Assembly (NCBI GenBank): GCA_016937575.1 | Contig: JAFHKN010000002.1 | Coordinates: 1,426,001-1,490,000 of the forward strand | From: Roseomonas aeriglobus | GTDB taxonomy: Bacteria > Pseudomonadota > Alphaproteobacteria > Sphingomonadales > Sphingomonadaceae | Direction of reading: 5' to 3' | Length of the DNA: 64,000 nt | Shown here: positions 1-64,000 of the stretch, piece by piece | Layout of the letters: every line of letters starts with the position of its first letter | Position numbering within the stretch: the stretch's first letter is position 1 | Notes under the pieces: generated by a model | Told to the model about the DNA's origin: nothing | What the model saw: the letters and a program-made list of their open reading frames with translations, nothing else | Databases searched by the model: none | Translations under genes and position numbers: made by a program

Positions 1-133
1 CGGGGCGGTCCGCCTGGGGGGTGCCGTCGCCACGGCCGGGCCCGCCGCGGCGGCCCTGCCATTCCTGCGCGCTCGCCAGCACCGGCGAGAGCGCGGTCGC
101 CGCGACCAGCGCGGACAAGATGAACTTCTTCAT
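1..133 (-). CDS. Secreted protein, N-terminal fragment (possibly RcnB-like)
   Basis: Only the first 44 codons are in the window and the gene runs off the left edge. The ATG (complement of 131-133) is preceded by a GGAGAG ribosome binding site about seven bases away. The product starts with a typical signal peptide: MKKF, a hydrophobic stretch, then a probable cleavage after ASA-Q near residue 22. The start of the mature part is rich in Gly, Arg and Pro (QGRRGGPGRGDG). Small RcnB-type periplasmic proteins of sphingomonads often begin this way, but the diagnostic C-terminal part is missing, so that name is only a suggestion. The 123 bases between it and the next gene hold its promoter region and no other recognisable feature. 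Confidence 0.6.
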   Translation of the reverse strand, partial: MKKFILSALVAATALSPVLASAQEWQGRRGGPGRGDGTPQADRP

Positions 134-256
134 GGACCAACTCTCCACTCGCCGGTCCCCCGGCCCTTCGTCGATGATGCCGGTTTACGGGAGGCGAGGT
201 GAGCCGTGGCTGAATTGCGTTGAAAGCGATTAGTCAGGAATCGGCACGTTCGGCGT

Positions 257-799
257 TCAGCGTTTGACGGGCGACAGCGCCGGCACGTCCTTCGCTGCTT
301 CGGACGGGTCGATATCGGGCGGTGGCGCGGCCTCCAGCGTTTCGTCCCCGCGCGCGACGGCGGCGGCCTGGAGTATGGCGTCGATCAAACGCGGGTAGAT
401 GCCGCAGCGGCAGAGGTTCGTTATCCTTGCGCGGACATCGTCCTCGGTCGGATTGCGGTTGGTGCGCAGCAGAGCCTGCGCCGCCATCACGACGCCGGGA
501 ATGCAGTAGCCGCACTGCGCGAGGTTCGCGGCGAGAAAGGCCTGTTGCAGGGGGTGATTGCGGTCACGCGACAATCCTTCGATCGTGGTGACAAAACTCC
601 CTTCGAGCGCGCCGATCCGGACGGTGCAGGATCGGACCGCGCGCCCGTCGATATCCACCGTGCAGGCGCCGCAATCGCCACTGCCGCAGCCATATTTGGT
701 CCCCGTCAGGTTCGACGCGTCGCGGAGCGCGAACAGCAGGGGCGTCGCGGGATCCATCGCATAGTGGACCGGCTGATTGTTGACGGTGAAACGGGTCAT
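257..799 (-). CDS. (2Fe-2S)-binding small subunit of a molybdenum hydroxylase (IorA-like)
   Basis: This 180-residue protein matches the small electron-transfer subunit of xanthine dehydrogenase-family enzymes such as isoquinoline 1-oxidoreductase alpha. It carries two [2Fe-2S] clusters that pass electrons from the molybdenum site. The plant-ferredoxin-type motif CGSGDCGACTVD lies near residues 38-49 with its fourth cysteine near 58. The second cluster domain shows CGYC near 96-99 and CRC near 130-132. The length fits the family, with an Ala/Pro/Asp-rich tail. No molybdopterin-binding large subunit is adjacent: downstream on the same strand is a secreted-protein gene and upstream is an unrelated gene on the other strand. 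The partner is therefore outside the window or encoded elsewhere. The cluster assignment is secure; the substrate cannot be told. Confidence 0.88.
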   Translation of the reverse strand: MTRFTVNNQPVHYAMDPATPLLFALRDASNLTGTKYGCGSGDCGACTVDIDGRAVRSCTVRIGALEGSFVTTIEGLSRDRNHPLQQAFLAANLAQCGYCIPGVVMAAQALLRTNRNPTEDDVRARITNLCRCGIYPRLIDAILQAAAVARGDETLEAAPPPDIDPSEAAKDVPALSPVKR

Positions 800-912
800 C
801 GCACGGCAGGTCCTAACCTGTCACATCCTGACGCGAAAGGCGGAACGCGTGGCCGCATCCGGTGTTTGACGAGGCGAATCGACGAACAACGCTCAAGCGA
901 AGGAGGCCCGCG

Positions 913-1128
913 ATGCCCAAGGTGCTCAGCCAGTTTTCGATCACGCAGGAGGCCGATGGCTATGTCCTGCAGATTGAGGACGAGGACGGCGAAACGACCG
1001 AATTTAGCGCGACGCTGGAGCAGATCGATGACATCGCGATCGCGATAGAGGATTTGGACATCGTCGATGAGGATGATCCCTCCCTATTGGGCGAAGACGA
1101 TGATGAGCGCGAGCCGGACGAGGAATGA
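913..1128 (+). CDS. Small, very acidic hypothetical protein
   Basis: A 71-residue protein that I do not recognise. The ATG at 913 was chosen over an upstream in-frame ATG at 862 because a perfect AGGAGG ribosome binding site lies at 901-906. It begins MPKVLSQFSIT, has a short beta-like segment (DGYVLQIEDEDGETTEF), and ends in a strongly acidic tail dominated by Asp and Glu from about residue 40. There is no signal peptide, membrane segment or cysteine. The tail could imitate nucleic acid or bind cations, but nothing in the sequence proves this. It is monocistronic, facing away from the [2Fe-2S] gene and towards the efflux operon. Confidence 0.7.
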   Translation: MPKVLSQFSITQEADGYVLQIEDEDGETTEFSATLEQIDDIAIAIEDLDIVDEDDPSLLGEDDDEREPDEE

Positions 1129-1149
1129 GATCATAGTCTCTTTCCCCGG

Positions 1150-1176
1150 CGCTTCGTGTCGAGCCTGTCGAAGCAC
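1150..1176. repeat. Half-copy of a sphingomonad-type intergenic repeat
   Basis: The stretch around TGTCGAGCCTGTCGAAG matches one arm of the inverted repeats found at 52077-52172 and 61421-61506. Only one arm is present here, between the small acidic gene and the efflux operon, so it cannot form the full hairpin. It looks like a decayed or partial copy. Confidence 0.5.
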
Positions 1177-1221
1177 GGACGAAGTGGCCGCCGTTCGAGA
1201 TGCCGCGTTCTAACGGCTACC

Positions 1222-2700
1222 TCAGCGGCGCGGTACCGGGGTCGGCGCCGTGACCGGCTCCACCGACAGCGGCCGGGGTCCCTGAGCCGTCGTATAGAGC
1301 AGCGCATCGCCACCGAGCGTCCGGTACAGCTCTGTCAGGTTCTGCGCCTGCGCCAGCCGGGTGGCGACCAGCGACCGTTCGGCCGAATAGAGCGAGCGCT
1401 GCGCATCCAGGCTTTGTAGGAAAGTGTCGATCCCACCGCGATAGCGTGCATCGGAGAGCACATAATTGTCGCGCGATGCCGCCAACAGCGCGGTCTGGGC
1501 GCGGACCTGATCGCCGATCGTGCCACGACGAGCGAGGGCGTCACTGACCTCGCGGAAGGCAGTCTGGATCGTTCGCTCGTAGGTGGCGAGGTCCCGATCG
1601 AAGGTTGCGCGGGCTTGGTCGACCTGGGCGCGGCGCGCACCGCCGGCAAAGATGTCGTAATCGACCCCGCCGGTCGCACTCCAGGTGAAGGCGTTGCCGC
1701 TGAACAGGCTGCCCAGCGCGCCGCTGGCAAGGCCGAGCAGACCGGTCAGGCTGATTCGCGGAAACAACGCAGCCCGCGCGGCGCCGATCCGCGCATTGGC
1801 GGCGCGCAGGTCATACTCTGCCTGCACGACGTCGGGGCGGCGAAGCAGCACCCCGGAATCAAGGCCTGCCGGCAACTCCGCAAGCGTCGGCACCACCGCC
1901 TCGATCGATTCGGGAAGCAGTGTGGGATCGACATCGGCACCAACCAGGAGCCGTAGCAGATTGGCATCCTGCGCGAGGGCGGTGCGCTGCTCCGCCAGGT
2001 CCGAGTTGGCCTGGGCAAGCACAAGTTCAGCCTGGCGCAGGTCGGTTCGTGGCGCGATCCCACCGGTCAGGCGGGCGCGGGTCAGGCGCACGCTGGTTTC
2101 GGCGCTGCGCGCCGTGCGCTCGGCAATCTGCAGGAGGCTGCGGTCGGCGGCGTAGCTCGTCCAGGCGTCCGCAATATCGCCGACCAGCGCGAGGCGGGTG
2201 GCACGCGCTGCCGCTTCCGTCGCGAAATAATCCTCCAGCGCTGCCCGGCTGAGCGACGCGAGCCGCCCGAACAGGTCGATTTCGAACGCGTTGATCCCGA
2301 CACCCGCCGAAAAGCTGTCGTTCACGCCGCCGCCCGATGCCACCGAGCCGTCCGGCGTGCGGGCGGCGCCCTTGCGGATCGATGCGTCGCCGCTCGCCGC
2401 GATCGTCGGGAAGCGCGCCGCGCGCTGGATGCGGAACTGGGCGCGGGCGATCGCAATATTGGCCGCAGCGATCCGCAGGTCGCGGTTGTTGACGAGTGCG
2501 GTCTCGATCAGCTGCTGCAAGCGGGGATCGCGGAAGATATCGCGATAGCTGACCGCCGGCAGCGCGGCTTCACTTTCACGCAGATAGGCGTCGCCGATCG
2601 GCCAGGACGGCGGGACGGGCGCGACCGGCCGCTCATACGTCGGGGTCATCGAACAGCCGGCGAGGGCGGTCGCGACGAGCAGGGTGATCGCACGGCGCAT
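1222..2700 (-). CDS. Outer-membrane efflux lipoprotein, NodT/OprM family
   Basis: This is the outer-membrane channel of a tripartite RND pump (492 residues). The N-terminus has a lipoprotein signal (MRRAITLLVATALAGC) with lipobox LAGC near residue 15. Two tandem outer-membrane-efflux domains follow, with the usual motifs: LLVNNRDLRIAAAN-type helix starts in the first half and an AALFPRISLTG motif in the second. The start is the ATG (complement of 2698-2700), which overlaps the stop of the pump gene in an ATGA arrangement. A much longer same-strand open frame extends upstream but only overlaps the pump gene in another frame. It is the last gene of the adaptor-pump-channel operon. Substrate is unknown. 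Confidence 0.93.
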   Translation of the reverse strand: MRRAITLLVATALAGCSMTPTYERPVAPVPPSWPIGDAYLRESEAALPAVSYRDIFRDPRLQQLIETALVNNRDLRIAAANIAIARAQFRIQRAARFPTIAASGDASIRKGAARTPDGSVASGGGVNDSFSAGVGINAFEIDLFGRLASLSRAALEDYFATEAAARATRLALVGDIADAWTSYAADRSLLQIAERTARSAETSVRLTRARLTGGIAPRTDLRQAELVLAQANSDLAEQRTALAQDANLLRLLVGADVDPTLLPESIEAVVPTLAELPAGLDSGVLLRRPDVVQAEYDLRAANARIGAARAALFPRISLTGLLGLASGALGSLFSGNAFTWSATGGVDYDIFAGGARRAQVDQARATFDRDLATYERTIQTAFREVSDALARRGTIGDQVRAQTALLAASRDNYVLSDARYRGGIDTFLQSLDAQRSLYSAERSLVATRLAQAQNLTELYRTLGGDALLYTTAQGPRPLSVEPVTAPTPVPRR

Positions 2701-5700
2701 CACGCGTCTCCCTCTGCCGCCTTGGGTTGGCCCTGGAACCCGGTCGGCTTGCCGCGCAGCTTCGCCAGCCCGTCGCGCACCCCGCGACGGACAAGGACGA
2801 AGAACAGCGGGATGTAGAAGATCGCGAGGATCGTCGCGGTCAGCATGCCGCCGATCACCGCGGTGCCGATGGCGATGCGGCTGTTGGCTCCCGCACCGGT
2901 CGACAGGGCAAGGGGCAGCACGCCGAAGATGAAGGCAAGGCTGGTCATCAAAATCGGCCGCAGGCGCAGTCGCGCCGCCTCCAGCGCGGCATCGATGACG
3001 CGGGCGCCCTTTCGTTCGGCCTGTTCGGCGAATTCGATCATCAGGATGGCGTTCTTGGCGGCCAGGCCCATCGTCGTGAGCAGGCCGATCTGCAGATAGA
3101 CGTCGTTCTCGAGCCCGCGCAGCGTGACCGCGAAGACCGCGCCGACTAGCCCGAGCGGGATGATCAGCAGCACCGCCGCCGGGATCGACCAGCTTTCGTA
3201 AAGCGCGGCGAGGCACAGAAAGACGACGAGTAGCGACAGACCATAGAGCAGCGGCGCCTGCCCCGCGGATAGCCGTTCCTGGTAAGACAGTCCCGCCCAG
3301 GCGACCGAGGTGCCCGGGATCTGGCTGGCGAGCTCCATCATACGGTTCATCGCTTCGCCAGAACTGACGCCGGGCGCCGCCTGGCCGGAGAATTCGAAGG
3401 CCGGCACGCCCGAGAAGCGCGACAGCGTCGTGGGCGCGGTCGCCCAGCTGATCGTGGCAAAGGCACTGAAGGGCACCATCTGGCCATCGCTGCCGCGGAC
3501 GAACCACTTCGCGATGTCTTCCGGTGCCGCCCGATAGGGTGCATCGCCCTGGACGTAGACACGCTTCACGCGGCCGCGGTCGATGAAGTCGTTGACGTAG
3601 CGGCCGCCCCACGCGGTCGACAGCGTCGTGTTCACGTTCGCCTGGGTGAGGCCGAGCGCGGACAGCTTGGTCTGGTCGATGTCGATCTTTAGCGTCTGGA
3701 TGTCGGGCAGGTCGGTCAGACGGACGGCGCGAAGCTGCGGGTCGGCGGTCGCGGCGGCAAGCAGCCGCTCTCGCCCGGCGACGAACTGGTCGCGGCTCAT
3801 CCCGCTGGTGTTTTGCAACTCCATCGTGAAGCCACCGGTCTGGCCGAGGCCGCGGATCGAGCCCGGCACCAGCGCGAATACTTCCGCGTCGCGGAGCCCC
3901 CTGAACGCCGCACTGGCACGATCGGCGATCGCATCCGCACTGTTTTCGGTGCCCTTGCGCTCCGCCCAGTCCTTCAGGTTGAGGAAGCCCTGGCCGGTGT
4001 TCTGGCCCGACGCGCCGCCACCGCCGCCGCCCGCGCTGGTCAGCATGACGTCGACGTTCTTGCCCTCGGCCCCCAGGAAATAGTCGATGATCTGATCCTG
4101 GACCTGGCGGGTCCGCGCTTGGGTTGCGCCGGCCGGAAGGCGGAACTGAACCTGAATGCGGCCCTGATCCTCGGTCGGAAGGAAGCTGGTCGGCAGACGG
4201 AAGAACAGGACCGCCAGGATCGCGACGACCCCGGCGTAGATCAACAGGAACAGCCACTTGCGGTCGATGACTTTCCGCGATGTCTCGACATAGCGGTCCG
4301 ACATGCGTTCGAAGAAGCGGTTGAACTTGTCGCCCATCCTGCGGAAAAAGCCGGCGACACGCGGAAACTTGCGGTCGGCCCAGCCCTGGTGCCCGTCGCC
4401 TTCGCCCTTCTGCTTCAGCAGGTTCGCGGTGAGAGCAGGGCTCAGCACCAGCGCCACGACGACCGACAGAATCATCGCCGACACGATGGTGATCGAAAAC
4501 TGGCGGTAGATGACGCCGGTCGACCCGCCGAAGAACGCCATCGGGAGGAACACCGCCGACAGGACCAGCGCGATCGCGATCAGCGCGACGGTGATCTCGT
4601 TCATCGATTCGATCGTCGCCTCGCGCGGCGACATCTCGGGATTTTCCTCCATCAATCGCTCGACGTTCTCGACGACCACGATCGCGTCGTCGACGAGCAG
4701 GCCGATGGCGAGGACGAGGCCGAAGAGGGTGAGCGTGTTGACCGAGAAGCCGGCGACCGCGAACACGGCGAAGGTGCCGAGCAGCACGACCGGCACGGCG
4801 ATCGTCGGAATAAGCGTGGCGCGCCAGCTCTGCAGGAACACGAACATCACGATGACGACTAGGATCACCGCCTCGATCAGCGTCTTCACCACTTCCTCGA
4901 TCGACAGCTTGATGAAGGCGGTCGAATCATTGGGATAGGCGTAGGCCAGGCCCGGCGGGAAATTGCGTGCGGCATCCGTCATGAAGGCGCGCACGGCCTC
5001 TGCCGTCGCCAGCGCGTCGGCGCCCGGCGCGAGGTTCACCGCGATGCCGGCGCCCGGATGCTTGTTGGTGCGGCTGACCGAGGCATAGCTTTCCTGCCCC
5101 AGCTCGATCCGAGCGACGTCCGCCAGCCGCACGGTCGCGCCGCTCGGTTGGGTCTTCAGGATGATCTGCGCAAACTGTGCGGGCGTCTGCAGGCGCGACT
5201 GCGCGGTGACGGTTGCGTTCAGCATCTGCGTTTCGGCGTTCGGAACGCCGCCGACTTCGCCCGCTGCGATTTCGGTGTTCTGGTTCTGAATCGCGGTGAT
5301 GACGTCGCTGGGCATCAGCTGCACGGCGGCCAGGCGTGACGGGTCGAGCCAGATGCGCATCGCATATTGCGATCCGAAGACGTTCGTCTCGCCGATGCCG
5401 GGAATACGCCCCAGCGCATCCTGCAGGTTGGAGACCAGATAGTCGGACACGTCGGCATTCGTCATCTTGTCGGTCTGGTCATAGACCGACACGATCATCA
5501 GGAAGTCGGGGTTCGACTTGGTGACGCGGACGCCTTGCTCCTGCACTTGCTGGGGCAGGCGGCTGATCGCCTGCTGGATGCTGTTCTGCACCTGCACCTG
5601 CGCGATGTCCGGATCGGTGCCCTTTTCGAACGTCGCGGAAATCGTCACCGATCCGCGCGAGGATGAGGACGACGTGAAGTACAGCAGGCCGTCGATGCCG

Positions 5701-5912
5701 GTCAGCTGCTGCTCGAGCACCTGGGTCACGCTGTTCTCGAGCGTTTCCGCCGACGCGCCGGGGAAGGTTGCGCGGACGTTGACCTGCGGCGGGGCGACGT
5801 CGGGATATTGTTCGATCGGCAGCGTCATCAGCGCGCCGACACCGGCGAGCATGATGATGATCGAGATCACCCAAGCGAAGATCGGGCGATCAATGAAAAT
5901 GCGCGAGATCAT
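2700..5912 (-). CDS. RND multidrug efflux transporter, HAE1 family (AcrB/MexB-like)
   Basis: The inner-membrane, proton-driven pump of the tripartite system (1070 residues, normal for the family). It starts MISRIFIDRPIFAWVISI, the classic first transmembrane helix with its FIDRPIFAWV motif. Other family hallmarks are PIEQYPDVAPP near residue 35, the twin-aspartate motif GLLVDDAIVVVENVE in transmembrane helix 4 (proton relay), FLPMAFFGGSTG, and GLAAKNAILMIEFA near the second membrane bundle. Two large periplasmic loops lie between the membrane bundles. A Gly-rich stretch (AGGGGGGASG) occurs in the second periplasmic region. The gene overlaps the adaptor upstream and the channel downstream by 4 bases each, so the three are probably cotranslated. 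Substrates cannot be predicted. Confidence 0.96.
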   Translation of the reverse strand: MISRIFIDRPIFAWVISIIIMLAGVGALMTLPIEQYPDVAPPQVNVRATFPGASAETLENSVTQVLEQQLTGIDGLLYFTSSSSSRGSVTISATFEKGTDPDIAQVQVQNSIQQAISRLPQQVQEQGVRVTKSNPDFLMIVSVYDQTDKMTNADVSDYLVSNLQDALGRIPGIGETNVFGSQYAMRIWLDPSRLAAVQLMPSDVITAIQNQNTEIAAGEVGGVPNAETQMLNATVTAQSRLQTPAQFAQIILKTQPSGATVRLADVARIELGQESYASVSRTNKHPGAGIAVNLAPGADALATAEAVRAFMTDAARNFPPGLAYAYPNDSTAFIKLSIEEVVKTLIEAVILVVIVMFVFLQSWRATLIPTIAVPVVLLGTFAVFAVAGFSVNTLTLFGLVLAIGLLVDDAIVVVENVERLMEENPEMSPREATIESMNEITVALIAIALVLSAVFLPMAFFGGSTGVIYRQFSITIVSAMILSVVVALVLSPALTANLLKQKGEGDGHQGWADRKFPRVAGFFRRMGDKFNRFFERMSDRYVETSRKVIDRKWLFLLIYAGVVAILAVLFFRLPTSFLPTEDQGRIQVQFRLPAGATQARTRQVQDQIIDYFLGAEGKNVDVMLTSAGGGGGGASGQNTGQGFLNLKDWAERKGTENSADAIADRASAAFRGLRDAEVFALVPGSIRGLGQTGGFTMELQNTSGMSRDQFVAGRERLLAAATADPQLRAVRLTDLPDIQTLKIDIDQTKLSALGLTQANVNTTLSTAWGGRYVNDFIDRGRVKRVYVQGDAPYRAAPEDIAKWFVRGSDGQMVPFSAFATISWATAPTTLSRFSGVPAFEFSGQAAPGVSSGEAMNRMMELASQIPGTSVAWAGLSYQERLSAGQAPLLYGLSLLVVFLCLAALYESWSIPAAVLLIIPLGLVGAVFAVTLRGLENDVYLQIGLLTTMGLAAKNAILMIEFAEQAERKGARVIDAALEAARLRLRPILMTSLAFIFGVLPLALSTGAGANSRIAIGTAVIGGMLTATILAIFYIPLFFVLVRRGVRDGLAKLRGKPTGFQGQPKAAEGDA

Positions 5913-7120
5913 GCGGATTTCTTCGCGCTGTCATCCTTGCGCCCGCCGGCGGGCGGCGGCGCGACGCGCTGGATCGCGCCGGCCGGGACCGGGCGGATGT
6001 CGGCGCCGGGCTTCAGGCGGCCGAGGCCCTGGGTAATGATCTTGTCGCCGGCATTCACGCCGCCCGTGACGACCCAATAGGCGCCTTGCGTCCGGACCGC
6101 CGTGACCTGCCGCTGGACGGCCTTGTTGTTGTCCCCAACGACATAGATGGTCGCGGTACCCTTCGCGTCGCGCGATACCGCTTGTTGCGGAACCAGGAAG
6201 GCGTTGGGCTCGATCGCCTGGTTGAATTGCGCCCGGACGAACATGCCGGGGAGCAGCAGGCCGTTGGGGTTGGGGAAGCGGGCACGCAGGGTGACGGTGC
6301 CCGTTGCCTGGTCGACCGTCACTTCGGTGAACTGGACGGTACCGGTAAAGCCATAGTCGCTGCCGTCCTCCAGCTTCAGCCGAACCTGTGCGCTGGCCGG
6401 CATGACGTCGCCGCGCGCGAGCGAGCGGCGGAGCGCCAGCATCTCGGCCGCCGACTGCTGGATGTCGACGAACATCGGGTCGAGCCGCTGGATGACCGCC
6501 ATCGGATCGGCTTGGTTGTTGGTGACGAGCGCACCGACTGTTGCCAGGCTGCGTCCGATGCGGCCGGTGATCGGTGCAGGCACGCGCGTGAAGGCGAGGT
6601 TGACCTGCGCGGTTTCCAGCGCCGCGCGGTTCTGCGCGACCTGCGCGCTGGCCTGGCGCTGGGTCGCGATCGCGTCGGTATAATCCTGTTTGCTGACTGC
6701 CTCCATCTCGGCGAGCGGGCGATAGCGTTCGGCGCGGATGCGGGCGGCTTCCGCGGTCGCAGCCGCGGCGGCAACGTTGGCGCGGGCCTGATTGGCGGAC
6801 GCTTGATAGAGCCGCGGGTCGATCTGGTAGAGCGTCTGCCCGGCGCGGACGAGTGCGCCTTCGGTGAACAGGCGGCGCCGGACCAACCCGGTTACCTGTG
6901 GGCGAACCTCCGACGTTTCGAACGCGGCCGTGCGCGCGGCGAGTTCGGTCGGGAGGGGGACAGCCGTCGGCCGGGCGATGACATAGCCGACCTGCGCCGG
7001 GCCCCCGCGCCCGCCCTTGGCGGCGCCGCCCTTCGACGTTTCCGCCTTGTCGCCACTACCGCAGGCGCCAAGAGTGAGGATAAGGGCGGCCGCGATGGCG
7101 CGCGAAGGATGGATGTGCAC
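5909..7120 (-). CDS. RND efflux periplasmic adaptor (membrane fusion protein)
   Basis: The adaptor that bridges the RND pump and the outer-membrane channel. I place the start at GTG (complement of 7118-7120), because the signal/lipobox region (HIHPSRAIAAALILTLGAC) begins there; the open frame upstream lacks family similarity and runs into the divergent promoter. This gives 403 residues with a lipobox LGAC near residue 20. The barrel-sandwich and alpha-hairpin domains are recognisable from EVRPQVTGLVRRRLFTEG, YQIDPRLYQ, AFTRVPAPITGRIG and PGMFVRAQF. The tail is charged and Pro-rich. The ribosome binding site is weak, so the start is less certain than the gene. It heads the three-gene efflux operon, divergent from maiA; 7121-7225 should hold both promoters. 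No regulator gene is adjacent. Confidence 0.92.
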   Translation of the reverse strand: MHIHPSRAIAAALILTLGACGSGDKAETSKGGAAKGGRGGPAQVGYVIARPTAVPLPTELAARTAAFETSEVRPQVTGLVRRRLFTEGALVRAGQTLYQIDPRLYQASANQARANVAAAAATAEAARIRAERYRPLAEMEAVSKQDYTDAIATQRQASAQVAQNRAALETAQVNLAFTRVPAPITGRIGRSLATVGALVTNNQADPMAVIQRLDPMFVDIQQSAAEMLALRRSLARGDVMPASAQVRLKLEDGSDYGFTGTVQFTEVTVDQATGTVTLRARFPNPNGLLLPGMFVRAQFNQAIEPNAFLVPQQAVSRDAKGTATIYVVGDNNKAVQRQVTAVRTQGAYWVVTGGVNAGDKIITQGLGRLKPGADIRPVPAGAIQRVAPPPAGGRKDDSAKKSA

Positions 7121-7225
7121 GGGGCAGTTCAACCGATAGCCAGAGAATTGGTTGCGCGAGCGGTACGACGCGTCGGCTGGCGCACAAAGCGTGAAATTGT
7201 AACTGAAATGTACGGAGAGATGACC

Positions 7226-7855
7226 ATGATCCTTCACGACTATTGGCGGTCGTCGGCCGCGTACCGCGTTCGTATCGGGCTGAACCTGAAGGGCGTGGGG
7301 TTCGAGTCGGTGTCGCACGACCTACGAGTCGGCGAACAAAGGTTGCCTAGCTATCGAAATGTCGCACCTCAAGGCCTTGTTCCGGCTTTGGAGAACGACG
7401 GACACGTCCTGACGCAGAGCCTGGCGATCCTGGAGTGGCTGGACGAGACCTATCCGGACCCGGCCTTTCTTCCGAGCGACGCGGCCGGTCGCGCACGGGT
7501 CCGCGCGCTTGCCTATGTCGTCGCCATGGACATCCACCCGGTCAACAATCTGCGCATCCTGAAGGCGCTGAAGGTCGATTTCGGCGCGGATCAGGACGCC
7601 GTGGACGCGTGGGTTCGGCGCTGGATCGGGGAGGGCTTTGTCGCGCTGGAGGAAATGGCGGGGGAGGGCGCGTATCTCTCGGGCGACACACCCGGCCTCG
7701 CCGACATCTGCCTGGTGCCGCAGTGGTATAATGCCGAGCGGTTCGCGCTCGACACTGCCCCCTATCCGAAGCTCGCCGCCATTGTGGCGCGAGCGAACGA
7801 TCACCCTGCGTTCGCCGCCGCCCACCCCAGCCGTCACCCGCACGCGACGGATTGA
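7226..7855 (+). CDS. maiA: Maleylacetoacetate isomerase, zeta-class glutathione transferase
   Basis: Predicted to isomerise maleylacetoacetate to fumarylacetoacetate with glutathione, in tyrosine/homogentisate breakdown (209 residues). The N-terminal thioredoxin-like domain starts MILHDYWRSSAAYRVRI. In the family this site is usually SSCSWRVRI, so the cysteine position is alanine here while the catalytic serine pair is kept. VPALENDG with LTQSLAILEWLDETYP is the glutathione-binding segment near residues 53-75. The all-helical C-terminal domain has the family motif DICLVPQWYNAERF. Three in-frame ATGs lie close together (7208, 7220, 7226); the last is chosen because GGAGAG at 7213-7218 is then correctly spaced. 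Other homogentisate genes are not in the window. A generic glutathione transferase is the alternative. Confidence 0.88.
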   Translation: MILHDYWRSSAAYRVRIGLNLKGVGFESVSHDLRVGEQRLPSYRNVAPQGLVPALENDGHVLTQSLAILEWLDETYPDPAFLPSDAAGRARVRALAYVVAMDIHPVNNLRILKALKVDFGADQDAVDAWVRRWIGEGFVALEEMAGEGAYLSGDTPGLADICLVPQWYNAERFALDTAPYPKLAAIVARANDHPAFAAAHPSRHPHATD

Positions 7856-7889
7856 CGCCGCGGTGCAGCACGCCTAGGCGGCGCGGCAG

Positions 7890-8050
7890 ATGGTGCCCGC
7901 AAGGGCGAAGAGGGAAGCCGGTGCAAGTCCGGCGCTGTGCCCGCAACTGTAAGCCGGGAGCCTAGGGTCAACACGTCACTGGGCACGCAAGTGTCCGGGA
8001 AGACGACCCGAAGGTGACGATCGGCGAGCCAGGAGACCTGCCATCGCGTC
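7890..8050 (+). promoter_or_regulatory. Cobalamin riboswitch
   Basis: The region shows the conserved blocks of the B12-sensing RNA in order: GGTGCCCGCAAGGG near 7892, the core GGGAAGCCGGTGCAAGTCC from about 7912, the invariant GCCCGCAACTGTAAGCCGGGAG block near 7938-7960, CACT-GGGCAC near 7977, and the closing GCCAGGAGACCTGCC ending near 8042. It sits in the 354-base leader of the B12 receptor gene, so cobalamin binding should shut off the uptake operon. The rest of the leader (8051-8209) holds a strong hairpin at 8128-8149 and the ribosome binding site. Boundaries are approximate. Confidence 0.95.
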
Positions 8051-8127
8051 GTTCGTCGCCGGGCCGGGTCCAGCCATGCGCGTCGGGGAATGATCCCTTC
8101 GTAACGACAGCCATGTGGCCGTAGTCG

Positions 8128-8149
8128 CGTCGCCCGTACCCGGGCGACG
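8128..8149 (+). promoter_or_regulatory. Hairpin in the btuB leader (possible expression platform)
   Basis: A perfect 9-bp stem (CGTCGCCCG / CGGGCGACG) with a TACC loop lies between the riboswitch core and the btuB start. It has no T-run, so it is not a standard intrinsic terminator. It may act in translation control or Rho-dependent attenuation. This role is inference. Confidence 0.45.
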
Positions 8150-8209
8150 GGCCGTGATTGTCGTTGCTTGCTCGTGCCGGGTCGACACCGGAGGAGCGGG
8201 GGGAATTTC

Positions 8210-10096
8210 ATGCGTAATCTGCTTCTATCCACCATTGCGTTCGGGGTGCTCGCGCTGCCCGCGTCCGCGCAGACCACCGCGGTTCAGAGCGACGACGTGG
8301 TCGTCACCGCCAACCGCACCGAGCGCCCGGTCGATCAGGTCGGCCAGTCGGTCACGGTCATCGACAGCGAGGAAATCGAAGCACGCCAGTCGCAGGCGGT
8401 CGTCGACCTGCTGCGCACAGTGCCGGGCGTTAGCTACACACGTGCAGGCGGCATCGGCACCGTCGCATCGGTCAATATTCGCGGCGCCGACCCGCAGCAG
8501 ACGCTGCTGCTGGTCGATGGCGTGAAGCTCGACGATCCGGCGAGCCCGGGCGGTGGCTATGACTTCGGTAACCTGCTGGTCGGCAACATCGACCGCATCG
8601 AGGTCGTCCGCGGCGCGCAGAGCGTCATCTGGGGGAGCCGCGCGATCGGCGGCGTCGTCAACGTCATCACCCGCGCCCCGAGCGAAGACCCCGAGTTCGT
8701 CGCCAGGGGCGAATATGGCTGGCGGGACACGGTCAACACGACCGCCAATGCCTCGGGCAAGCTCGGCCCCGTGTCGGCGAGCCTGGGCGGCCAATATTTC
8801 CGCACCGATGGCTTCTCCGCCTTCAACGAAGCGCGCGGCGGGCGCGAGCGCGACGGCTATCGTCAATATGGCGCCAACGGCAAGCTGGCGGTCGATCTGA
8901 CCGATGGCTTCTCTCTGGAGGCGCGCGGGCGGTATTCGGATGCGAAAATCGACCTCGACGGCTTCCCAGCGCCGGCGTTCGCGCTGGCGGACACCGGCGA
9001 CTATTCGACGAACGAGGAACTGAGCGGCTACGCAGGTGCCCGGCTCGCGCTGTTCGGCGGCGCGTTCCGCAACCGGCTGGGCGTCGCCTACAGCCGGACC
9101 GACCGCGCGAATTTCGCTGCGACCGGGCCGGCGACGTTCGACTCGCGCGGCCTCAATCGCCGGTTCGAATATCAGGGCGTGGTCCAGACCGGCATCGTCC
9201 AGGCCACGATCGGTGCAGAAAGCGAGCGCTCGCGCTTCGATACGGTCAGCTTCGGCGCGGCGTCGCGGGCCCGCGCGCTGATCAACAGCGTCTACGGTGA
9301 AGTCACGTTGACTCCCATTGCCGGTGTCGCACTGACCGGCGGCGTGCGGCACGACGACCACAGCCGCTTCGGTGGCGAAACGACCGCGGCGGGGAACGTG
9401 GCGCTCAGCCCGAACGGCGGCCGTACGACCTTGCGCGCAAGCTATGGCGAAGGATTCGGCGCACCGTCGCTGTACCAGCTGTTCGGCGATTACGGGAACC
9501 AGCGTCTGGTGCCGGAACGCGCCAACAGCTGGGATGCCGGCGTAACCCAGCGTCTTCTGGGCGATGCGGTGCAGGTCCAAGCAACTTATTTTCACCGCGA
9601 CACGCGCAACCAGATCGACTTCGTGTCCTGCTTCGGGGTCACCAGCGCGATCTGCGTCAACCGTCCGTTCGGCACCTATGACAATATTCGTCGCACGCGT
9701 GCGGAGGGTGTCGAGGCGACGCTTGTCCTGCAGCCGGTCGAGCCGTTCCGTGTGGCCTTCGCCTACACCTATCTGGACGCGACCAACCGCGACACTGGTC
9801 GCGAGCTCGCCCGGCGGCCGCGCGAAAGCGTGAACATGGTCGCGGACTATCGTTGGGCGTTCGGCCTGTCGACCGGCGCGACGATTACCCATGTCGGCGA
9901 CAGCTTCGAGAATGCCACGAACACCCGCCGCCTCGATGGCTATGTGCTGGTCGACCTGCGTGCCAGCCTGCCCGTCGGCGACCGGTTCGAAGTGTTCGGC
10001 CGCGTCGAGAACCTATTCGACGAGGCCTATGAGACGGTCTACCTCTACGGAACGCCGCGCCGCGCGGCCTATGGCGGAGTGAGACTGAAGCTGTGA
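8210..10096 (+). CDS. btuB: TonB-dependent vitamin B12 receptor
   Basis: A 628-residue outer-membrane receptor that takes up cobalamin using TonB energy. It starts MRNLLLSTIAFGVLALPASA, a clean signal peptide cleaved near residue 22. The TonB-box region DDVVVTANRTERPVDQVG follows, then the plug domain (VVDLLRTVPGVSYTRAGG; IDRIEVVRGAQSVIWGSRAIGGVVNVITR) and the beta-barrel ending FDEAYETVYLYGTPRRAAYGGVRLKL with the terminal aromatic/hydrophobic pattern. The start at 8210 fits the signal peptide and a GGAGGAG upstream. The gene is directly preceded by a cobalamin riboswitch and overlaps the gene for a BtuF-like binding protein (GTGA), which makes the B12 assignment strong. Confidence 0.93.
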   Translation: MRNLLLSTIAFGVLALPASAQTTAVQSDDVVVTANRTERPVDQVGQSVTVIDSEEIEARQSQAVVDLLRTVPGVSYTRAGGIGTVASVNIRGADPQQTLLLVDGVKLDDPASPGGGYDFGNLLVGNIDRIEVVRGAQSVIWGSRAIGGVVNVITRAPSEDPEFVARGEYGWRDTVNTTANASGKLGPVSASLGGQYFRTDGFSAFNEARGGRERDGYRQYGANGKLAVDLTDGFSLEARGRYSDAKIDLDGFPAPAFALADTGDYSTNEELSGYAGARLALFGGAFRNRLGVAYSRTDRANFAATGPATFDSRGLNRRFEYQGVVQTGIVQATIGAESERSRFDTVSFGAASRARALINSVYGEVTLTPIAGVALTGGVRHDDHSRFGGETTAAGNVALSPNGGRTTLRASYGEGFGAPSLYQLFGDYGNQRLVPERANSWDAGVTQRLLGDAVQVQATYFHRDTRNQIDFVSCFGVTSAICVNRPFGTYDNIRRTRAEGVEATLVLQPVEPFRVAFAYTYLDATNRDTGRELARRPRESVNMVADYRWAFGLSTGATITHVGDSFENATNTRRLDGYVLVDLRASLPVGDRFEVFGRVENLFDEAYETVYLYGTPRRAAYGGVRLKL

Positions 10097-10920
10097 TCCG
10101 CTGGCTGGCGATGCTGCTGGTGACCGTGGCCGGGTGCACTCCGGCGCCCACGCCGATGCGGAGCGGGCGCCCAATGCGCATCGTCAGCCTGGATTATTGC
10201 GCCGACCAATATGTACTGAAGCTGGTCGGGCGGGATCGCATCGCTGCGGTCTCGCCCGACGCAGCCGCCGAATTTTCCTACATGCGCGCAGCGGCAACTG
10301 GCGTGCCGCAGGTCCGACCGCAGGCGGAGGACGTGCTGCTGCTCAAGCCCGATCTGGTCGTGCGCAGCTACGGTGGCGGGCCGAACGCGGCGGCGCTGTT
10401 CGAGCGCGCCGGTGTCCCGGTGCTGCAACTGGGGTATGCGCCGGACCTGCCTGGCATCCGCAAGGTGCTGCTCGACACCGCGACCGGGCTGGGTGAGCCG
10501 GCGCAGGGCGAGGCCATGGCGGCGGCGTTCGACGCGCGGCTGATGGCATTGAGGCGGGCGTCGAGCGGTCCGTCCGCGCTGTATGTAACGCCTGGTGGCG
10601 TAACGACCGGACCGGGGTCGATCGTCGATGAACTCCTGCGTGCCGGCGGGCTGCTAAACTTTCAGACGGCGGACGGGTGGGGGCCTTTGCCGCTGGAGCG
10701 ACTGGCCTATGCGCGGCCGGACGTCGTGGCGGCGGCTTTCTTCGACACGCGGTGGAACCGACCCGACCCGTGGAGTGCAGCGGCGCATCCGGTGGTCGGG
10801 CGAGCGCTGAAGGGGGTGCCGACGGCGGAGCTGCCCGGTGCCTGGACGGCCTGTGGGGGATGGTTCGTGCTGGACGCGGTCGAACGGCTGGCGGGCCTGG
10901 CGAAAGCGGCCCGTCGATGA
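10093..10920 (+). CDS. btuF: Cobalamin ABC transporter substrate-binding lipoprotein (BtuF-like)
   Basis: A 275-residue periplasmic binding protein of the helical-backbone metal/B12 class. The GTG start overlaps the btuB stop. The N-terminus (MIRWLAMLLVTVAGC) has a lipobox near residue 15, so it is probably membrane-anchored. RIVSLDYCADQYVLKLV is the family opening motif (usually RIVSL-P--TE), and PQAEDVLLLKPDLVV is typical of BtuF/FepB proteins. It should receive B12 from the outer-membrane receptor and pass it to the BtuCD transporter. It overlaps the permease gene by 4 bases. A siderophore-binding protein is the alternative, but the riboswitch and the receptor argue for B12. Confidence 0.87.
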   Translation: MIRWLAMLLVTVAGCTPAPTPMRSGRPMRIVSLDYCADQYVLKLVGRDRIAAVSPDAAAEFSYMRAAATGVPQVRPQAEDVLLLKPDLVVRSYGGGPNAAALFERAGVPVLQLGYAPDLPGIRKVLLDTATGLGEPAQGEAMAAAFDARLMALRRASSGPSALYVTPGGVTTGPGSIVDELLRAGGLLNFQTADGWGPLPLERLAYARPDVVAAAFFDTRWNRPDPWSAAAHPVVGRALKGVPTAELPGAWTACGGWFVLDAVERLAGLAKAARR

Positions 10921-11891
10921 GGCTCATCCTTCTCCTCGCGCTCGCCAGCCTGGTTGCTGTCGTCTCCGCCTGCTTCCTCGGCTCGACACCGCTGCCGGCG
11001 GAGCGCCTTCTCTCTGCCCTGGTCGGTCAGGGCCTACCCGGCGATGCCGTCGTCGTATGGATGATCCGCCTGCCGCGCGCCCTCGCCGCGTTCCTCGCCG
11101 GCGCTGCGCTCGGGATCAGCGGGGCGGCGCTTCAAGGGCTGCTGCGAAATCCACTTGCCGAACCGGGCGTGCTCGGCGTGTCTGCCTGTGCGACGCTCGC
11201 GGCGACAGTGGCGCTGTACTACGGGTTCGTCGGTGCGTCGCCGGTCGCGCTTCCTGCCGCATCGATCCTCGGCGCGCTCGCGGCCACGGCGCTGATCGCA
11301 GGCACCGCGATGCGGACGACGTCGGTCGCCACGCTCATCCTGATCGGTGTCGGTCTGTCGAGCTTTGCCGGCGCGATCATGGCGTTGATGCTCAACCTCG
11401 CGCCCGATCCGTTCAGCCTGGCCGACATGATCAACTGGACGCTGGGATCGGTCGCCAACCGCAGCTTTGCCGAGATCGCCGGGACGGCGCCCTTCATGGC
11501 CGCTGGCGGTGCGCTGCTGTTCCTGACCCGCCGCGGCCTGTCCGCACTGACGCTAGGGGAAGAAGCTGCCGCGGGAATCGGCCTCGACCTCCGCCGTCAG
11601 CGTATTGCCGTGGTGCTGGGGGCGGGGCTTGCGACCGGCGCGTCGGTCGCGCTGGCGGGGGCGATCGGTTTCGTCGGCATCGTCGCGCCGCACCTCGTGC
11701 GTCCCTGGGTCGGGCATGACCCGGCACGCAGCCTGCTGCCATCCGGCCTGCTCGCCGGCCTGTTTCTGGTCCTTGCCGATATCGGTGTACGGCTGATCCC
11801 GACGACGGCCGAGCTGCGGTTGGGCGTGGTCGCCGCACTCGTCGGTGCGCCCTTGTTCGTGCTTATCGCGGCGCGGAGGCGGGGGACGTGA
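10917..11891 (+). CDS. btuC: ABC transporter permease, FecCD/BtuC family
   Basis: A 324-residue polytopic inner-membrane permease of the iron/B12 class with about ten predicted membrane helices. Family motifs visible are WMIRLPRALAAFLAGAALGISGAALQGLLRNPLAEPGVLGV near residues 43-85, and ATGASVALAGAIGFVGIVAPHLVRPWVGHD, the conserved coupling region near the C-terminal half. The ATG at 10917 overlaps the previous stop (ATGA), and the gene overlaps the ATPase gene downstream by 4 bases. A longer open frame upstream belongs to the overlapping binding-protein gene. It works as a dimer with the ATPase to import cobalamin. Confidence 0.9.
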   Translation: MRLILLLALASLVAVVSACFLGSTPLPAERLLSALVGQGLPGDAVVVWMIRLPRALAAFLAGAALGISGAALQGLLRNPLAEPGVLGVSACATLAATVALYYGFVGASPVALPAASILGALAATALIAGTAMRTTSVATLILIGVGLSSFAGAIMALMLNLAPDPFSLADMINWTLGSVANRSFAEIAGTAPFMAAGGALLFLTRRGLSALTLGEEAAAGIGLDLRRQRIAVVLGAGLATGASVALAGAIGFVGIVAPHLVRPWVGHDPARSLLPSGLLAGLFLVLADIGVRLIPTTAELRLGVVAALVGAPLFVLIAARRRGT

Positions 11892-12628
11892 TCCGGGCGG
11901 CGGGCCTTCGTTATCGCAACCGCATCGCTGATGCCGGCCTGTCCGTCGCGCCGGGCGAATTGGTCGTGCTGCTCGGCCCCAACGGCGCGGGCAAGACGAC
12001 GCTGCTGCAGTTGCTGCTCGGGCTTGCCGTGCCCGATGCCGGGACGGCGGAGATCGACGGTCGCCCGGCGGCTGCGATCGCGCCGATCGAGCGCGCGCGG
12101 CGCATCTCGTACCTGCCCCAGGCGCGTCCGATCGCCTGGCCGGCCTGCGTGCGCGATATCGTTGCGCTCGGCCGCTTTGCCTATGGCGCAAGCGGGCGGC
12201 TGCGGGGGCAGGATGCCGCGGCGGTCGATCGCGCCCTGACCGCCTGCGACCTGACCGCATTCGCCGGCCGTCGTGCGGATACATTGTCGGGCGGGGAGGC
12301 TGCGCGGATGCACCTTGCGCGCGCGCTCGCGGCCGAAGCGCCGGTGATTGTCGCCGACGAGCCCGTCGCTTCGCTCGATCCGCGGCATCAGCACCGTGTG
12401 CTCGCGCTGCTCGCGCAGTTCGTCGCCGACGGCGGCGGGGCGCTGGTCGTCCTCCACGATCTCGACCTCGCGGCGCGCTATGCCGACCGGCTCGTCTGGA
12501 TGGCCGACGGGCGGATCGTGGCCGATGGACCGGTTGCAGAAACGATGACCGAGGAACGGGTCGCCGCCGTCTATGGGGTCAGGGCGCGGATGACCGGTGA
12601 CGGTATCGCCGTTACCGGCCTGGTCTAG
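11888..12628 (+). CDS. btuD: Cobalamin ABC transporter ATP-binding protein
   Basis: A 246-residue ABC ATPase that powers the BtuC-type permease. Walker A is GPNGAGKTT near residues 30-38, the signature LSGGEAAR near 133, Walker B VIVADEP near 155, and the switch histidine lies in VVLHDLDLAARYADR. The length and the motif spacing fit the FecE/BtuD subfamily. It starts with GTG in a 4-base overlap with the permease gene. It is the last gene of the riboswitch-controlled operon and ends only 3 bases before the convergent hutC stop, with no visible terminator in between. Confidence 0.9.
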   Translation: MIRAAGLRYRNRIADAGLSVAPGELVVLLGPNGAGKTTLLQLLLGLAVPDAGTAEIDGRPAAAIAPIERARRISYLPQARPIAWPACVRDIVALGRFAYGASGRLRGQDAAAVDRALTACDLTAFAGRRADTLSGGEAARMHLARALAAEAPVIVADEPVASLDPRHQHRVLALLAQFVADGGGALVVLHDLDLAARYADRLVWMADGRIVADGPVAETMTEERVAAVYGVRARMTGDGIAVTGLV

Positions 12629-12631
12629 ACC

Positions 12632-13339
12632 CTAACGCGCCGCCGGGCCGAAGCGCGCGGACAAGTCATAGGCCGTCCCGACGAAGATCTGACGGACATA
12701 GGTGATCGGCTCCCCACCGCGCCAGGTCCGGCGGTCGATAGCAAGGCAGGCGGTGCCCGCTGCAACCGCCAGCCGCCGGGCGGTCGCGGCGTCCGCTCCG
12801 ACTGCGGCGATGCGGCTTTCCGCTTCGGTCCAGGCGACATGTTCGAGCAGCCAGGCCCCCGGCGACGTCGTCGAGAAATCGGCCCCTTCCGAATCAGGGA
12901 CGGCGACCAGCGCGATCAGCCGGTCCTCGATCGCAAGCGGGATGCCGTCGGCGAGATGCGTGCCGCTCAACTGCAGCAAGGCACCGCCGCGAGCAATCTC
13001 GACTGCGACCGGGTCGCCCGGGTCGGCGGTACGGATCGTCCGCGCTTCCAGCCTATAGGCATAGGCCTGGCCGCGGTTGCGGACCTCGTGCGCGAGGTCC
13101 GGAATGTCGAGCACCATCGAATGCACCCGCGGCCGCGCGACGAAGGTCCCTGCGCGCTTGCGGCGTTCAATGAAGCCGTCTGCAGCGAGCGCCGCCAGCG
13201 CCTTGCTGACCGTCATGCGCGAGCAGCCATAGTCGGCCATCAATGCATGCTCGACCGGGATGCGCGAGCCGGGCGCTCGCGTGCCGGCCAGAATCTCGCG
13301 TTCGAGATCGCGACGGATGCGGTCGTGCAGTGGCGTCAT
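12632..13339 (-). CDS. hutC: Histidine utilisation repressor HutC, GntR family
   Basis: A 235-residue repressor with an N-terminal winged-helix domain (PLHDRIRRDLEREILAGTRAPGSRIP, then CSRMTVSKALAALAADGFIERRKRAGTFV, residues 1-70) and a C-terminal UTRA effector domain. Urocanate is the usual inducer in this family. The start overlaps the hutF stop in an ATGA junction, so the repressor is made from the operon it controls. The divergent hutF/hutI gap holds an imperfect palindrome (14674-14687) that is the likely operator. Its position next to six hut genes supports the HutC name over a general GntR/UTRA regulator. Confidence 0.92.
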   Translation of the reverse strand: MTPLHDRIRRDLEREILAGTRAPGSRIPVEHALMADYGCSRMTVSKALAALAADGFIERRKRAGTFVARPRVHSMVLDIPDLAHEVRNRGQAYAYRLEARTIRTADPGDPVAVEIARGGALLQLSGTHLADGIPLAIEDRLIALVAVPDSEGADFSTTSPGAWLLEHVAWTEAESRIAAVGADAATARRLAVAAGTACLAIDRRTWRGGEPITYVRQIFVGTAYDLSARFGPAAR

Positions 13340-14667
13340 GCGATCAGCCGCGCGAGCGTGTCGGCGTATCGTGTGGCAATGACGTCGCGCGCGACGTGGC
13401 GGCCGCCGGCGACAACACGCTTGCCTCGCCGCCAGACACCGTCGATCGCGCTCTGGCCGGCGGAAAAGAGCAGAGCGTCGAGCAGGGCATCGCCGTCACG
13501 TCCCACCAACGACGGATGGCCGGGATCGAGGGTCAGGAAATCGGCGGCGTCGCCGACGACGCCAAGCGCCTGGGCACCCCCGGCGAGTGCCGTGCGGTAT
13601 AGAATGCCGCCGCTCGATCCGTTCTGTGCCAGTGGGTTGCGGACACCCCGGGTCAGCCGCTGGCCATAATCCAGCAGACGGAACTCCTCGGTCGCGTCGA
13701 TGCGCACGTTCGAATCCGATCCGATGCCAAAGCGCCCGCCTGCCGCCTGCCACGCGACGGCGGGAAAGATGCCGTCGCCCAGATTGGCTTCGGTGATCGG
13801 ACATAGGCCGGCGACCGCCCCGGTCCGCGCCGCGCGCTCGGTTTCCTGTGCGGTCATGTGGGTGGCATGGACGAGGCACCAGCGGTCGTCGACCGGTGCA
13901 TGGTCGAGCAGCCATTCAACGGGCCGCGCGCCGCTCCAGGAGACGCAGTCGTCGACTTCCTTCACCTGCTCCGCGACATGGATGTGGATCGGGCCAGCTG
14001 TCATAGTGGGCAGCGCGGCGAGGTCATCGGGCGAGACGGCGCGCAGGCTGTGCGGGGCAATCCCCAGAACGGCGTCGGGCAGCACGGCGATGGCGGCAGC
14101 GCTGTCCTCCAGCAGCCGGGCGAAGCTGTCGCGGTTGTTGACGAAACGACGTTGCCCCTCTGTCGGGACGGCACCGCCAAACCCCGATTGTGCGTAGAAG
14201 ACAGGCAGCAGGGTTAGGCCGATCCCCGTCTCACCGGCAGCAGCGGCGAGCGCACCGGCCATCGCCGCGCGATCGGGATAGGGTGTGCCGTCTGTGGCAT
14301 GATGAAGATAATGGAACTCGCCGACCCGGGTGAAGCCGGCTTCCAGCATTTCGACCTGCGCCATCGCGGCGATGTCGCGAAGGTCGTCGGGCGTGATGCG
14401 GTCGACGAAGCGATACATCGCCTCGCGCCAGGTCCAGAAACTGTCAAGCGCACCCTGGGCGTTCTCGGCGAGCCCGGCCATGCCGCGCTGGAAGGCATGG
14501 CTGTGCAGGTTCGGCAGACCGGGCAGCCCGATCGCGTGGCGCTCATCGTCCTGCTGTGGTGACGCGTCGGCTTCGATCGCAGCGATCAGACCGTCACGCA
14601 CAGTGATCCGCACCGACCGATCCCATCGGTCGCGGCTCAACCACTGATCGAAGAAGAAACTGGGCAT
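13336..14667 (-). CDS. hutF: Formimidoylglutamate deiminase
   Basis: An amidohydrolase (443 residues) that converts formiminoglutamate to N-formylglutamate and ammonia, the fourth step of the five-step histidine pathway. The sequence shows the metal-binding NLHSHAFQR motif near residues 52-60, [11 protein letters not shown] near the middle with its histidine ligand, [11 protein letters not shown], and [17 protein letters not shown] carrying the catalytic aspartate. Its presence together with hutG fits the HutF/HutG route rather than the direct HutG formimidase route. The ATG lies only 6 bases from the predicted HutC operator, so the transcript leader must be very short or the operator overlaps the translation start region. 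Confidence 0.94.
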
Positions 14668-14673
14668 GCGAAT

Positions 14674-14687
14674 AATGTCTATACATT
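14674..14687. promoter_or_regulatory. Probable HutC operator
   Basis: AATGTCTATACATT is an imperfect inverted repeat (AATGT-CTAT-ACATT) and the only AT-rich stretch in the 48-base gap between hutF and hutI. Known HutC sites centre on a TGTATATACA-like core. The position would let a single bound repressor shut both transcription units. This is inferred from pattern and position. Confidence 0.6.
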
Positions 14688-14715
14688 AAAGCGTCTGCGT
14701 GCCAAGCCGCGTGGC

Positions 14716-15915
14716 ATGCACGGCGATACCCTCTGGCGGAATGCCCGACTGGCGACGATGACCGGCGACGGCCTGGGCATCGTCGAGAATGGGGCGATCG
14801 TTGCGAAGGGAGGGCAGATCCTCGCCGTCGGCGCCGCCGATGTGGCCGGCGCCGCGACGGCGGACCGCGTGATCGATTGCGAAGGGCGCTGGATCACACC
14901 CGGACTGATCGATTGCCATACCCATCTCGTCCACGGCGGTGACCGCGCGGCGGAGTTCGAGCAGCGTCTGGCGGGCGCGAGTTACGAGGAGATCGCGCGA
15001 TCCGGCGGGGGGATCGTCTCAACGATGCGCGCGACGCGTACCGCGAGCGAAGCGGACCTCGTCGAAACCGCATTGCCGCGCCTCGATGCGTTGCTCGCGG
15101 AAGGCGTCACGACGGTCGAGATCAAATCGGGCTATGGCCTGTCGCTCGCCGACGAAGCCAAATCCCTTCGAGCAGCACGCAGGCTTGCCGAGCGCCGCGA
15201 CGTGGGCGTGACGACGACGTTCCTGGGAGCACACGCCCTGCCGACGGAATGGGCGACCGATGCCGACGGGTATATCGACCATGTCTGCTACACCATTCTT
15301 CCCGCAATCGTAGCCGAGGGGTTGGCCGACGCGGTCGACGCCTTTTGCGAAGGGATCGGATTTTCGCCCGATCAGGTCGCCCGCGTCTTTGCGGCGGCGA
15401 AGCGCCACGGCTTGCCGGTCAAGCTCCACGCCGAACAGCTCTCCAACCTTCATGGTGCGCAGATTGCTGCGCAGCATAATGCGCTGTCCGCCGACCATCT
15501 CGAGTGGCTGGACGACGAAGGCATTGCCGCGATGGCAGCGAGCCGCACGGTCGCGACGCTGCTGCCCGGTGCCTATTATTTCACGCGCGAGACGAAGCTG
15601 CCGCCGGTCGAGGCCCTGCGCGCTGCCGGCGTGCCGATCGCAGTGGCGACCGACTGCAATCCGGGCACCTCGCCCCTGACGTCGATCCTGCTCGCCATGA
15701 ACATGGCGGCGACCTGTTTTCGCCTGACTGTCGACGAGTGTCTACGCGGCGTGACGATCCAGGCCGCGCGCGCCCTCGGGCTGGCCGACCGCATCGGCTC
15801 GCTCGCGCCCGGCAAGGCGTGCGACCTCGCCATCTGGGACATCGAGCGTCCCGCGGAGCTTGTCTACCGGATCGGGTTCAACCCCCTTCACCAACGGATA
15901 CGAAACGGCCGATGA
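14716..15915 (+). CDS. hutI: Imidazolonepropionase
   Basis: A metal-dependent amidohydrolase (399 residues) that opens the ring of imidazolone propionate to give formiminoglutamate. [22 protein letters not shown] near residues 66-90 holds the HxH metal ligands and the family-specific loop. KLHAEQLSN and [18 protein letters not shown] carry the other histidine and glutamate ligands, and [14 protein letters not shown] the catalytic aspartate. It is the first gene of hutIHGU, 28 bases from the predicted HutC operator. The ribosome binding site is not obvious, in line with a short or nearly leaderless transcript. It overlaps hutH by 4 bases. Confidence 0.95.
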
Positions 15916-17438
15916 TCACGCTTGTCCCCGGCACTGTCGCGCTTCCCGACTGGCGCGCCGTCTATCGCGGTGCGGCGTCGAGACTCGACCCCGTCTGTCG
16001 CGACGCGGTCGCGGCCAGCGCTGCCGCGGTCGAGCGGATCGTCGCTCGGGGCGCGCCGGTCTATGGGATCAATACGGGGTTCGGGAAGCTGGCGAATGTC
16101 CGGATCGCGAGCGAGGATCTGACGACGCTTCAGCGCAATATCGTGCTGAGCCATGCTGCCGGCGTCGGCGCGCCGAGCCCGCGCGCAATCGTGCGGCTGA
16201 TGATGGCGCTGAAGTTGGCAAGCTTTGGCATGGGGGCCTCGGGCGTGCGGCCGGCGACGGTCGCGATGATCGAGGCGATGCTGGCCGCCGATGCATTGCC
16301 GATCGTGCCATGCCAGGGGTCGGTCGGGGCAAGCGGCGACCTTGCGCCCCTCGCACATATGGCTGCGGCGATGATCGGGGTTGGCGAGATCGACGTCGCC
16401 GGATGCGTCATGCCGGCAACGGATGCGTTGCGGCGGATCGGGCTCGCGCCGCTCGAACTCGGGCCGAAGGAAGGGCTGGCGCTCCTCAACGGCACGCAAT
16501 TCTCGACCGCCAATGCGCTTGCCGGATTGTTCGAAGCCGAAGCGCTGTTTCAGGCCGCACTCGTCACTGGCGCCTTGTCGACGGAAGCGGCCAAGGGGTC
16601 CGACGCGCCGTTCGACCATCGTATCCACCGCCTGCGCGGCCACGCCGGGCAGATCGCGGTCGGTGACGCCTTGCGCGGGTTGATGGCCGGCTCCGCGATC
16701 CGTGCGAGCCACCGCGAGGACGATCCGCGCGTTCAAGACCCCTATTGTCTGCGATGCCAGCCGCAAGTGATGGGCGCTGCGCTGGACGTGTTGCGTCAGG
16801 CGGCGCGGACGCTGGAGGTCGAGGCGAACGGCGTTTCGGACAATCCGCTGATCTTCGCCGATACCGACGAGGCGCTCTCTGGCGGGAACTTCCATGCCGA
16901 GCCGGTCGCCTTCGCCGCCGACATGATCGCGCTTGCGATTTGCGAGATCGGCAGCCTTTCGGAACGCCGCGTGGCAATGCTGGTCGATCCTGCGCTGTCG
17001 GGTCTGCCCGCGTTCCTGACGCCGCGGCCGGGGATCAATTCCGGCTTCATGATCCCGCAAGTGACCGCCGCAGCTTTGGTCAGTGAGAACAAGCAGCGGG
17101 CGTACCCGGCGAGCGTCGATTCGATCCCGACGTCGGCGAACCAGGAGGATCATGTGTCGATGGCGGCGCATGGCGCGCGCCGCTTGCTGGAGATGGCGGC
17201 GAATGCGCAGGCCGTGGTCGGGATCGAACTGCTGGCGGCGGGGCAGGGGTGCGACTTCCACGCGCCGCTGACATCGTCGGATGCGCTGGAGCAGGCGCGG
17301 GCGTGCCTGCGTGAGCAGGTGCCGACGCTGGCCGAAGATCGACATTTTCACCCGGATATGGAGGCCGCGACAACGCTCGTGCGGTCGGGCGCGCTGGTCG
17401 AGGCTGCCGGAGCGGCCTTGCCGGGGATATGCGCGTGA
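15912..17438 (+). CDS. hutH: Histidine ammonia-lyase
   Basis: This 508-residue enzyme deaminates histidine to urocanate, the first step of the pathway. The self-forming MIO electrophile arises from Ala-Ser-Gly at residues 140-142 inside [14 protein letters not shown]. Other hallmarks are [10 protein letters not shown] near 51-60 (active-site tyrosine), [12 protein letters not shown] near 75, [13 protein letters not shown], and [20 protein letters not shown]. The ATG at 15912 overlaps the hutI stop; the longer frame upstream is a shadow of hutI. The length fits HAL rather than phenylalanine ammonia-lyase, and the hut context settles the name. The 3' end overlaps the probable hutG start. Confidence 0.97.
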
Positions 17439-18349
17439 CCAATCCTCCCCGGCACGGGGAGGGGGACCAGCCGCAGGCTGGTGGAGGGGGAGTGCCGCAC
17501 GCGAACCCCTCGCGGATAGCCCCCTCCACCACGCCGCTTTGCGACGCGGTCCCCCTCCCCTTGCAGGGGAGGATGGAACTCCATCGTGGGGATGCTCCGC
17601 TGATCGTCGCGTTCCCGCACACCGGCACCGACCTGGCCGATTGCGCGGACGCCTTCATATCGCCGTGGCTGGCGCGGCGGGATGCCGATTGGCACATTCA
17701 CGACCTCTACGGTTTCGCCCGTGACCTCGGCACGACGACCGTCCGGATGCCGATTTCGCGCAGTGTGATCGACGTAAATCGCGATCCTTCCGGCGCATCG
17801 CTCTATCCGGGGCAGGCGACGACCGAGTTATGCCCGACGACGACGTTCGACGGCGATCGGCTCTATGCCGACGCAGAGCCGGATGCCGACGAAATCGCTC
17901 GTCGCCGCGCGACGTGGTTCGACCCGTATCACGCTGCTCTTGCTGCCGAGATCGATCGGCTGAAGGCCATCCACGGCCACGTCGTCCTCTACGACGCGCA
18001 TTCGATCCGCAGCCGCATCCCGCGCCTGTTCGACGGCGAGCTCCCGCAATTCAACATCGGCACCAATGGCGGTGTGACATGTTCGCCGAAGCTGACAGCG
18101 GCGGTGTCCGCCGCTTGCGGCCCGGATCAGGTCGTCGATGGCCGCTTCCGCGGCGGCTGGACGACGCGCCACTATGGCCGGCCGGCGAAGGGTGTCCACG
18201 CGATCCAGATGGAGCTCGCGATGCGCGGCTACATGGTCGAGCCCGATATCCCTCAAGAGAGCAATTGGCCGACGCCGATGCTCGATCATCCGCCGATCGC
18301 GCCGACGCTGCGCGCCATACTTCACGCCTGCCTGGATTTCCGCCCATGA
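17429..18349 (+). CDS. hutG: N-formylglutamate deformylase with a repeat-encoded N-terminal insertion
   Basis: It hydrolyses N-formylglutamate to glutamate and formate, the last step of the pathway. The family part begins at [21 protein letters not shown] and continues through [24 protein letters not shown] and [21 protein letters not shown], as in HutG proteins. The frame opens with an ATG at 17429 that overlaps the hutH stop by 10 bases. After four codons (MRVT) comes about 45 codons of a GC-rich mirror repeat (17441-17575), then the normal protein. I infer that the repeat inserted in frame just after the original start. An alternative start is ATG 17573 at the repeat edge, giving 258 residues, but the GGGGAGG there abuts the ATG too closely. 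Enzyme identity is firm; the start is open. Confidence 0.9.
17441..17575. repeat. GC-rich mirror-symmetric repeat at the hutH/hutG junction
   Basis: About 135 bases with nested inverted arms. An outer CCTCCCC...GGGGAGG hairpin occurs at each end, and an inner pair, GGTGGAGGGGG near 17480 and CCCCCTCCACC near 17520, faces each other. GGGGGACCAGCC near 17461 mirrors GCGGTCCCCC near 17547. Elements of this kind are usually intergenic; here it starts 3 bases after the hutH stop and lies in frame with hutG. Boundaries are approximate. Confidence 0.85.
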
Positions 18350-20001
18350 CCCGCCACGACCCGACCCGCGTCGTCACGCCTGCTACCGGCACGACGCTCA
18401 GCGCGAAGAGCTGGCTGACCGAAGCGCCCTTGCGGATGCTGATGAACAACCTCCATCCCGATGTCGCCGAACGGCCCGAGGACCTCGTCGTCTATGGTGG
18501 GATCGGTCGCGCCGCGCGGGATTGGGAGAGTTACGACCGCATCGTCGAGACGTTGCGTCGTCTGGAGGACGACCAGACCCTGCTCATCCAATCGGGCAAG
18601 CCGGTCGGCGTGTTTCGCACCCATAGGGACGCACCACGCGTGCTTCTCGCCAATTCCAACCTGGTGCCCCGGTGGGCGGACTGGGCGCATTTCGACGAGC
18701 TCGATCGCAAGGGGCTGGCGATGTACGGCCAGATGACCGCGGGGTCCTGGATCTACATCGGCACGCAGGGCATCGTTCAGGGAACGTACGAGACGTTCGT
18801 CGAAATGGGGCGCCAGCATTATGGCGGCGACCTGTCGGGCAAATGGCTGTTGACCGCCGGCCTGGGCGGCATGGGCGGCGCGCAGCCGCTGGCCGCAGTG
18901 ATGGCGGGCGCGTCGTGCCTGGCGATCGAGTGTCAGCAGAGCCGGATCGATATGCGGCTGCGTACCGGCTATCTCGACCGTGCGACGACCGATCTGGACG
19001 AGGCGCTGGAGATCGTGACGACGGCGCGCGAACCGATTTCGGTCGGGCTGCTCGGCAATGCCGCGGAGCTTTTGCCCGAGATTTTGGCGCGCGGCGTTCG
19101 ACCCGATCTGTTGACCGATCAGACCAGTGCGCACGATCCGGTCAACGGCTATCTTCCCGCCGGCTGGACGCTCGAGCGCTGGCTGGCGACGCGCGAGCAG
19201 AACCCGCAGGCGGTCGCCGAGGCCGCCAAGGCATCGATGGCGCGGCATGTCGCTGCGATGTTGGCATTCCAGGCGGCGGGCGTTCCGACGGTCGATTACG
19301 GCAATAATATCCGACAGGTCGCCGAGGACGCGGGCGTTGCCAATGCGTTCGACTTTCCCGGATTCGTCCCCGCCTATATCCGCCCGCTCTTCTGTCGCGG
19401 CGTCGGGCCGTTTCGCTGGGCCGCGCTGTCGGGCGATCCGGACGACATCTACAAGACCGACGCCAAGGTGAAGGAGCTGCTGCCCGACGACGCGCACCTC
19501 CACCGGTGGCTCGACATGGCGCGTGAGCGCATCAGGTTCCAGGGCCTGCCGGCCCGCATCTGCTGGGTAGGGTTGGGCGACCGCCACCGCCTCGGCCTGG
19601 CGTTCAACGATATGGTCGCGCGCGGCGAACTGCGGGCGCCGGTCGTGATCGGGCGCGATCACCTCGATAGCGGATCGGTCGCCTCGCCCAATCGCGAGAC
19701 GGAGGCGATGCGCGACGGGTCGGACGCCGTTAGCGACTGGCCGCTGCTGAACGCGCTGTTGAACACCGCGAGCGGCGCGACCTGGGTGTCGATCCACCAC
19801 GGTGGCGGGGTCGGCATGGGCTATTCGCAGCATTCGGGAATGGTCGTCGTCGCCGATGGCACGCCCGACGCGGCAAAGCGGCTGGAACGTGTGTTGTGGA
19901 ACGACCCGGCGACGGGCGTGATGCGGCACGCCGATGCCGGTTATGAGATCGCCCGCGACTGCGCGCGTGCGCAGGGCCTGGACCTTCCCGGCATCCTTTG
20001 A
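18346..20001 (+). CDS. hutU: Urocanate hydratase (urocanase)
   Basis: A 551-residue NAD-containing enzyme that hydrates urocanate to imidazolone propionate, the second step of the pathway. Motifs visible are [17 protein letters not shown] near residue 26, [19 protein letters not shown] with HAPRVL-type context, [19 protein letters not shown], the NAD-binding [19 protein letters not shown] near 165-185, and [14 protein letters not shown]. The ATG at 18346 overlaps the hutG stop (ATGA); the open frame further upstream is a shadow of hutG. It is the last gene of the hutIHGU unit. No intrinsic terminator with a T-run is visible in the 49 bases that follow. Confidence 0.97.
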
Positions 20002-20050
20002 GGGAACTGCCGCCCAGCGGGAGGCTTTACCTTCGACGAAGGAGCATCCC

Positions 20051-20362
20051 ATGGCCGATACCGAGTTCACGCCGACGCTGAAAATGGCGGCGACCGCCAA
20101 GCGCGGGCTCAAGCTGCGCGAGAAGTTCGGTCGCGGCGGTACCGAGGTCGGGGTGAAGCGCGCCCACCAATTGGCCGACCGCAAGGCGGTGACGGCGGCG
20201 GACGTGAAGTCGATGCACAGCTATTTCGCGCGGCACAGCGTCGACAAGGACGGGAAGGGTTGGGGCGATACGAAGGACCCATCGGCCGGCTACATCGCGT
20301 GGCTGCTCTGGGGCGGCGACGACGGCAAGAAATGGGCGGACTCGAAGCGCGAAAAGCTTTGA
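20051..20362 (+). CDS. Small conserved hypothetical protein (phage-shared type)
   Basis: A 103-residue soluble protein with an ATG at 20051 after a GAAGGAG ribosome binding site. It is rich in Lys, Arg, Gly and Asp. Segments include AATAKRGLKLREKFGRGG, GVKRAHQLADRK, SMHSYFARHSVDKDG and AGYIAWLLWGGDDGKKWAD. From memory, similar short domains with the 'AGYIAWLLWGG' ending occur in bacteriophage proteins and in some bacterial genomes, but no function is established to my knowledge. It has no signal peptide or membrane segment. It stands alone between hutU and a Crp/Fnr regulator. The following 272 bases hold no further gene that I can support. Confidence 0.75.
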   Translation: MADTEFTPTLKMAATAKRGLKLREKFGRGGTEVGVKRAHQLADRKAVTAADVKSMHSYFARHSVDKDGKGWGDTKDPSAGYIAWLLWGGDDGKKWADSKREKL

Positions 20363-20595
20363 GCGGAATCGATGCCGCCATTCGGCGTGCGCGAATCGCG
20401 TATGGCGTCGTCGTTTTCAGAGAAAACTCGGCGGCTCGGCTGCGATATCCGCAAAGGCTGGCGCCGGGTCCACTCAGTGCGATCGGGCGCGCCGCAGCGT
20501 GGAATTCGCCACTTTCCCAACGCCTTAGCGTTCCCCGAAGGCCGGCGAACAAAACTTCCGTTAAAAATCTAAGGTATACGATAGGGTGCTAAGTA

Positions 20596-20623
20596 AAAAA
20601 TACTTCGCAAGATAGGTATTTTT
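20596..20623 (+). promoter_or_regulatory. AT-rich hairpin upstream of the Crp/Fnr gene
   Basis: AAAAATAC (20596-20603) and GTATTTTT (20616-20623) form an 8-bp inverted repeat with a 12-base loop, ending 11 bases before the regulator's first ATG. The surrounding 20560-20640 stretch is far more AT-rich than the rest of the window. It may be a promoter/operator region; the 3' T-run also resembles a weak terminator. Confidence 0.45.
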
Positions 20624-20634
20624 GCCTTAGGTTA

Positions 20635-21420
20635 ATGTCTGGCCGCGTACGCGATCGTACCCCTTCGGACATGAACCAAATGCAACCGCTCCAAGCCCTT
20701 AGAGCTGATAGTTCAGCAATGGACGGCGCTGCCGTCCTGACTGCCCGCTTCGCGTCGTTCAGTCCGTTGTCGCCCGGAGCGATGTCGTCGGTTCGGGGCG
20801 TGCCGTGGCAGCTCGTCGATCTCGGAACCTCGCGTTCGGCGCGCGCTTTCGACGGGTTGCGTGATCGCGTGATGGTGGTGCTGTCGGGCGTTCTGTTTCA
20901 TCACGCCATCGTCCGCTCCGGCGCGCGGCAGGTGCTGTGCCTGCACCTGCCGGGTGAGCTGGTCGGCGTGGACTGCCCCGGCATGGGCACCGCGGCGATC
21001 GGTGCGCATGGTCCGGCGCAGGTGGCGGTTTTCGATTCGACCGCATGGCGCGAAATGGTCGCGGCGCAGTCGTCGATCCGCGCTGCGGTGGAACAGGAAG
21101 TCCACATGAACCTGTCGATCGCGCGGGCGTGGTTGACCAACAATTGCCGTCGCGAGGCGGCGACGCGGGTCGCGCATCTGCTGTGCGAAGTCGCCTATCG
21201 CATCGGTGGCGCGGCGTTGCCGCGTCTGACGCAGGAATTCCTCAGCGACTGCGTCGGGCTGACGTCGGTGCACACCAACCGCGTGCTGCGCCGGTTGGAG
21301 GCGATGGACTGCCTGCGTCGCGACGGCGATCGCTATCAGATCGTCGACGAGCAGCGGCTGCGCGAATTCGCCGAATTCGATCCGGTTTATCTGACACCGG
21401 TGGTTCAGGTTCCGGCCTGA
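20635..21420 (+). CDS. Crp/Fnr family transcriptional regulator
   Basis: A 261-residue regulator with an N-terminal cyclic-nucleotide-binding-like beta-roll (RDRVMVVLSGVLFHHAIVRSGARQVLCLHLPGELVG) and a C-terminal winged helix (LTQEFLSDCVGLTSVHTNRVLRRLEAMDCLRRDGDRYQIVD, about residues 200-245). The recognition helix TSVHTNRVLRRLE is typical of sphingomonad and rhizobial Crp/Fnr proteins. There is no Fnr-type cysteine cluster at the N-terminus, so it is probably not an iron-sulphur oxygen sensor. The start is uncertain: ATG 20635 (used here) or 20671. Its target genes cannot be read from the sequence; the AT-rich hairpin just upstream may be part of its own control. Confidence 0.87.
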   Translation: MSGRVRDRTPSDMNQMQPLQALRADSSAMDGAAVLTARFASFSPLSPGAMSSVRGVPWQLVDLGTSRSARAFDGLRDRVMVVLSGVLFHHAIVRSGARQVLCLHLPGELVGVDCPGMGTAAIGAHGPAQVAVFDSTAWREMVAAQSSIRAAVEQEVHMNLSIARAWLTNNCRREAATRVAHLLCEVAYRIGGAALPRLTQEFLSDCVGLTSVHTNRVLRRLEAMDCLRRDGDRYQIVDEQRLREFAEFDPVYLTPVVQVPA

Positions 21421-21429
21421 TCCTGCCCG

Positions 21430-22440
21430 TCAACCGCCGAGGATTCGGCGGTAGAGCGCGATATAGGCGTCCGCCATCCGCTCGACCGAAAAGCGATCGA
21501 TGACCGACTGGCGGATCGTCGCCCGATCGAGCCCGGCGGCGCATTCGATCGCGTCGCCGACGCCTTGCAGGTCGTCGACCAGAACACCGGTCACGCCGTC
21601 ATCGATCAGCTCCGGCATGGACCCGCGTCGGGTAGCGATGACGGGTGTGCCGCAGGCCATCGCCTCGATCACCGACAGACCGAATGGCTCGTCGAAGTTG
21701 ATGAGGTGGAGCAGGGCGCGTGCGGCGCCGAGCGCGCGCACCCGCGCCGCGCCGCCGACCGCCCCGTGATAGCGGACGCGGTCGCCATCGATACCGGGCG
21801 CAACCTCCCGCTCGTGATAGCCGCTGTCCTGAACGATGCCGTACATGTCGAGCCGGCGTCCACTGGCGCGCGCCGCCGCGATGGCTTCCTTCGGCCCCTT
21901 GTCGGGGTGAATGCGACCGAAGAACAGCAGATCCTCGCTGCCCACCGGATCGAAGGGAAAATCGTCGATCGGGATGCCGTGATGGATGGTTGCGGCATAG
22001 TGCAGCGATGGATGGCGATCGGCGTCGCTGATCGCGACGAAATGCACCCGGTCCTGAAACGGCTGATACATCGGCAGGATGCGGGCGGATGAGAAGCCGT
22101 GGATGGTCGTGACGACCGGCGTGTCGACGAACGGCGCAAAGGCGTGAGCGGGAAAATCGGCCTGGTTGTGGATGATGTCGAACCGGTCGGCCTGGCCGAA
22201 GACATGCGCGAGATGGCGATACTCCCAGACCTTGGCATCGATGCTGGGGTCTTCGGAATAGGGGGCGGGAACGATACCGTCGAGCGTGCCGGCGGTCTGG
22301 CTGTCGAGCGTGGCGAACAGCGTGACGTCGACGCCGCGCGCGACCAGCGCCTCGGTCAACAGGCTCGTGACGAGTTCCCACGGGCCATAATGGCGCGGCG
22401 GCGTGCGCCAGGCGATCGGGGCAAGCATCGCGATCTTCAT
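21430..22440 (-). CDS. Glycosyltransferase, GT4-like (GT-B fold)
   Basis: A 336-residue retaining glycosyltransferase of the GT-B fold. MKIAMLAPIAWRTPPRHYGPWELV is the typical glycine-containing N-terminal loop for this group. DIIHNQADF and VVTTIHGFSS follow. The C-terminal donor-binding domain carries the EX7E motif in DEPFGLSVIEAMACGTPVIAT (about residue 255), then GVTGVLVDD. The ATG at 22440 overlaps the stop of the GH13 gene (ATGA), so the two are cotranslated. The donor and acceptor are unknown; pairing with an alpha-glucosidase suggests alpha-glucoside metabolism. The last codons form half of a hairpin shared with the end of the convergent regulator gene. Confidence 0.88.
   Translation of the reverse strand: MKIAMLAPIAWRTPPRHYGPWELVTSLLTEALVARGVDVTLFATLDSQTAGTLDGIVPAPYSEDPSIDAKVWEYRHLAHVFGQADRFDIIHNQADFPAHAFAPFVDTPVVTTIHGFSSARILPMYQPFQDRVHFVAISDADRHPSLHYAATIHHGIPIDDFPFDPVGSEDLLFFGRIHPDKGPKEAIAAARASGRRLDMYGIVQDSGYHEREVAPGIDGDRVRYHGAVGGAARVRALGAARALLHLINFDEPFGLSVIEAMACGTPVIATRRGSMPELIDDGVTGVLVDDLQGVGDAIECAAGLDRATIRQSVIDRFSVERMADAYIALYRRILGG
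21433..21452. terminator. Candidate bidirectional terminator hairpin
   Basis: ACCGCCGA and TCGGCGGT form a perfect 8-bp stem with a GGAT loop in the junction of the convergent Crp/Fnr and glycosyltransferase genes. It overlaps the last codons of the latter and has no T-run, so the call is tentative. Confidence 0.4.
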
Positions 22441-24023
22441 GCGAGGATCAGTCCTTCGTTGGGCGCGAGGCGGCCCGGGTTGGCCGGGGTGTCGAGCGTC
22501 GAGAGCAGCACGTCCCCCGTCCAATCGACGGCCACCGGTCTGTCGGTCAGGTTCAGCAGGATGGTCCGATCCTCCCCGTCCGCCGAACGACGATAGGCGA
22601 GCACGCCCGCCGGCACATCGATCAGCACCATCGCGCCGGTCGTCAGCGCGGGCGTCGCGCGCCGGAGGGCAAGCAGCCGGCGGTAGAGCGACAGCATCGA
22701 CGTGGGATCGTCGGACTGCGCTGCCACGTTCCGTGTCGGCCAGTCCGGGTTGAGCGGCAACCACGGCTCGGTCGTGCTGAACCCCGCAAACGCGGCCGCG
22801 CTCCACGGCATCGGCGTGCGTGAGCGATCGCGGCCGATGTCGAGCTGTGGCTGGCGGAAGTGCTGGGGATCGCGGATGCGGTCTGGCGGGATGGGGACAT
22901 GGCCGATGCCGATCTCGTCCCCCTGATACAGCGTTGGCGTGCCGCGCAGCGTCAGCAACAGCATCGCGGCGACCCGGGCCTGCGCCTCGCCGATCCGCGC
23001 AGCGATCCGGGCGGCGTCGTGACTGTCGAAGACCCAATTGGGCCAGCCCCAGGAAGGCAGCGACGCTTCATAGGCGGCGATTGTCCGCCGCAGCACCCCG
23101 GCATCCCAGGGATTTTCGACGAGCTGGAAGTTGAAGGGCAGATGCACTTCGGGGCGCTCGGGGGTGCCGTACCAGCGGGCGTGCGCGGTATTGGGCAGGA
23201 AGATCTCGCCGATCAAAACGCGGGCGTCGCCCTTTTCGGCGCCGTAGCGGTCGGCCAGCGCGCGCATCTCCGAGGCGATCGCATGCGCCTCGGGCTGGTC
23301 GGTCGAATAGCGCTGGATCAGCGTGTCCCGCTGCGTCCGATCGGGCGTCCAATCGGGGTTGGGCGGGTTGTCGGGGAAGCCCTGCGCCTTCACGATGTGC
23401 CAAAGCACGTCGATGCGGAAGCCATCGACGCCGCGGTCGAACCAGAAGCGCAAGACGTCGAACATCGCCGCGCGCAACTCGGGATTGCGCCAGTTGAGGT
23501 CAGGTTGCTCCTTCAGAAAGGCATGCAGGTAATATTGTCCTGTCCCCGCGTCCCATTCCCACGACGATCCGCCGAAATCGCTGATCCAATTATTGGGTGG
23601 ACCACCATCGGGCGCGGGATCATGCCAGATGTACCAGTCGCGTTTGGGATTATCGCGCGACGATCGGCTTTCCCTGAACCAGGGATGCTGGTCCGAGCTG
23701 TGATTGGGCACGAAGTCGAGGATCAGCTTCAGCCCGCGTGCATGGACCTCAGCCAGCAGCCGGTCGAAGGTCGCGAGGTCGCCGAACAGCGGATCGATGC
23801 CGGTATAGTCCGCCACGTCATAGCCGAAGTCCGCCATCGGTGACGGGAAGATCGGCGACAGCCAGATGGCATCGACGCCCAGGGCGGCCACATAATCGAG
23901 CCGGTCGATGATCCCTGCCAGATCGCCCACGCCATCGCCAGTCGTGTCTTGGAAGGAGCGCGGGTAGATCTGATAGATGGTGCCGCGCTCCCACCAAGGG
24001 GGCGGCTGCGTCAGGGATGGCAT
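22437..24023 (-). CDS. Alpha-glucosidase, GH13 family
   Basis: A 528-residue glycoside hydrolase with a TIM-barrel catalytic domain and a short C-terminal beta domain. It starts MPSLTQPPPWWERGTIYQIYPRSF, the usual opening for oligo-1,6-/alpha-1,4-glucosidases. The active site is visible: FVPNHSSDQH near 104-113, the nucleophile Asp205 in GFRIDVL, the acid/base Glu273 in LIGEIFLP, and Asp336 in FDSHDAAR (family FxNHD, here with Ser for Asn). There is no signal peptide, so it acts in the cytoplasm on imported oligosaccharides. The ATG at 24023 was chosen for homology; the upstream extension lacks similarity. It is cotranscribed with the glycosyltransferase. Confidence 0.93.
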   Translation of the reverse strand: MPSLTQPPPWWERGTIYQIYPRSFQDTTGDGVGDLAGIIDRLDYVAALGVDAIWLSPIFPSPMADFGYDVADYTGIDPLFGDLATFDRLLAEVHARGLKLILDFVPNHSSDQHPWFRESRSSRDNPKRDWYIWHDPAPDGGPPNNWISDFGGSSWEWDAGTGQYYLHAFLKEQPDLNWRNPELRAAMFDVLRFWFDRGVDGFRIDVLWHIVKAQGFPDNPPNPDWTPDRTQRDTLIQRYSTDQPEAHAIASEMRALADRYGAEKGDARVLIGEIFLPNTAHARWYGTPERPEVHLPFNFQLVENPWDAGVLRRTIAAYEASLPSWGWPNWVFDSHDAARIAARIGEAQARVAAMLLLTLRGTPTLYQGDEIGIGHVPIPPDRIRDPQHFRQPQLDIGRDRSRTPMPWSAAAFAGFSTTEPWLPLNPDWPTRNVAAQSDDPTSMLSLYRRLLALRRATPALTTGAMVLIDVPAGVLAYRRSADGEDRTILLNLTDRPVAVDWTGDVLLSTLDTPANPGRLAPNEGLILA

Positions 24024-24087
24024 GGCGGTGATACCCCTGGCGACGCGCAGGGTTCCCACATGCTCTCCGCCGGCACGGGTTTTGAGG

Positions 24088-25440
24088 CTATGCCGCGGTG
24101 GCCGCGTAGAGCGCGATCGTGGCGGCCAGCACTTCCTGCATCGCAATGGCGCGCGCGTCCTGCGCCGATATGAGCAGGTCCTGCGCATCGAGCAGTCGCT
24201 GCAGATCGACGTCGCCCTCCAGATATTGCCGGCGCGCGAGCGACGTCGTGGTCCGAGCCTCCGCCTCGACGTCGGCCAGCAGCGCCTCGCGCTCGCGGGC
24301 GTGACGGATCGAGGACAATGCGTTCTCCACGCCGCGCAGCGCTTCGAGCACCGATTGCCGGTAGGTCTCCGCCGCCTCGCGTTGTTGCCCGAGGCTGAGG
24401 GCGAGATCGCCCTTCAGCCGCGATCGCGCAAAGATCGGCGCGAGCAGGTCATTGCCGATCCGCGCGATCGGGACGAGCGGGCCGACCGACGCCGTCGTGG
24501 CGACGAGGCTGGCCGACAGGTTGAGCGACGGGTAGAAAGCGCGTCGGGCCGCGTCCACGTCGCCACCGGCGGCGCGCAGCCGGGCCTCCGCTGCGCGAAC
24601 GTCTGGCCGCCGCTCGATAAGCACGGCGGGCGGGGGAGCGGTGAGCGCAGGTGCGATCAGGTCGTCCAGCACGCCCGTCTCGACCGAGAACCCCGGCGAT
24701 TCCGCACCCGTCAAAACCGCGAGCGACGTGCGGGTTTCCTGCAAAGCTTCCGACAGGCGCGTCGCCTCCGCACGCAGCTGCTTGAGGCGGATCGCCTGGA
24801 GCCCGACGTCGACCCGCGTCGCATCGCCCTCACGCTGACGGACGCGCATGATCCGGTCGAGCTCGGCCGCCTGGGCGATGCTCGTGTCGAGCAACGTCAT
24901 CCGACGTGCGAGCGTCGCGCGCTGGACATAGGCGAGTGCGATCTGCGCTTCGAGCGCGATGCCCGCCGCGACGCGATCCAGCGCGGCAGCGCGCAGCCGG
25001 CCGGCCGCGCCGCGGCGCAACGCGCGGTTGCGGCCGAACAGGTCGGGGTCGAAGCTTGCATCGATGCTGGCAAAGCTGCGATCGAAGGCGAAGAGCTCGC
25101 GCTGTCCGGGCAGGCGGGTGCCGCCGGGCTGGACGCTTGCCGTGACAACCGGCAGGGCGGTCGATCGCGCGCTCGTGAGCAGGGCAGCGGCCTGCTGAAC
25201 GCGCGCGTCGCTGGCGCGCAGCGTCGGGCTTTGTTGTCGCGCGGTGGCGATCAGCGCATCCAGTTCGGGTGCCGCCAGCAGCGCGCCGAGGCTCTGATCG
25301 GCTACGGTCGGCAGGTTCGCGGCGGTCGGATCGGTCCAGTCCTGGCTAAAGAGCGATGGCGGCACCGTCAGCCGGGCCGGCGGCGCGCAGCCGGACGCCA
25401 TGCCGATCGCGATCAGCGACACATAGGAACGCAGGGTCAT
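24088..25440 (-). CDS. TolC/NodT-family outer-membrane factor of the peptide export locus
   Basis: A 450-residue outer-membrane efflux protein. MTLRSYVSLIAIGMASGC gives a probable lipobox near residue 18 (SGC, a loose match). The body has the alternating helical repeats of the TolC fold (LIATARQQSPTLRASDARVQQAAALL; FYPSLNLSASL near the middle; DVDLQRLLDAQDLLISAQDARAIA near the end). It is divergent from the HlyD-type adaptor gene, with 134 bases between the starts, and close to the C39-type exporter. It is therefore the likely outer-membrane exit duct of that type I/bacteriocin export system. The 64 bases downstream to the GH13 gene contain nothing recognisable. Confidence 0.88.
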   Translation of the reverse strand: MTLRSYVSLIAIGMASGCAPPARLTVPPSLFSQDWTDPTAANLPTVADQSLGALLAAPELDALIATARQQSPTLRASDARVQQAAALLTSARSTALPVVTASVQPGGTRLPGQRELFAFDRSFASIDASFDPDLFGRNRALRRGAAGRLRAAALDRVAAGIALEAQIALAYVQRATLARRMTLLDTSIAQAAELDRIMRVRQREGDATRVDVGLQAIRLKQLRAEATRLSEALQETRTSLAVLTGAESPGFSVETGVLDDLIAPALTAPPPAVLIERRPDVRAAEARLRAAGGDVDAARRAFYPSLNLSASLVATTASVGPLVPIARIGNDLLAPIFARSRLKGDLALSLGQQREAAETYRQSVLEALRGVENALSSIRHAREREALLADVEAEARTTTSLARRQYLEGDVDLQRLLDAQDLLISAQDARAIAMQEVLAATIALYAATAA

Positions 25441-25574
25441 GGGCCGCCCATAGCCCGCCGGCCCCTTACGAATGGTTTCCGTCGCAGAAAGTCCAATCGT
25501 TCAGGATTAACCGGGCCTTAGACAATATTCCTTAGGCCGCTGGATGTCAGCTCAATCCGGAACGGCAGCCCTCT

Positions 25575-26804
25575 TTGTCAGACGCGCTTTTCAGACAGGA
25601 AGCGATCGATGCGCAGCGCCAGCGACTGGCCGGGGCGGTCGTCGCTGCAGTGCCGCCATCGGCGCGGGTATATACCGCCGTCATCCTGGCGGTGGCGATG
25701 GCGATCGTCTTGATGCTGGTCTTCGGCAGCTATGCGACCAATGCCCCCGTCCGTGGTGTCGTCGCATACGACACCGGCGTCGCGCGCGTATATCCGCGCA
25801 GCGCCGCCGAAGTGCGCCGCGTTCTGGTGCGCGAGGGTCAGGCGGTTGCCGCCGGACAACCCCTCGTCGAGCTGGGATTGGTACAGGGCGAGCGCGGGCT
25901 GGCCGAGCAGATCGCACAGATCGATCGCCAGATCGCCGAGATCGATCGTCAGCTGGGCATCGCCGAAGGCCTCGCGTCGAGCGAGACCGGCGCCCTCGAA
26001 ACCCAGCGTCGCGGGCTGATCGAGAGCGTGACGTCGCTGGAGCGGCAGCGCGGCATCGCCAGCGAGCAGGTCGGACTGGCCGAAAAGGCGGTGACGCGGA
26101 GCCAGAGGCTGGCGAAGGAGGGAGCCGGGACCCAGCGACAGGTCGATGCGGCGCGGGCCGAGCTGCTGATGCGCAAGAGCGAGGTCGAAAACCTGACGGA
26201 GCGGCTGATCACGACACGCGCGTCGATCGCCGATCTGGGCATCAAGCTGTCGCAGGGCGGGCTGACGTCGGGCAAGGCGGCATCGCAGCTGCGCAGCGAA
26301 CGCTCGGCGCTGATGACACAGCGTGCCGACCTCGTCCGCTCCGACCATATCGTTCTGACCGCGCCGGTTGCGGGGCGGGTCGCCGAACTGATCGCGGAGC
26401 CAGGGCGGCACGCGACCCCGGATGGGTCCCTGGTGACGGTGGTGCCCGACGGCGGCAAGCTGGAGACATGGTTCTATGCCCCGACCCAGGCGATCGGCTT
26501 CGCACGGCCGGGGCAGGCGGTGCGCCTGCGCTTCGATGCCTTTCCGTACCAGAAATACGGCTCCGGCCGCGGGGTCGTGACCGACGTGTCGCGGGTGGCG
26601 GTGGATCCGGCCGCGGTCGATCCGGCCCTAGGTATAAAGGAGGCGAGTTTTCGCGTGCGTGTCCGGATCGACACGATCGGCTCCGCGCGCGCTACCGCCG
26701 CCGGGGTGCGACCGGGAATGACGGTGTCGGGTGATCTGGTGCTGGAGCGCCGGCCGCTGTGGGCGCTGCTGTTCGCGCCGATCCGCGAAAGCCTGATTCG
26801 ATGA
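25575..26804 (+). CDS. HlyD-family adaptor of a bacteriocin exporter (CvaA-like)
   Basis: A 409-residue membrane-fusion protein that links the ABC exporter to the outer-membrane factor. It has a short cytoplasmic N-terminus, one membrane helix near residues 33-52 (VYTAVILAVAMAIVLMLVF), a lipoyl-like half domain (VRRVLVREGQAVAAGQPLVEL), a long coiled coil (about 100-240) and a closing lipoyl/beta-barrel part (VLTAPVAGRVAELIAEPGRHATPDGSLVTVVP). This layout fits the CvaA/MchE group rather than RND adaptors, which are lipoproteins. It starts at TTG 25575 because no in-frame ATG precedes the conserved part; the ribosome binding site is weak. It overlaps the exporter gene by 4 bases. Confidence 0.9.
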   Translation: MSDALFRQEAIDAQRQRLAGAVVAAVPPSARVYTAVILAVAMAIVLMLVFGSYATNAPVRGVVAYDTGVARVYPRSAAEVRRVLVREGQAVAAGQPLVELGLVQGERGLAEQIAQIDRQIAEIDRQLGIAEGLASSETGALETQRRGLIESVTSLERQRGIASEQVGLAEKAVTRSQRLAKEGAGTQRQVDAARAELLMRKSEVENLTERLITTRASIADLGIKLSQGGLTSGKAASQLRSERSALMTQRADLVRSDHIVLTAPVAGRVAELIAEPGRHATPDGSLVTVVPDGGKLETWFYAPTQAIGFARPGQAVRLRFDAFPYQKYGSGRGVVTDVSRVAVDPAAVDPALGIKEASFRVRVRIDTIGSARATAAGVRPGMTVSGDLVLERRPLWALLFAPIRESLIR

Positions 26805-28924
26805 GCCTCGACTGGATATCGTCGCGGCGGATTCAGCCGGTGTTGCAGGCAGAGGCCGCCGAATGCGGGCTTGCCGCGATTACGATGGTCGCCGAACATC
26901 ACGGCCACCGTGTCAACCTGGCGGGCTTGCGCCTGCGCTTCCCGACATCGATCAAGGGTGCGACGCTTGAACAGCTGATGGCGATCGCTGCCGAACTGGA
27001 GCTCGCGCCGCGGCCGGTGCGGCTAGAGCTCGAAGAACTGGCGGAGCTCCAACTCCCGGCGATCCTGCACTGGGACCTCAACCATTTCGTCGTGCTGGAA
27101 GCGGTGAAGCCCGGCAGATCGGCGACGATCCTCGACCCCGCGCTTGGCCGGCGAGTCCTGCCGCTGGGCGAGGTCAGCAAGCATTTCACCGGCGTCGCAC
27201 TCGAACTGGCTCCGACCGCGTCGTTCAAGCCGATCGAGGCGCGGCGCAGGACCCGGCTGAGCGACCTGTGGAGCCGGATGACCGATTTCCGCGGCGCCAT
27301 GGCGCAGGTCATTGCGCTGTCCGCGGTCATGCAGTTCACCGCGCTGCTCACGCCCTTCTACATTCAGATCGCGATCGACGAGGCGTTTCCGCAGGCCGAC
27401 AGCAACCTGCTGTTACTGCTGATGATCGGCTTCGGTGCGGTATATATCCTTGGCGCCGTGACCCAGGCGCTGCGCGAGTGGGTGATGCTTTCGCTCGGAC
27501 AGTCGCTGTCGTTCCATATGGGCGGCAACGTCGTGCGTCATCTGATCCGGCTGCCGCTCGCCTATTTCGAGCGTCGCCATATCGGCGACCTGATGTCGCG
27601 GATCGGATCGATTCAGCCGATCCAGCAACTGCTCGCGCACGGAATCGCCAGCGTAGTGATCGACGCGGCGCTCGTCGTGACGACCGTGATCGTGATGATC
27701 TTCATCAGCCCGACCCTGTCGGCGATCGTGATCGGATCGACCCTGCTCTACATCGCCTTGTCGCAGACGATGTATCCGGCGCTGCGGCGACGGTCCGAGG
27801 AGGAAATCCACGCCCGTGCGGGTGAGGAAAGCTATCTGATGGAGACGATCCGGGCGATCCGGTCCGTCAAGATCCACGGGCACGAGGCGCAGCGAGAGGG
27901 CGGGTGGCGCAACCGCTATGCCGACGTCATCCGGGCATCGTACAAGACCCGCCGCTTCGCGATCGGGCTCGATCTGGGCGAAGGGTTGCTGTTCAACCTG
28001 GCGCTGGTCGTCTGCATCTATATCGGCGGGCTGCAGGTGATAGCCGGCACGCTGACCGTCGGCACGTTGCTCGCCTTTCTGTCATATCGCTCGAGCTTCG
28101 CGGCGAGCGCGGTGTCGTTGGTCGACCGGTTCCAGGAATGGCGGCTGATCGGCCTGCACCTCGACCGATTGTCGGATATCGTCACCGAGACGAAGGAAGA
28201 CTTTCCCGTCGCCCCGCGCCGCGAGCTTCTGGCGGGGCCGGCGATGGCCGTCGACGGCCTGAGCTTCAGCTATGATCCGACATCGCGACCGGTGCTCGAC
28301 GGCATCGACCTCGACATCCCATCGGGCGCGTTCGTGGCGGTCGTGGGACCGAGCGGAGCGGGCAAGACGACGCTGATGCGTATCCTGCTCGGCCTGCTGA
28401 CGCCGGGCGCGGGAGCGATCACGATCGACGGCGTGCGACTGAACCCGGCGACGATGGCCGGCTGGCGCGCCCGGATCGGCGCGGTGATGCAGGACGATTG
28501 CCTGCTGACCGGCACGATCGAGGACAATATCGCCTTCTTCGATGCGAGCGCGAAGCCCGAGGACGTCGTGCGCGCGGCGATGCTGGCCGAAATTCACAAT
28601 GACATTGTCGCGATGCCGATGGGGTATCGCACGCTGATCGGCGACATGGGTGCCGCGCTCTCGGCAGGGCAGCGTCAGCGCGTGATGCTCGCCCGCGCGC
28701 TGTTCCGCGATCCGGACGTGCTGTTCCTGGACGAAGGGACGGCGAACCTCGATCCCGACACCGAAGATCGCATTGCCGACATGATCGCGGGGCTGCCGAT
28801 CACCCGCATCGTCATCGCGCATCGACCGGCCCTGATCGACCGGGCGGAGATCGTCATCCGCGTCGACGGGGGCCAGGCCATCGTCGAGCGTCGCACGATG
28901 CCGCGAGCGCTCGGGGTCGATTGA
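26801..28924 (+). CDS. C39-peptidase ABC exporter (double-glycine bacteriocin processing and secretion)
   Basis: A 707-residue peptidase-containing ABC transporter that cuts double-glycine leaders and exports the mature peptide. The N-terminal C39 domain has QAEAAECGLAAITMV with catalytic Cys22, HFVVLE with His95 and DP with Asp112, so all three catalytic residues are present. A six-helix membrane domain follows (about 160-430). The ATPase has Walker A GPSGAGKTT near 516, the signature LSAGQRQR near 620 and Walker B VLFLDEG near 640. The ATG overlaps the adaptor stop. Family members include CvaB and MchF. A matching double-glycine precursor gene lies just downstream on the other strand. Confidence 0.95.
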   Translation: MSLDWISSRRIQPVLQAEAAECGLAAITMVAEHHGHRVNLAGLRLRFPTSIKGATLEQLMAIAAELELAPRPVRLELEELAELQLPAILHWDLNHFVVLEAVKPGRSATILDPALGRRVLPLGEVSKHFTGVALELAPTASFKPIEARRRTRLSDLWSRMTDFRGAMAQVIALSAVMQFTALLTPFYIQIAIDEAFPQADSNLLLLLMIGFGAVYILGAVTQALREWVMLSLGQSLSFHMGGNVVRHLIRLPLAYFERRHIGDLMSRIGSIQPIQQLLAHGIASVVIDAALVVTTVIVMIFISPTLSAIVIGSTLLYIALSQTMYPALRRRSEEEIHARAGEESYLMETIRAIRSVKIHGHEAQREGGWRNRYADVIRASYKTRRFAIGLDLGEGLLFNLALVVCIYIGGLQVIAGTLTVGTLLAFLSYRSSFAASAVSLVDRFQEWRLIGLHLDRLSDIVTETKEDFPVAPRRELLAGPAMAVDGLSFSYDPTSRPVLDGIDLDIPSGAFVAVVGPSGAGKTTLMRILLGLLTPGAGAITIDGVRLNPATMAGWRARIGAVMQDDCLLTGTIEDNIAFFDASAKPEDVVRAAMLAEIHNDIVAMPMGYRTLIGDMGAALSAGQRQRVMLARALFRDPDVLFLDEGTANLDPDTEDRIADMIAGLPITRIVIAHRPALIDRAEIVIRVDGGQAIVERRTMPRALGVD

Positions 28925-28937
28925 GCCGAAACGAAGC

Positions 28938-28962
28938 GGGGCCGCCCTTGCCGGACGGCCCC
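28938..28962. terminator. Hairpin between the exporter and the peptide gene
   Basis: GGGGCCG and CGGCCCC pair over 7 bp around an 11-base loop, which can add two more pairs after one mismatch. It lies 13 bases after the exporter stop and 10 bases after the stop of the convergent precursor gene, so it could end both transcripts. There is no strong T-run. Confidence 0.6.
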
Positions 28963-28972
28963 GATCGCAATC

Positions 28973-29137
28973 TTAGCGGCAGCCCTTCTTGGGCTTCGGG
29001 TCGCACTTCGGGGCCGGCTCGCACTTGGGCGCCGGCGCGCACTTGACCGGCTGCGGCTTGCAAGCGAACAGCCACGACAGAAGGCCGAAGGTGCCGCCCG
29101 AAACAGCGTTCAGCTCGGAGGTACGAAGATCGCGCAT
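28973..29137 (-). CDS. Double-glycine-leader, cysteine-rich microcin-like precursor peptide
   Basis: A 54-residue precursor. Its leader MRDLRTSELNAVSGG (residues 1-15) closely resembles the colicin V leader type (hydrophobics at set positions, ELxxVSGG before the cut). The core is 39 residues: a hydrophobic start (TFGLLSWLFA) and then five cysteines at core positions 11, 18, 24, 30 and 38. Between these are repeated Pro/Lys units CKPQPVK, CAPAPK, CEPAPK and CDPKPK. I count seven Lys and one Arg against one Glu and one Asp, so the core is strongly cationic. A GGGAG ribosome binding site precedes the ATG by about eight bases. It lies tail to tail with the C39 exporter that should process it. 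I know no named family for the core. An antimicrobial role is inferred; metal binding or signalling is possible. The 129 bases upstream hold its promoter and no supported gene. Confidence 0.85.
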   Translation of the reverse strand: MRDLRTSELNAVSGGTFGLLSWLFACKPQPVKCAPAPKCEPAPKCDPKPKKGCR

Positions 29138-29266
29138 GATGTCTGCTCCCGTTTTACGCGACCGATGTCGTCCGGCCGCTGTGGGCAGAGTGTACGGTCG
29201 GACGCGCGGCGGCGTCTCGAGTAAAAACGGACCGCAGAGTCCCGTTCCGAAACGATTTGTTAACCA

Positions 29267-30724
29267 TCATCCGCTCGATGCGACTTCTCTCAGGCCGCCG
29301 CCGAGCGCGGTGTAAAGCGACACGTCATTCTGTAGCTGGGCGCTGCGCAACTGCAGCAGCTGCTGTTCCGCACTGAACAGGTTTCGCTCCGCGTCGAGCA
29401 CTTCCAGATAGATCGACAGGCCGTTGTCGTAGCGCAGTCGGGCGACCCGGACGAGCCGGCGCTGCGCTTCGATCGCGCGTCCCTGCGCGTCGATTTGCTC
29501 GATATAGCGGCGTCGGGCGACCAATGCGTCGGCCACTTCGCGAAAAGCCGTCTGCGTGGCCTTCTGATAGGCCGCCACGAGTTCGTCCGCCTGAGCCTGG
29601 GTCAGGGCGATGCCGGCGCTGCGCTTGCCCCACGTCAGGATCGGCTGGGTCGCATTGGCACCCACGCGGTACTGCACCGAGTCGCCCGATATCAGACCGC
29701 CCAGCGCCGGCGAGATGAAGCCGAGCAGTCCGGTCAGCGAGATCGTCGGCAGGAACGATGCGCGGGCGACACCGATGTTGGCATTGGCCGCACGCAGCCG
29801 CTGTTCGGCCTGGAGCACGTCGGGACGATTGGCGAGCAGCGCGGAGGGCAGGCCGGGTTCGATCGCCGCGAACTGCCCGGCATCGGACAGCGGGCGGGGT
29901 GCCGGAAGCGGCCCGGGGATCGGACCGCCGATCAGCACCGTCAGCAGGTTTTCCGACTGTGCCGTCGTCCGCCGAAGCTCGGCCAGCTGCGTTTCCGCCT
30001 GGGTGACGAGCAGCCGCGCCTGATCGAAATCGACCGTGGAGGTCACCCCCGCGTCCATTCGCTTGCGCGCGATGGCGACTGCCTCGCGCCGTCCGGTCAG
30101 CGTGCGTTCCGCCAGCGCGATCTGTTCCTCGCCCGCGCGGATCTGAAGATAGGCCGCGGCCACCTGGGCGACGAGCGAGATGCGAAAGGCGCGCTCGGCC
30201 TCGACCGTCGCCAGATATTCGCGCCGTGCGGCTTCCGCGGTGTTGCGAACGCGGCCCCAGAAGTCGAGCTCGTAGCTCGGGACCTGAACGCCCAGCGAAT
30301 ATTGGGTGAAGGTGAAGCTTGTCGGGGACTCTGCCGCGCCACCCGTACCATTGCCCTGGTCGGTTGACGTCGTGGTCGTCGGAAAGCCCAGCGCATTGAG
30401 CGGCTGGCGCGTGCGGGTCACCCCGGCGACGCCCTCCACCTGCGGCAGGCGATCGGCGTCGGTGATGCGGTATTGGGCACGTGCCTGTGCCACGCGCGCG
30501 ACCGATTGGGCCAGGTCGCGGTTGTTGGTCAGCGCCGCCGCGATATACGCCTGCAACCGCGGATCGCCGAAGAATTCGCGCCAACCCACCTCGGTCGCCG
30601 CCCGGCTCCCGGCCGTCGCTTCCGGGAACGTCGGCGCGACGGGAGCGGTGGGCTGGACATATTTCGGCGTGAAATTGCAGCCGGCGAGCGTGCTCAATCC
30701 TGCGAGCAGGATGACCTTACGCAT
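29267..30724 (-). CDS. Outer-membrane efflux lipoprotein, NodT family (second RND operon)
   Basis: A 485-residue outer-membrane channel. The N-terminus MRKVILLAGLSTLAGC has a lipobox near residue 16, followed by NFTPKYVQPTAPVAPTFP, typical of OprM/NodT proteins. The two efflux domains show LTNNRDLAQSVARVAQARAQYRI and ASFLPTISLTGLLGF. It overlaps the RND pump gene by 8 bases, which makes it the third gene of a adaptor-pump-channel operon. It is distinct in sequence from the two other outer-membrane factors in the window. Its stop lies 129 bases from the microcin-like gene on the same strand. Confidence 0.93.
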   Translation of the reverse strand: MRKVILLAGLSTLAGCNFTPKYVQPTAPVAPTFPEATAGSRAATEVGWREFFGDPRLQAYIAAALTNNRDLAQSVARVAQARAQYRITDADRLPQVEGVAGVTRTRQPLNALGFPTTTTSTDQGNGTGGAAESPTSFTFTQYSLGVQVPSYELDFWGRVRNTAEAARREYLATVEAERAFRISLVAQVAAAYLQIRAGEEQIALAERTLTGRREAVAIARKRMDAGVTSTVDFDQARLLVTQAETQLAELRRTTAQSENLLTVLIGGPIPGPLPAPRPLSDAGQFAAIEPGLPSALLANRPDVLQAEQRLRAANANIGVARASFLPTISLTGLLGFISPALGGLISGDSVQYRVGANATQPILTWGKRSAGIALTQAQADELVAAYQKATQTAFREVADALVARRRYIEQIDAQGRAIEAQRRLVRVARLRYDNGLSIYLEVLDAERNLFSAEQQLLQLRSAQLQNDVSLYTALGGGLREVASSG

Positions 30725-33700
30725 GAGCGGGGGTTCCTTCCGAACGGTCGTCGTCGCGGGGAGACGGCGGCGGCATATCCTGCTGCTCCGCCGCCACCGA
30801 TGTGGGGGCCTTGCGCGACAGCCAGCGGCGCGCGGCGAAGTAGAAGACGGGGGTGAAGAAGATGCCGAGCGCGGTGGCGGCGATCATGCCACCCATCACG
30901 CCGGTGCCGACGGCATGGCGACTCGCCGCGCCCGCACCGCTCGCGATGACCAGCGGGACCATGCCCAGGATGAAGGCGAGCGACGTCATCAGGATCGGCC
31001 GCAGGCGCTGGCGCGATGCCTCCAGCGTCGCCCCTCGCACCTTCGCTATGCCTTCGCCGTCCTGATGCTCTTCATCCTCGATCGCGAATTCCACGATCAG
31101 GATCGCGTTCTTCGCCGCCAGGCCGATGATCGTGATGAGGCCGATGTTGAAATAGACGTCGGCGGACAGCCCCCTCAGCATCGTAAACAACACGGCACCG
31201 AGCACCCCGAAGGGCACGACGAGCAGCACGGACAGCGGGACCGCCCAACTGTTGTAGAGCGCTGCAAGCAACAGGAAGACGACGATCAGCGACAGCCCGA
31301 GCAACAGCCCGATCTGGCCGCCGGCCTGTTTCTCTTCATAGGCGGTACCGGTCCATTCATAGCCGAAGCCGGGCTTCAGCACCTGATCGGCGATGCGCTC
31401 CATTTCCTTCAGCGCCGCACCCGACGACTGCCCCGGCGCCGCCTGGCCCGAAATCGTGACCGACGGATAACCGTTGTAGCGCTGGAGCTGGGTCGCGCCC
31501 GATTCCCACGCCACCTTCGTAAAGGCGGAGAAGGGGACCATCTGGCCCTGAGCGTTGCGCACGCGCAGCGCCAGCACGTCCTCGGCTCTCATTCGGCTCG
31601 GCGCATCGGCCTGCAGGTAGACGCGCTGGACCGTGCCCTGATTCGAGAAGTCGTTGGCGTAGGCCGAACCGAAGCTGATCGCGAGCGTCGCGTTGACGTC
31701 GGCGATCTGCAAGCCCAGCGCGCGCGCCTGGACGCGGTCGATATCGACGTAGAGCTGCGGCGACGGGGCCTGACCCTCCGGACGGATGCCGGTGAGGATC
31801 TTGCTCTGCGACGCCGCGCCCAGGATCGCGCCCATCGCCTGTTGCAGTCCGGCCGGATCGTTGCCGACGCGGTCCTCGATCTTCATCGAGAAGCCCGTCG
31901 CATTGCCCAGTGCCTGGATGGCGGGCGGGTTCAGCGCGAAGATCGTCGCTCCCGAAATTCCCGCGGTCGCGCCGAAGGTCTGACCGATGATCGCGTTGAC
32001 CGAATTTTCGGCGCCGTGCCGATCCTCATAGGGCTTCAGCATGACGAACGAGAGAGCGGCCGACTGGCCCTGACCGAAGAAGTTGAAGCCCAGGACCGAA
32101 ATGATCCGGTCGAACTGCGGCTGCTTCATCAGAAAGGCCTCGGTCTGCCGGACCGCGGCTTGCGTGCGTTCGGTCGTGGCACCGACCGGCGCGTCGTAGC
32201 TGATGACGAAATAGCCCTGATCCTCCTCCGGCAGGAAGCCGCCGGGCAGGCGCAGGAACAGCAGCGCCGTGACGCCCAGCACCGCCAGGAACACGGCAAG
32301 CCAGCGCAACGGCCGCGACAACATGCCGCCAACGCCGCGGATATAGCGGTCGGTCGCGTTCTGGAAACGATCGTTGAACCAGTTGAAGAAGCGCTGCGGA
32401 TAGCCGCGCCAGCCTGCGCGAGGCTCGGGCCGTTCGTCGACATGGTGTTGATGCGGTTTCAACAACGTGGCGCACAGCGCTGGTGTCAGCGTGAGGGCCA
32501 AAACCGCGGAAAAGAAGATCGAAACGGCAAGCGTCACCGAAAACTGACGATAGATGCCGCCGGTCGACCCCGGGAAGAACGCCATCGGGATGAACACGGC
32601 AATCAGCACCAATGTAATGCCGATGATCGCGCCACGGATCTGCCCCATCGCCTTGATGGTCGCCTGAGCGGGCGGCAGACCTTCCTCCGCCATGATGCGT
32701 TCGACATTCTCGACCACGACGATCGCGTCGTCGACCAGGATGCCGATCGCCACGACCATCGCAAACAGCGACAGTGTGTTGATCGAGAAGCCGAAGAGCC
32801 ACAGGCCGAGACACCCGCCCGCCAGCGCGATGGGTACGACGATCGCCGGGATGACGGTCGCGCGCCAGCTCTGCAGGAACAGGAACATCACCAGGAAGAC
32901 GAGCAGCATCGCTTCGACGAGCGTGCGGATGACGTTATCGATCGACGTCGAGATGAACGGCGTCGTGTCGTAGGACACGTCCCAGGTGATGTCTTCCGGG
33001 AAGGTGCGCTGCAGCTCGCGCATCCGCTCGCTGACCGCATCGCGCGTGGCGATCGCATTGGCCCCGGCGGCCAGCTGGACCGCGATGCCGGCGACCTTGT
33101 CGCCGTTCAGCGTGGTCGAGAACTGGTAATTGTCCGCGCCGATCTCGACCCGCGCGACGTCGCCCAGCCGCACGGTCGAACCGTCGGTGTTGGCCTTGAT
33201 GATGATCTGCCGGAACTGTTCGGGGGTCTGGAACCGGTTTTGCGTCACGATCTTGGCGTTGAAATCCGTCCCCGGAGTCGTCGGCTGGTCGCCGATGCCG
33301 CCGCCCGCAGTCTGGCTGTTCTGTTCCTGCACCGCGAGCAAGACGTCCGACGGCGACAGATTGAAACCGGCAAGCTTGTCCGGATCGAGCCAGATCCGCA
33401 TCGCCTTCTCGGAACTGAACAACAGTGTATTGCCCACACCCGGCACACGCCGGATCTCGTTGACCACCTTCGTCGAGGCGAAGTCGCCGAGCTCGAGTGC
33501 CGGGGTCTTCCCCGATTTCGACCGCAGCGTCAGCACTTCGAGGAAGCCGGACGAATTATCGGTGATCTGGATACCCAGACGCCGCACGTCTTCGGGCAGA
33601 CGCGGCTCGGCGCGGTTCAGACGATCCTGCACCTGGGTGCGGGCGACGTCGATGTTGGTACCCGACTGGAACGTCAGGACAATCTCGCCGGTGCCGTTCG

Positions 33701-33950
33701 CGCGGCTGGTCGACGACATGTACAGGAACTTGTCGACGCCGTTCAACTCACGCTCGATGACCGATGTGACGTTCTTGTCCATCGTGTCGGCGTCGGCGCC
33801 GTTGTAATTATAGGTCAGCGTCAGCGACGGCGGCGCGACCGAGGGATATTGCTCCACCGGCAGGTTCAGCAGCGCCATCGTGCCGAACAGCGCGACGAAT
33901 GCGGCGATCACCCAGGCGAAGACCGGGCGGTGAACGAAGAAACTGTCCAT
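30717..33950 (-). CDS. RND multidrug efflux transporter, HAE1 family (second copy)
   Basis: A 1077-residue inner-membrane pump. It starts MDSFFVHRPVFAWVIAAFVALFG, then NLPVEQYPSVAPPSL. The twin-aspartate proton-relay motif is in GILVDDAIVVVENVE near residue 405, with FIPMAFFPGSTGGIYRQFSVT after it, and GLAAKNAILIVEFA lies in the second membrane half. A His-containing insert (HQHHVDERPEPRAGW) sits in the cytoplasmic loop between the two membrane bundles. The charged, Pro-rich C-terminal tail is not conserved. It is closer to AcrB/MexB in architecture than to metal RND pumps. The TetR gene upstream suggests drug- or ligand-responsive control. Confidence 0.96.
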   Translation of the reverse strand: MDSFFVHRPVFAWVIAAFVALFGTMALLNLPVEQYPSVAPPSLTLTYNYNGADADTMDKNVTSVIERELNGVDKFLYMSSTSRANGTGEIVLTFQSGTNIDVARTQVQDRLNRAEPRLPEDVRRLGIQITDNSSGFLEVLTLRSKSGKTPALELGDFASTKVVNEIRRVPGVGNTLLFSSEKAMRIWLDPDKLAGFNLSPSDVLLAVQEQNSQTAGGGIGDQPTTPGTDFNAKIVTQNRFQTPEQFRQIIIKANTDGSTVRLGDVARVEIGADNYQFSTTLNGDKVAGIAVQLAAGANAIATRDAVSERMRELQRTFPEDITWDVSYDTTPFISTSIDNVIRTLVEAMLLVFLVMFLFLQSWRATVIPAIVVPIALAGGCLGLWLFGFSINTLSLFAMVVAIGILVDDAIVVVENVERIMAEEGLPPAQATIKAMGQIRGAIIGITLVLIAVFIPMAFFPGSTGGIYRQFSVTLAVSIFFSAVLALTLTPALCATLLKPHQHHVDERPEPRAGWRGYPQRFFNWFNDRFQNATDRYIRGVGGMLSRPLRWLAVFLAVLGVTALLFLRLPGGFLPEEDQGYFVISYDAPVGATTERTQAAVRQTEAFLMKQPQFDRIISVLGFNFFGQGQSAALSFVMLKPYEDRHGAENSVNAIIGQTFGATAGISGATIFALNPPAIQALGNATGFSMKIEDRVGNDPAGLQQAMGAILGAASQSKILTGIRPEGQAPSPQLYVDIDRVQARALGLQIADVNATLAISFGSAYANDFSNQGTVQRVYLQADAPSRMRAEDVLALRVRNAQGQMVPFSAFTKVAWESGATQLQRYNGYPSVTISGQAAPGQSSGAALKEMERIADQVLKPGFGYEWTGTAYEEKQAGGQIGLLLGLSLIVVFLLLAALYNSWAVPLSVLLVVPFGVLGAVLFTMLRGLSADVYFNIGLITIIGLAAKNAILIVEFAIEDEEHQDGEGIAKVRGATLEASRQRLRPILMTSLAFILGMVPLVIASGAGAASRHAVGTGVMGGMIAATALGIFFTPVFYFAARRWLSRKAPTSVAAEQQDMPPPSPRDDDRSEGTPAHA

Positions 33951-33956
33951 GGTCGC

Positions 33957-35165
33957 TTACTTCTTTGCCGGCTGCTGCTGGGGCTGGCCGCCTTGGGCCG
34001 CAGGGGCGGGATCGCCCTTGACCTGCACCCGCCCGCCGGGCGGCATCATCGCCAGCTTCTGCCAGCCATCGGTGATGACCCGATCGCCCGCCTTCAGCCC
34101 GGACTTCACGAGCCAGCTATTGCCGACCTGACCGGCAAGTTGCACCGGACGCGGCGCGGTCGAGCCGTGGGCGTTGACCACTGTCACATTCGCCCCGCGC
34201 TCACCGAACTGGATCGCGCGCGCCGGGATCAGGATGCCGTTGGGCGCCGTGCCGATGGCGATGCGCCCGCGCACGAACTGGCCGGGGACGAGCAGGCGTT
34301 CGCCGTTGGGAAAGACCGCGCGCAGCACCTGGGTACCCGTCTGCGGATCGACTGACGGCGCGGCAAAGTCGAGCGTGCCGGTTGGTCCGTAATCCTTGCC
34401 GTTGGCGAGGACCAGGCGCACCTCGACCTGCCGTAGCGGCTTCAGGTTGGTCTGACCGGCGCGTTCGGTCGCCAGCATGTCGAGCAGCGCCGTATTCGAT
34501 TCGGTAAACACGGCGTAGATCGGCGAGGGTTGTTCGACCGTCGTCAGCAGCGTGCCCTGCGCAGCGCTGACCAAAGCGCCTTCGGTCACCTGTGCGCGAC
34601 CGACCCGGCCGGAGATCGGCGCGCGGACGGTCGTGTAGTTGAGCTGGATCTGCGCGCGGGTCAGCGCCGCGCGGGCCTGCGCGACATCGGCCGATGCCGT
34701 GCGCAGCGTCGCCTGCGCCGCGTCATACTCCTGCCCGCTGACTGCGCGTTCGTTGACCAGGGGGGCGTAGCGACGAACGACCGATTGCGCGTTGGACTGC
34801 GCCGCCTGCGCCCGGGCGAGCGTCGCGCGCGCCTGTTCGACCGCGGCGCGCAGGTCGCGCGGGTCGATGGTGAACAGCGGCTGGCCGGCGCGCACGTCCG
34901 ACCCTTCGGTGAAGAGACGACGCTCGATGATCCCATCGGCGCGCGCGCGAACCTCGGCGGTGCGCACGGCTTCGATCCGGCCCGGCAATTCGACGATATT
35001 CGGGACGGTCTCGGTCTTGACGGTGATCGCCTCGACGAGCGTCGGCGGCGGTGCGCCGCCCGGGGCACCGCCGGGGGCGCCCCCGGGAGCGCCGCCCCCG
35101 CCGCCACAGGCAGCGAGAGCGAGGAAGGCGAGGGTCGAAATCGAGCTACGGAAGCGGTTCGGCAC
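33957..35165 (-). CDS. RND efflux periplasmic adaptor lipoprotein
   Basis: A 402-residue adaptor with a GTG start preceded by GGAGA. The signal MPNRFRSSISTLAFLALAAC has a lipobox near residue 20. Immediately after it come a run of glycines and three APGG units ending in PPP, an unusual flexible tether before the folded part. The folded part shows VRARADGIIERRLFTEGSDV, FTIDPRDLRAAVEQARATL, NYTTVRAPISGRVGRAQVTEGALV and PGQFVRGRI, all adaptor hallmarks. It is the first gene of the second RND operon and is followed 6 bases later by the pump. The TetR gene lies 61 bases upstream on the same strand. Confidence 0.93.
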   Translation of the reverse strand: MPNRFRSSISTLAFLALAACGGGGGAPGGAPGGAPGGAPPPTLVEAITVKTETVPNIVELPGRIEAVRTAEVRARADGIIERRLFTEGSDVRAGQPLFTIDPRDLRAAVEQARATLARAQAAQSNAQSVVRRYAPLVNERAVSGQEYDAAQATLRTASADVAQARAALTRAQIQLNYTTVRAPISGRVGRAQVTEGALVSAAQGTLLTTVEQPSPIYAVFTESNTALLDMLATERAGQTNLKPLRQVEVRLVLANGKDYGPTGTLDFAAPSVDPQTGTQVLRAVFPNGERLLVPGQFVRGRIAIGTAPNGILIPARAIQFGERGANVTVVNAHGSTAPRPVQLAGQVGNSWLVKSGLKAGDRVITDGWQKLAMMPPGGRVQVKGDPAPAAQGGQPQQQPAKK

Positions 35166-35226
35166 GAGAGGTCTCCGGGGGTGGCGGCCGGGAAGGGGGT
35201 AAGCGGTACGAAACGGACAGGACGGG

Positions 35227-35796
35227 TCAGGGCGACGCGCGAGTGAGGGCGATCAGGGCATCGTGCAGATCAGACGATACGTCGGCCACGCCCTCGACCG
35301 ATCGCATCGTCGACAACCAGATGCCATCGGCCGCGAGGCGCACGATCGCGCAGGGGATATTGTCGTCGGTGGCGGCATGGCGTTCGATCTGCGCAGCGAC
35401 CCAGGTCGCCCAGCGATCCTGCAGCGCCGGATCCGCGATCATCGACAGGCACAAAGCGTGCGACGTCACCGAATCCCGAATGCATCGTTTATCAAAGACG
35501 CCGTTCACATAAGCTCGCGTGAAGCGGCCATGTGGTTCCGGGTCTGCCGCCATCTCCTCATCGATCGATGCCGCCGCAAACGCGATCATCGTCTCCAGCA
35601 CGCCGTCGATCAGCGCGTCCTTGGTCGGGAAATGGTGAAACAGACCGCCCTTGGTCACGCCCGCGGCGCTAGCCACGCCATCGATCGTCAGGCGCGCGAG
35701 CCCCTTGTCGGCCAGCACCACCATCGCCGCGTCGATGATCGCGGCACGGACCCCTTCGGGATCCTTCTTCCGTTCATAGGCGTTCGGGGGACTCAA
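35227..35796 (-). CDS. TetR-family transcriptional regulator
   Basis: A regulator with an N-terminal TetR helix-turn-helix (RAAIIDAAMVVLADKGLARLTIDGVASAAGVTKGGLFHHFPTKDALIDGVLE) and a ligand-binding C-terminal domain of normal size. I place the start at TTG (complement of 35794-35796, MSPPNAYERKKDPEG), giving 189 residues, because the in-frame ATG further upstream (35859) would put a palindromic operator inside the coding region. That start is uncertain and no strong ribosome binding site is seen. Its position just upstream of the efflux operon, on the same strand, suggests it represses itself and the pump. The ligand is unknown. Confidence 0.85.
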   Translation of the reverse strand: MSPPNAYERKKDPEGVRAAIIDAAMVVLADKGLARLTIDGVASAAGVTKGGLFHHFPTKDALIDGVLETMIAFAAASIDEEMAADPEPHGRFTRAYVNGVFDKRCIRDSVTSHALCLSMIADPALQDRWATWVAAQIERHAATDDNIPCAIVRLAADGIWLSTMRSVEGVADVSSDLHDALIALTRASP

Positions 35797-35821
35797 CGAG
35801 CGACACCGGATCTTTGTTAAA

Positions 35822-35835
35822 ACCGACCGTCCGGT
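35822..35835. promoter_or_regulatory. Candidate TetR operator
   Basis: ACCGACCGTCCGGT is an imperfect palindrome located 26 bases upstream of the proposed regulator start, beside a run of A/T bases. TetR proteins of efflux operons bind such sites. The call rests on symmetry and position. Confidence 0.45.
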
Positions 35836-35907
35836 ATCTTTCGCTTTTACCTGCGTCAAGCGGTCTTCGCAACTGCAGCAAAACGCAGGATTTTTCGCCG
35901 GTGCGGC

Positions 35908-36951
35908 TCAGCGAATCGCCAGAAACGCGCCTGCGGCAGCGAATCCCAGCATCGCCAGCGTGACGACTCCGATCAGGATCAACGGCCGCGATCCCATTTT
36001 CATCAGTTGCGGCAGCGGGGACCGGATGGCCGTCGCCGCGACGGCACACGCAAGCATTGCGCCGGCAAGCGCCTCTGCACCATGTACGACCGGCGCCGGG
36101 ATGATGCCTGTCGAATTGATCCCCGCGACGACGAAGAAGCCCACGACAAACCACGGCACGCCTTGGCTTCCCGTCGCGCGTTCGCTGCGGGGAAGGAACA
36201 GTGCCAGCACGGCGAGGACCGGGGCGAGCAGGGCGACCCGGGTGAGCTTGACGATCGTCGCGATCCGCCCAGCCTCCGGGGAATAGGAATAGCCCGCGCC
36301 CAGCGCCTGGGCGACGTCGTGAATCGCGCCCCCCAGCAGGAAGCCCGCGCGGCCGTCCGAAAAGCCCGCGGCGTGGGCGAGCATCGGATAGACGACCATT
36401 GCGGTCGCGCTCATGGCCGAAATACCGATAAGAACGAGGGTCAACTGCGCCTGGCTGATCCGTCGCGTGCTGAGCGTCGTCGCCACCGCCAGCGCTGCCG
36501 ATGCCCCGCAGATCGCCACGGCACCGCCGACCAGCATGCCGAACCATTGATCATACCCGAACCGCTTCGCCAGCAGCACGGCCAGCGTTATCGTGCCGGC
36601 GACGACCACCACGATCGCCAGCAGCGCGGGCAGGCCCAGATCGGCGATCTGCCCCAGCGTCACCCGCGCCCCGACGAGGACGATGCCCCACCGCAGCAGG
36701 TCCCGAGAGGCGAAGCCCAGACCGGGGTGCAGCCGCTTGTCCGCAGACAGGAAATTGAGCGCCAGGCCGATAAGCAGCGCCATCAGCGTCAGCGGGGCGC
36801 CGTACCGGTCGGAGAGGAATCCCGCGGCGAGCGTCGCGGCGACGACGAGGGCCAGTCCGGGCAGATGTTCGCGCCAACCGACACGTGGCCCCTCGACGAT
36901 GTCGCCGAACAGATCGGCGGCCATGGGGTAGGTTCGGCTAGTGTCGCTCAC
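35908..36951 (-). CDS. YeiH-family putative sulfate exporter/permease
   Basis: A 347-residue integral membrane protein with about ten hydrophobic helices. Motifs typical of the YeiH (UPF0324, Cons_hypoth698) family are visible: LLRWGIVLVGARVTLGQI, VGGAVAICGASAALAVA near the middle, and GGAIHDVAQALGAGYS. Members are annotated as putative sulfate exporters, without strong biochemical proof. The GTG at 36951 is used; ATG 36924 (MAADLFGDIV) is an alternative that shortens it by nine residues. It lies between the TetR gene and the dctD gene on the same strand and has no clear partner. Confidence 0.88.
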   Translation of the reverse strand: MSDTSRTYPMAADLFGDIVEGPRVGWREHLPGLALVVAATLAAGFLSDRYGAPLTLMALLIGLALNFLSADKRLHPGLGFASRDLLRWGIVLVGARVTLGQIADLGLPALLAIVVVVAGTITLAVLLAKRFGYDQWFGMLVGGAVAICGASAALAVATTLSTRRISQAQLTLVLIGISAMSATAMVVYPMLAHAAGFSDGRAGFLLGGAIHDVAQALGAGYSYSPEAGRIATIVKLTRVALLAPVLAVLALFLPRSERATGSQGVPWFVVGFFVVAGINSTGIIPAPVVHGAEALAGAMLACAVAATAIRSPLPQLMKMGSRPLILIGVVTLAMLGFAAAGAFLAIR

Positions 36952-36996
36952 AATCGGCTGGCTAACACGGGTCGAACGCTTTTGGCAGGGGGCGCC

Positions 36997-38316
36997 TCAT
37001 TGCCGAAACGCACCCAGGTCGATCCCGTGTCGCGCAACCTTGTCGTAAAAGGTCTTGCGCGGGATTCCGAGGTCGCCAAGCGCGGCGGCGACCCGCCCAT
37101 TATGCCGGCGTAGCGCCGCTTCGATGAGTTCGGCCTCATAGGCCGCGACCCGTGTCGGCAGATCGCAGCCTTCACGCTCGCGCGGCGTGTCCGGCGCCAG
37201 GCCCAATACCGTCTCCAGCGCGAAATTGCGCAGTTCGCGGACATTGCCGGGCCAGTCATGCTCGCGCAGCCGCCGGCTCGCCGCTTCGGTCAGCGTGAAG
37301 TCCTGCTGTCCCAGTTGAGCTTTCGCTTCTTCCACGAAGGCGGCGAACAGCCGGAATGCGTCGCCGCCTCGTTCGCGCACCGGCGGCACGCGCAGGCGGA
37401 CCGTATCGAGTCGGTAGAACAGGTCGGCGCGAAAGGTGCCGGCGGCGACCGCTGCGGCCAGGTCGGTCTTGGTCGTCGCGACGATGCGCAGATCGACCGC
37501 GGTCGGTCGTGGCTCGCCGATCGGATGCACCTCGCGTTCCTCGATCACCCGCAGCAGTCGCGTCTGCAGGGAGAGGGGCAGGGTATCGATCTCGTCGAGC
37601 AACAGCGTGCCACCGCTCGCCGCCACGATCTGACCTTCGCGCGACAACCGGGTGTGCGGCACGCTGTCGGCGGCATGGCCGAACAACTCCAGTTCGGCGA
37701 GGCTGTCGGGCAGCGCGCCGCAGTTCACCGCGATGAACGGCCGGCCGCGTCGCGGTCCCTGGCGGTGGAGCAGGCTGGCCACGAGTTCCTTGCCCGTGCC
37801 CGTCTCCCCTTCGATCAGCACGTCGACATCGGCGGCGGCCAGCTGGGCAATTGTGGTGCGCAATCGAACCAAGGCGGGGCTGTCGCCGATCAGCGGGCTG
37901 CCGGCCTGTGCCGCCTCCGCCTCTGCGACCAGGCGGCGGTTCTCGATGATCAGTCGCCGCCGCTCGGCCGCCCGGTCGATGCTCGCGGTCAGGTGATCGA
38001 CCGCGAAGGGCTTCGTCAGAAAATCAAAGGCGCCGCGGTGAAGCGCCGAGACCGCCATGGGAACATCGCCGTGCCCCGTGACCAGGATGATCGACAGGTC
38101 GCGGTCGCGCGTCAGCACGGCGTCCAGGAAGGCGAGCCCGTCCATCCCGGGCATGCGAATGTCGGACACGATCGCACCGGCGAAATCGACCGGGATCGCG
38201 CCCAGAGCGGCCCGCGCGTCGGCGTGCGCCTGGACGGCATATCCCGCGAGCTCGAGCGCCTGCACGGTCGCGACGCGCAGCGCTTCGTCATCCTCCACGA
38301 AAATCACGTCGGTCAT
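36997..38316 (-). CDS. dctD: DctD-like response regulator lacking the GAFTGA motif
   Basis: A 439-residue NtrC-type regulator: receiver domain (residues 1-115, phosphoacceptor Asp52 in SDIRMPGMDG), AAA+ domain (about 140-370) and a Fis-type helix-turn-helix at the C-terminus (RVAAALGDLGIPRKTFYDKVARHGI). Walker A is GETGTGKE at 170-177 and Walker B LLLDEI near 238-243. The GAFTGA loop that contacts sigma-54 should follow ELFGH near 213; instead the sequence reads AADSVPHTRLSREG. It may therefore act with the housekeeping sigma factor, as some alphaproteobacterial NtrC-type proteins do. It overlaps dctB by 4 bases. DctD naming rests on pairing with a DctB-like kinase and dctA. Confidence 0.88.
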   Translation of the reverse strand: MTDVIFVEDDEALRVATVQALELAGYAVQAHADARAALGAIPVDFAGAIVSDIRMPGMDGLAFLDAVLTRDRDLSIILVTGHGDVPMAVSALHRGAFDFLTKPFAVDHLTASIDRAAERRRLIIENRRLVAEAEAAQAGSPLIGDSPALVRLRTTIAQLAAADVDVLIEGETGTGKELVASLLHRQGPRRGRPFIAVNCGALPDSLAELELFGHAADSVPHTRLSREGQIVAASGGTLLLDEIDTLPLSLQTRLLRVIEEREVHPIGEPRPTAVDLRIVATTKTDLAAAVAAGTFRADLFYRLDTVRLRVPPVRERGGDAFRLFAAFVEEAKAQLGQQDFTLTEAASRRLREHDWPGNVRELRNFALETVLGLAPDTPREREGCDLPTRVAAYEAELIEAALRRHNGRVAAALGDLGIPRKTFYDKVARHGIDLGAFRQ

Positions 38317-40076
38317 GCGGCCACCTTCAACGTCAGCGCGAATCGGGCGCCCGGGCCATCGGGGCGCAGGATCAGGTCTCCGCCAAATTCGCGGGCGATA
38401 TCGCGCGCAATCGCCAGCCCGAGGCCGAGACCCGAAGGCTTGCCAGACGTAAACGGCGTGAACAGCGCGTCGCGGATGTCCGGCGCGACGCCCGGACCCG
38501 TATCGGCGACCGTGATCGTCATCGTGGACGCATTCGCTGCGGCATCGACGGTTATCCGTCCGTCGGCGTCGCCGATCGCGTCGAGTGCGTTCTGGATCAG
38601 GTTGACCAGTATCTGTTCGATCCGGACACGGTCGCCGACCAGTCGCATCGCCCGCACCGCCCCGTCCGCATGCACCGTGATTCGCCCTCGCGCGCGTTCG
38701 CCGATCAGGATCGACAGGCCGTCGAGGATGTCGCCGAGCGTGGCAATGCCGCCCGACGGCGTGCGTTTCCGGGCGAAGCCGCGCAGCTCGGCAGTGATCG
38801 TGCCTATGCGGTCGGCCAGCGCGACGATCCGGCCGAGATTCTCGCGCGCAGCCCCGTCGGCGCCCCGGTCGATCAGCGTCGCACCGTTCTCGGCAAAGGT
38901 GCGAATGGCGGCGACGGGCTGATTGATCTCGTGCGCGACGCCGGCGGTGATCTGCCCCAAGGTGCCGAGCCGGTTGGCCTGCGCCAGTTCCTCCCGCGCC
39001 GCGCGGTACCGCCGGTCCGTCGCGATCCGCTCGTCGGATTCGATCCGCAGCCTTTCGTTGGCGTCGCGCAGCTCGGCGGTGCGGGCAGCGACTTCGCGCT
39101 CGAGCCGGGCGTGGGCTTCGCGTTGCAGGCGACGCCGTTCGGCGGCGCGGACGAGCACCGCGCCCACGATTCCGGCGCACAGCATCGCGCCCAGCCCCCA
39201 CAGCAGGGCGAGCGTGCGCGCCGACGTCAGGGCGGGAGCGAAGGGCGTCAGATGGATCAGACGCGCGCCGGCGATCGGGGCGTCGACGACGCCGATGCGA
39301 AAGCGCTCTGCGCCCGCAATGGCATCGCGGCCAGAGACGACGAGGGGGGCGGGCAGGGGGGTGATCCCGCCGAATTGCAGCGTGCGGCGCGCGGCCTCGG
39401 CAGTTGCGGGGGCGACCGGACCGATCGAGCGGAACCGCCAGTCCGCACGGCTGGTGATGAGCACGACATTCTGCGCACCGACGACGAAGCTCGCCCCGCT
39501 CGACCGCGCCCAGGCGGCCTCGACCGTATCAAATTCGACCTTCACGACGACGACGCCCAGCGCGCGGCCGCCGTCGTCCACCCGGCGCGCCAGATACAGG
39601 CCCGGCCGACCGCTGACCGTTCCCAGCGCAAACAGCTCCGACGCGCCGCGCCGCATTGCGTCGCGAAAATAGGGCCGGAAGCTGTAATTCTGACCGACGA
39701 AGCTGGTCGGGGTGCGGTAATTGCTCGCCGCCACAGTCCGGCCGTTCGCGTCGATCACATAGAGGTTCGCCGCGTCGGTCCGGGCGGCGAGCTGCTCAAG
39801 CCGCGCATCGAGCCGCCCCGGGGCACTGGCGGATCCAGATAGTGCGGCGCGCACGTCGGGGAATTCGACGAGGACGAGCGGGAGAAGACGGAATTTCTGC
39901 AGCTCGCTCGCCAGCAGCGCCGCGTGGGAGTTCGCTGTCGTCTCCGCCGCCGCGTCGGTCAGCCGCGTTGCCTGCGCGCGCGACCAGCGATCCCCGGCGA
40001 ATATCGCCAGCGCGACGATGGCCAGCGCAATCAGCACCGGCAGCAGCCAGCGGCGGGGGGCAGGGCGACTCGTCAT
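38313..40076 (-). CDS. dctB: C4-dicarboxylate sensor histidine kinase, DctB-like
   Basis: A 587-residue membrane sensor kinase. One helix lies at about residues 10-30 and another near 290-310; between them is a periplasmic double-PAS domain with the DctB-type motif NYRTPTSFVGQNYSFRPYF and SGRPGLYLARRV. A coiled-coil linker leads to the histidine phosphorylation site in AGVAHEINQPVAAIRTFAENG and the ATPase boxes (NLIQNALDAIGD; DTGPGV; GLGLGLAIARDIAREFGG). The ATG at 40076 is chosen because the signal/membrane helix follows directly. A perfect inverted repeat begins 2 bases upstream. It should sense C4-dicarboxylates and phosphorylate the adjacent regulator to switch dctA on. Confidence 0.9.
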   Translation of the reverse strand: MTSRPAPRRWLLPVLIALAIVALAIFAGDRWSRAQATRLTDAAAETTANSHAALLASELQKFRLLPLVLVEFPDVRAALSGSASAPGRLDARLEQLAARTDAANLYVIDANGRTVAASNYRTPTSFVGQNYSFRPYFRDAMRRGASELFALGTVSGRPGLYLARRVDDGGRALGVVVVKVEFDTVEAAWARSSGASFVVGAQNVVLITSRADWRFRSIGPVAPATAEAARRTLQFGGITPLPAPLVVSGRDAIAGAERFRIGVVDAPIAGARLIHLTPFAPALTSARTLALLWGLGAMLCAGIVGAVLVRAAERRRLQREAHARLEREVAARTAELRDANERLRIESDERIATDRRYRAAREELAQANRLGTLGQITAGVAHEINQPVAAIRTFAENGATLIDRGADGAARENLGRIVALADRIGTITAELRGFARKRTPSGGIATLGDILDGLSILIGERARGRITVHADGAVRAMRLVGDRVRIEQILVNLIQNALDAIGDADGRITVDAAANASTMTITVADTGPGVAPDIRDALFTPFTSGKPSGLGLGLAIARDIAREFGGDLILRPDGPGARFALTLKVAA

Positions 40077-40077
40077 C

Positions 40078-40095
40078 TGTGCGGATTGTCGCACA
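40078..40095. promoter_or_regulatory. Candidate DctD-binding inverted repeat
   Basis: TGTGCG-GATTGT-CGCACA is a perfect 6-bp inverted repeat immediately upstream of dctB and about 185 bases upstream of dctA. Rhizobial DctD sites have the same TGTGCG...CGCACA design. I see no clear -24/-12 sigma-54 promoter (TGGC-N7-TTGC) in the gap 40096-40279; AT-rich stretches there look more like ordinary promoters. Confidence 0.6.
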
Positions 40096-40279
40096 AACGA
40101 CGCAGGAGGCGCGCGACTTTTCTTCAGCGAAGGTACCCGGTTCCAGTCGAAATATGCAATTATCGCTAGTAATAACAACAGGATAGGTCGTTATAAGCGC
40201 TGACTTGGTCGACCGATCCCGCCCAAGATACACTCTTATCGAGCCGCGGTGCATGGACACCCGACTGACGAGAGGATGT

Positions 40280-41635
40280 ATGATCGCGATACCAGACCGT
40301 TCTCCGGACGCCGCCGCGCTCCGCAAGGTCCCCTTCTACCGCCATCTCTATTTCCAGGTGCTGGTCGCGATCGCGCTCGGCGTGACCCTCGGCGCGGTCT
40401 ATCCGGACGTCGGCGCGGCACTGAAGCCGCTGGGCGACGGGTTCATCAAGCTGGTCAAGATGGTCATCGCGCCGGTCATCTTCCTGACGGTCGTCACCGG
40501 GATTGCCGGCATGCGCGAACTGACCGCGGTCGGCCGCGTCGCGGGCAAGGCGTTTGCCTATTTCCTGTTCTTCTCGACGCTGGCGCTGATCGTGGGCCTG
40601 GTCGTTGCCAATGTCGTCCAGCCGGGCGCGGGGATGAACGTCGATCCGGCGACGCTGGATAGCAAGGCCATCGCCGAATATGCGACCAAGGCCCATGACA
40701 CGACGCTGACCGGTTTCCTGCTCGATATCGTCCCGACGACGATGCCGTCGGCACTGACATCCGGCTCGATCCTCCAGACGCTGTTCGTCGCGATCCTGTT
40801 CGGAATTTCCTTGAGCCTGGTCGGCAAGCCGGCCGAACCGGTGCTCGACTTCCTCGAGCGCATTACCCTGGTGGTCTTCCGCCTGGTCGGCATCCTGATG
40901 AAGGCCGCTCCGATCGGCGCGTTCGGCGCGATGGCGTTTACCATCGGCAAGTACGGGCTCGCCAGCCTCGCCAACCTGGGCGCGCTTGTTGCGACCTTCT
41001 ATCTGACCTCGCTGATCTTCGTGCTCGGTATCCTCGGCCTCGTCGCCTGGGCACATGGTTTTTCGATCCTCAAGCTGATCGCCTATCTGAAGGCCGAGCT
41101 GCTCCTGGTGCTGGGCACCTCGTCATCGGAAGCGGCGCTGCCGAGCCTGATCGGCAAGCTGGAACGCGCCGGCTGCGACAAGGGCGTGGTCGGGCTGGTC
41201 GTGCCGACCGGCTATTCGTTCAACCTCGACGGTACCAACATCTACATGACGCTGGCCGCGCTGTTCATCGCCCAGGCCACCGGCATCGAGTTGAGTTGGG
41301 GCGAGCAGGCCGCGCTGCTGGGCGTTGCCATGCTGTCGTCGAAGGGGGCGGCGGGCGTGACCGGCGCCGGCTTTATCACCCTGGCCGCCACGCTCAGCAT
41401 CGTGCCGTCGGTCCCGGTGGCGGGCATGGCGCTGATCCTGGGTGTGGACCGTTTCATGAGCGAGTGCCGCAGCCTGACCAACTTCATCGGCAACGCGGTC
41501 GCTGCGGTCGTCGTCGCTCGCTGGGAAGGCAAGCTCGATCGTGCCCGACTGGCCGAGGTCTTGAACGACCGCCGCGTGTCCGATGCGGAGACGATCGACG
41601 AGGACGATGCGCTGGTGACTGTCCCGGCGACCTGA
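40280..41635 (+). CDS. dctA: C4-dicarboxylate/H+ symporter DctA
   Basis: A 451-residue inner-membrane transporter of the dicarboxylate/amino acid:cation symporter family, importing succinate, fumarate and malate. The sequence shows [24 protein letters not shown] at the start, [43 protein letters not shown] (first re-entrant loop), [20 protein letters not shown] (signature) and [21 protein letters not shown] at the C-terminus. The ATG at 40280 follows a GAGGA ribosome binding site; in-frame starts upstream are less likely. It is divergent from dctBD, the classic arrangement, and is followed 53 bases later by a TonB receptor gene. Confidence 0.95.
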
Positions 41636-41688
41636 TTTTCGACGACGACGCAAAATATCAAAATAAAACAAGACTTAGGGGAGATATC

Positions 41689-44600
41689 ATGACCAAGACG
41701 GCAACCGCCCTGCGGGCGGGATCGGCGCTGCTCGCCCTCGTGACGGCAGGTACTGCTGCGGCCCAGACCGCGCCGCCTGCGCAGACCACCGAAAATGTGC
41801 CCGGCATCGCCGCCGCGACCGAACAGGACGACGGTCCAGCCCAGCCGACGCAGGACGTCGTGGTCGTCGGTACGCAGATCCGGGGCGCCAGCACGACTGC
41901 GGCGCTGCCGGTCACCCTCGTCGACGCGACGCAAATCGAGGCGACGGGTGCGTTGAGCGGCGACGAATTGTTTCGCGCCATTCCCCAGGCCGGGGATGTC
42001 ACCTTTAACGAAGCGAACAACCCGCAGACGTCGAACGCGGCCCGCGGCGACGTCAATTCGATCAACCTGCGCAATCTGGGGGTCGGTAACACACTGGTGC
42101 TGCTGAACGGTCGTCGCCTGGTCCAGCATCCGACGAGCCAGGCCGGCGACGGTAATGTCCCGGTGCTCGGGTACAATTCCAACGCGTTGCCGGTGGCCGG
42201 GATCGAGCGGCTCGAAATCCTGCGCGACGGCGCAGCCGCTATCTACGGCGCCGACGCCGTTGCTGGCGTCGTCAACACCGTCACCAAAGGCAACGTCAAC
42301 GGCGGCCAGATCGACCTGCGGGTCGGCGGGGCGGAGGGGACGCATCGCCGCGAATATCAGGCCACGGGGCTGCTTGGCACCGACTTTGCCAGCGGTCGGG
42401 GCAATGTGTCGGTCTACGCCGACTATACCCGCCGGACAGCGCAGCTGGCGGAAGACCAGTTCTACACCGCGACCGACAACCTGCTGGCCTATTTCGCCGA
42501 CGATCCCCGCTTCGCCGGCAACCTGACCGCAGACGGCCGAGCGACGCAAAGCCCCTGGGCGAACCTGGCCGTGGTCAACGGCCCCGGCACGATCCGCCGC
42601 AACCCGGGCAATGTCGCTCTCACCTCTTCCGCCGGCGCCTTTCACACCCAGTCGGTGCTGAACCCGGGCTGCGCCGTAACGCTGAACGCCGATACCTGTC
42701 TGGGCAGCGGTACGCGTGCGACCGCGACGACGCTGCGCTCCGAGCGCTTTGATACGCGTCCGGGAACTACGGTCGCGCCGTCGATCCACCGCTTCAACAG
42801 CTTCCTGTCCGCACATTACGACGTGAGCGATCGCCTCACGCTCTACACCGAACTCGGCTATTACCGGGCGGATACGACGCGTATCCAGCCGCCGACGATC
42901 AACCTGAACGCCATCGTCGTGCCCGCGTCCAACTATTGGAATCCGTTCGGCCCGGTGACCTTCGCCAATGGCACGGCCAACCCGAACCGCATTTCCGGCC
43001 TGAGCAACGTTCCCGCCGCGGGGCTGCCCGTACGACTGTCGACCTATCGCTTCGTCGATGCGGGGTATCAGCGGGTCAACGTCGACAATTGGCAGTCACG
43101 CTTCCTGGGCGGCGCACGCGGCAGGATCGGCAGCTTCGATTTCGACAGCGCGATCCTCTATTCGGAAGCGCAGGCGACCGACGTGTCGAACGCCGTGAAC
43201 ATGACGCGACTGCAGCAGGCGTTGTCGCTGTCGACCCCGGACGCGTACAACCCCTTCTCGGGCGGCTGTTCGGCGACGCCGTCGCTGGGCGATTGCACGC
43301 CGTCCTCGCAGGCAACGATCGACAGCTTCACCTTCGACCTCGTCCGCCGCTCGAAGACCACGCTAGCGCTTGCCGACTTCAAGCTGTCGCGCGCCGATCT
43401 GCTCGCGTTGCCGGGTGGGAATCTGGGTCTGGCGTTCGGCATCGAGGGGCGCCGTGAAACCCAGCAGGACATCCGCGACGACAATCTTAACGGCACGATC
43501 CAGTTCGTCGACGCCGTGACGGGCGATCGCAGCCTGTCGAACGTTGCGGCGGTCAGTCCGACGCCGACGACGCGTGGTCGGCGGACGGTCTTCTCGGCCT
43601 TCGCCGAGCTCGCCGTCCCCGTGATTTCGCCCGAGATGAACATTCCGCTCGTGCAGCGCGTCGACCTGCAGATCGCCGGCCGGTACGAACATTACAGCGA
43701 CTTCGGATCGGTCGCGAAACCGAAAGTCGCGGGCGCCTGGGACCTGACCCGGGGCTTCCGCATCCGCGGGTCCTGGTCCCAGGGCTTCCGAGCACCGAAC
43801 CTGGAGCAGACGAACACCGTTCAATATTCGCGTCTGGGCTCCAACACCGATTTCTACCGGTGCGAAGCCGATCTCCGCGCACGCCGCATCACTAATTTCG
43901 GCGCCTGCGGACGCGGGGTCAGCTATTCGATCTTCATCGCCGGCAATCCGGATCTGAAGCCGGAGGAAAGCACGAACTGGTCGGCCGGCATCGTGCTCCA
44001 GCCCGATTTCCAGAACCCGAAGCTCGGCAAACTGACGATCACCGCGGACTATTGGTCGATCCGGCAGGAGGGGATCGTCGGTCAGTTCGGGCCGCAGAAT
44101 GCGCTGGTGCTCGACTATTTGCTGCGGCTGCAGGGATCGTCGAACCCCAACGTCATCCGCGCCGCGCCGACCGCGGACGACACGCCGGTCTTCACCGGCA
44201 CCGGGCTCGCCACGGCCGGCGTCGTCACCCAGATCAACGACCGGTTTACCAACCTGCTGCCGCAGACGGTCGAGGGGCTCGACCTAGGCCTGCTTTACAA
44301 TGTCCGCACCGGCATCGGGAAGTTCGACCTGTCGGTGAATGCCGCCCATCTGATCAAGTTCAGCCGCGACACCCCGCCGGGCGTCACCGAGCTGTTCGAC
44401 GCGCGCGCGACGGGGACTATCAACGCCGCCACGCCGCTGACCGATGCGACGAATCTGATCGAGCAGCGTGGGCGCCCGAAGTGGCGGCTGACCAGCTCGC
44501 TGACATGGAGTCTGAAGCGGTTTCAGATCGGCGGGTTCGTGAACTACACCGCCGACGTCAACGACACGAACTTCCTCGATGCCAATGGTCTGCCGTACGT

Positions 44601-44796
44601 CGTGAAGGGGCAGGCGACGGTCAATCTCTACGCCCAATATCGGTTCAAGGGCGGGGTGCTCGACGACACGCGGGTGCGGATCGGTGCGCGAAACCTGTTC
44701 GACGTTCAGCCGCCGATCACCGCAGATGGCTATCTTGGCTCGCTCTATTCGCCCTATGGACGCTATCTGTATGCGACCATCAGCAAGAGGTTCTGA
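41689..44796 (+). CDS. TonB-dependent receptor (large, substrate unknown)
   Basis: A 1035-residue outer-membrane receptor of the long type common in sphingomonads. It has a signal peptide (MTKTATALRAGSALLALVTAGTAAAQ), a TonB-box-like DVVVVGTQIRG near residue 60, a plug domain (LRNLGVGNTLVLLNGRRLVQHP; IERLEILRDGAAAIYGADAVAGVVNTVTKG) and a barrel ending LYSPYGRYLYATISKRF with a terminal Phe. The GGGGAG at 41678 supports the ATG at 41689. It follows dctA on the same strand and is followed at once by a secreted SGNH-like protein, so the two probably work together. Receptors of this group take up oligosaccharides or peptides; the sequence does not tell which. Confidence 0.92.
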   Translation: MTKTATALRAGSALLALVTAGTAAAQTAPPAQTTENVPGIAAATEQDDGPAQPTQDVVVVGTQIRGASTTAALPVTLVDATQIEATGALSGDELFRAIPQAGDVTFNEANNPQTSNAARGDVNSINLRNLGVGNTLVLLNGRRLVQHPTSQAGDGNVPVLGYNSNALPVAGIERLEILRDGAAAIYGADAVAGVVNTVTKGNVNGGQIDLRVGGAEGTHRREYQATGLLGTDFASGRGNVSVYADYTRRTAQLAEDQFYTATDNLLAYFADDPRFAGNLTADGRATQSPWANLAVVNGPGTIRRNPGNVALTSSAGAFHTQSVLNPGCAVTLNADTCLGSGTRATATTLRSERFDTRPGTTVAPSIHRFNSFLSAHYDVSDRLTLYTELGYYRADTTRIQPPTINLNAIVVPASNYWNPFGPVTFANGTANPNRISGLSNVPAAGLPVRLSTYRFVDAGYQRVNVDNWQSRFLGGARGRIGSFDFDSAILYSEAQATDVSNAVNMTRLQQALSLSTPDAYNPFSGGCSATPSLGDCTPSSQATIDSFTFDLVRRSKTTLALADFKLSRADLLALPGGNLGLAFGIEGRRETQQDIRDDNLNGTIQFVDAVTGDRSLSNVAAVSPTPTTRGRRTVFSAFAELAVPVISPEMNIPLVQRVDLQIAGRYEHYSDFGSVAKPKVAGAWDLTRGFRIRGSWSQGFRAPNLEQTNTVQYSRLGSNTDFYRCEADLRARRITNFGACGRGVSYSIFIAGNPDLKPEESTNWSAGIVLQPDFQNPKLGKLTITADYWSIRQEGIVGQFGPQNALVLDYLLRLQGSSNPNVIRAAPTADDTPVFTGTGLATAGVVTQINDRFTNLLPQTVEGLDLGLLYNVRTGIGKFDLSVNAAHLIKFSRDTPPGVTELFDARATGTINAATPLTDATNLIEQRGRPKWRLTSSLTWSLKRFQIGGFVNYTADVNDTNFLDANGLPYVVKGQATVNLYAQYRFKGGVLDDTRVRIGARNLFDVQPPITADGYLGSLYSPYGRYLYATISKRF

Positions 44797-44797
44797 C

Positions 44798-45700
44798 GTG
44801 AAAGCTGTTCTACTCGCGCTGGCGACCGCGATGGTCGCCGTTCCGGCCACCGCTCAGGTCGCGCCGGCGCCGGCTCGGCCGGTGGCCGCTACCGCCCCGC
44901 GCACGATCCTGTTCATCGGCAACAGCTTCACCCAGGGCGCGCACTCGCCGGTGCGCAATTACCGTGCAAGTACGGTTACCGACCTGAACGGCGATGGCTT
45001 CGGCGGCGTGCCGGCCTTGTTCAAGTTCTTCACCGAACAGGCCGGCCTCAACTATTCGGTCAGCCTGGAAACACAGGGCGGTCGTTCGCTCGGCTTTCAC
45101 CTGACCGAGCGGTCTGCGCGCTTCAATCGCCCCTGGGACGTCGTCGTTCTGCAGGAATATTCGACGCTCGATCGTCAGCGGCCGGGCGACCCGTCGGCCT
45201 ACATTCGCGATGCCGGTGCACTGGCCGCGATGTTTACCCGCGCCAACCGCAACGTCGACGTGTTGCTGATGCCGACCTGGAGCCGGGCGGATCAGGTCTG
45301 GCGGCCGGGCAGTCCGTGGTCGGGGACGCCCGTCAACAAGATGGCGGACGATCTGTTCACCGCGGCGATGCGCGCCAAGGCGGCGTCACGCGACATCGAT
45401 GGGATCATTCCGGTCGGTCTCGCGTGGAACCGCGCCTTCTCCGCCGGCGTCGCGGATCCGAACCCCTATGACGGGGTCGCCTTTGGTCAACTCGATCTCT
45501 GGGCCTACGACCAATATCACGCAAGCACGGCGGGCTACTATCTGGAGGCGCTGACCGTATTCGGTCGCGTCACCGGGCGCGATCCACGGACGCTGGGTGC
45601 GAACGAGCGGGCCGCCGACGAGCTGGGCCTGTCGAATGCCCAGGCTACAGCCTTGCAGCGGATCGCCTTCGAAACCTTGCAGGCGGAGGGGCGGCGCTAA
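44798..45700 (+). CDS. Secreted SGNH-hydrolase-like protein
   Basis: A 300-residue exported protein starting at GTG 44798, one base after the receptor stop, so translation is probably coupled. It has a signal peptide (MKAVLLALATAMVAVPATA). TILFIGNSFTQGAHSP near residues 36-50 matches block I of SGNH/GDSL-like hydrolases (with the serine in NSFTQG), and VVVLQEYSTLD near 118 fits the following strand. AYDQYHASTAGYYLEALTVFGRVTG near 235-260 could carry the Asp/His pair (DQYHAS). Possible roles are de-esterification of a polysaccharide imported by the receptor upstream. Family-level assignment is moderate, substrate is unknown. Its stop codon lies in the loop of a long hairpin shared with the convergent receptor gene. 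Confidence 0.75.
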   Translation: MKAVLLALATAMVAVPATAQVAPAPARPVAATAPRTILFIGNSFTQGAHSPVRNYRASTVTDLNGDGFGGVPALFKFFTEQAGLNYSVSLETQGGRSLGFHLTERSARFNRPWDVVVLQEYSTLDRQRPGDPSAYIRDAGALAAMFTRANRNVDVLLMPTWSRADQVWRPGSPWSGTPVNKMADDLFTAAMRAKAASRDIDGIIPVGLAWNRAFSAGVADPNPYDGVAFGQLDLWAYDQYHASTAGYYLEALTVFGRVTGRDPRTLGANERAADELGLSNAQATALQRIAFETLQAEGRR

Positions 45701-45715
45701 CGCCCCCCCCGCCTG
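45680..45715. terminator. Strong hairpin between convergent genes
   Basis: CAGGCGG-A-GGGGCG pairs with CGCCCC-CC-CCGCCTG, giving 13 base pairs with one small internal mismatch and the loop GCGCTAA, which contains the stop codon of the plus-strand gene. It ends 6 bases before the stop of the convergent TonB receptor. It has no T-run but is the strongest stem in the region and should act for both strands. Confidence 0.6.
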
Positions 45716-45720
45716 CGGGA

Positions 45721-47850
45721 TCAGAAGCCGAACCGCACGGTCGCGCGGAGGTCGCGACCGCTCAGCGGCGCGAAATCCTTCAGCACGCTCGGGTGACGCC
45801 GGGCGAGCTGGTCGAAGATGTTGTTCGCGCTCAGCATCAGTATCGTGCGATCATTCTCGAACGGCTTGAACGACAGCGACGCGTTGACCAGCGTGTAGCC
45901 ATCGGTCGGGGTTTCGAACGCGGCGACGCGATCCTGCGAGAACGCATGCTCGACTTCGGCGCGGGCGGTCAGTTTCGAACCCTGCGCTTCGATCCCGCCC
46001 AGCAGTCGGAGCGGCGGGATGCGCGGAACCGGGCCGCTGCCCGTCACCGTCGCACGAACATAGTCGCCCAGGACATCGGCGTTGATCGCGTAGGACCCGA
46101 TCTGCGCCAGACGGAGCGATGCATCGGCCTCGAACCCGTAATAGCGCGCATCAGCCTGGGCATAGGCGAAACACGGCAGGTCGACGTCGCGGCCCGATGG
46201 TGCAGCGGCCGCTTCACAGACGGCCTGTTCGGTCTGGTTTTCGAAGATATAGTTGCTGAACCAGCTGTGATACGCCGAAGCGTCGAAGCTGAAGCCGTCG
46301 CCATGCGCGTGCAGCGTCGCTTCCAGGCCCCAGGATTTCTCGGTACGGAAATTCGGGTTGCCGAGTTCATAGGCTTGCGTGCCGGCATGCGGTCCGTTGG
46401 CGAACAGCTCTTCGGCCGACGGTGCTCGTGCGGTCCGCGATCCGTTGATGCCGAGGCGAACGTCGGGTGCGATCTCGACCGACGCCCCGAGCGAGCCCGA
46501 CAGCGTTTCGAAGTTCCGCTTGCCCGAGAAGAACCGTGTATCGCCCGCAACGACGCGGGTCGCGTGATCGGTCAGTTCGTAGCGCAGGCCGCCCTCTGCC
46601 TTCACCCCGCCCAGATCGAACTGCTGCAGCGTGAACAGGCCGATCTGATTGGTTTCCGCTTTGGGAATGAACGCCTCGTCACCGATCGCTTGGAACGTGC
46701 GGTTGAAATATTGGACGCCGCTCGCCCCCTGCCAGCCGCCACGACGCGCCTGGACGAGCTCGAGACGGGCTTCGGTCCCCTTGTTGTAGAAGGCGGTACC
46801 GACCTCGCCATCGGTCTCCAGTTCGAAGTGACGATAATCGGCATGGCCGGCGCGCAGGCGGATGCGGTCGAGGAAACCGCCGCCCGTCTGGACCTCGGCG
46901 CGCAGGTCGACGCGGTTCTGGACGACATCCAGGCGGGGCGCTTCCTGCTCCTGCCCGACCTCGGTCGCATAGCGGATCGGCACGCCGTACAGGCTGTCGT
47001 AATGGCCGTAGGAGATGCCGAGCATCCCGGTGTCGGTGATCAGCGATGCGCCGACGCCGGCGGTCCAGGTTTCCGCGGCCGTGTTGGGGATGCGGCCGCG
47101 CAGATTGGCGCTGGCGGCGAAGTCGATCGGATCCTCGTCGGGGTCCTGCGGGCGACCGACCTGCGACAAAGCCGCGGCCCGCGCCGCGGGGCTCAGCAGA
47201 TAGCCGCGCCCGATCCGCAGATCACCGGTCTTCAGATACGAGCCGTCGGCATGAAGGACGAACTTGTCACCCAGCGCGACGTCGCCCGCGACTCCGCCCG
47301 AGCGCTCGTCGGCGGCACTGCCATAGGCTGCGCGGCCGTCGACGCGGAAGCCGTTCTCTGGAATGCGGCGCGGAATGCGGGTGTCGATGACGTTGACCAC
47401 GCCGCCGACCGCCGACGATCCGAACAACAGCGCGGACGGGCCGCGCAGCACTTCGATACGCTCGGCGAGCAACGGGTCGATGATGACGGCGTGATCGACC
47501 GAGGTGTTGGACACGTCGATCGAGCCGATGCCGTCTGTCAGCACGCGAACGCGCTCACCCTGGAAGCCACGCAGGATCGGACGCGAGGCATTGGGACCGA
47601 ACGAGGTTGCCGACACGCCCGGCTGGCGCGCGAGCGTTTCGCCGACCGTCGAGCGGATATCGCGGGTCAGTTCCTCGCCAGTGACGACCGACGTGCCCTG
47701 CAGCACATCGCGTTCGCTGGTCAGCACCGGGGCGGTGATGATGATGTCGCCGCGGTCGGACTGGGCGACCTGTCCACCGCTCGTCTGCGCAATCGCAGGC
47801 GATGCGAAAACGAGGGGAAGCGCGGAGGCGAGGAGCAAGCGATACGACAT
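45721..47850 (-). CDS. TonB-dependent receptor (possibly zinc, ZnuD-like)
   Basis: A 709-residue outer-membrane receptor. Signal peptide MSYRLLLASALPLVFASPAIA; TonB-box region GDIIITAPVLTSERDVLQG; plug domain with RPILRGFQGERVRVLTDGIGSIDVSNTS and IDPLLAERIEVLRGPSALLFGSSAVGGVVNVIDTRIPR; barrel ending SGRDLRATVRFGF. The plug resembles ZnuD-type and related receptors (the DHAVIIDPLLAERIEVLRGP segment). An inverted repeat that looks like a Zur box lies 44 bases upstream of the ATG. Both hints favour zinc, but neither is decisive; uptake of another metal complex or small ligand is possible. It is monocistronic, convergent with the SGNH-like gene. Confidence 0.88.
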   Translation of the reverse strand: MSYRLLLASALPLVFASPAIAQTSGGQVAQSDRGDIIITAPVLTSERDVLQGTSVVTGEELTRDIRSTVGETLARQPGVSATSFGPNASRPILRGFQGERVRVLTDGIGSIDVSNTSVDHAVIIDPLLAERIEVLRGPSALLFGSSAVGGVVNVIDTRIPRRIPENGFRVDGRAAYGSAADERSGGVAGDVALGDKFVLHADGSYLKTGDLRIGRGYLLSPAARAAALSQVGRPQDPDEDPIDFAASANLRGRIPNTAAETWTAGVGASLITDTGMLGISYGHYDSLYGVPIRYATEVGQEQEAPRLDVVQNRVDLRAEVQTGGGFLDRIRLRAGHADYRHFELETDGEVGTAFYNKGTEARLELVQARRGGWQGASGVQYFNRTFQAIGDEAFIPKAETNQIGLFTLQQFDLGGVKAEGGLRYELTDHATRVVAGDTRFFSGKRNFETLSGSLGASVEIAPDVRLGINGSRTARAPSAEELFANGPHAGTQAYELGNPNFRTEKSWGLEATLHAHGDGFSFDASAYHSWFSNYIFENQTEQAVCEAAAAPSGRDVDLPCFAYAQADARYYGFEADASLRLAQIGSYAINADVLGDYVRATVTGSGPVPRIPPLRLLGGIEAQGSKLTARAEVEHAFSQDRVAAFETPTDGYTLVNASLSFKPFENDRTILMLSANNIFDQLARRHPSVLKDFAPLSGRDLRATVRFGF

Positions 47851-47893
47851 GACGGCCTTTCGTCGGGAAATCCGACGGCCGATTACGCGCTAC

Positions 47894-47909
47894 GTTACAA
47901 CGTATCAAC
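47894..47909. promoter_or_regulatory. Zur-box-like palindrome
   Basis: GTTACAACGTATCAAC is an imperfect palindrome (10 of 16 positions match its reverse complement) at 44-59 bases upstream of the receptor ATG. Alphaproteobacterial Zur sites have GTTATA...TATAAC-type arms. Suggestive only. The rest of the 124-base gap holds nothing else recognisable. Confidence 0.35.
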
Positions 47910-47974
47910 GGCAAATTTGCTGCGGTGCGGCGGTTCATGCCGCCAGTCGTGCGGTTGATAGATTGGCACCCCGA

Positions 47975-49276
47975 TCAGCCGCGCGTCAGGCTGTCGAGAT
48001 ATTCTTCGAGATTCGTCCATCCGTCGCCGTCGCGGTCGGCGTTGCCGTCGGCGGCCTGGTAGGGGTTCAGGCCGCGCGCGCGTTCCCAGGCGTCGGGCAT
48101 GCCGTCGCCGTCGCTGTCCTTCGGTGCAGGAAGCGACTTCAGCATTGGCCACCCGCCCATGTCGTCCTGGCTGTCGATGATCCGGCCGGTGCCCGCACGA
48201 ACGCCGGCGACGATCGCCGCGTCGATCGCATCACGGGTCTTCGACGCACCGGCGCGAAGCAGCACGGCGTCGAGGGGCCGTGCGTCGGGGGTGACAGGCG
48301 CCACGTCGATCGGGCCGGGCAGCTTCCAGCCCGGCACAATCGTGCCCTTCACCAGCGTCATCTGGTCGACGGGCACCGTTCCGGCCATCGCGTTGCCGGC
48401 GAACCAGGCCTTTGCCAGCACATTCGATTCATCGAACGCGAAAGCGCCCTTGCTGTCGGGGCCGGGCAGATAGACGTTGTCGATAAAATTATATCGGACG
48501 ATGGCGGCCTTGTCGGCGTCATAGCCCGAATGCGATCCGCCCCAATTGTAGAACACGTTCGACCGGAAATCGAAGGTCGCACCCAGGGGATCGATGTCGG
48601 GCCCATCGTAATTGCCGGGTCGCGGCATACGGGCGATGTGATTGGCCCAAAGGTTATGATGCCAGCTTGCTTTCGCGCCGCGCCCACCGCGGATCAGGCT
48701 GCCGTAACCATGGTCGCCCTTCACATGGCCCGACTTGCGCAGTGAATTGGCGATGATCGACCATTGGACGGTCAGGTCGTACCAGCCCTGCTCCGGATCC
48801 TTGTAATTGGCGCTGGCCGACAGCGACTCGTCGATCGACCAGCTGGCCGAGACATGGTCGAGGATGATGCGCCGCCCCTTGGTGACGGTCATCGCGTCTT
48901 CCTGACTCTGCGACACATTGCCCAGACGCGATCGGATGTAGCGAATGACGACGTCGTCAGCAGCGACCACCAGGCTATGATCGCGCAGGGTGATGCCGTC
49001 GCCGGGTGCGGTCTGGCCGGCGATAGTGATGCGCGGTTCGCGAATCTTGAGTTCGGAGGCGAGCGCGATCGTGCCGGAGACGTCGAAGACGATGGTGCGC
49101 GGCCCCTTGGCCTCGACCGCGGCGCGCAGCGAACCGGGCCCGGAATCGGCGAGCGTAGTGACCTTGATGACCCGCCCGCCACGACCGCCCTGGGCGAAGC
49201 GGCCAGCGCCCTCCGCGCCCGGAAAGGCAGTGACGGATTGCGGCGCGGCGACGCTCAGCAAAAGCAGCGAAATCAT
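47975..49276 (-). CDS. Secreted pectate lyase-like protein (PL1-type beta-helix) with Ca-binding repeats
   Basis: A 433-residue exported protein with a short signal peptide (MISLLLLSVAAPQSVTA) followed by FPGAEGAGRFAQGGRGG, the typical opening of secreted pectate lyases of this group. The right-handed beta-helix shows VKVTTLADSGPGSLRAAVEA-type text (here VIKVTTLADSGPGSLRAAV), TIVFDVSGTIAL, VVIRYIRSRLG and ILDHVSASWSIDE, then WHHNLWANHIARMPRPG. The C-terminus has two thrombospondin type 3-like calcium loops, DSDGDGMPDAWE and NADRDGDGWTNLEEYL. It should cleave pectate or a related acidic polysaccharide outside the cytoplasm. The 177 bases upstream contain no other gene; a GC-rich stretch near 49348-49450 may include a decayed repeat. 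Confidence 0.9.
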   Translation of the reverse strand: MISLLLLSVAAPQSVTAFPGAEGAGRFAQGGRGGRVIKVTTLADSGPGSLRAAVEAKGPRTIVFDVSGTIALASELKIREPRITIAGQTAPGDGITLRDHSLVVAADDVVIRYIRSRLGNVSQSQEDAMTVTKGRRIILDHVSASWSIDESLSASANYKDPEQGWYDLTVQWSIIANSLRKSGHVKGDHGYGSLIRGGRGAKASWHHNLWANHIARMPRPGNYDGPDIDPLGATFDFRSNVFYNWGGSHSGYDADKAAIVRYNFIDNVYLPGPDSKGAFAFDESNVLAKAWFAGNAMAGTVPVDQMTLVKGTIVPGWKLPGPIDVAPVTPDARPLDAVLLRAGASKTRDAIDAAIVAGVRAGTGRIIDSQDDMGGWPMLKSLPAPKDSDGDGMPDAWERARGLNPYQAADGNADRDGDGWTNLEEYLDSLTRG

Positions 49277-49453
49277 CTGGTTCCTCTCCGAGATATACCC
49301 ACGATGACCGCACAGGAAACCGGTGTCAATTGCGCACGGGGGGTCACCTCCGTGGAGACGGGGAGCAAGGGTCGCGGTATTCGGTGAACGGCCGGTAGGT
49401 CATTCCGAATCGAGCCCCGCCTTCGTGCGAATATCGGGGAGAGGGCGGGTAGC

Positions 49454-51511
49454 CTAAACCGGCGGCAGTTTGGCCTTCAGCTCGGCGAGCCACACCGCCG
49501 CCGTTCCGTCCGACGGCGCGCGCCAGTCGCCGCGCGGGCTGACCGCGCCGCCAGCCGACACCTTCGGTGCATTGGGCAACGCCGATCGCTTGAACTGGCT
49601 GGTCTGGAAGAAGCGCCACACGAACGCTTCCAGCCATTTGGCAATGGTGGCGAGGTCGTAGGCATTGCGCGCGTCCTCCGGAAATCCCATCGGCCAGCGC
49701 CCCGTGCCCGCATCGCGCCAAGCGTGCCAGGCGAGGAAGGCGATCTTCGACGGCGGCAGGCCGTGGCGCAGGACGTAATGGGCGAAGAAGTCGTGCAACT
49801 CGTAGGGGCCGATCCTGTCTTGCGTACTCTGCATCGCTCCGCTTGCGTCGGCGGGGACGAGTTCGGGCGAAATCTCGGTCGCCAGGATCGCTTCGAGCAC
49901 GGCATCGGTCTCGGCGTCGAACTGGTTCGTGCGCGTCGCCCAGCGGATCAGATACTGGATCAGCGTCTTGGGTACGCCCGCGTTGACGCCGTAATGGCTC
50001 ATGTGATCGCCGACGCCGTAGGTGCACCAGCCCAGGGCCAATTCGCTCAGGTCGCCGGTTCCGAGCACGATACCCTGCCGCTGGTTGGCGAGGCGGAAGA
50101 GGTAGTCCGTGCGAAGACCCGCCTGGACGTTCTCGAACGTCACGTCATATTCGGGATGCCCCTCGGCAAAGGGGTGGCCCATGTCCTTCAGCATCTGCGT
50201 CGCGGCGGGGCGGATGTCGATTTCCTCGCCGGTCACGCCGAGCGCCTTCATCAGTCCCCACGCCTGGGCCTTGGTCGCCTCACCGGTCGCAAAGCCGGGC
50301 ATGGTGAAGCCGAGAATGTCGGAACGCGATCGCCCCATCCGGTCGAACGCCTTGGCCGCGACGATGAGGGCGTGGGTCGAATCGAGCCCACCGGAGACGC
50401 CCACGACCAGATGCTTCGATCCCGTGGTGGTCAGACGCTTGCGCAGGCCTTCGACCTGGATGTTGAAGGCTTCGTAGCAATCTTCGTCGAGCTTCGACGG
50501 CGTGTTGGGCACGAACGGGAAACGCCGGATGTCGCGTACCAGTCCGCGGTCGGCGAAGTCGGGCGTGTGACGGAACATGACGCGGCGGAAGCGCGTCTCC
50601 GGATGCCCGCGCGCGGCGGCGCAGTCGTTGAACGTGCCCGTGCGCATCCGCTCCAGCCGAAGTCGCTGGACGTCGATGTCGGCAACGACGATCTCGGTCG
50701 CCAGATCGAACCGGCCGCTTTCCGCCAGCATCTCGCCCAATTCCAGGATCATGCCCTGGCCGTCCCACGCAAGGTCGGTCGTGCTCTCGCCCGGTCCCGA
50801 GGCCGAATAGATATAAGCCGACGCCGTCCGCACCGATTGCGACGCGCACAGCAGGGCCCGCTCGCGCGCCTTGCCGATGACGATGTTGGAGGCCGACAGA
50901 TTGGCGAGGATCAGCGCGCCCGCCAGTGCGCCGTCGGTCGAGGGCGGGGCGGGGGCCCAATAATCCTCGCACACCTCGGCATGGACGATGAAGTCCGTCA
51001 GGTCGTCGGCGGCGAACAGCAGGTCGGTGCCGAAGGGCACGCTCCGTCCGGCGACCGCGATCTCCAGCCCCGTCAGCCCGACGCCGGCCGCGAACCAGCG
51101 CTTCTCGTAATATTCGCGGTAGTTCGGCAGATAGGTCTTCGGCACGACGCCCAGGATCTGCCCGCGGTGGATCGCCACCGCGCAATTGTAAAGGCGTCCG
51201 TTCCGCCGCAGCCCGGCGCCGACGAGCAACAGGGGCGTCAGTTCGGCGGTCGCGGCAGCAACCTCGGCCAGCGCCGCTTCGACCGCGGCGGCATGGGCGT
51301 CCTGCAGATGCAGGTCGTCGATCGCGTAGGACGACAGATTGAGCTCGGGGAAGACCAGCAGGTCGCAGCCTTGCTCATGCCCCTGCCGCGCAAGCGCGAT
51401 CGTCGCGGCGGCGTTGGCGGCTGGGTCGCCCACCGTGCCGATGGGGGTACAGGCGCCGACGCGGACGAAGCCCTGCGCGTGATGCGAATAGAAGGGATGG
51501 GTGCTGGTCAC
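49454..51511 (-). CDS. nadE: Glutamine-dependent NAD+ synthetase
   Basis: A 685-residue fused enzyme that amidates nicotinate adenine dinucleotide to NAD+. The N-terminal nitrilase-type glutaminase (1-280) has the catalytic triad visible: Glu56 in FPELNLSS, Lys125 in VPKTYLPNY and Cys181 in AEVCEDYW. The C-terminal synthetase has the PP-loop SGGLDST at 372-378, TMPGFATG, GTGDLSELALGW and YGVNAGVPKTLIQYLI. It starts at GTG 51511, overlapping the stop of the CinA-family gene by 4 bases; the longer frame upstream is a shadow. The pairing with an NMN deamidase-like gene makes sense as an NAD salvage unit. Confidence 0.96.
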   Translation of the reverse strand: MTSTHPFYSHHAQGFVRVGACTPIGTVGDPAANAAATIALARQGHEQGCDLLVFPELNLSSYAIDDLHLQDAHAAAVEAALAEVAAATAELTPLLLVGAGLRRNGRLYNCAVAIHRGQILGVVPKTYLPNYREYYEKRWFAAGVGLTGLEIAVAGRSVPFGTDLLFAADDLTDFIVHAEVCEDYWAPAPPSTDGALAGALILANLSASNIVIGKARERALLCASQSVRTASAYIYSASGPGESTTDLAWDGQGMILELGEMLAESGRFDLATEIVVADIDVQRLRLERMRTGTFNDCAAARGHPETRFRRVMFRHTPDFADRGLVRDIRRFPFVPNTPSKLDEDCYEAFNIQVEGLRKRLTTTGSKHLVVGVSGGLDSTHALIVAAKAFDRMGRSRSDILGFTMPGFATGEATKAQAWGLMKALGVTGEEIDIRPAATQMLKDMGHPFAEGHPEYDVTFENVQAGLRTDYLFRLANQRQGIVLGTGDLSELALGWCTYGVGDHMSHYGVNAGVPKTLIQYLIRWATRTNQFDAETDAVLEAILATEISPELVPADASGAMQSTQDRIGPYELHDFFAHYVLRHGLPPSKIAFLAWHAWRDAGTGRWPMGFPEDARNAYDLATIAKWLEAFVWRFFQTSQFKRSALPNAPKVSAGGAVSPRGDWRAPSDGTAAVWLAELKAKLPPV

Positions 51512-52011
51512 AGCGCCTTTTCGATCATCTCGAGCGCCACTTCCAGGCATTTCACGCGCGTCGGTCCGCGACCGATATCGCCGAAATGCTCCTCGCGATG
51601 ATCTGTCGCGCGACCGGTGCGCGCGCAGCCGAAGTGGACCAGGCCGGGTTCGTCGTCCGGGCCGCCGGGACCGGCGAAACCGGTGATCGACAGCGCGACA
51701 TCGGCATGGCTCGCCGCGAGCGCGCCATCGGCCATTGCGATCGCCACATCGCGACTGACCGCACCGCAACTCTCGACGACGTCCCGCGCGATGTGCAGAA
51801 GTTCGCACTTCGCGTCCTTCGAATAGACGACATAGCCGCGCTCGAACGCGCCGGACACGCCTTCGACGTCGGTCAGCAGTGACGCAAGGAGGCCACCCGT
51901 ACAGCTTTCGGCGGTAGCGAGCGACAGGCCCGCGTCGGTGGCCTTTTCAAGCACACGGCGCGCTGAGTCTTCGACGTGGTCGGGCAGGGCGGAGGAGAGG
52001 GTTTCGGTCAT
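51508..52011 (-). CDS. pncC: CinA-family nicotinamide-nucleotide amidohydrolase (PncC-like)
   Basis: A 167-residue stand-alone CinA C-terminal domain. Such proteins deamidate NMN to nicotinate mononucleotide, recycling the pyridine nucleotide made by DNA ligase. LSLATAESCTGGLLASLLTDVEGVS near residues 29-53 carries the catalytic serine in ESCTGG, followed by FERGYVVYSKDAKCELL and ITGFAGPGGPDDEPGLVHFG. It lacks the molybdopterin-like N-terminal domain of full-length CinA. It is cotranscribed with NAD synthetase (4-base overlap), which would use the product after adenylation. The assignment to PncC activity is by family and context. Confidence 0.88.
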   Translation of the reverse strand: MTETLSSALPDHVEDSARRVLEKATDAGLSLATAESCTGGLLASLLTDVEGVSGAFERGYVVYSKDAKCELLHIARDVVESCGAVSRDVAIAMADGALAASHADVALSITGFAGPGGPDDEPGLVHFGCARTGRATDHREEHFGDIGRGPTRVKCLEVALEMIEKAL

Positions 52012-52076
52012 CGCGCCGAGACTAAAGCGGGGCCGTACACAGACGCTATGATGCGCGTTTAGACGGCGCCACTATT

Positions 52077-52172
52077 CCCGCTCGAGCTGGGCCTGTCGAG
52101 GCACCGTTCCGAGATCCGCGAGCGATCGGCGCGGGTATCGCAGGACCGCCCTTCGACAGGCTCAGGGCGACT
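52077..52172. repeat. Inverted intergenic repeat, sphingomonad type
   Basis: CCCGCTCGAGCTGGGCCTGTC on the left faces CTTCGACAGGCTCAGGGCGA on the right, with about 50 bases between the arms. It fills much of the 176-base gap between the pncC-like and L,D-transpeptidase genes, both on the minus strand, and may end transcripts. Confidence 0.7.
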
Positions 52173-52187
52173 GCGTCAATATCAGCC

Positions 52188-52898
52188 TTAGACCTTCGCC
52201 GCGTAGATCATCCGGCCTTCGCCCAGCAGGTCGAACACCGTTGCCAGCGAATATTCACCGACCGCGAAGCAGCCCTGGCTGCGGCCGAGCTTGCCGTGCT
52301 TGGCCAGCATGTCTTCGTTCGAATACCAGGCGCCATGGATGACGATCGCGCGGTCGAGCGCATTATTGTTGGTCGGGTCCAGACCGACCAGCCGCTGCGA
52401 GCGACCGTGCTTGCCGACATAATAGTCGCTCGCGACGAACGCCCCCTCGCACGAGGCTTCGCTGTTCACTTCGTTGGAGAAGCGCTGAAGCCAACCGGTG
52501 TGTGCCGGGTCCGACCCGCTGCCGTGCGCGACGAGCAGCGAGGTGACGGTTCCGTCGTGCAGATTGATCAGATGGAAGCGCGGGCTGGACGAGGAACGCG
52601 AGAAATCCGCGAGCGCGATCCGGTCCTGCTTCACGATCGCGCTGCTGTGCCGCTGGAGCGCCTGGCGCGCGCGGTCGAACAGCGCGGCATGAATGCCCGG
52701 CGGTGCGACAGACGGCGCCGCGGCTACGGCGACGGGCGGCTGCACGACCGGGACGACCGGCGGCGGCGGTGGCAGATGCAGCGTGGCGATCTTGGTCGCC
52801 TGCTGGGCACAACCCGGCACGACGGCGACTGATCCGGCGACAAGTGCAGTCTTCAACAGCGCGCGACGCGAGGCCGCACGCGCGAGCAACGGCTCCAT
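52188..52898 (-). CDS. Murein L,D-transpeptidase catalytic domain protein (YkuD_2 type)
   Basis: A 236-residue exported protein. The N-terminus has a twin-arginine-like start (SRRALLKTALVAGSVAVVPGC) with a lipobox-type cysteine near residue 30, then a Pro/Val linker (PPPPPVVPVVQPP). The catalytic part shows FHLINLHDGTVTSLLVAHG, SEASCEGAFVASDYY and, near the end, IVIHGAWY and GRSQGCFAVGEYSL, where the cysteine in SQGC is the expected nucleophile and the His in IHG its partner. Proteins of this type act on or bind cell-wall peptides; activity is less well tested than in classic YkuD enzymes. It is divergent from a classic YkuD gene 207 bases away; that gap shows no other gene. Confidence 0.88.
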   Translation of the reverse strand: MEPLLARAASRRALLKTALVAGSVAVVPGCAQQATKIATLHLPPPPPVVPVVQPPVAVAAAPSVAPPGIHAALFDRARQALQRHSSAIVKQDRIALADFSRSSSSPRFHLINLHDGTVTSLLVAHGSGSDPAHTGWLQRFSNEVNSEASCEGAFVASDYYVGKHGRSQRLVGLDPTNNNALDRAIVIHGAWYSNEDMLAKHGKLGRSQGCFAVGEYSLATVFDLLGEGRMIYAAKV

Positions 52899-53105
52899 TC
52901 ACTGGTCCTGGTGATTATCCCGGCCACGCATATAGCATCAAATGGTTGCCTTTTCAGCGGGTTGAGGTGCGCACCCCGTCGCATGCCCGGCTCGTCTCGG
53001 CGTGGGGCGGCGCGGCGTCTGTCCCGCCGTGGGACGTGAAAAGCTCGCGTTAACCGTCAATTTCGGCTAGCGAATGTCGCGTCCTCCCGCCCGAAAGGCT
53101 GCCTG

Positions 53106-53828
53106 TTGGCGATCCGATCGACCCTGTTGGTCCTCCTGACGCTCCTTGCGACCGATTCGGCCAACGGCAGCGAACCCGGGCCGCGGGTGCCGACGACGCC
53201 GGCCGCCCTTTATGCCGCAGCGGAAGGGCTGCGTCCGGGGCAATATCTGTGGCGCGACGACGATCTGACACTGGGCGAGATTTCTGTCGTCATCAATCGC
53301 TCGGCACAGGTCGCGCTCGTCTATCGCGGGAGCGTGCTCGTCGCGGTATCGAGTGTATCGACGGGCAAGCCGGGCAAGCGCACGCCGCTTGGGGACTTCA
53401 CGATCCTGCAGAAGAAGGTCTGGCACCGCTCCAACCTCTACAGCAATGCCCCGATGCCCTATATGCAGCGACTGACCTGGGACGGCATTGCGCTGCACGC
53501 CGGGGTCAATCCGGGCTATCCGGCGTCGCACGGCTGCATCCGCCTGCCCAACGGCTTTGCGCAGCTGCTGTACGGGGTGACGAAGATGGGCGCGTCGGTC
53601 GCGGTGATCGACGATGCGTCTGCCGCTCCGGTGCCGAAGGAACGTTTCCCGTTGATTATCGCCGATGTCGACGGGCTGGATGACGCTGCGTTCGAACGGG
53701 TGACGTGGACCCCGGGCGCGGAACCGCCGCCCGAAGTCCGTGGATCGACCGGGCTTGCGGTACTGGGTGACGAGTGGATCGTGCCGGACAGTCCGCTGAT
53801 GATCCCCAGCGGGCGCCGGCGCTCCTGA
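53106..53828 (+). CDS. L,D-transpeptidase, YkuD family
   Basis: A 240-residue periplasmic enzyme that can form or edit 3-3 cross-links in peptidoglycan or attach proteins to it. It starts at TTG 53106 and has a signal peptide (LLVLLTLLATDSANG). The YkuD domain begins ISVVINRSAQVALVYRGSVLVAVSSVSTGKPGKRTPLGDF, typical of these proteins, and has the catalytic motif HAGVNPGYPASHGCIRLPNGFAQLLY, with the nucleophilic cysteine in SHGCIR near residue 142. The C-terminal 60 residues are not conserved. Divergent from the YkuD_2-type gene, convergent with the gamma carbonic anhydrase. Confidence 0.93.
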   Translation: MAIRSTLLVLLTLLATDSANGSEPGPRVPTTPAALYAAAEGLRPGQYLWRDDDLTLGEISVVINRSAQVALVYRGSVLVAVSSVSTGKPGKRTPLGDFTILQKKVWHRSNLYSNAPMPYMQRLTWDGIALHAGVNPGYPASHGCIRLPNGFAQLLYGVTKMGASVAVIDDASAAPVPKERFPLIIADVDGLDDAAFERVTWTPGAEPPPEVRGSTGLAVLGDEWIVPDSPLMIPSGRRRS

Positions 53829-53848
53829 CCTCGGGAAGCTTGGGTCAG
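53825..53848. terminator. Weak candidate terminator between convergent genes
   Basis: CTGACC and GGTCAG form a 6-bp inverted repeat around a 12-base loop across the 16-base gap between the L,D-transpeptidase and carbonic anhydrase genes. It overlaps both stops and has no T-run. Confidence 0.3.
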
Positions 53849-54378
53849 TCGATCCGTTTCAGCCCGACCGCATAGTCCGCCGCCTTCGCGACATAGACCG
53901 CCGCGGACGCGCGGAGCATTGCCTTGGCCGCATCATCTAGCGTGCGCACGGCGCGCGCGGGGCTGCCGACGATCAGGCTGCCAGGCGGAAAGGCCTTGCC
54001 CTCGGTCACCAGCGCGCCGGCACCGACGATGCAATCCTCGCCGATCACCGCACGATTCAGGACGATCGCGCCCATGCCGATCAGGCTGCGCGCGCCGATC
54101 GTACACCCGTGGAGGACCGCATGGTGGCCGACCGTCACGTCTTCGCCGATCATCAGCGGCGCGCCCGGATCGCTGTGCAAGGCCGCGCCCTCCTGCACGT
54201 TGCTGCGCGCCCCGATCATAATCGGGGTGTTGTCGCCGCGGACGACCGCGCCGAACCAGACGCTCGCCTGGTCGCCCAAGTGAACGTCGCCGATCAGGTC
54301 CGCGCTCGGCGCGACCCACGCGTCCGCGCCGAGCGTGGGTGCCTGACCCGCGAATGCGTAGAGCGGCACTTCAGCCAC
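53845..54378 (-). CDS. Gamma carbonic anhydrase family protein
   Basis: A 177-residue left-handed beta-helix hexapeptide protein. GTG 54378 is chosen (MAEVPLYAFAGQAPTL); the frame extends upstream but only over the phosphate transporter gene. The repeats include WVAPSADLIGDVHLGDQASVWFGAVVRGD, NVQEGAALHSD, VTVGHHAVLHGCTIG and LIGMGAIVLNRAVIGED. The histidines in LHSD and GHHAVLHG fit the three metal ligands of the gamma class. Many members lack measurable carbonic anhydrase activity, so catalysis is not certain. It overlaps the pit gene by 8 bases, so the two are cotranscribed. Confidence 0.9.
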   Translation of the reverse strand: MAEVPLYAFAGQAPTLGADAWVAPSADLIGDVHLGDQASVWFGAVVRGDNTPIMIGARSNVQEGAALHSDPGAPLMIGEDVTVGHHAVLHGCTIGARSLIGMGAIVLNRAVIGEDCIVGAGALVTEGKAFPPGSLIVGSPARAVRTLDDAAKAMLRASAAVYVAKAADYAVGLKRID

Positions 54379-55378
54379 CCAGGCCCGGGACGATTCCCGC
54401 GGCGTAATAGGCGACCGCCGCCATGACGGCGGAGGCGGGCAGGGTGACGAACCAAGCGAACACGATGTTCGAAGCAACGGCCCAGCGCACCGCCGTCAGC
54501 CGCTTGGCCGCCCCGACGCCGACGATCGCGCCGGTAATGGTGTGGGTGGTCGATACCGGAACGCCGATATGCGTCGCAAAGAAGACGGTCAGGGCACCGC
54601 CCGTTTCGGCGGCAAAGCCCTGCGCCGGGGTCAGCCGGGTGATCTTCGATCCCATCGTGTGGACGATCCGCCACCCGCCGGACATCGTGCCGATCGCGAT
54701 CGCGATATAGCAGGACACCGCGACCCAGCCGGGCACCGCGAATTCGGCGATCATGCCTTGCGAGTAGAGCAGGGCGGTGATGATCCCCATCGTCTTCTGC
54801 GCGTCGTTGCCGCCATGGCCGAGCGAGTACATCGCCGCCGAGACGAGCTGAAGCTTGCGATAGCGTTTGTCGACGCCCATCGGGGTCAGGCGGACGCTGG
54901 TCCACGCCACCGCCAACACGATGACGAGGGCGAGCGCCAAGCCCAGCGCGGGCGACACGAAGATGCCCGCCACCGTCTTGATGACGCCGGCCCAGACGAT
55001 CGGGTCGAGCCCCGCCTTGACCATTGCTGCGCCCAGCAACCCGCCGATCAGCGCGTGGCTCGACGACGACGGGATCCCGCGCACCCAGGTGATGACGTTC
55101 CACGCGATGGCGCCGCACAGCGCGCCGAAGATGACGCGCGGATCGATCACGCTCGCATCGACGATGCCGGAGCCGACCGTCTTCGCGACGGCGGTACCGA
55201 AGACGAAGTAGGCAGTGAAGTTGAAGAATGCCGCCCAGATGACCGCGACCACCGGCGACAGCACGCGCGTGGCGACGACGGTCGCGATCGAATTCGCCGC
55301 GTCGTGAAGCCCGTTCAGAAAGTCGAACAGCAGCGCGACGACGATCAGGACGACCAGCAGGGTAAAGGAGATGGTCAC
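54371..55378 (-). CDS. pit: Inorganic phosphate transporter, Pit family
   Basis: A 335-residue low-affinity phosphate (metal-phosphate) symporter with about ten membrane helices. Motifs include FDFLNGLHDAANSIATVVATRVLSP near residues 18-43 and the matching second repeat FATHIGVPVSTTHTITGAIVGVGAAKR near 262-290, the inverted duplication that defines the family; SSSSHALIGGLLGAAM is also present. It follows a DUF47 gene by 10 bases, the common Pit-partner layout. Together they form a phosphate uptake unit, with the carbonic anhydrase-like gene after them. Confidence 0.94.
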   Translation of the reverse strand: MTISFTLLVVLIVVALLFDFLNGLHDAANSIATVVATRVLSPVVAVIWAAFFNFTAYFVFGTAVAKTVGSGIVDASVIDPRVIFGALCGAIAWNVITWVRGIPSSSSHALIGGLLGAAMVKAGLDPIVWAGVIKTVAGIFVSPALGLALALVIVLAVAWTSVRLTPMGVDKRYRKLQLVSAAMYSLGHGGNDAQKTMGIITALLYSQGMIAEFAVPGWVAVSCYIAIAIGTMSGGWRIVHTMGSKITRLTPAQGFAAETGGALTVFFATHIGVPVSTTHTITGAIVGVGAAKRLTAVRWAVASNIVFAWFVTLPASAVMAAVAYYAAGIVPGLGG

Positions 55379-55388
55379 GGGGCCCGCC

Positions 55389-56030
55389 TCAGGCGTGGTC
55401 GATCACGAGACCCTGGATCTCGTTCGCGACATCCTCGAACCGGTCGCACACGCGCTCCAGGTGGCTGTAGATCTCACGACCGATGATGAAGGCCATCGGA
55501 TCGGCCTTGGTCTTGCCGAACAGCGCGCGCAGGCCCGCGTCGTGCATGTCGTCCGCCTTGCCCTCGATGCGAACCAGACGCTCGGTCAGGTCATGCAGTC
55601 GGCTCGCATTGGGGGCCAGGTTGCGCAGCAGCGGGATCGCCTCGGCGGTGACTTCGGCTGCCTCGACGATCGCTTCGCTCATTGCCACCATCTGCGGTTC
55701 GAAGCTGGTCACTTCATACATCGCGATGGTGCTGGCGGTCTGGTTCATCTGGTCGATCGCGTCGTCCATCACCCCGATCAGGTCGGTGATCGCGCTGCGG
55801 TCGAACGGCGTTACGAACACGCGGCGCACGTCCATCAGCACTTCGCGGGTGACGTCGTCGGCCTCATGCTCGCGGCGGACGATTTCGGCGATGTGGTCGC
55901 TCAGCACGCCCTGGCCGTGAAACAGCTGCGTCAGCGCCTGCGCGCCGGCCACCACGACTCGCGAATGCGCTTCGAATTGATCGAAGAAGCGCCCTTGGCT
56001 GGGCATCAACTTCTGGAACCAGCCCAGCAT
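55389..56030 (-). CDS. DUF47-family phosphate transport accessory protein
   Basis: A 213-residue all-helical, PhoU-like cytoplasmic protein. It starts MLGWFQKLMPSQGRFFDQFEAHS, a typical opening for this family. Conserved acidic and histidine residues lie in IVRREHEADDVTREVLMDV and VTPFDRSAITDLIGVMDDAIDQMNQ, likely metal-binding, and in EGKADDMHDAGLRALF near residue 155. DUF47 genes nearly always sit beside pit and are thought to modulate it. Start ATG and length fit the family. The 206 bases upstream to the tRNA contain no further gene that I can support. Confidence 0.92.
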   Translation of the reverse strand: MLGWFQKLMPSQGRFFDQFEAHSRVVVAGAQALTQLFHGQGVLSDHIAEIVRREHEADDVTREVLMDVRRVFVTPFDRSAITDLIGVMDDAIDQMNQTASTIAMYEVTSFEPQMVAMSEAIVEAAEVTAEAIPLLRNLAPNASRLHDLTERLVRIEGKADDMHDAGLRALFGKTKADPMAFIIGREIYSHLERVCDRFEDVANEIQGLVIDHA

Positions 56031-56236
56031 GGGCGTTTCTCCTGGAGGGGATGAGTCGCCGCGCCGTTACACGGGTTAGGGGTGCGCGACAATCGGCGGT
56101 GGCGTCCCACCCGCCCGCCGCAAAAAATCATCGGCCGAATCGACAAAACCGCTTGCACGCCGCGCGAACGATGATATTGGGCGCCCTCCCGATCGGGACG
56201 CGGCGCCACGGCGTTGCCTACCAAGCCGATCAATGT

Positions 56237-56312
<76 letters not shown>

Positions 56313-56376
56313 CCCCCCCCAAGCGATAGTGCAAAGCGAGACAGGCTGGCCGCCAGCGACGCGTCACGTCGGGCGG

Positions 56377-56766
56377 TCAGTCTTGCGTCGCGCGTTTCGT
56401 CCGGCGTTCGTTGATCGCGGCGTCGACGGCGCGGCGGGCGCTTTCCGAATCGGTTTGCGGCATGCGGGGTTCCGGTGCCGGCGCGGCGGCCGGACTCGCC
56501 GACGCGGCTTCCAGCGTTTCGACGCGTTTCGTCAGCAGGTCCAGGTCCAGGCTCTGAGGATTGGCCTTCAGCTCGCCGACCTCGCGTTCGAGCGCGACGA
56601 CACGGTCTTTCAGGATCTCGATCTCGGTACGATCCTGAAGGTTGATGACCGCGGCGACTTCGGCATCGATCGCGTTGGCGCTGGGGTCGGCGGCGGGATC
56701 GCGCGGTGTCCCTTGCGGCGAGCAGGCAGCGAGGCCGAGGCCGAGCAGGATCGGTACGTGGCGCAT
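56377..56766 (-). CDS. Coiled-coil lipoprotein of unknown function
   Basis: A 129-residue protein with a lipoprotein signal (MRHVPILLGLGLAAC, lipobox LAAC near residue 15). A helix with a coiled-coil pattern follows: LQDRTEIEILKDRVVALEREVGELKANPQS, near residues 43-72, and LLTKRVETLEAAS after it. Then come an Ala/Pro-rich linker (PAAAPAPEP) and a basic tail. I do not recognise the family. It lies 11 bases after rodA on the same strand, at the end of the mreCD-mrdA-rodA unit, so a role at the cell envelope or with the elongation machinery is a reasonable guess. The ATG at 56766 was chosen because the lipoprotein signal begins there. Confidence 0.75.
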   Translation of the reverse strand: MRHVPILLGLGLAACSPQGTPRDPAADPSANAIDAEVAAVINLQDRTEIEILKDRVVALEREVGELKANPQSLDLDLLTKRVETLEAASASPAAAPAPEPRMPQTDSESARRAVDAAINERRTKRATQD

Positions 56767-56777
56767 GGCAGACGTCC

Positions 56778-57899
56778 TCACCATCCCGCTACCCGGCGAT
56801 TCTGCCGATCGATCGACATCAGGATGCCGATGCAGATCATCACCGTCATCTGCGCCGAGCTGCCAAAGCTGATGAAGGGCAGGGGAATGCCGACGACCGG
56901 CGCCAGACCCATCACCATCATCAGGTTGATCGCGACGTAGAAGAAGATCGTCGTGGCAAGACCGGCTGCGGTGAGCCGCTCGAACCGTCCTTCGGCCCGC
57001 ACGCCGACCATCACGCCCCAGCGGATCAGCAGCATGAAGGCGAGGATCAGCGCAAAGCCGCCAAGCAGCCCCCATTCCTCCGCCATCGTCGCAAAGGCGA
57101 AGTCGGTATGGCCCTCGGGCAGATAGTCGAGATGGCTCTGGCTTCCCTGGAGGAAGCCCTTGCCGGTCAGGCCGCCCGACCCGATCGCGATCTTCGACTG
57201 GCTGATGTGATAACCTGTGCCGAGCGGATCGCTCTCGGGATCCAGGAAGATCAGGATGCGGTTTAGCTGATAATCGTGCAGCACGTAATTGATCGCCAGC
57301 GGAATGCCCGCCGCGAAGACGATTGCGCCGGTGACGAACAACCGCAGCGGCACGCCCGCCAAAAACATCACCGTCAGCCCGCCGAACGCGATCATTGATC
57401 CCGTGCCGAGGTCGGGCTGCGCCATCACCAGCAGGAAGGGCAGGCCGAGCAGAATGCCGGCAGGCACCAGCGGGCCATAGCGGCGCACTTCGGCCGGCGG
57501 CAGCATGTCGTAGAATTTGGCCATCGCGAGCACGATCATGACCTTCATCAGCTCGGACGGCTGCAGTCGGATGATGCCCAGGTCGAGCCAGCGCTGGCTG
57601 CCGCCTTTCACCGCGCCCAGCAGTTCGACGAGGACCAGCAGGACGAGCAGCACGCCATAGCCCGGCAACGCGAGGTTCGCCCAGAACCGCGGCGACACGC
57701 GCGAGATGACGATCGCCATGCACAGGAACGCGCAGAACAAGGTCGCTTGCTTGAGCGCCCAGGGCGACAGGCTGCCGCCCGCGGCCGAAAACAGGACGAC
57801 CCAGCCGAACCCGCCGATGGCCAGTACCAGGAAGATGATCTTCCACGGCAGCTGAGCGAGCGGCGCGGGAACCAGACCGGAGACGGGTGCACGGATCAT
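56778..57899 (-). CDS. rodA: Rod shape-determining protein RodA, peptidoglycan polymerase
   Basis: A 373-residue SEDS-family membrane protein with about ten helices, the lipid II glycosyltransferase of the elongation complex. Motifs include GGSQRWLDLGIIRLQPSELMKVMIVLAMAKF near residue 100-130 and LVMAQPDLGTGSMIAFGGLTVMF, with the essential loop near the acidic residue. YHISQSKIAIGSGGLTGKGFLQGSQSHLDYLPEGHTDFAFATMAEEWG and PLPFISFGSSAQMTVMICIGILMSI are near the C-terminus. It overlaps mrdA by 4 bases; RodA and PBP2 form one complex. Distinguished from FtsW by its place in the mre cluster. Confidence 0.95.
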   Translation of the reverse strand: MIRAPVSGLVPAPLAQLPWKIIFLVLAIGGFGWVVLFSAAGGSLSPWALKQATLFCAFLCMAIVISRVSPRFWANLALPGYGVLLVLLVLVELLGAVKGGSQRWLDLGIIRLQPSELMKVMIVLAMAKFYDMLPPAEVRRYGPLVPAGILLGLPFLLVMAQPDLGTGSMIAFGGLTVMFLAGVPLRLFVTGAIVFAAGIPLAINYVLHDYQLNRILIFLDPESDPLGTGYHISQSKIAIGSGGLTGKGFLQGSQSHLDYLPEGHTDFAFATMAEEWGLLGGFALILAFMLLIRWGVMVGVRAEGRFERLTAAGLATTIFFYVAINLMMVMGLAPVVGIPLPFISFGSSAQMTVMICIGILMSIDRQNRRVAGW

Positions 57900-59995
57900 T
57901 GGGTGTTCCCCATCGGCTGTGGGCCGGGCAGGTCGTCTTCCAGCGGCAATTCTTCGGTCCGCCCCTCGGCGACCCCGGTGGTCGGCGTGGTCGCGTTCGA
58001 TTCGGCGACGGCGGCGTCGACGACATTGCTTGCCGCGGACTCGACGTCCTCAGGCGGCGCGGCGACCGGGTTCTGCGCCGCCTCGAACGCAGCCTTTTGC
58101 GCGGCCATGCGGGTGCGGATGTCGCCGCCCCAGGTCGGCTCGACCTCTTCCAGTGCCTGCACCGCGCGCTTCTTGTCGAACAGATAGGTCATGATGTCGC
58201 GGCCGGTCAGCGGCGTATCGAGGTTGCGGACCGTGTGGCCATTGTGTTCGAGCACGATGGCGGCGGCATAGCGGGGATTGTCCGCCGGCGCGAAGCAGAT
58301 GAAATGAGCGTGGTCGCGCAGCTTGAAGGGCAGCTGGCCGTTCGACAGCACGCCCGACCGGCGCTCCGCCATCGTGATGCGGCGGACCTGCGCGGTGCCG
58401 GTCTTGGCCGCCAGCGATACCCCGGGCACATACATGCGCGAGGCACCGCCGGTGCCGCCGCCGTTGACGACCGCCCACATCGCTTCGCGCACGATCGCCA
58501 GATGCTCCGGCTTGTAAGGGAGGGCGGCGGCGTTTCGGCTGTCGGGCCCGGCAAGCAGGTGCGGCTGGATCATCCGGCCGCTGGCGATGCGTGCCGCCAT
58601 CACCGCCATCTGCAGCGGGTTGGCGAGGACATAGCCTTGCCCGATCGAGGCGTTGAGCGAATCCGCAACGGTCCAGTCGGTCTTGTACTTCTTCTGCTTC
58701 CACGCGCTGTCGGGGACGGTGCCGTAGCGCTGGCTGGGGTAGGGCAGGTCGTACTTCTGGCCGAGCCCGAGTGCACGTGCGACCGGCGCGATCCGATCAT
58801 AGCCCAAACGCCGGATCATCTCGTAGAAATAGATGTCGCAGCTCTGTGCGATCGCGCCCTTCAGGTCGACCGGGCCGTGCCCCCGCCGCTTGTGGCAGTG
58901 AAACACGCCACTGCCGACCCGCAGCGCGCCCGAGCAGAACACGCGCTCGTTCGGACTCACGCCGGCTTCGAGCAGGGCGAGGCCGTTCATCGGCTTCACC
59001 GTCGAACCCGGCGGGTAAAGCCCCTGAAGGACCTTGTTCATGAGGGGCACGTGGTCGTCGTCCGACAGCATCTTCCATTCATTATGGCTGATGCCGTCGG
59101 AAAAGCTGTTGGGGTCGTACGCCGGCATCGACACCATCGCCAGCATTTCGCCGGTCTGGCAGTCGAACACGACGCAGCTGCCCGAATTCGTGCCCAGGCG
59201 CCGCGCGGCATATTCCTGAAGCCCGGCATCGATATTGAGGCGGATCGTGCGACCAGGGATGTCGGGCCGGGTCTCGAGTTCGCGCACCAGCTTGCCGCGG
59301 GCGGTGACCTCGATCCGTTTCGCGCCGGCCTGGCCCCTCAGCTGCGGTTCGAGGCTTTTCTCGAGCCCGTCCTTGCCGAGCTTGAAGCCCGGGGTGAGGA
59401 GCAGCGGGTCGCGGCTCGCCTTGAACTGTTCGGCGGTCGCGGCGCCGACATAGCCTGTCAGATGCGCCACCGCCGCGCCGAGCGGATAGTTGCGGGAAAA
59501 GCCGCGCGAGGGCACGATGCCGGGAAGCTCGGGTACGCGGACGCTGACCGCGGCGAACCGGTCCCAGTCCAGGTTCTCGGCGACCTGGACGGGTTGGAAG
59601 CCCGCGGCGCGCTTCAGCTCGGCATCGACACGCGCGCGCTCGTCGGCATCGAGCGACAGGATGTGCTGGACGGCACCCAGCACGCGGTCCTTGTCGTTGT
59701 CATGGACGCGGTCGGGAATGATATCGACGCGAAAGTCGGTGCGGTTGTTGGCGATGGCGTGGCCATGCCGGTCGACGATCCAGCCACGCCGCGGCGGGAC
59801 CAGCGTCGCGTTGACACGGTTCTTTTCGCTGGCCGCCGAATAGCGTTCGTTCTCCGCCACCGCGAGCCATGTCATCCGGCCGGCGAGCAGCACGCCGAAA
59901 CCGATCTGCAGGCCCGACACGAACATCGCGCGCCGGGTGAAGGTGTAGGATTGGACGGCTTCGCTCGCGATGGCGAAAGGATTGCTGATCCTCAC
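57896..59995 (-). CDS. mrdA: Penicillin-binding protein 2, elongation transpeptidase
   Basis: A 699-residue bitopic transpeptidase partner of RodA. One membrane helix lies near residues 23-45, then the dimerisation/pedestal domain (LVPPRRGWIVDRHGHAIANN) and the transpeptidase domain with all active-site motifs: Ser331-x-x-Lys334 in GSTVKP, SCD at 385-387 and KTG at 531-533. The start is GTG 59995, a 4-base overlap with mreD; the open frame upstream is a shadow of mreD. About 85 residues follow the catalytic domain as an acidic, Ala/Pro-rich tail (after DIMTYLFDKKRAVQALEEVEP), longer than in Escherichia coli PBP2 and probably disordered. Confidence 0.95.
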   Translation of the reverse strand: MRISNPFAIASEAVQSYTFTRRAMFVSGLQIGFGVLLAGRMTWLAVAENERYSAASEKNRVNATLVPPRRGWIVDRHGHAIANNRTDFRVDIIPDRVHDNDKDRVLGAVQHILSLDADERARVDAELKRAAGFQPVQVAENLDWDRFAAVSVRVPELPGIVPSRGFSRNYPLGAAVAHLTGYVGAATAEQFKASRDPLLLTPGFKLGKDGLEKSLEPQLRGQAGAKRIEVTARGKLVRELETRPDIPGRTIRLNIDAGLQEYAARRLGTNSGSCVVFDCQTGEMLAMVSMPAYDPNSFSDGISHNEWKMLSDDDHVPLMNKVLQGLYPPGSTVKPMNGLALLEAGVSPNERVFCSGALRVGSGVFHCHKRRGHGPVDLKGAIAQSCDIYFYEMIRRLGYDRIAPVARALGLGQKYDLPYPSQRYGTVPDSAWKQKKYKTDWTVADSLNASIGQGYVLANPLQMAVMAARIASGRMIQPHLLAGPDSRNAAALPYKPEHLAIVREAMWAVVNGGGTGGASRMYVPGVSLAAKTGTAQVRRITMAERRSGVLSNGQLPFKLRDHAHFICFAPADNPRYAAAIVLEHNGHTVRNLDTPLTGRDIMTYLFDKKRAVQALEEVEPTWGGDIRTRMAAQKAAFEAAQNPVAAPPEDVESAASNVVDAAVAESNATTPTTGVAEGRTEELPLEDDLPGPQPMGNTQ

Positions 59996-60507
59996 CGACG
60001 TTGCTGCCCTTGCTCGTCGACCCAAGCGCATAGCGCGGCCGCGAGCGGATAGAGGGCGATCGCGATCAGGATCTGGATCAGCAACACCGTATCGACATGC
60101 GCGCGAAGCGGCGTTCCGGCAAGTCGCGCGCCGATCAGGAATCCGGCAACGGCGCCTGCCGCGACCAACCACTCCTGCCAGAAATCCCGCCAGACCAGCC
60201 GATGGTCGATCAGGTCGATCGTCAGCATTATGAGCGTCCACAGCGACATTGCGCTGCCCAGCGGATGACCGCTCAGTAGGTCGTCCCACAGGCCCAGCGG
60301 CACGCCGGCCCATACCGGCAGTATGTCCGGACTGCGCTGGCGCCAGGCGACGAGCAGCAAGAGGCCCAGCGGCGGGAGATAGGGAACGACCGCGACGATC
60401 GGTACGATCGGCAGCAGCGACCCCACCATGACCACCGCCGCGGCAATCAGCGACCGGCGACGCGCGCTGATTGGCTCGCCGAACTTCGACGGCCGCGGCG
60501 GCCTCAT
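59992..60507 (-). CDS. mreD: Rod shape-determining protein MreD
   Basis: A 171-residue membrane protein with about five predicted helices. It starts MRPPRPSKFGEPISARRRSLIAAAVVMVGSLLPIVP; VPYLPPLGLLLLVAWRQRSPDILPVWAGVPLGLWDDLLSGHPLGSAMSLW is the typical MreD helix-loop with the LGLWDDLLSG-type motif. It overlaps mreC (4 bases) upstream and mrdA downstream. MreD links MreC to the polymerases of the elongation complex in the inner membrane. Sequence conservation of MreD is low, so context is part of the call. Confidence 0.9.
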   Translation of the reverse strand: MRPPRPSKFGEPISARRRSLIAAAVVMVGSLLPIVPIVAVVPYLPPLGLLLLVAWRQRSPDILPVWAGVPLGLWDDLLSGHPLGSAMSLWTLIMLTIDLIDHRLVWRDFWQEWLVAAGAVAGFLIGARLAGTPLRAHVDTVLLIQILIAIALYPLAAALCAWVDEQGQQRR

Positions 60508-61379
60508 TTTCTCGCGTCCTGGGCAGGGGGCGGGGGCAGGGGCGGCAGGAACGCCTTTTGCACGACCGCAAAATCTAGGGCGTCGGGATCGGCGAAGGGG
60601 CGGGCGAGCGCCGCATCGCGCGACTCGGCGTTCACGCGCGCCACGGGGATATTGGGCGGATAGATTCCGCCGGTGCCCGACGTGACGAACACGTCGCCCG
60701 CGCGAAACGGCGCGTTGACCGACCCGGCCGATCGAATGTCGAGCATCCCGTCGCCGCGCCCGGCGGCGATCGCGGGAAACCCGTCACGGGTACGGCGCAC
60801 GGGGACGATGCTTTCGGCATCGGTGATCAGCAGGATGCGCGCGGCATTCAGGCCGGTTTCGAGCACGCGCCCGATCAATCCTTCCGGTCCACGAACGGGC
60901 TGGCCCACATCGACCCCCTGGAAGCGGCCGGCATTGAGCGTCGCGAAGCGGCGTGTGCTCGATCCACTCGAATTGACCAGGCGCGCCGTGACGACGGGCG
61001 CGGGGTCGACGTCGCGAACGCGCAGCAAGGCGCGCAGCCGGGCGTTTTCGCGATTGATCATCCGCGCACGCAACACGATCGCGCGTTCGGCCTCCAGTTG
61101 CTGACGCAGGGCGCGGATCTTGTCCGCGCCGCCGAAATAGTCGGTCAGACCGCCCGGGACGGTCGCCGCGCGACGCAGGCCGTGAAGGCCGCTGGAAATC
61201 GGGGTCGTGATCTCCGCCACGCCCGACCGCAGGGCGGCGAAGGCGGGCGGATTGAAGAAGGACAGCAGGACGAGGACGGCGCCGACCAGTGCCCCGGTCG
61301 CTGCCGCAACATAACCGATAAAGACCCCGTACTGCGCGCGCCGCGAAAAGCCGGTGCGTCTGGCAATCGGCGGCGCCAT
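60504..61379 (-). CDS. mreC: Rod shape-determining protein MreC
   Basis: A 291-residue periplasmic scaffold protein with one membrane helix near residues 16-38 (YGVFIGYVAAATGALVGAVLVLLSFF). A coiled coil follows (IRALRQQLEAERAIVLRARMINRENARLRALLRV) and then the double beta-barrel with VDPAPVVTARLVNSSGSSTRRFATLNAG, GLIGRVLETGLNAARILLITDAESIVPV and VTSGTGGIYPPNIPVARV, the family signature. The Pro-rich C-terminus is short. It lies downstream of mreB but is separated from it by 149 bases holding an inverted repeat, so mreB may partly be transcribed apart. Confidence 0.95.
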   Translation of the reverse strand: MAPPIARRTGFSRRAQYGVFIGYVAAATGALVGAVLVLLSFFNPPAFAALRSGVAEITTPISSGLHGLRRAATVPGGLTDYFGGADKIRALRQQLEAERAIVLRARMINRENARLRALLRVRDVDPAPVVTARLVNSSGSSTRRFATLNAGRFQGVDVGQPVRGPEGLIGRVLETGLNAARILLITDAESIVPVRRTRDGFPAIAAGRGDGMLDIRSAGSVNAPFRAGDVFVTSGTGGIYPPNIPVARVNAESRDAALARPFADPDALDFAVVQKAFLPPLPPPPAQDARK

Positions 61380-61420
61380 CCCGTCCGCGCCCTTCTCTTA
61401 ATGGTTTAACCGAAACCCTG

Positions 61421-61506
61421 CCCCGCTCGGGCTGACCCTGTCGAAGCCCTTTGCTTCTCTTCCGAAAAAGAAGGGCGGCCCTTCGACAAGCTCAGGGCGA
61501 ACGGGG
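61421..61506. repeat. Inverted intergenic repeat, sphingomonad type
   Basis: CCCCGCTCGGGCTGACCCTGTC on the left (read as arm) faces CTTCGACAAGCTCAGGGCGA on the right, both matching the repeat at 52077-52172. The pair lies between mreB and mreC and could form a long stem-loop that lowers read-through. Confidence 0.75.
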
Positions 61507-61528
61507 AAGGCATTATCTGCCTTTGCGT

Positions 61529-62704
<1,176 letters not shown>

Positions 62705-62718
62705 CTAGAGCGTCCCCC

Positions 62719-64000
<1,282 letters not shown>

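Follow-up and report, generated by a model that had tools for sequence, protein, structure and literature searches.

The window, by which we mean the whole 64,000-nucleotide stretch of DNA analysed here, carries at 28973-29137 a short minus-strand frame that raises three questions: whether it is a gene, where its product goes, and what that product does there. On rereading the sequence we recovered the 54-codon frame as the initial annotation had claimed it, together with the good ribosome binding site noted ahead of it, and the evidence set out below leads us to conclude that the gene is genuine, that its product very probably leaves the cell through the exporter encoded next to it, and that its role outside lies, on present indications, somewhere between antagonism of neighbouring cells and a part in the cell surface or matrix.

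The precursor gene and its export block

Conservation around the frame follows the pattern of a translated gene. In an alignment of three Sphingomonas species (A3), GGGAGC at the ribosome binding site is common to all three, and the stem of the terminator-like hairpin, which lies 3' of the peptide's stop codon, is present in the other two species as well. Comparing synonymous with non-synonymous change, a check proposed with the first description, comes out in favour of the gene: over three pairwise comparisons of the three species, with few sites in each, synonymous sites evolve faster (dS 0.36-0.47 versus dN 0.12-0.22), third codon positions hold most of the changes, and the leader alone has a dN of 0.03-0.06. 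The pattern of leader plus short ORF, which was composed only once the leader had been seen, matches once in the window and in none of 100 dinucleotide shuffles; across the whole genome the leader DNA pattern gives 10 matches versus one for a reversed-pattern control, and two of the 10 start short GG-type ORFs, namely the window gene and one at a second locus. Open frames are abundant in GC-rich DNA, with 101 ORFs of at least 40 aa across 22000-36000, yet the profile homologues from two classes, the excess of dS over dN, the conserved ribosome binding site and hairpin, and the recurrent linkage to exporters leave a chance ORF without expression next to no credibility. We found no sigma-70-type promoter in 28850-29350. 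Upstream of the peptide gene, GGTTAACAAA at 29256-29265 is kept in three species, and TTAAC elements also occur ahead of the first of the peptides at the second locus; these elements could be the site of a shared regulator.

Counting residues confirms both the cationic 39-residue core and the cysteine spacing CX6CX5CX5CX7C with its CAPAPK, CEPAPK and CDPKPK units, as first described. The core runs from a hydrophobic TFGLLSWLF segment into a Cys/Pro/Lys tail built of C-x-P-x-P-K units, with a computed pI of ~9.4 and a charge of ~+5, and its calculated monoisotopic mass is 4239.18 Da when reduced and ~4235.15 Da with two disulfides; the hydrophobic stretch, at ~9-11 residues, is by itself too short to span a membrane.

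The link to a neighbouring C39 exporter holds at close range, with 48 bases between exporter and peptide gene, 129 between the peptide gene and the RND channel, and 134 between the NodT-type channel and the HlyD adaptor (Table 1). Apart from this exporter, nothing in the genome matches PF03412. The exporter's catalytic residues, C36, H109 and D126 as numbered in the listed frame, were assigned by eye against the Cys/His/Asp named for CvaB in a published account (PMC9746304), and the true start of the protein may lie further in than that frame. TIGR03796 (NHLP-type RiPP export) is its best-scoring model, yet at 466.4 bits it stays under the cut-off of 853.3. The block is fully syntenic in two other Sphingomonas (G269 and G132), at 78-95% protein identity. 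We set aside co-transcription of the peptide gene with the upstream RND operon: among the loci scanned, RND permease genes flank the block only in the window and its two close relatives, and in the window a terminator-like site at 29242-29229 intervenes, in a stretch that is not conserved in the other species.

Table 1. Positions of the peptide gene, its export block and related features; positions without a locus prefix are those of the window.
Feature	Position	Strand	Remarks
Precursor peptide gene	28973..29137	minus	54 aa + stop; MRDLRTSELNAVSGG/TFGLLSWLFACKPQPVKCAPAPKCEPAPKCDPKPKKGCR
Double-glycine leader MRDLRTSELNAVSGG, 15 codons	29093..29137	minus	kept across family
Predicted mature core, 39 residues	28976..29092	minus	cleavage site inferred
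Ribosome binding site GGGAG	29146..29150	minus	ATG 8 nt downstream
Terminator-like hairpin, 11 pairs	28937..28963	minus	separates peptide and exporter genes; z -3.5
C39 peptidase ABC exporter (PCAT)	26759..28924	plus	PF03412 E 4.4e-31; convergent with peptide gene
HlyD-family periplasmic adaptor	25575..26804	plus	PF13437 E 8.6e-12; TIGR01843 E 5e-31, under its cut-off
NodT/TolC-type outer-membrane channel	24088..25440	minus	PF02321 E 1.1e-29, over cut-off; TIGR01845 205.9 bits versus cut-off 210.05
RND efflux operon and TetR gene	29267-35859		other side of peptide gene from exporter
VYGAGG-leader peptides with GSK or GSKNK cores	L076:11298-11489, L077:10047-10238, L078:11515-11709		near close exporter relatives
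Two more GG/GA-leader Cys/Pro peptides	L043:9865-10101, 10257-10448		own genome C2, near 2776256
2OG-Fe(II) oxygenase	L076:12611-13354, L077:11358-12101, L078:11810-12520, L080:12417-13178		beside near-clade modules

Relatives of the peptide and of its exporter

A single-sequence search returned nine proteins besides the query, eight at E<=5.3e-12 and one weak (E 0.016), while a profile search (A4, 18 rows) gave 83 proteins at E<=1e-3, the window's own included. Named records in this set come from Sphingomonas, Novosphingobium, Sphingobium, Sphaerotilus, Zoogloea, Nitrogeniibacter and Paracoccus, among which we take Sphaerotilus, Zoogloea and Nitrogeniibacter to be Betaproteobacteria. Common to the family are the leader, a TF[GC]LL[GS]GL[LF] segment and a cationic Cys/Pro tail. 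Counted over 80 cores (P0066, P0072 and P0074 left out as fragments) from a set whose collection by profile makes its conserved positions partly a matter of construction, L-12, V-4, G-2 and G-1 occur in 80/80, S-3 in 78/80 and E-8 in 75/80, which bears out the double-glycine leader; within the core, T+1 is found in 60/80, F+2 in 58/80 and L+4 in 68/80. A cysteine stands among the last three residues of 73 of the 80 cores, and 79 have a net charge of at least +2. The odd cysteine count, to which the initial annotation had attached possible meaning, does not stand as a trait of the family, the count being even in 44 cores and odd in 36, and because parity is mixed in this way we rejected a fixed disulfide pattern. 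Neighbouring cysteines are mostly separated by 5-7 residues, five in 33 cases and six or seven in 57 and 58; an arrangement of thiols along one face of a polyproline-II chain, with five residues between cysteines, was rejected on the greater frequency of six and seven. One relative (L112:1456-1659; ...KHPAPPVKHPAPPRPPKHH), adjoining a C39 ABC exporter relative, has His-Pro repeats in place of Cys-Pro.

The claim that this precursor was previously unannotated is partly right: its homologues are already in databases, at NCBI as 'hypothetical protein' (P0002, P0004, P0011) or, for P0062, P0065 and P0069 at NCBI and P0071 at JGI, as 'bacteriocin' or 'class IIb bacteriocin, lactobin A/cerein 7B family'. 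No Pfam model scores above its cut-off for the window peptide (P0001), and none of the NCBIfam bacteriocin models, TIGR03949 and TIGR01847 included, matches it at E<=1; TIGR03949 matches five of 18 family members at that threshold (best E 1.7e-5) and TIGR01847 four of 18. No title on the Cys/Pro family appeared among the matches listed for open-licence papers. The family is widespread but little described; its core is new, and secreted C39 cargo is an already known type.

Homologues beside C39 exporters, the search for which had likewise been put forward as a check, were found. Relatives found from sequence only adjoin C39 ABC and/or HlyD relatives in G269 and G132 (on the contigs of L037 and L038), in G570, in L039 (whose contig ends within the ABC gene), in L041 (Cognatazoarcus halotolerans) and in L042 (Sphaerotilus hippei). 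L040 (Chlorobiaceae), one of six loci that a single search returned, was discarded as a chance match inside a 242-aa ORF. The family of L041 has matches at E<=1e-4 in 6/199 genomes, and five of the six adjoin HlyD, including all four with Cys-containing tails, one of which is in L041's own genome; L123 is a 34-aa ORF adjoining an HlyD fragment. L122:1501-1704, a betaproteobacterial GG peptide made up almost wholly of a Gly/Leu zipper, has no HlyD in 1.5 kb of adjoining sequence. Two of nine genomes in the genus of G570 match, both adjoining an ABC relative.

Within the window's genus the profile matches 9/295 genomes at E<=1e-3. Seven of the nine have Cys/Pro cores, G012 matches by its leader only, and G259 is a doubtful case, a 37-aa ORF where the match continues past a stop codon into antisense sequence of an ABC fragment. 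Of the 295 genomes, 12 contain a near exporter (E<=1e-249, 55-100% identity), and eight of the nine profile-matching genomes, all but G259, fall among these 12 (Fisher p 3.4e-12), a test that is partly circular because some profile rows (A4, A5) were first noticed beside exporters. Genus matches above the 1e-3 line were left out, namely that at the second locus of G000 (E 0.0014) and four others (0.003-0.007), as was a looser search that reached 100/295 genomes at E<=0.1, three being strong. A class-wide profile search matched 1/385 genomes, the own one only, and a family-wide search with A1 matched 2/298; the peptide is therefore rare and patchy. Weak matches in the own genome are L003-L005, and the 1.5 kb flanks of 18 more distant genus exporters (L058-L075) contain no Cys/Pro peptide.

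What the near exporters are paired with varies. All 12 near-clade modules have a nearby short GG- or GA-type ORF, with a Cys/Pro core in seven (G000, G269, G132, G009, G017, G123, G008) and another core in five: GSK/GSKNK repeats after VYGAGG in G149, G104 and G082 (the last ~1.2 kb away), a Gly/His-rich core in G012, and an NGFGNG type after VSGTG, ~0.85 kb past the channel gene, in G233, the cargo of G149, G104, G082 and G233 having been chosen by visual inspection of ORF lists, with no control for chance. A tree built from 34 exporters places the 13 near rows together in a single group (100/100), and across the tree the Cys/Pro cargo label (11 rows, His type included) is clustered, with 1/500 shuffles as low, and needs five changes. 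Cargo types therefore switch or jump, and on the same count we rejected the exporter and Cys/Pro cargo as a single co-inherited pair.

At the second locus, 1.3 Mb from the exporter locus in the same genome, two further peptides end in Ser-Tyr-repeat and NNGFGNG tails. One of them has relatives (seven proteins), and it weakly resembles the peptide of G233 (25/62 positions, single-comparison E 8e-4). Both are likely extra cargo, and they may share the window's exporter because there is no second C39 gene in the genome. We raise tentatively, as an idea that is more doubtful than not, that a single clade of type I exporters in Sphingomonas could export many kinds of low-complexity peptide that replace one another freely (Cys-Pro, Gly-Ser-Lys, Gly/His and NGFGNG cores after similar leaders), some encoded far off, whose products would be cationic, thiol- or imidazole-bearing surface material that binds metal or cross-links, not bacteriocins.

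Immunity genes and known secretion systems

The leader and its homologues, the C39 ABC exporter, HlyD adaptor and channel in one block, the Cys/His/Asp residues and the synteny favour reading the peptide as type I secretion cargo, which we consider very probable. Very probably the C39 domain of the adjacent exporter would bind the MRxLxxxExxxVSGG leader and cut after Gly15, whereupon the exporter, HlyD adaptor and NodT-type channel would carry the 39-residue peptide out of the cell. Once there, its short hydrophobic N-terminal segment might take it to membranes, and the Cys/Pro/Lys tail might form a long cationic arm, extended in shape and able to bind anionic surfaces, metal or other thiols. 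The likeliest outcome would be surface-acting antagonism of neighbouring cells, similar to that of class II microcins or Cdz, without a dedicated linked immunity gene.

It is on immunity that the label microcin, given in the initial annotation, lacks support: the block leaves no room for an immunity gene, and none is conserved next to it. The three large genes either side of the peptide gene all exceed 400 aa, and with gaps of 48, 129 and 134 bp an immunity gene cannot fit inside the block. A search within 3 kb at 15 loci, in which greedy ORF choice can hide small genes, found no TM ORF of 50-216 aa at 11 of them, among these the window; the window has two ORFs of this size within 3 kb, neither with TM and neither inside the block. 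TM ORFs overlap the peptide gene itself in L078 (opposite strand) and in L080 and L084 (same strand, other frame), and L082 has two at the block edge or outside. When ORFs were clustered over the 15 loci, exporter, adaptor, channel and peptide (with shadow frames) were common to most groups, and a conserved fifth gene was absent from most. Two further ORF families occur in only three groups, one a 2OG-Fe(II) oxygenase and the other kilobases outside the blocks, and the modules of these loci have no conserved neighbour that handles metal or acts as a receptor or regulator.

The 2OG-Fe(II) oxygenase makes modification of the peptide possible beside the modules that carry it, and in L076 and L077 it directly follows a 327-358 aa ORF without a Pfam match. 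As a general modifier we rejected it: it accompanies four of 12 near-clade modules, none of the Cys/Pro type, and the window has no similar ORF. The window's own genome has five PF13640 (2OG-Fe(II) oxygenase) matches, two of which (C2:1424395-1424709 and 1491581-1491826) flank the window just beyond its ends, ~37 kb or less from the peptide gene, probably by coincidence.

Microcins are described as having five components, immunity among them, although some may lack a specific immunity protein, and the immunity proteins of class II members (51-216 aa) are encoded near the microcin gene and often have TM helices (PMC9746304); export of MccV is described in another account (PMC10231218). The locus resembles the class II microcins (MccV/colicin V) in its 15-residue double-glycine leader, short cationic core, C39 ABC exporter with Cys/His/Asp, membrane-fusion protein and TolC-type channel, and differs in that no immunity gene is linked to the peptide in the block or within 3 kb and that the channel is encoded in the block itself. 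To our knowledge, its Cys/Pro-repeat core is unlike class II microcin sequences.

The Cdz peptides of Caulobacter (CdzC/CdzD) are delimited by a length of 60-151 residues, a leader whose last two residues are G[G/A/S], genes for type I secretion no more than 10 kb away and one or two glycine zippers (GxxxG) (PMC5380434). Like them, the window peptide has a GG-type leader, type I secretion genes at that distance, a hydrophobic segment with a charged tail and a sporadic distribution; unlike them, it has 54 aa and Cys/Pro repeats, its core (TFGLLSWLFACKP...) shows no GxxxG zipper by eye, and no CdzI-like three-TM immunity gene was seen near it. Relatives in L082 and L083 do carry glycine zippers (LGGLVGGV...), and the family may for this reason grade into Cdz-like peptides. 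The likeness to TIGR03949 (lactobin A/cerein 7B) lies in the leader, in the five of 18 members that match and in three relatives that bear the name, set against the missing match to P0001 at E<=1; the matches appear to rest on the leader and glycine-rich segment, not on the Cys/Pro tail.

Antagonism and its alternatives

Antagonism of neighbouring cells is favoured by the four relatives that NCBI or JGI labels 'bacteriocin' and by the combination of a membrane-seeking segment with a cationic tail. Counting against it are the lack of an immunity candidate in the block or conserved beside it, the lack of a bacteriocin-model match for P0001 and a hydrophobic stretch of only ~9-11 residues, and we would put it at a little under an even chance on what the sequences tell us. 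The same secretion route could instead deliver a surface or matrix component, in adhesion or biofilm, whose cationic Cys/Pro tail would attach to sphingan-type polysaccharide or form disulfide cross-links between molecules. Such a role would make an immunity gene unnecessary, and none was found in the block or conserved beside it; it also accords with variable cysteine parity and with unrelated GSK and GSKNK repeat cores after similar leaders near near-clade exporters, as for structural cargo. There is a precedent in the EbfG GG-motif proteins of Synechococcus, which two papers describe as secreted by a C39 transporter and needed for biofilm, EbfG1-3 forming amyloid structures (PMC4997328, PMC9981879). 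The likeness to EbfG1-4, drawn from their description, is one of small GG-motif proteins with a non-killing role that leave through a C39-domain transporter, although Synechococcus belongs to a different phylum from the window's host. The family-recurrent hydrophobic TFxLLGGL segment looks membrane-seeking, however, and the patchy spread (near exporter in 12/295) and core diversification would also suit a competition factor, so that we regard the surface or matrix role as possible without favouring it and place microcin- or Cdz-like antagonism slightly ahead.

That the product is a secreted metal-binding peptide, with Cys/His ligands on a proline-stiffened chain capturing a soft metal outside the cell, seems to us unlikely. 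Replacement of Cys by His hints at metal: five members with 0-1 tail cysteines bear 1-5 histidines (L112, P0064, P0070, P0071, P0076), the more cysteines a tail has the fewer histidines it tends to have over 81 related, not independent, sequences (Spearman -0.36, p 0.001), and His is the most enriched substitution at tail cysteines, at 2.9x background. Yet sequences and pairs are non-independent and repeat alignments unreliable, His enrichment across all core columns is 1.8x and lies under that of Gly, Trp and Val, cysteine spacing is variable, and a conserved metal-handling neighbour is missing. Some peptides with a GG leader that leave the cell through C39 transporters act as pheromones, which lends some plausibility to an extracellular signal, but the core diversifies and a receptor or regulator is not conserved beside the module, and we consider signalling very improbable.

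With antagonism thus our leading if tentative reading of this secreted peptide, the locus adds a double-glycine peptide family, reaching through sphingomonads and Zoogloea/Azoarcus relatives, that none of the Pfam or NCBIfam models tested covers as a whole and for which there is now a searchable consensus. Because the family travels with a C39 exporter and without a visible immunity gene, it makes testable the question of what share of Gram-negative C39 cargoes are weapons and what share are something else.
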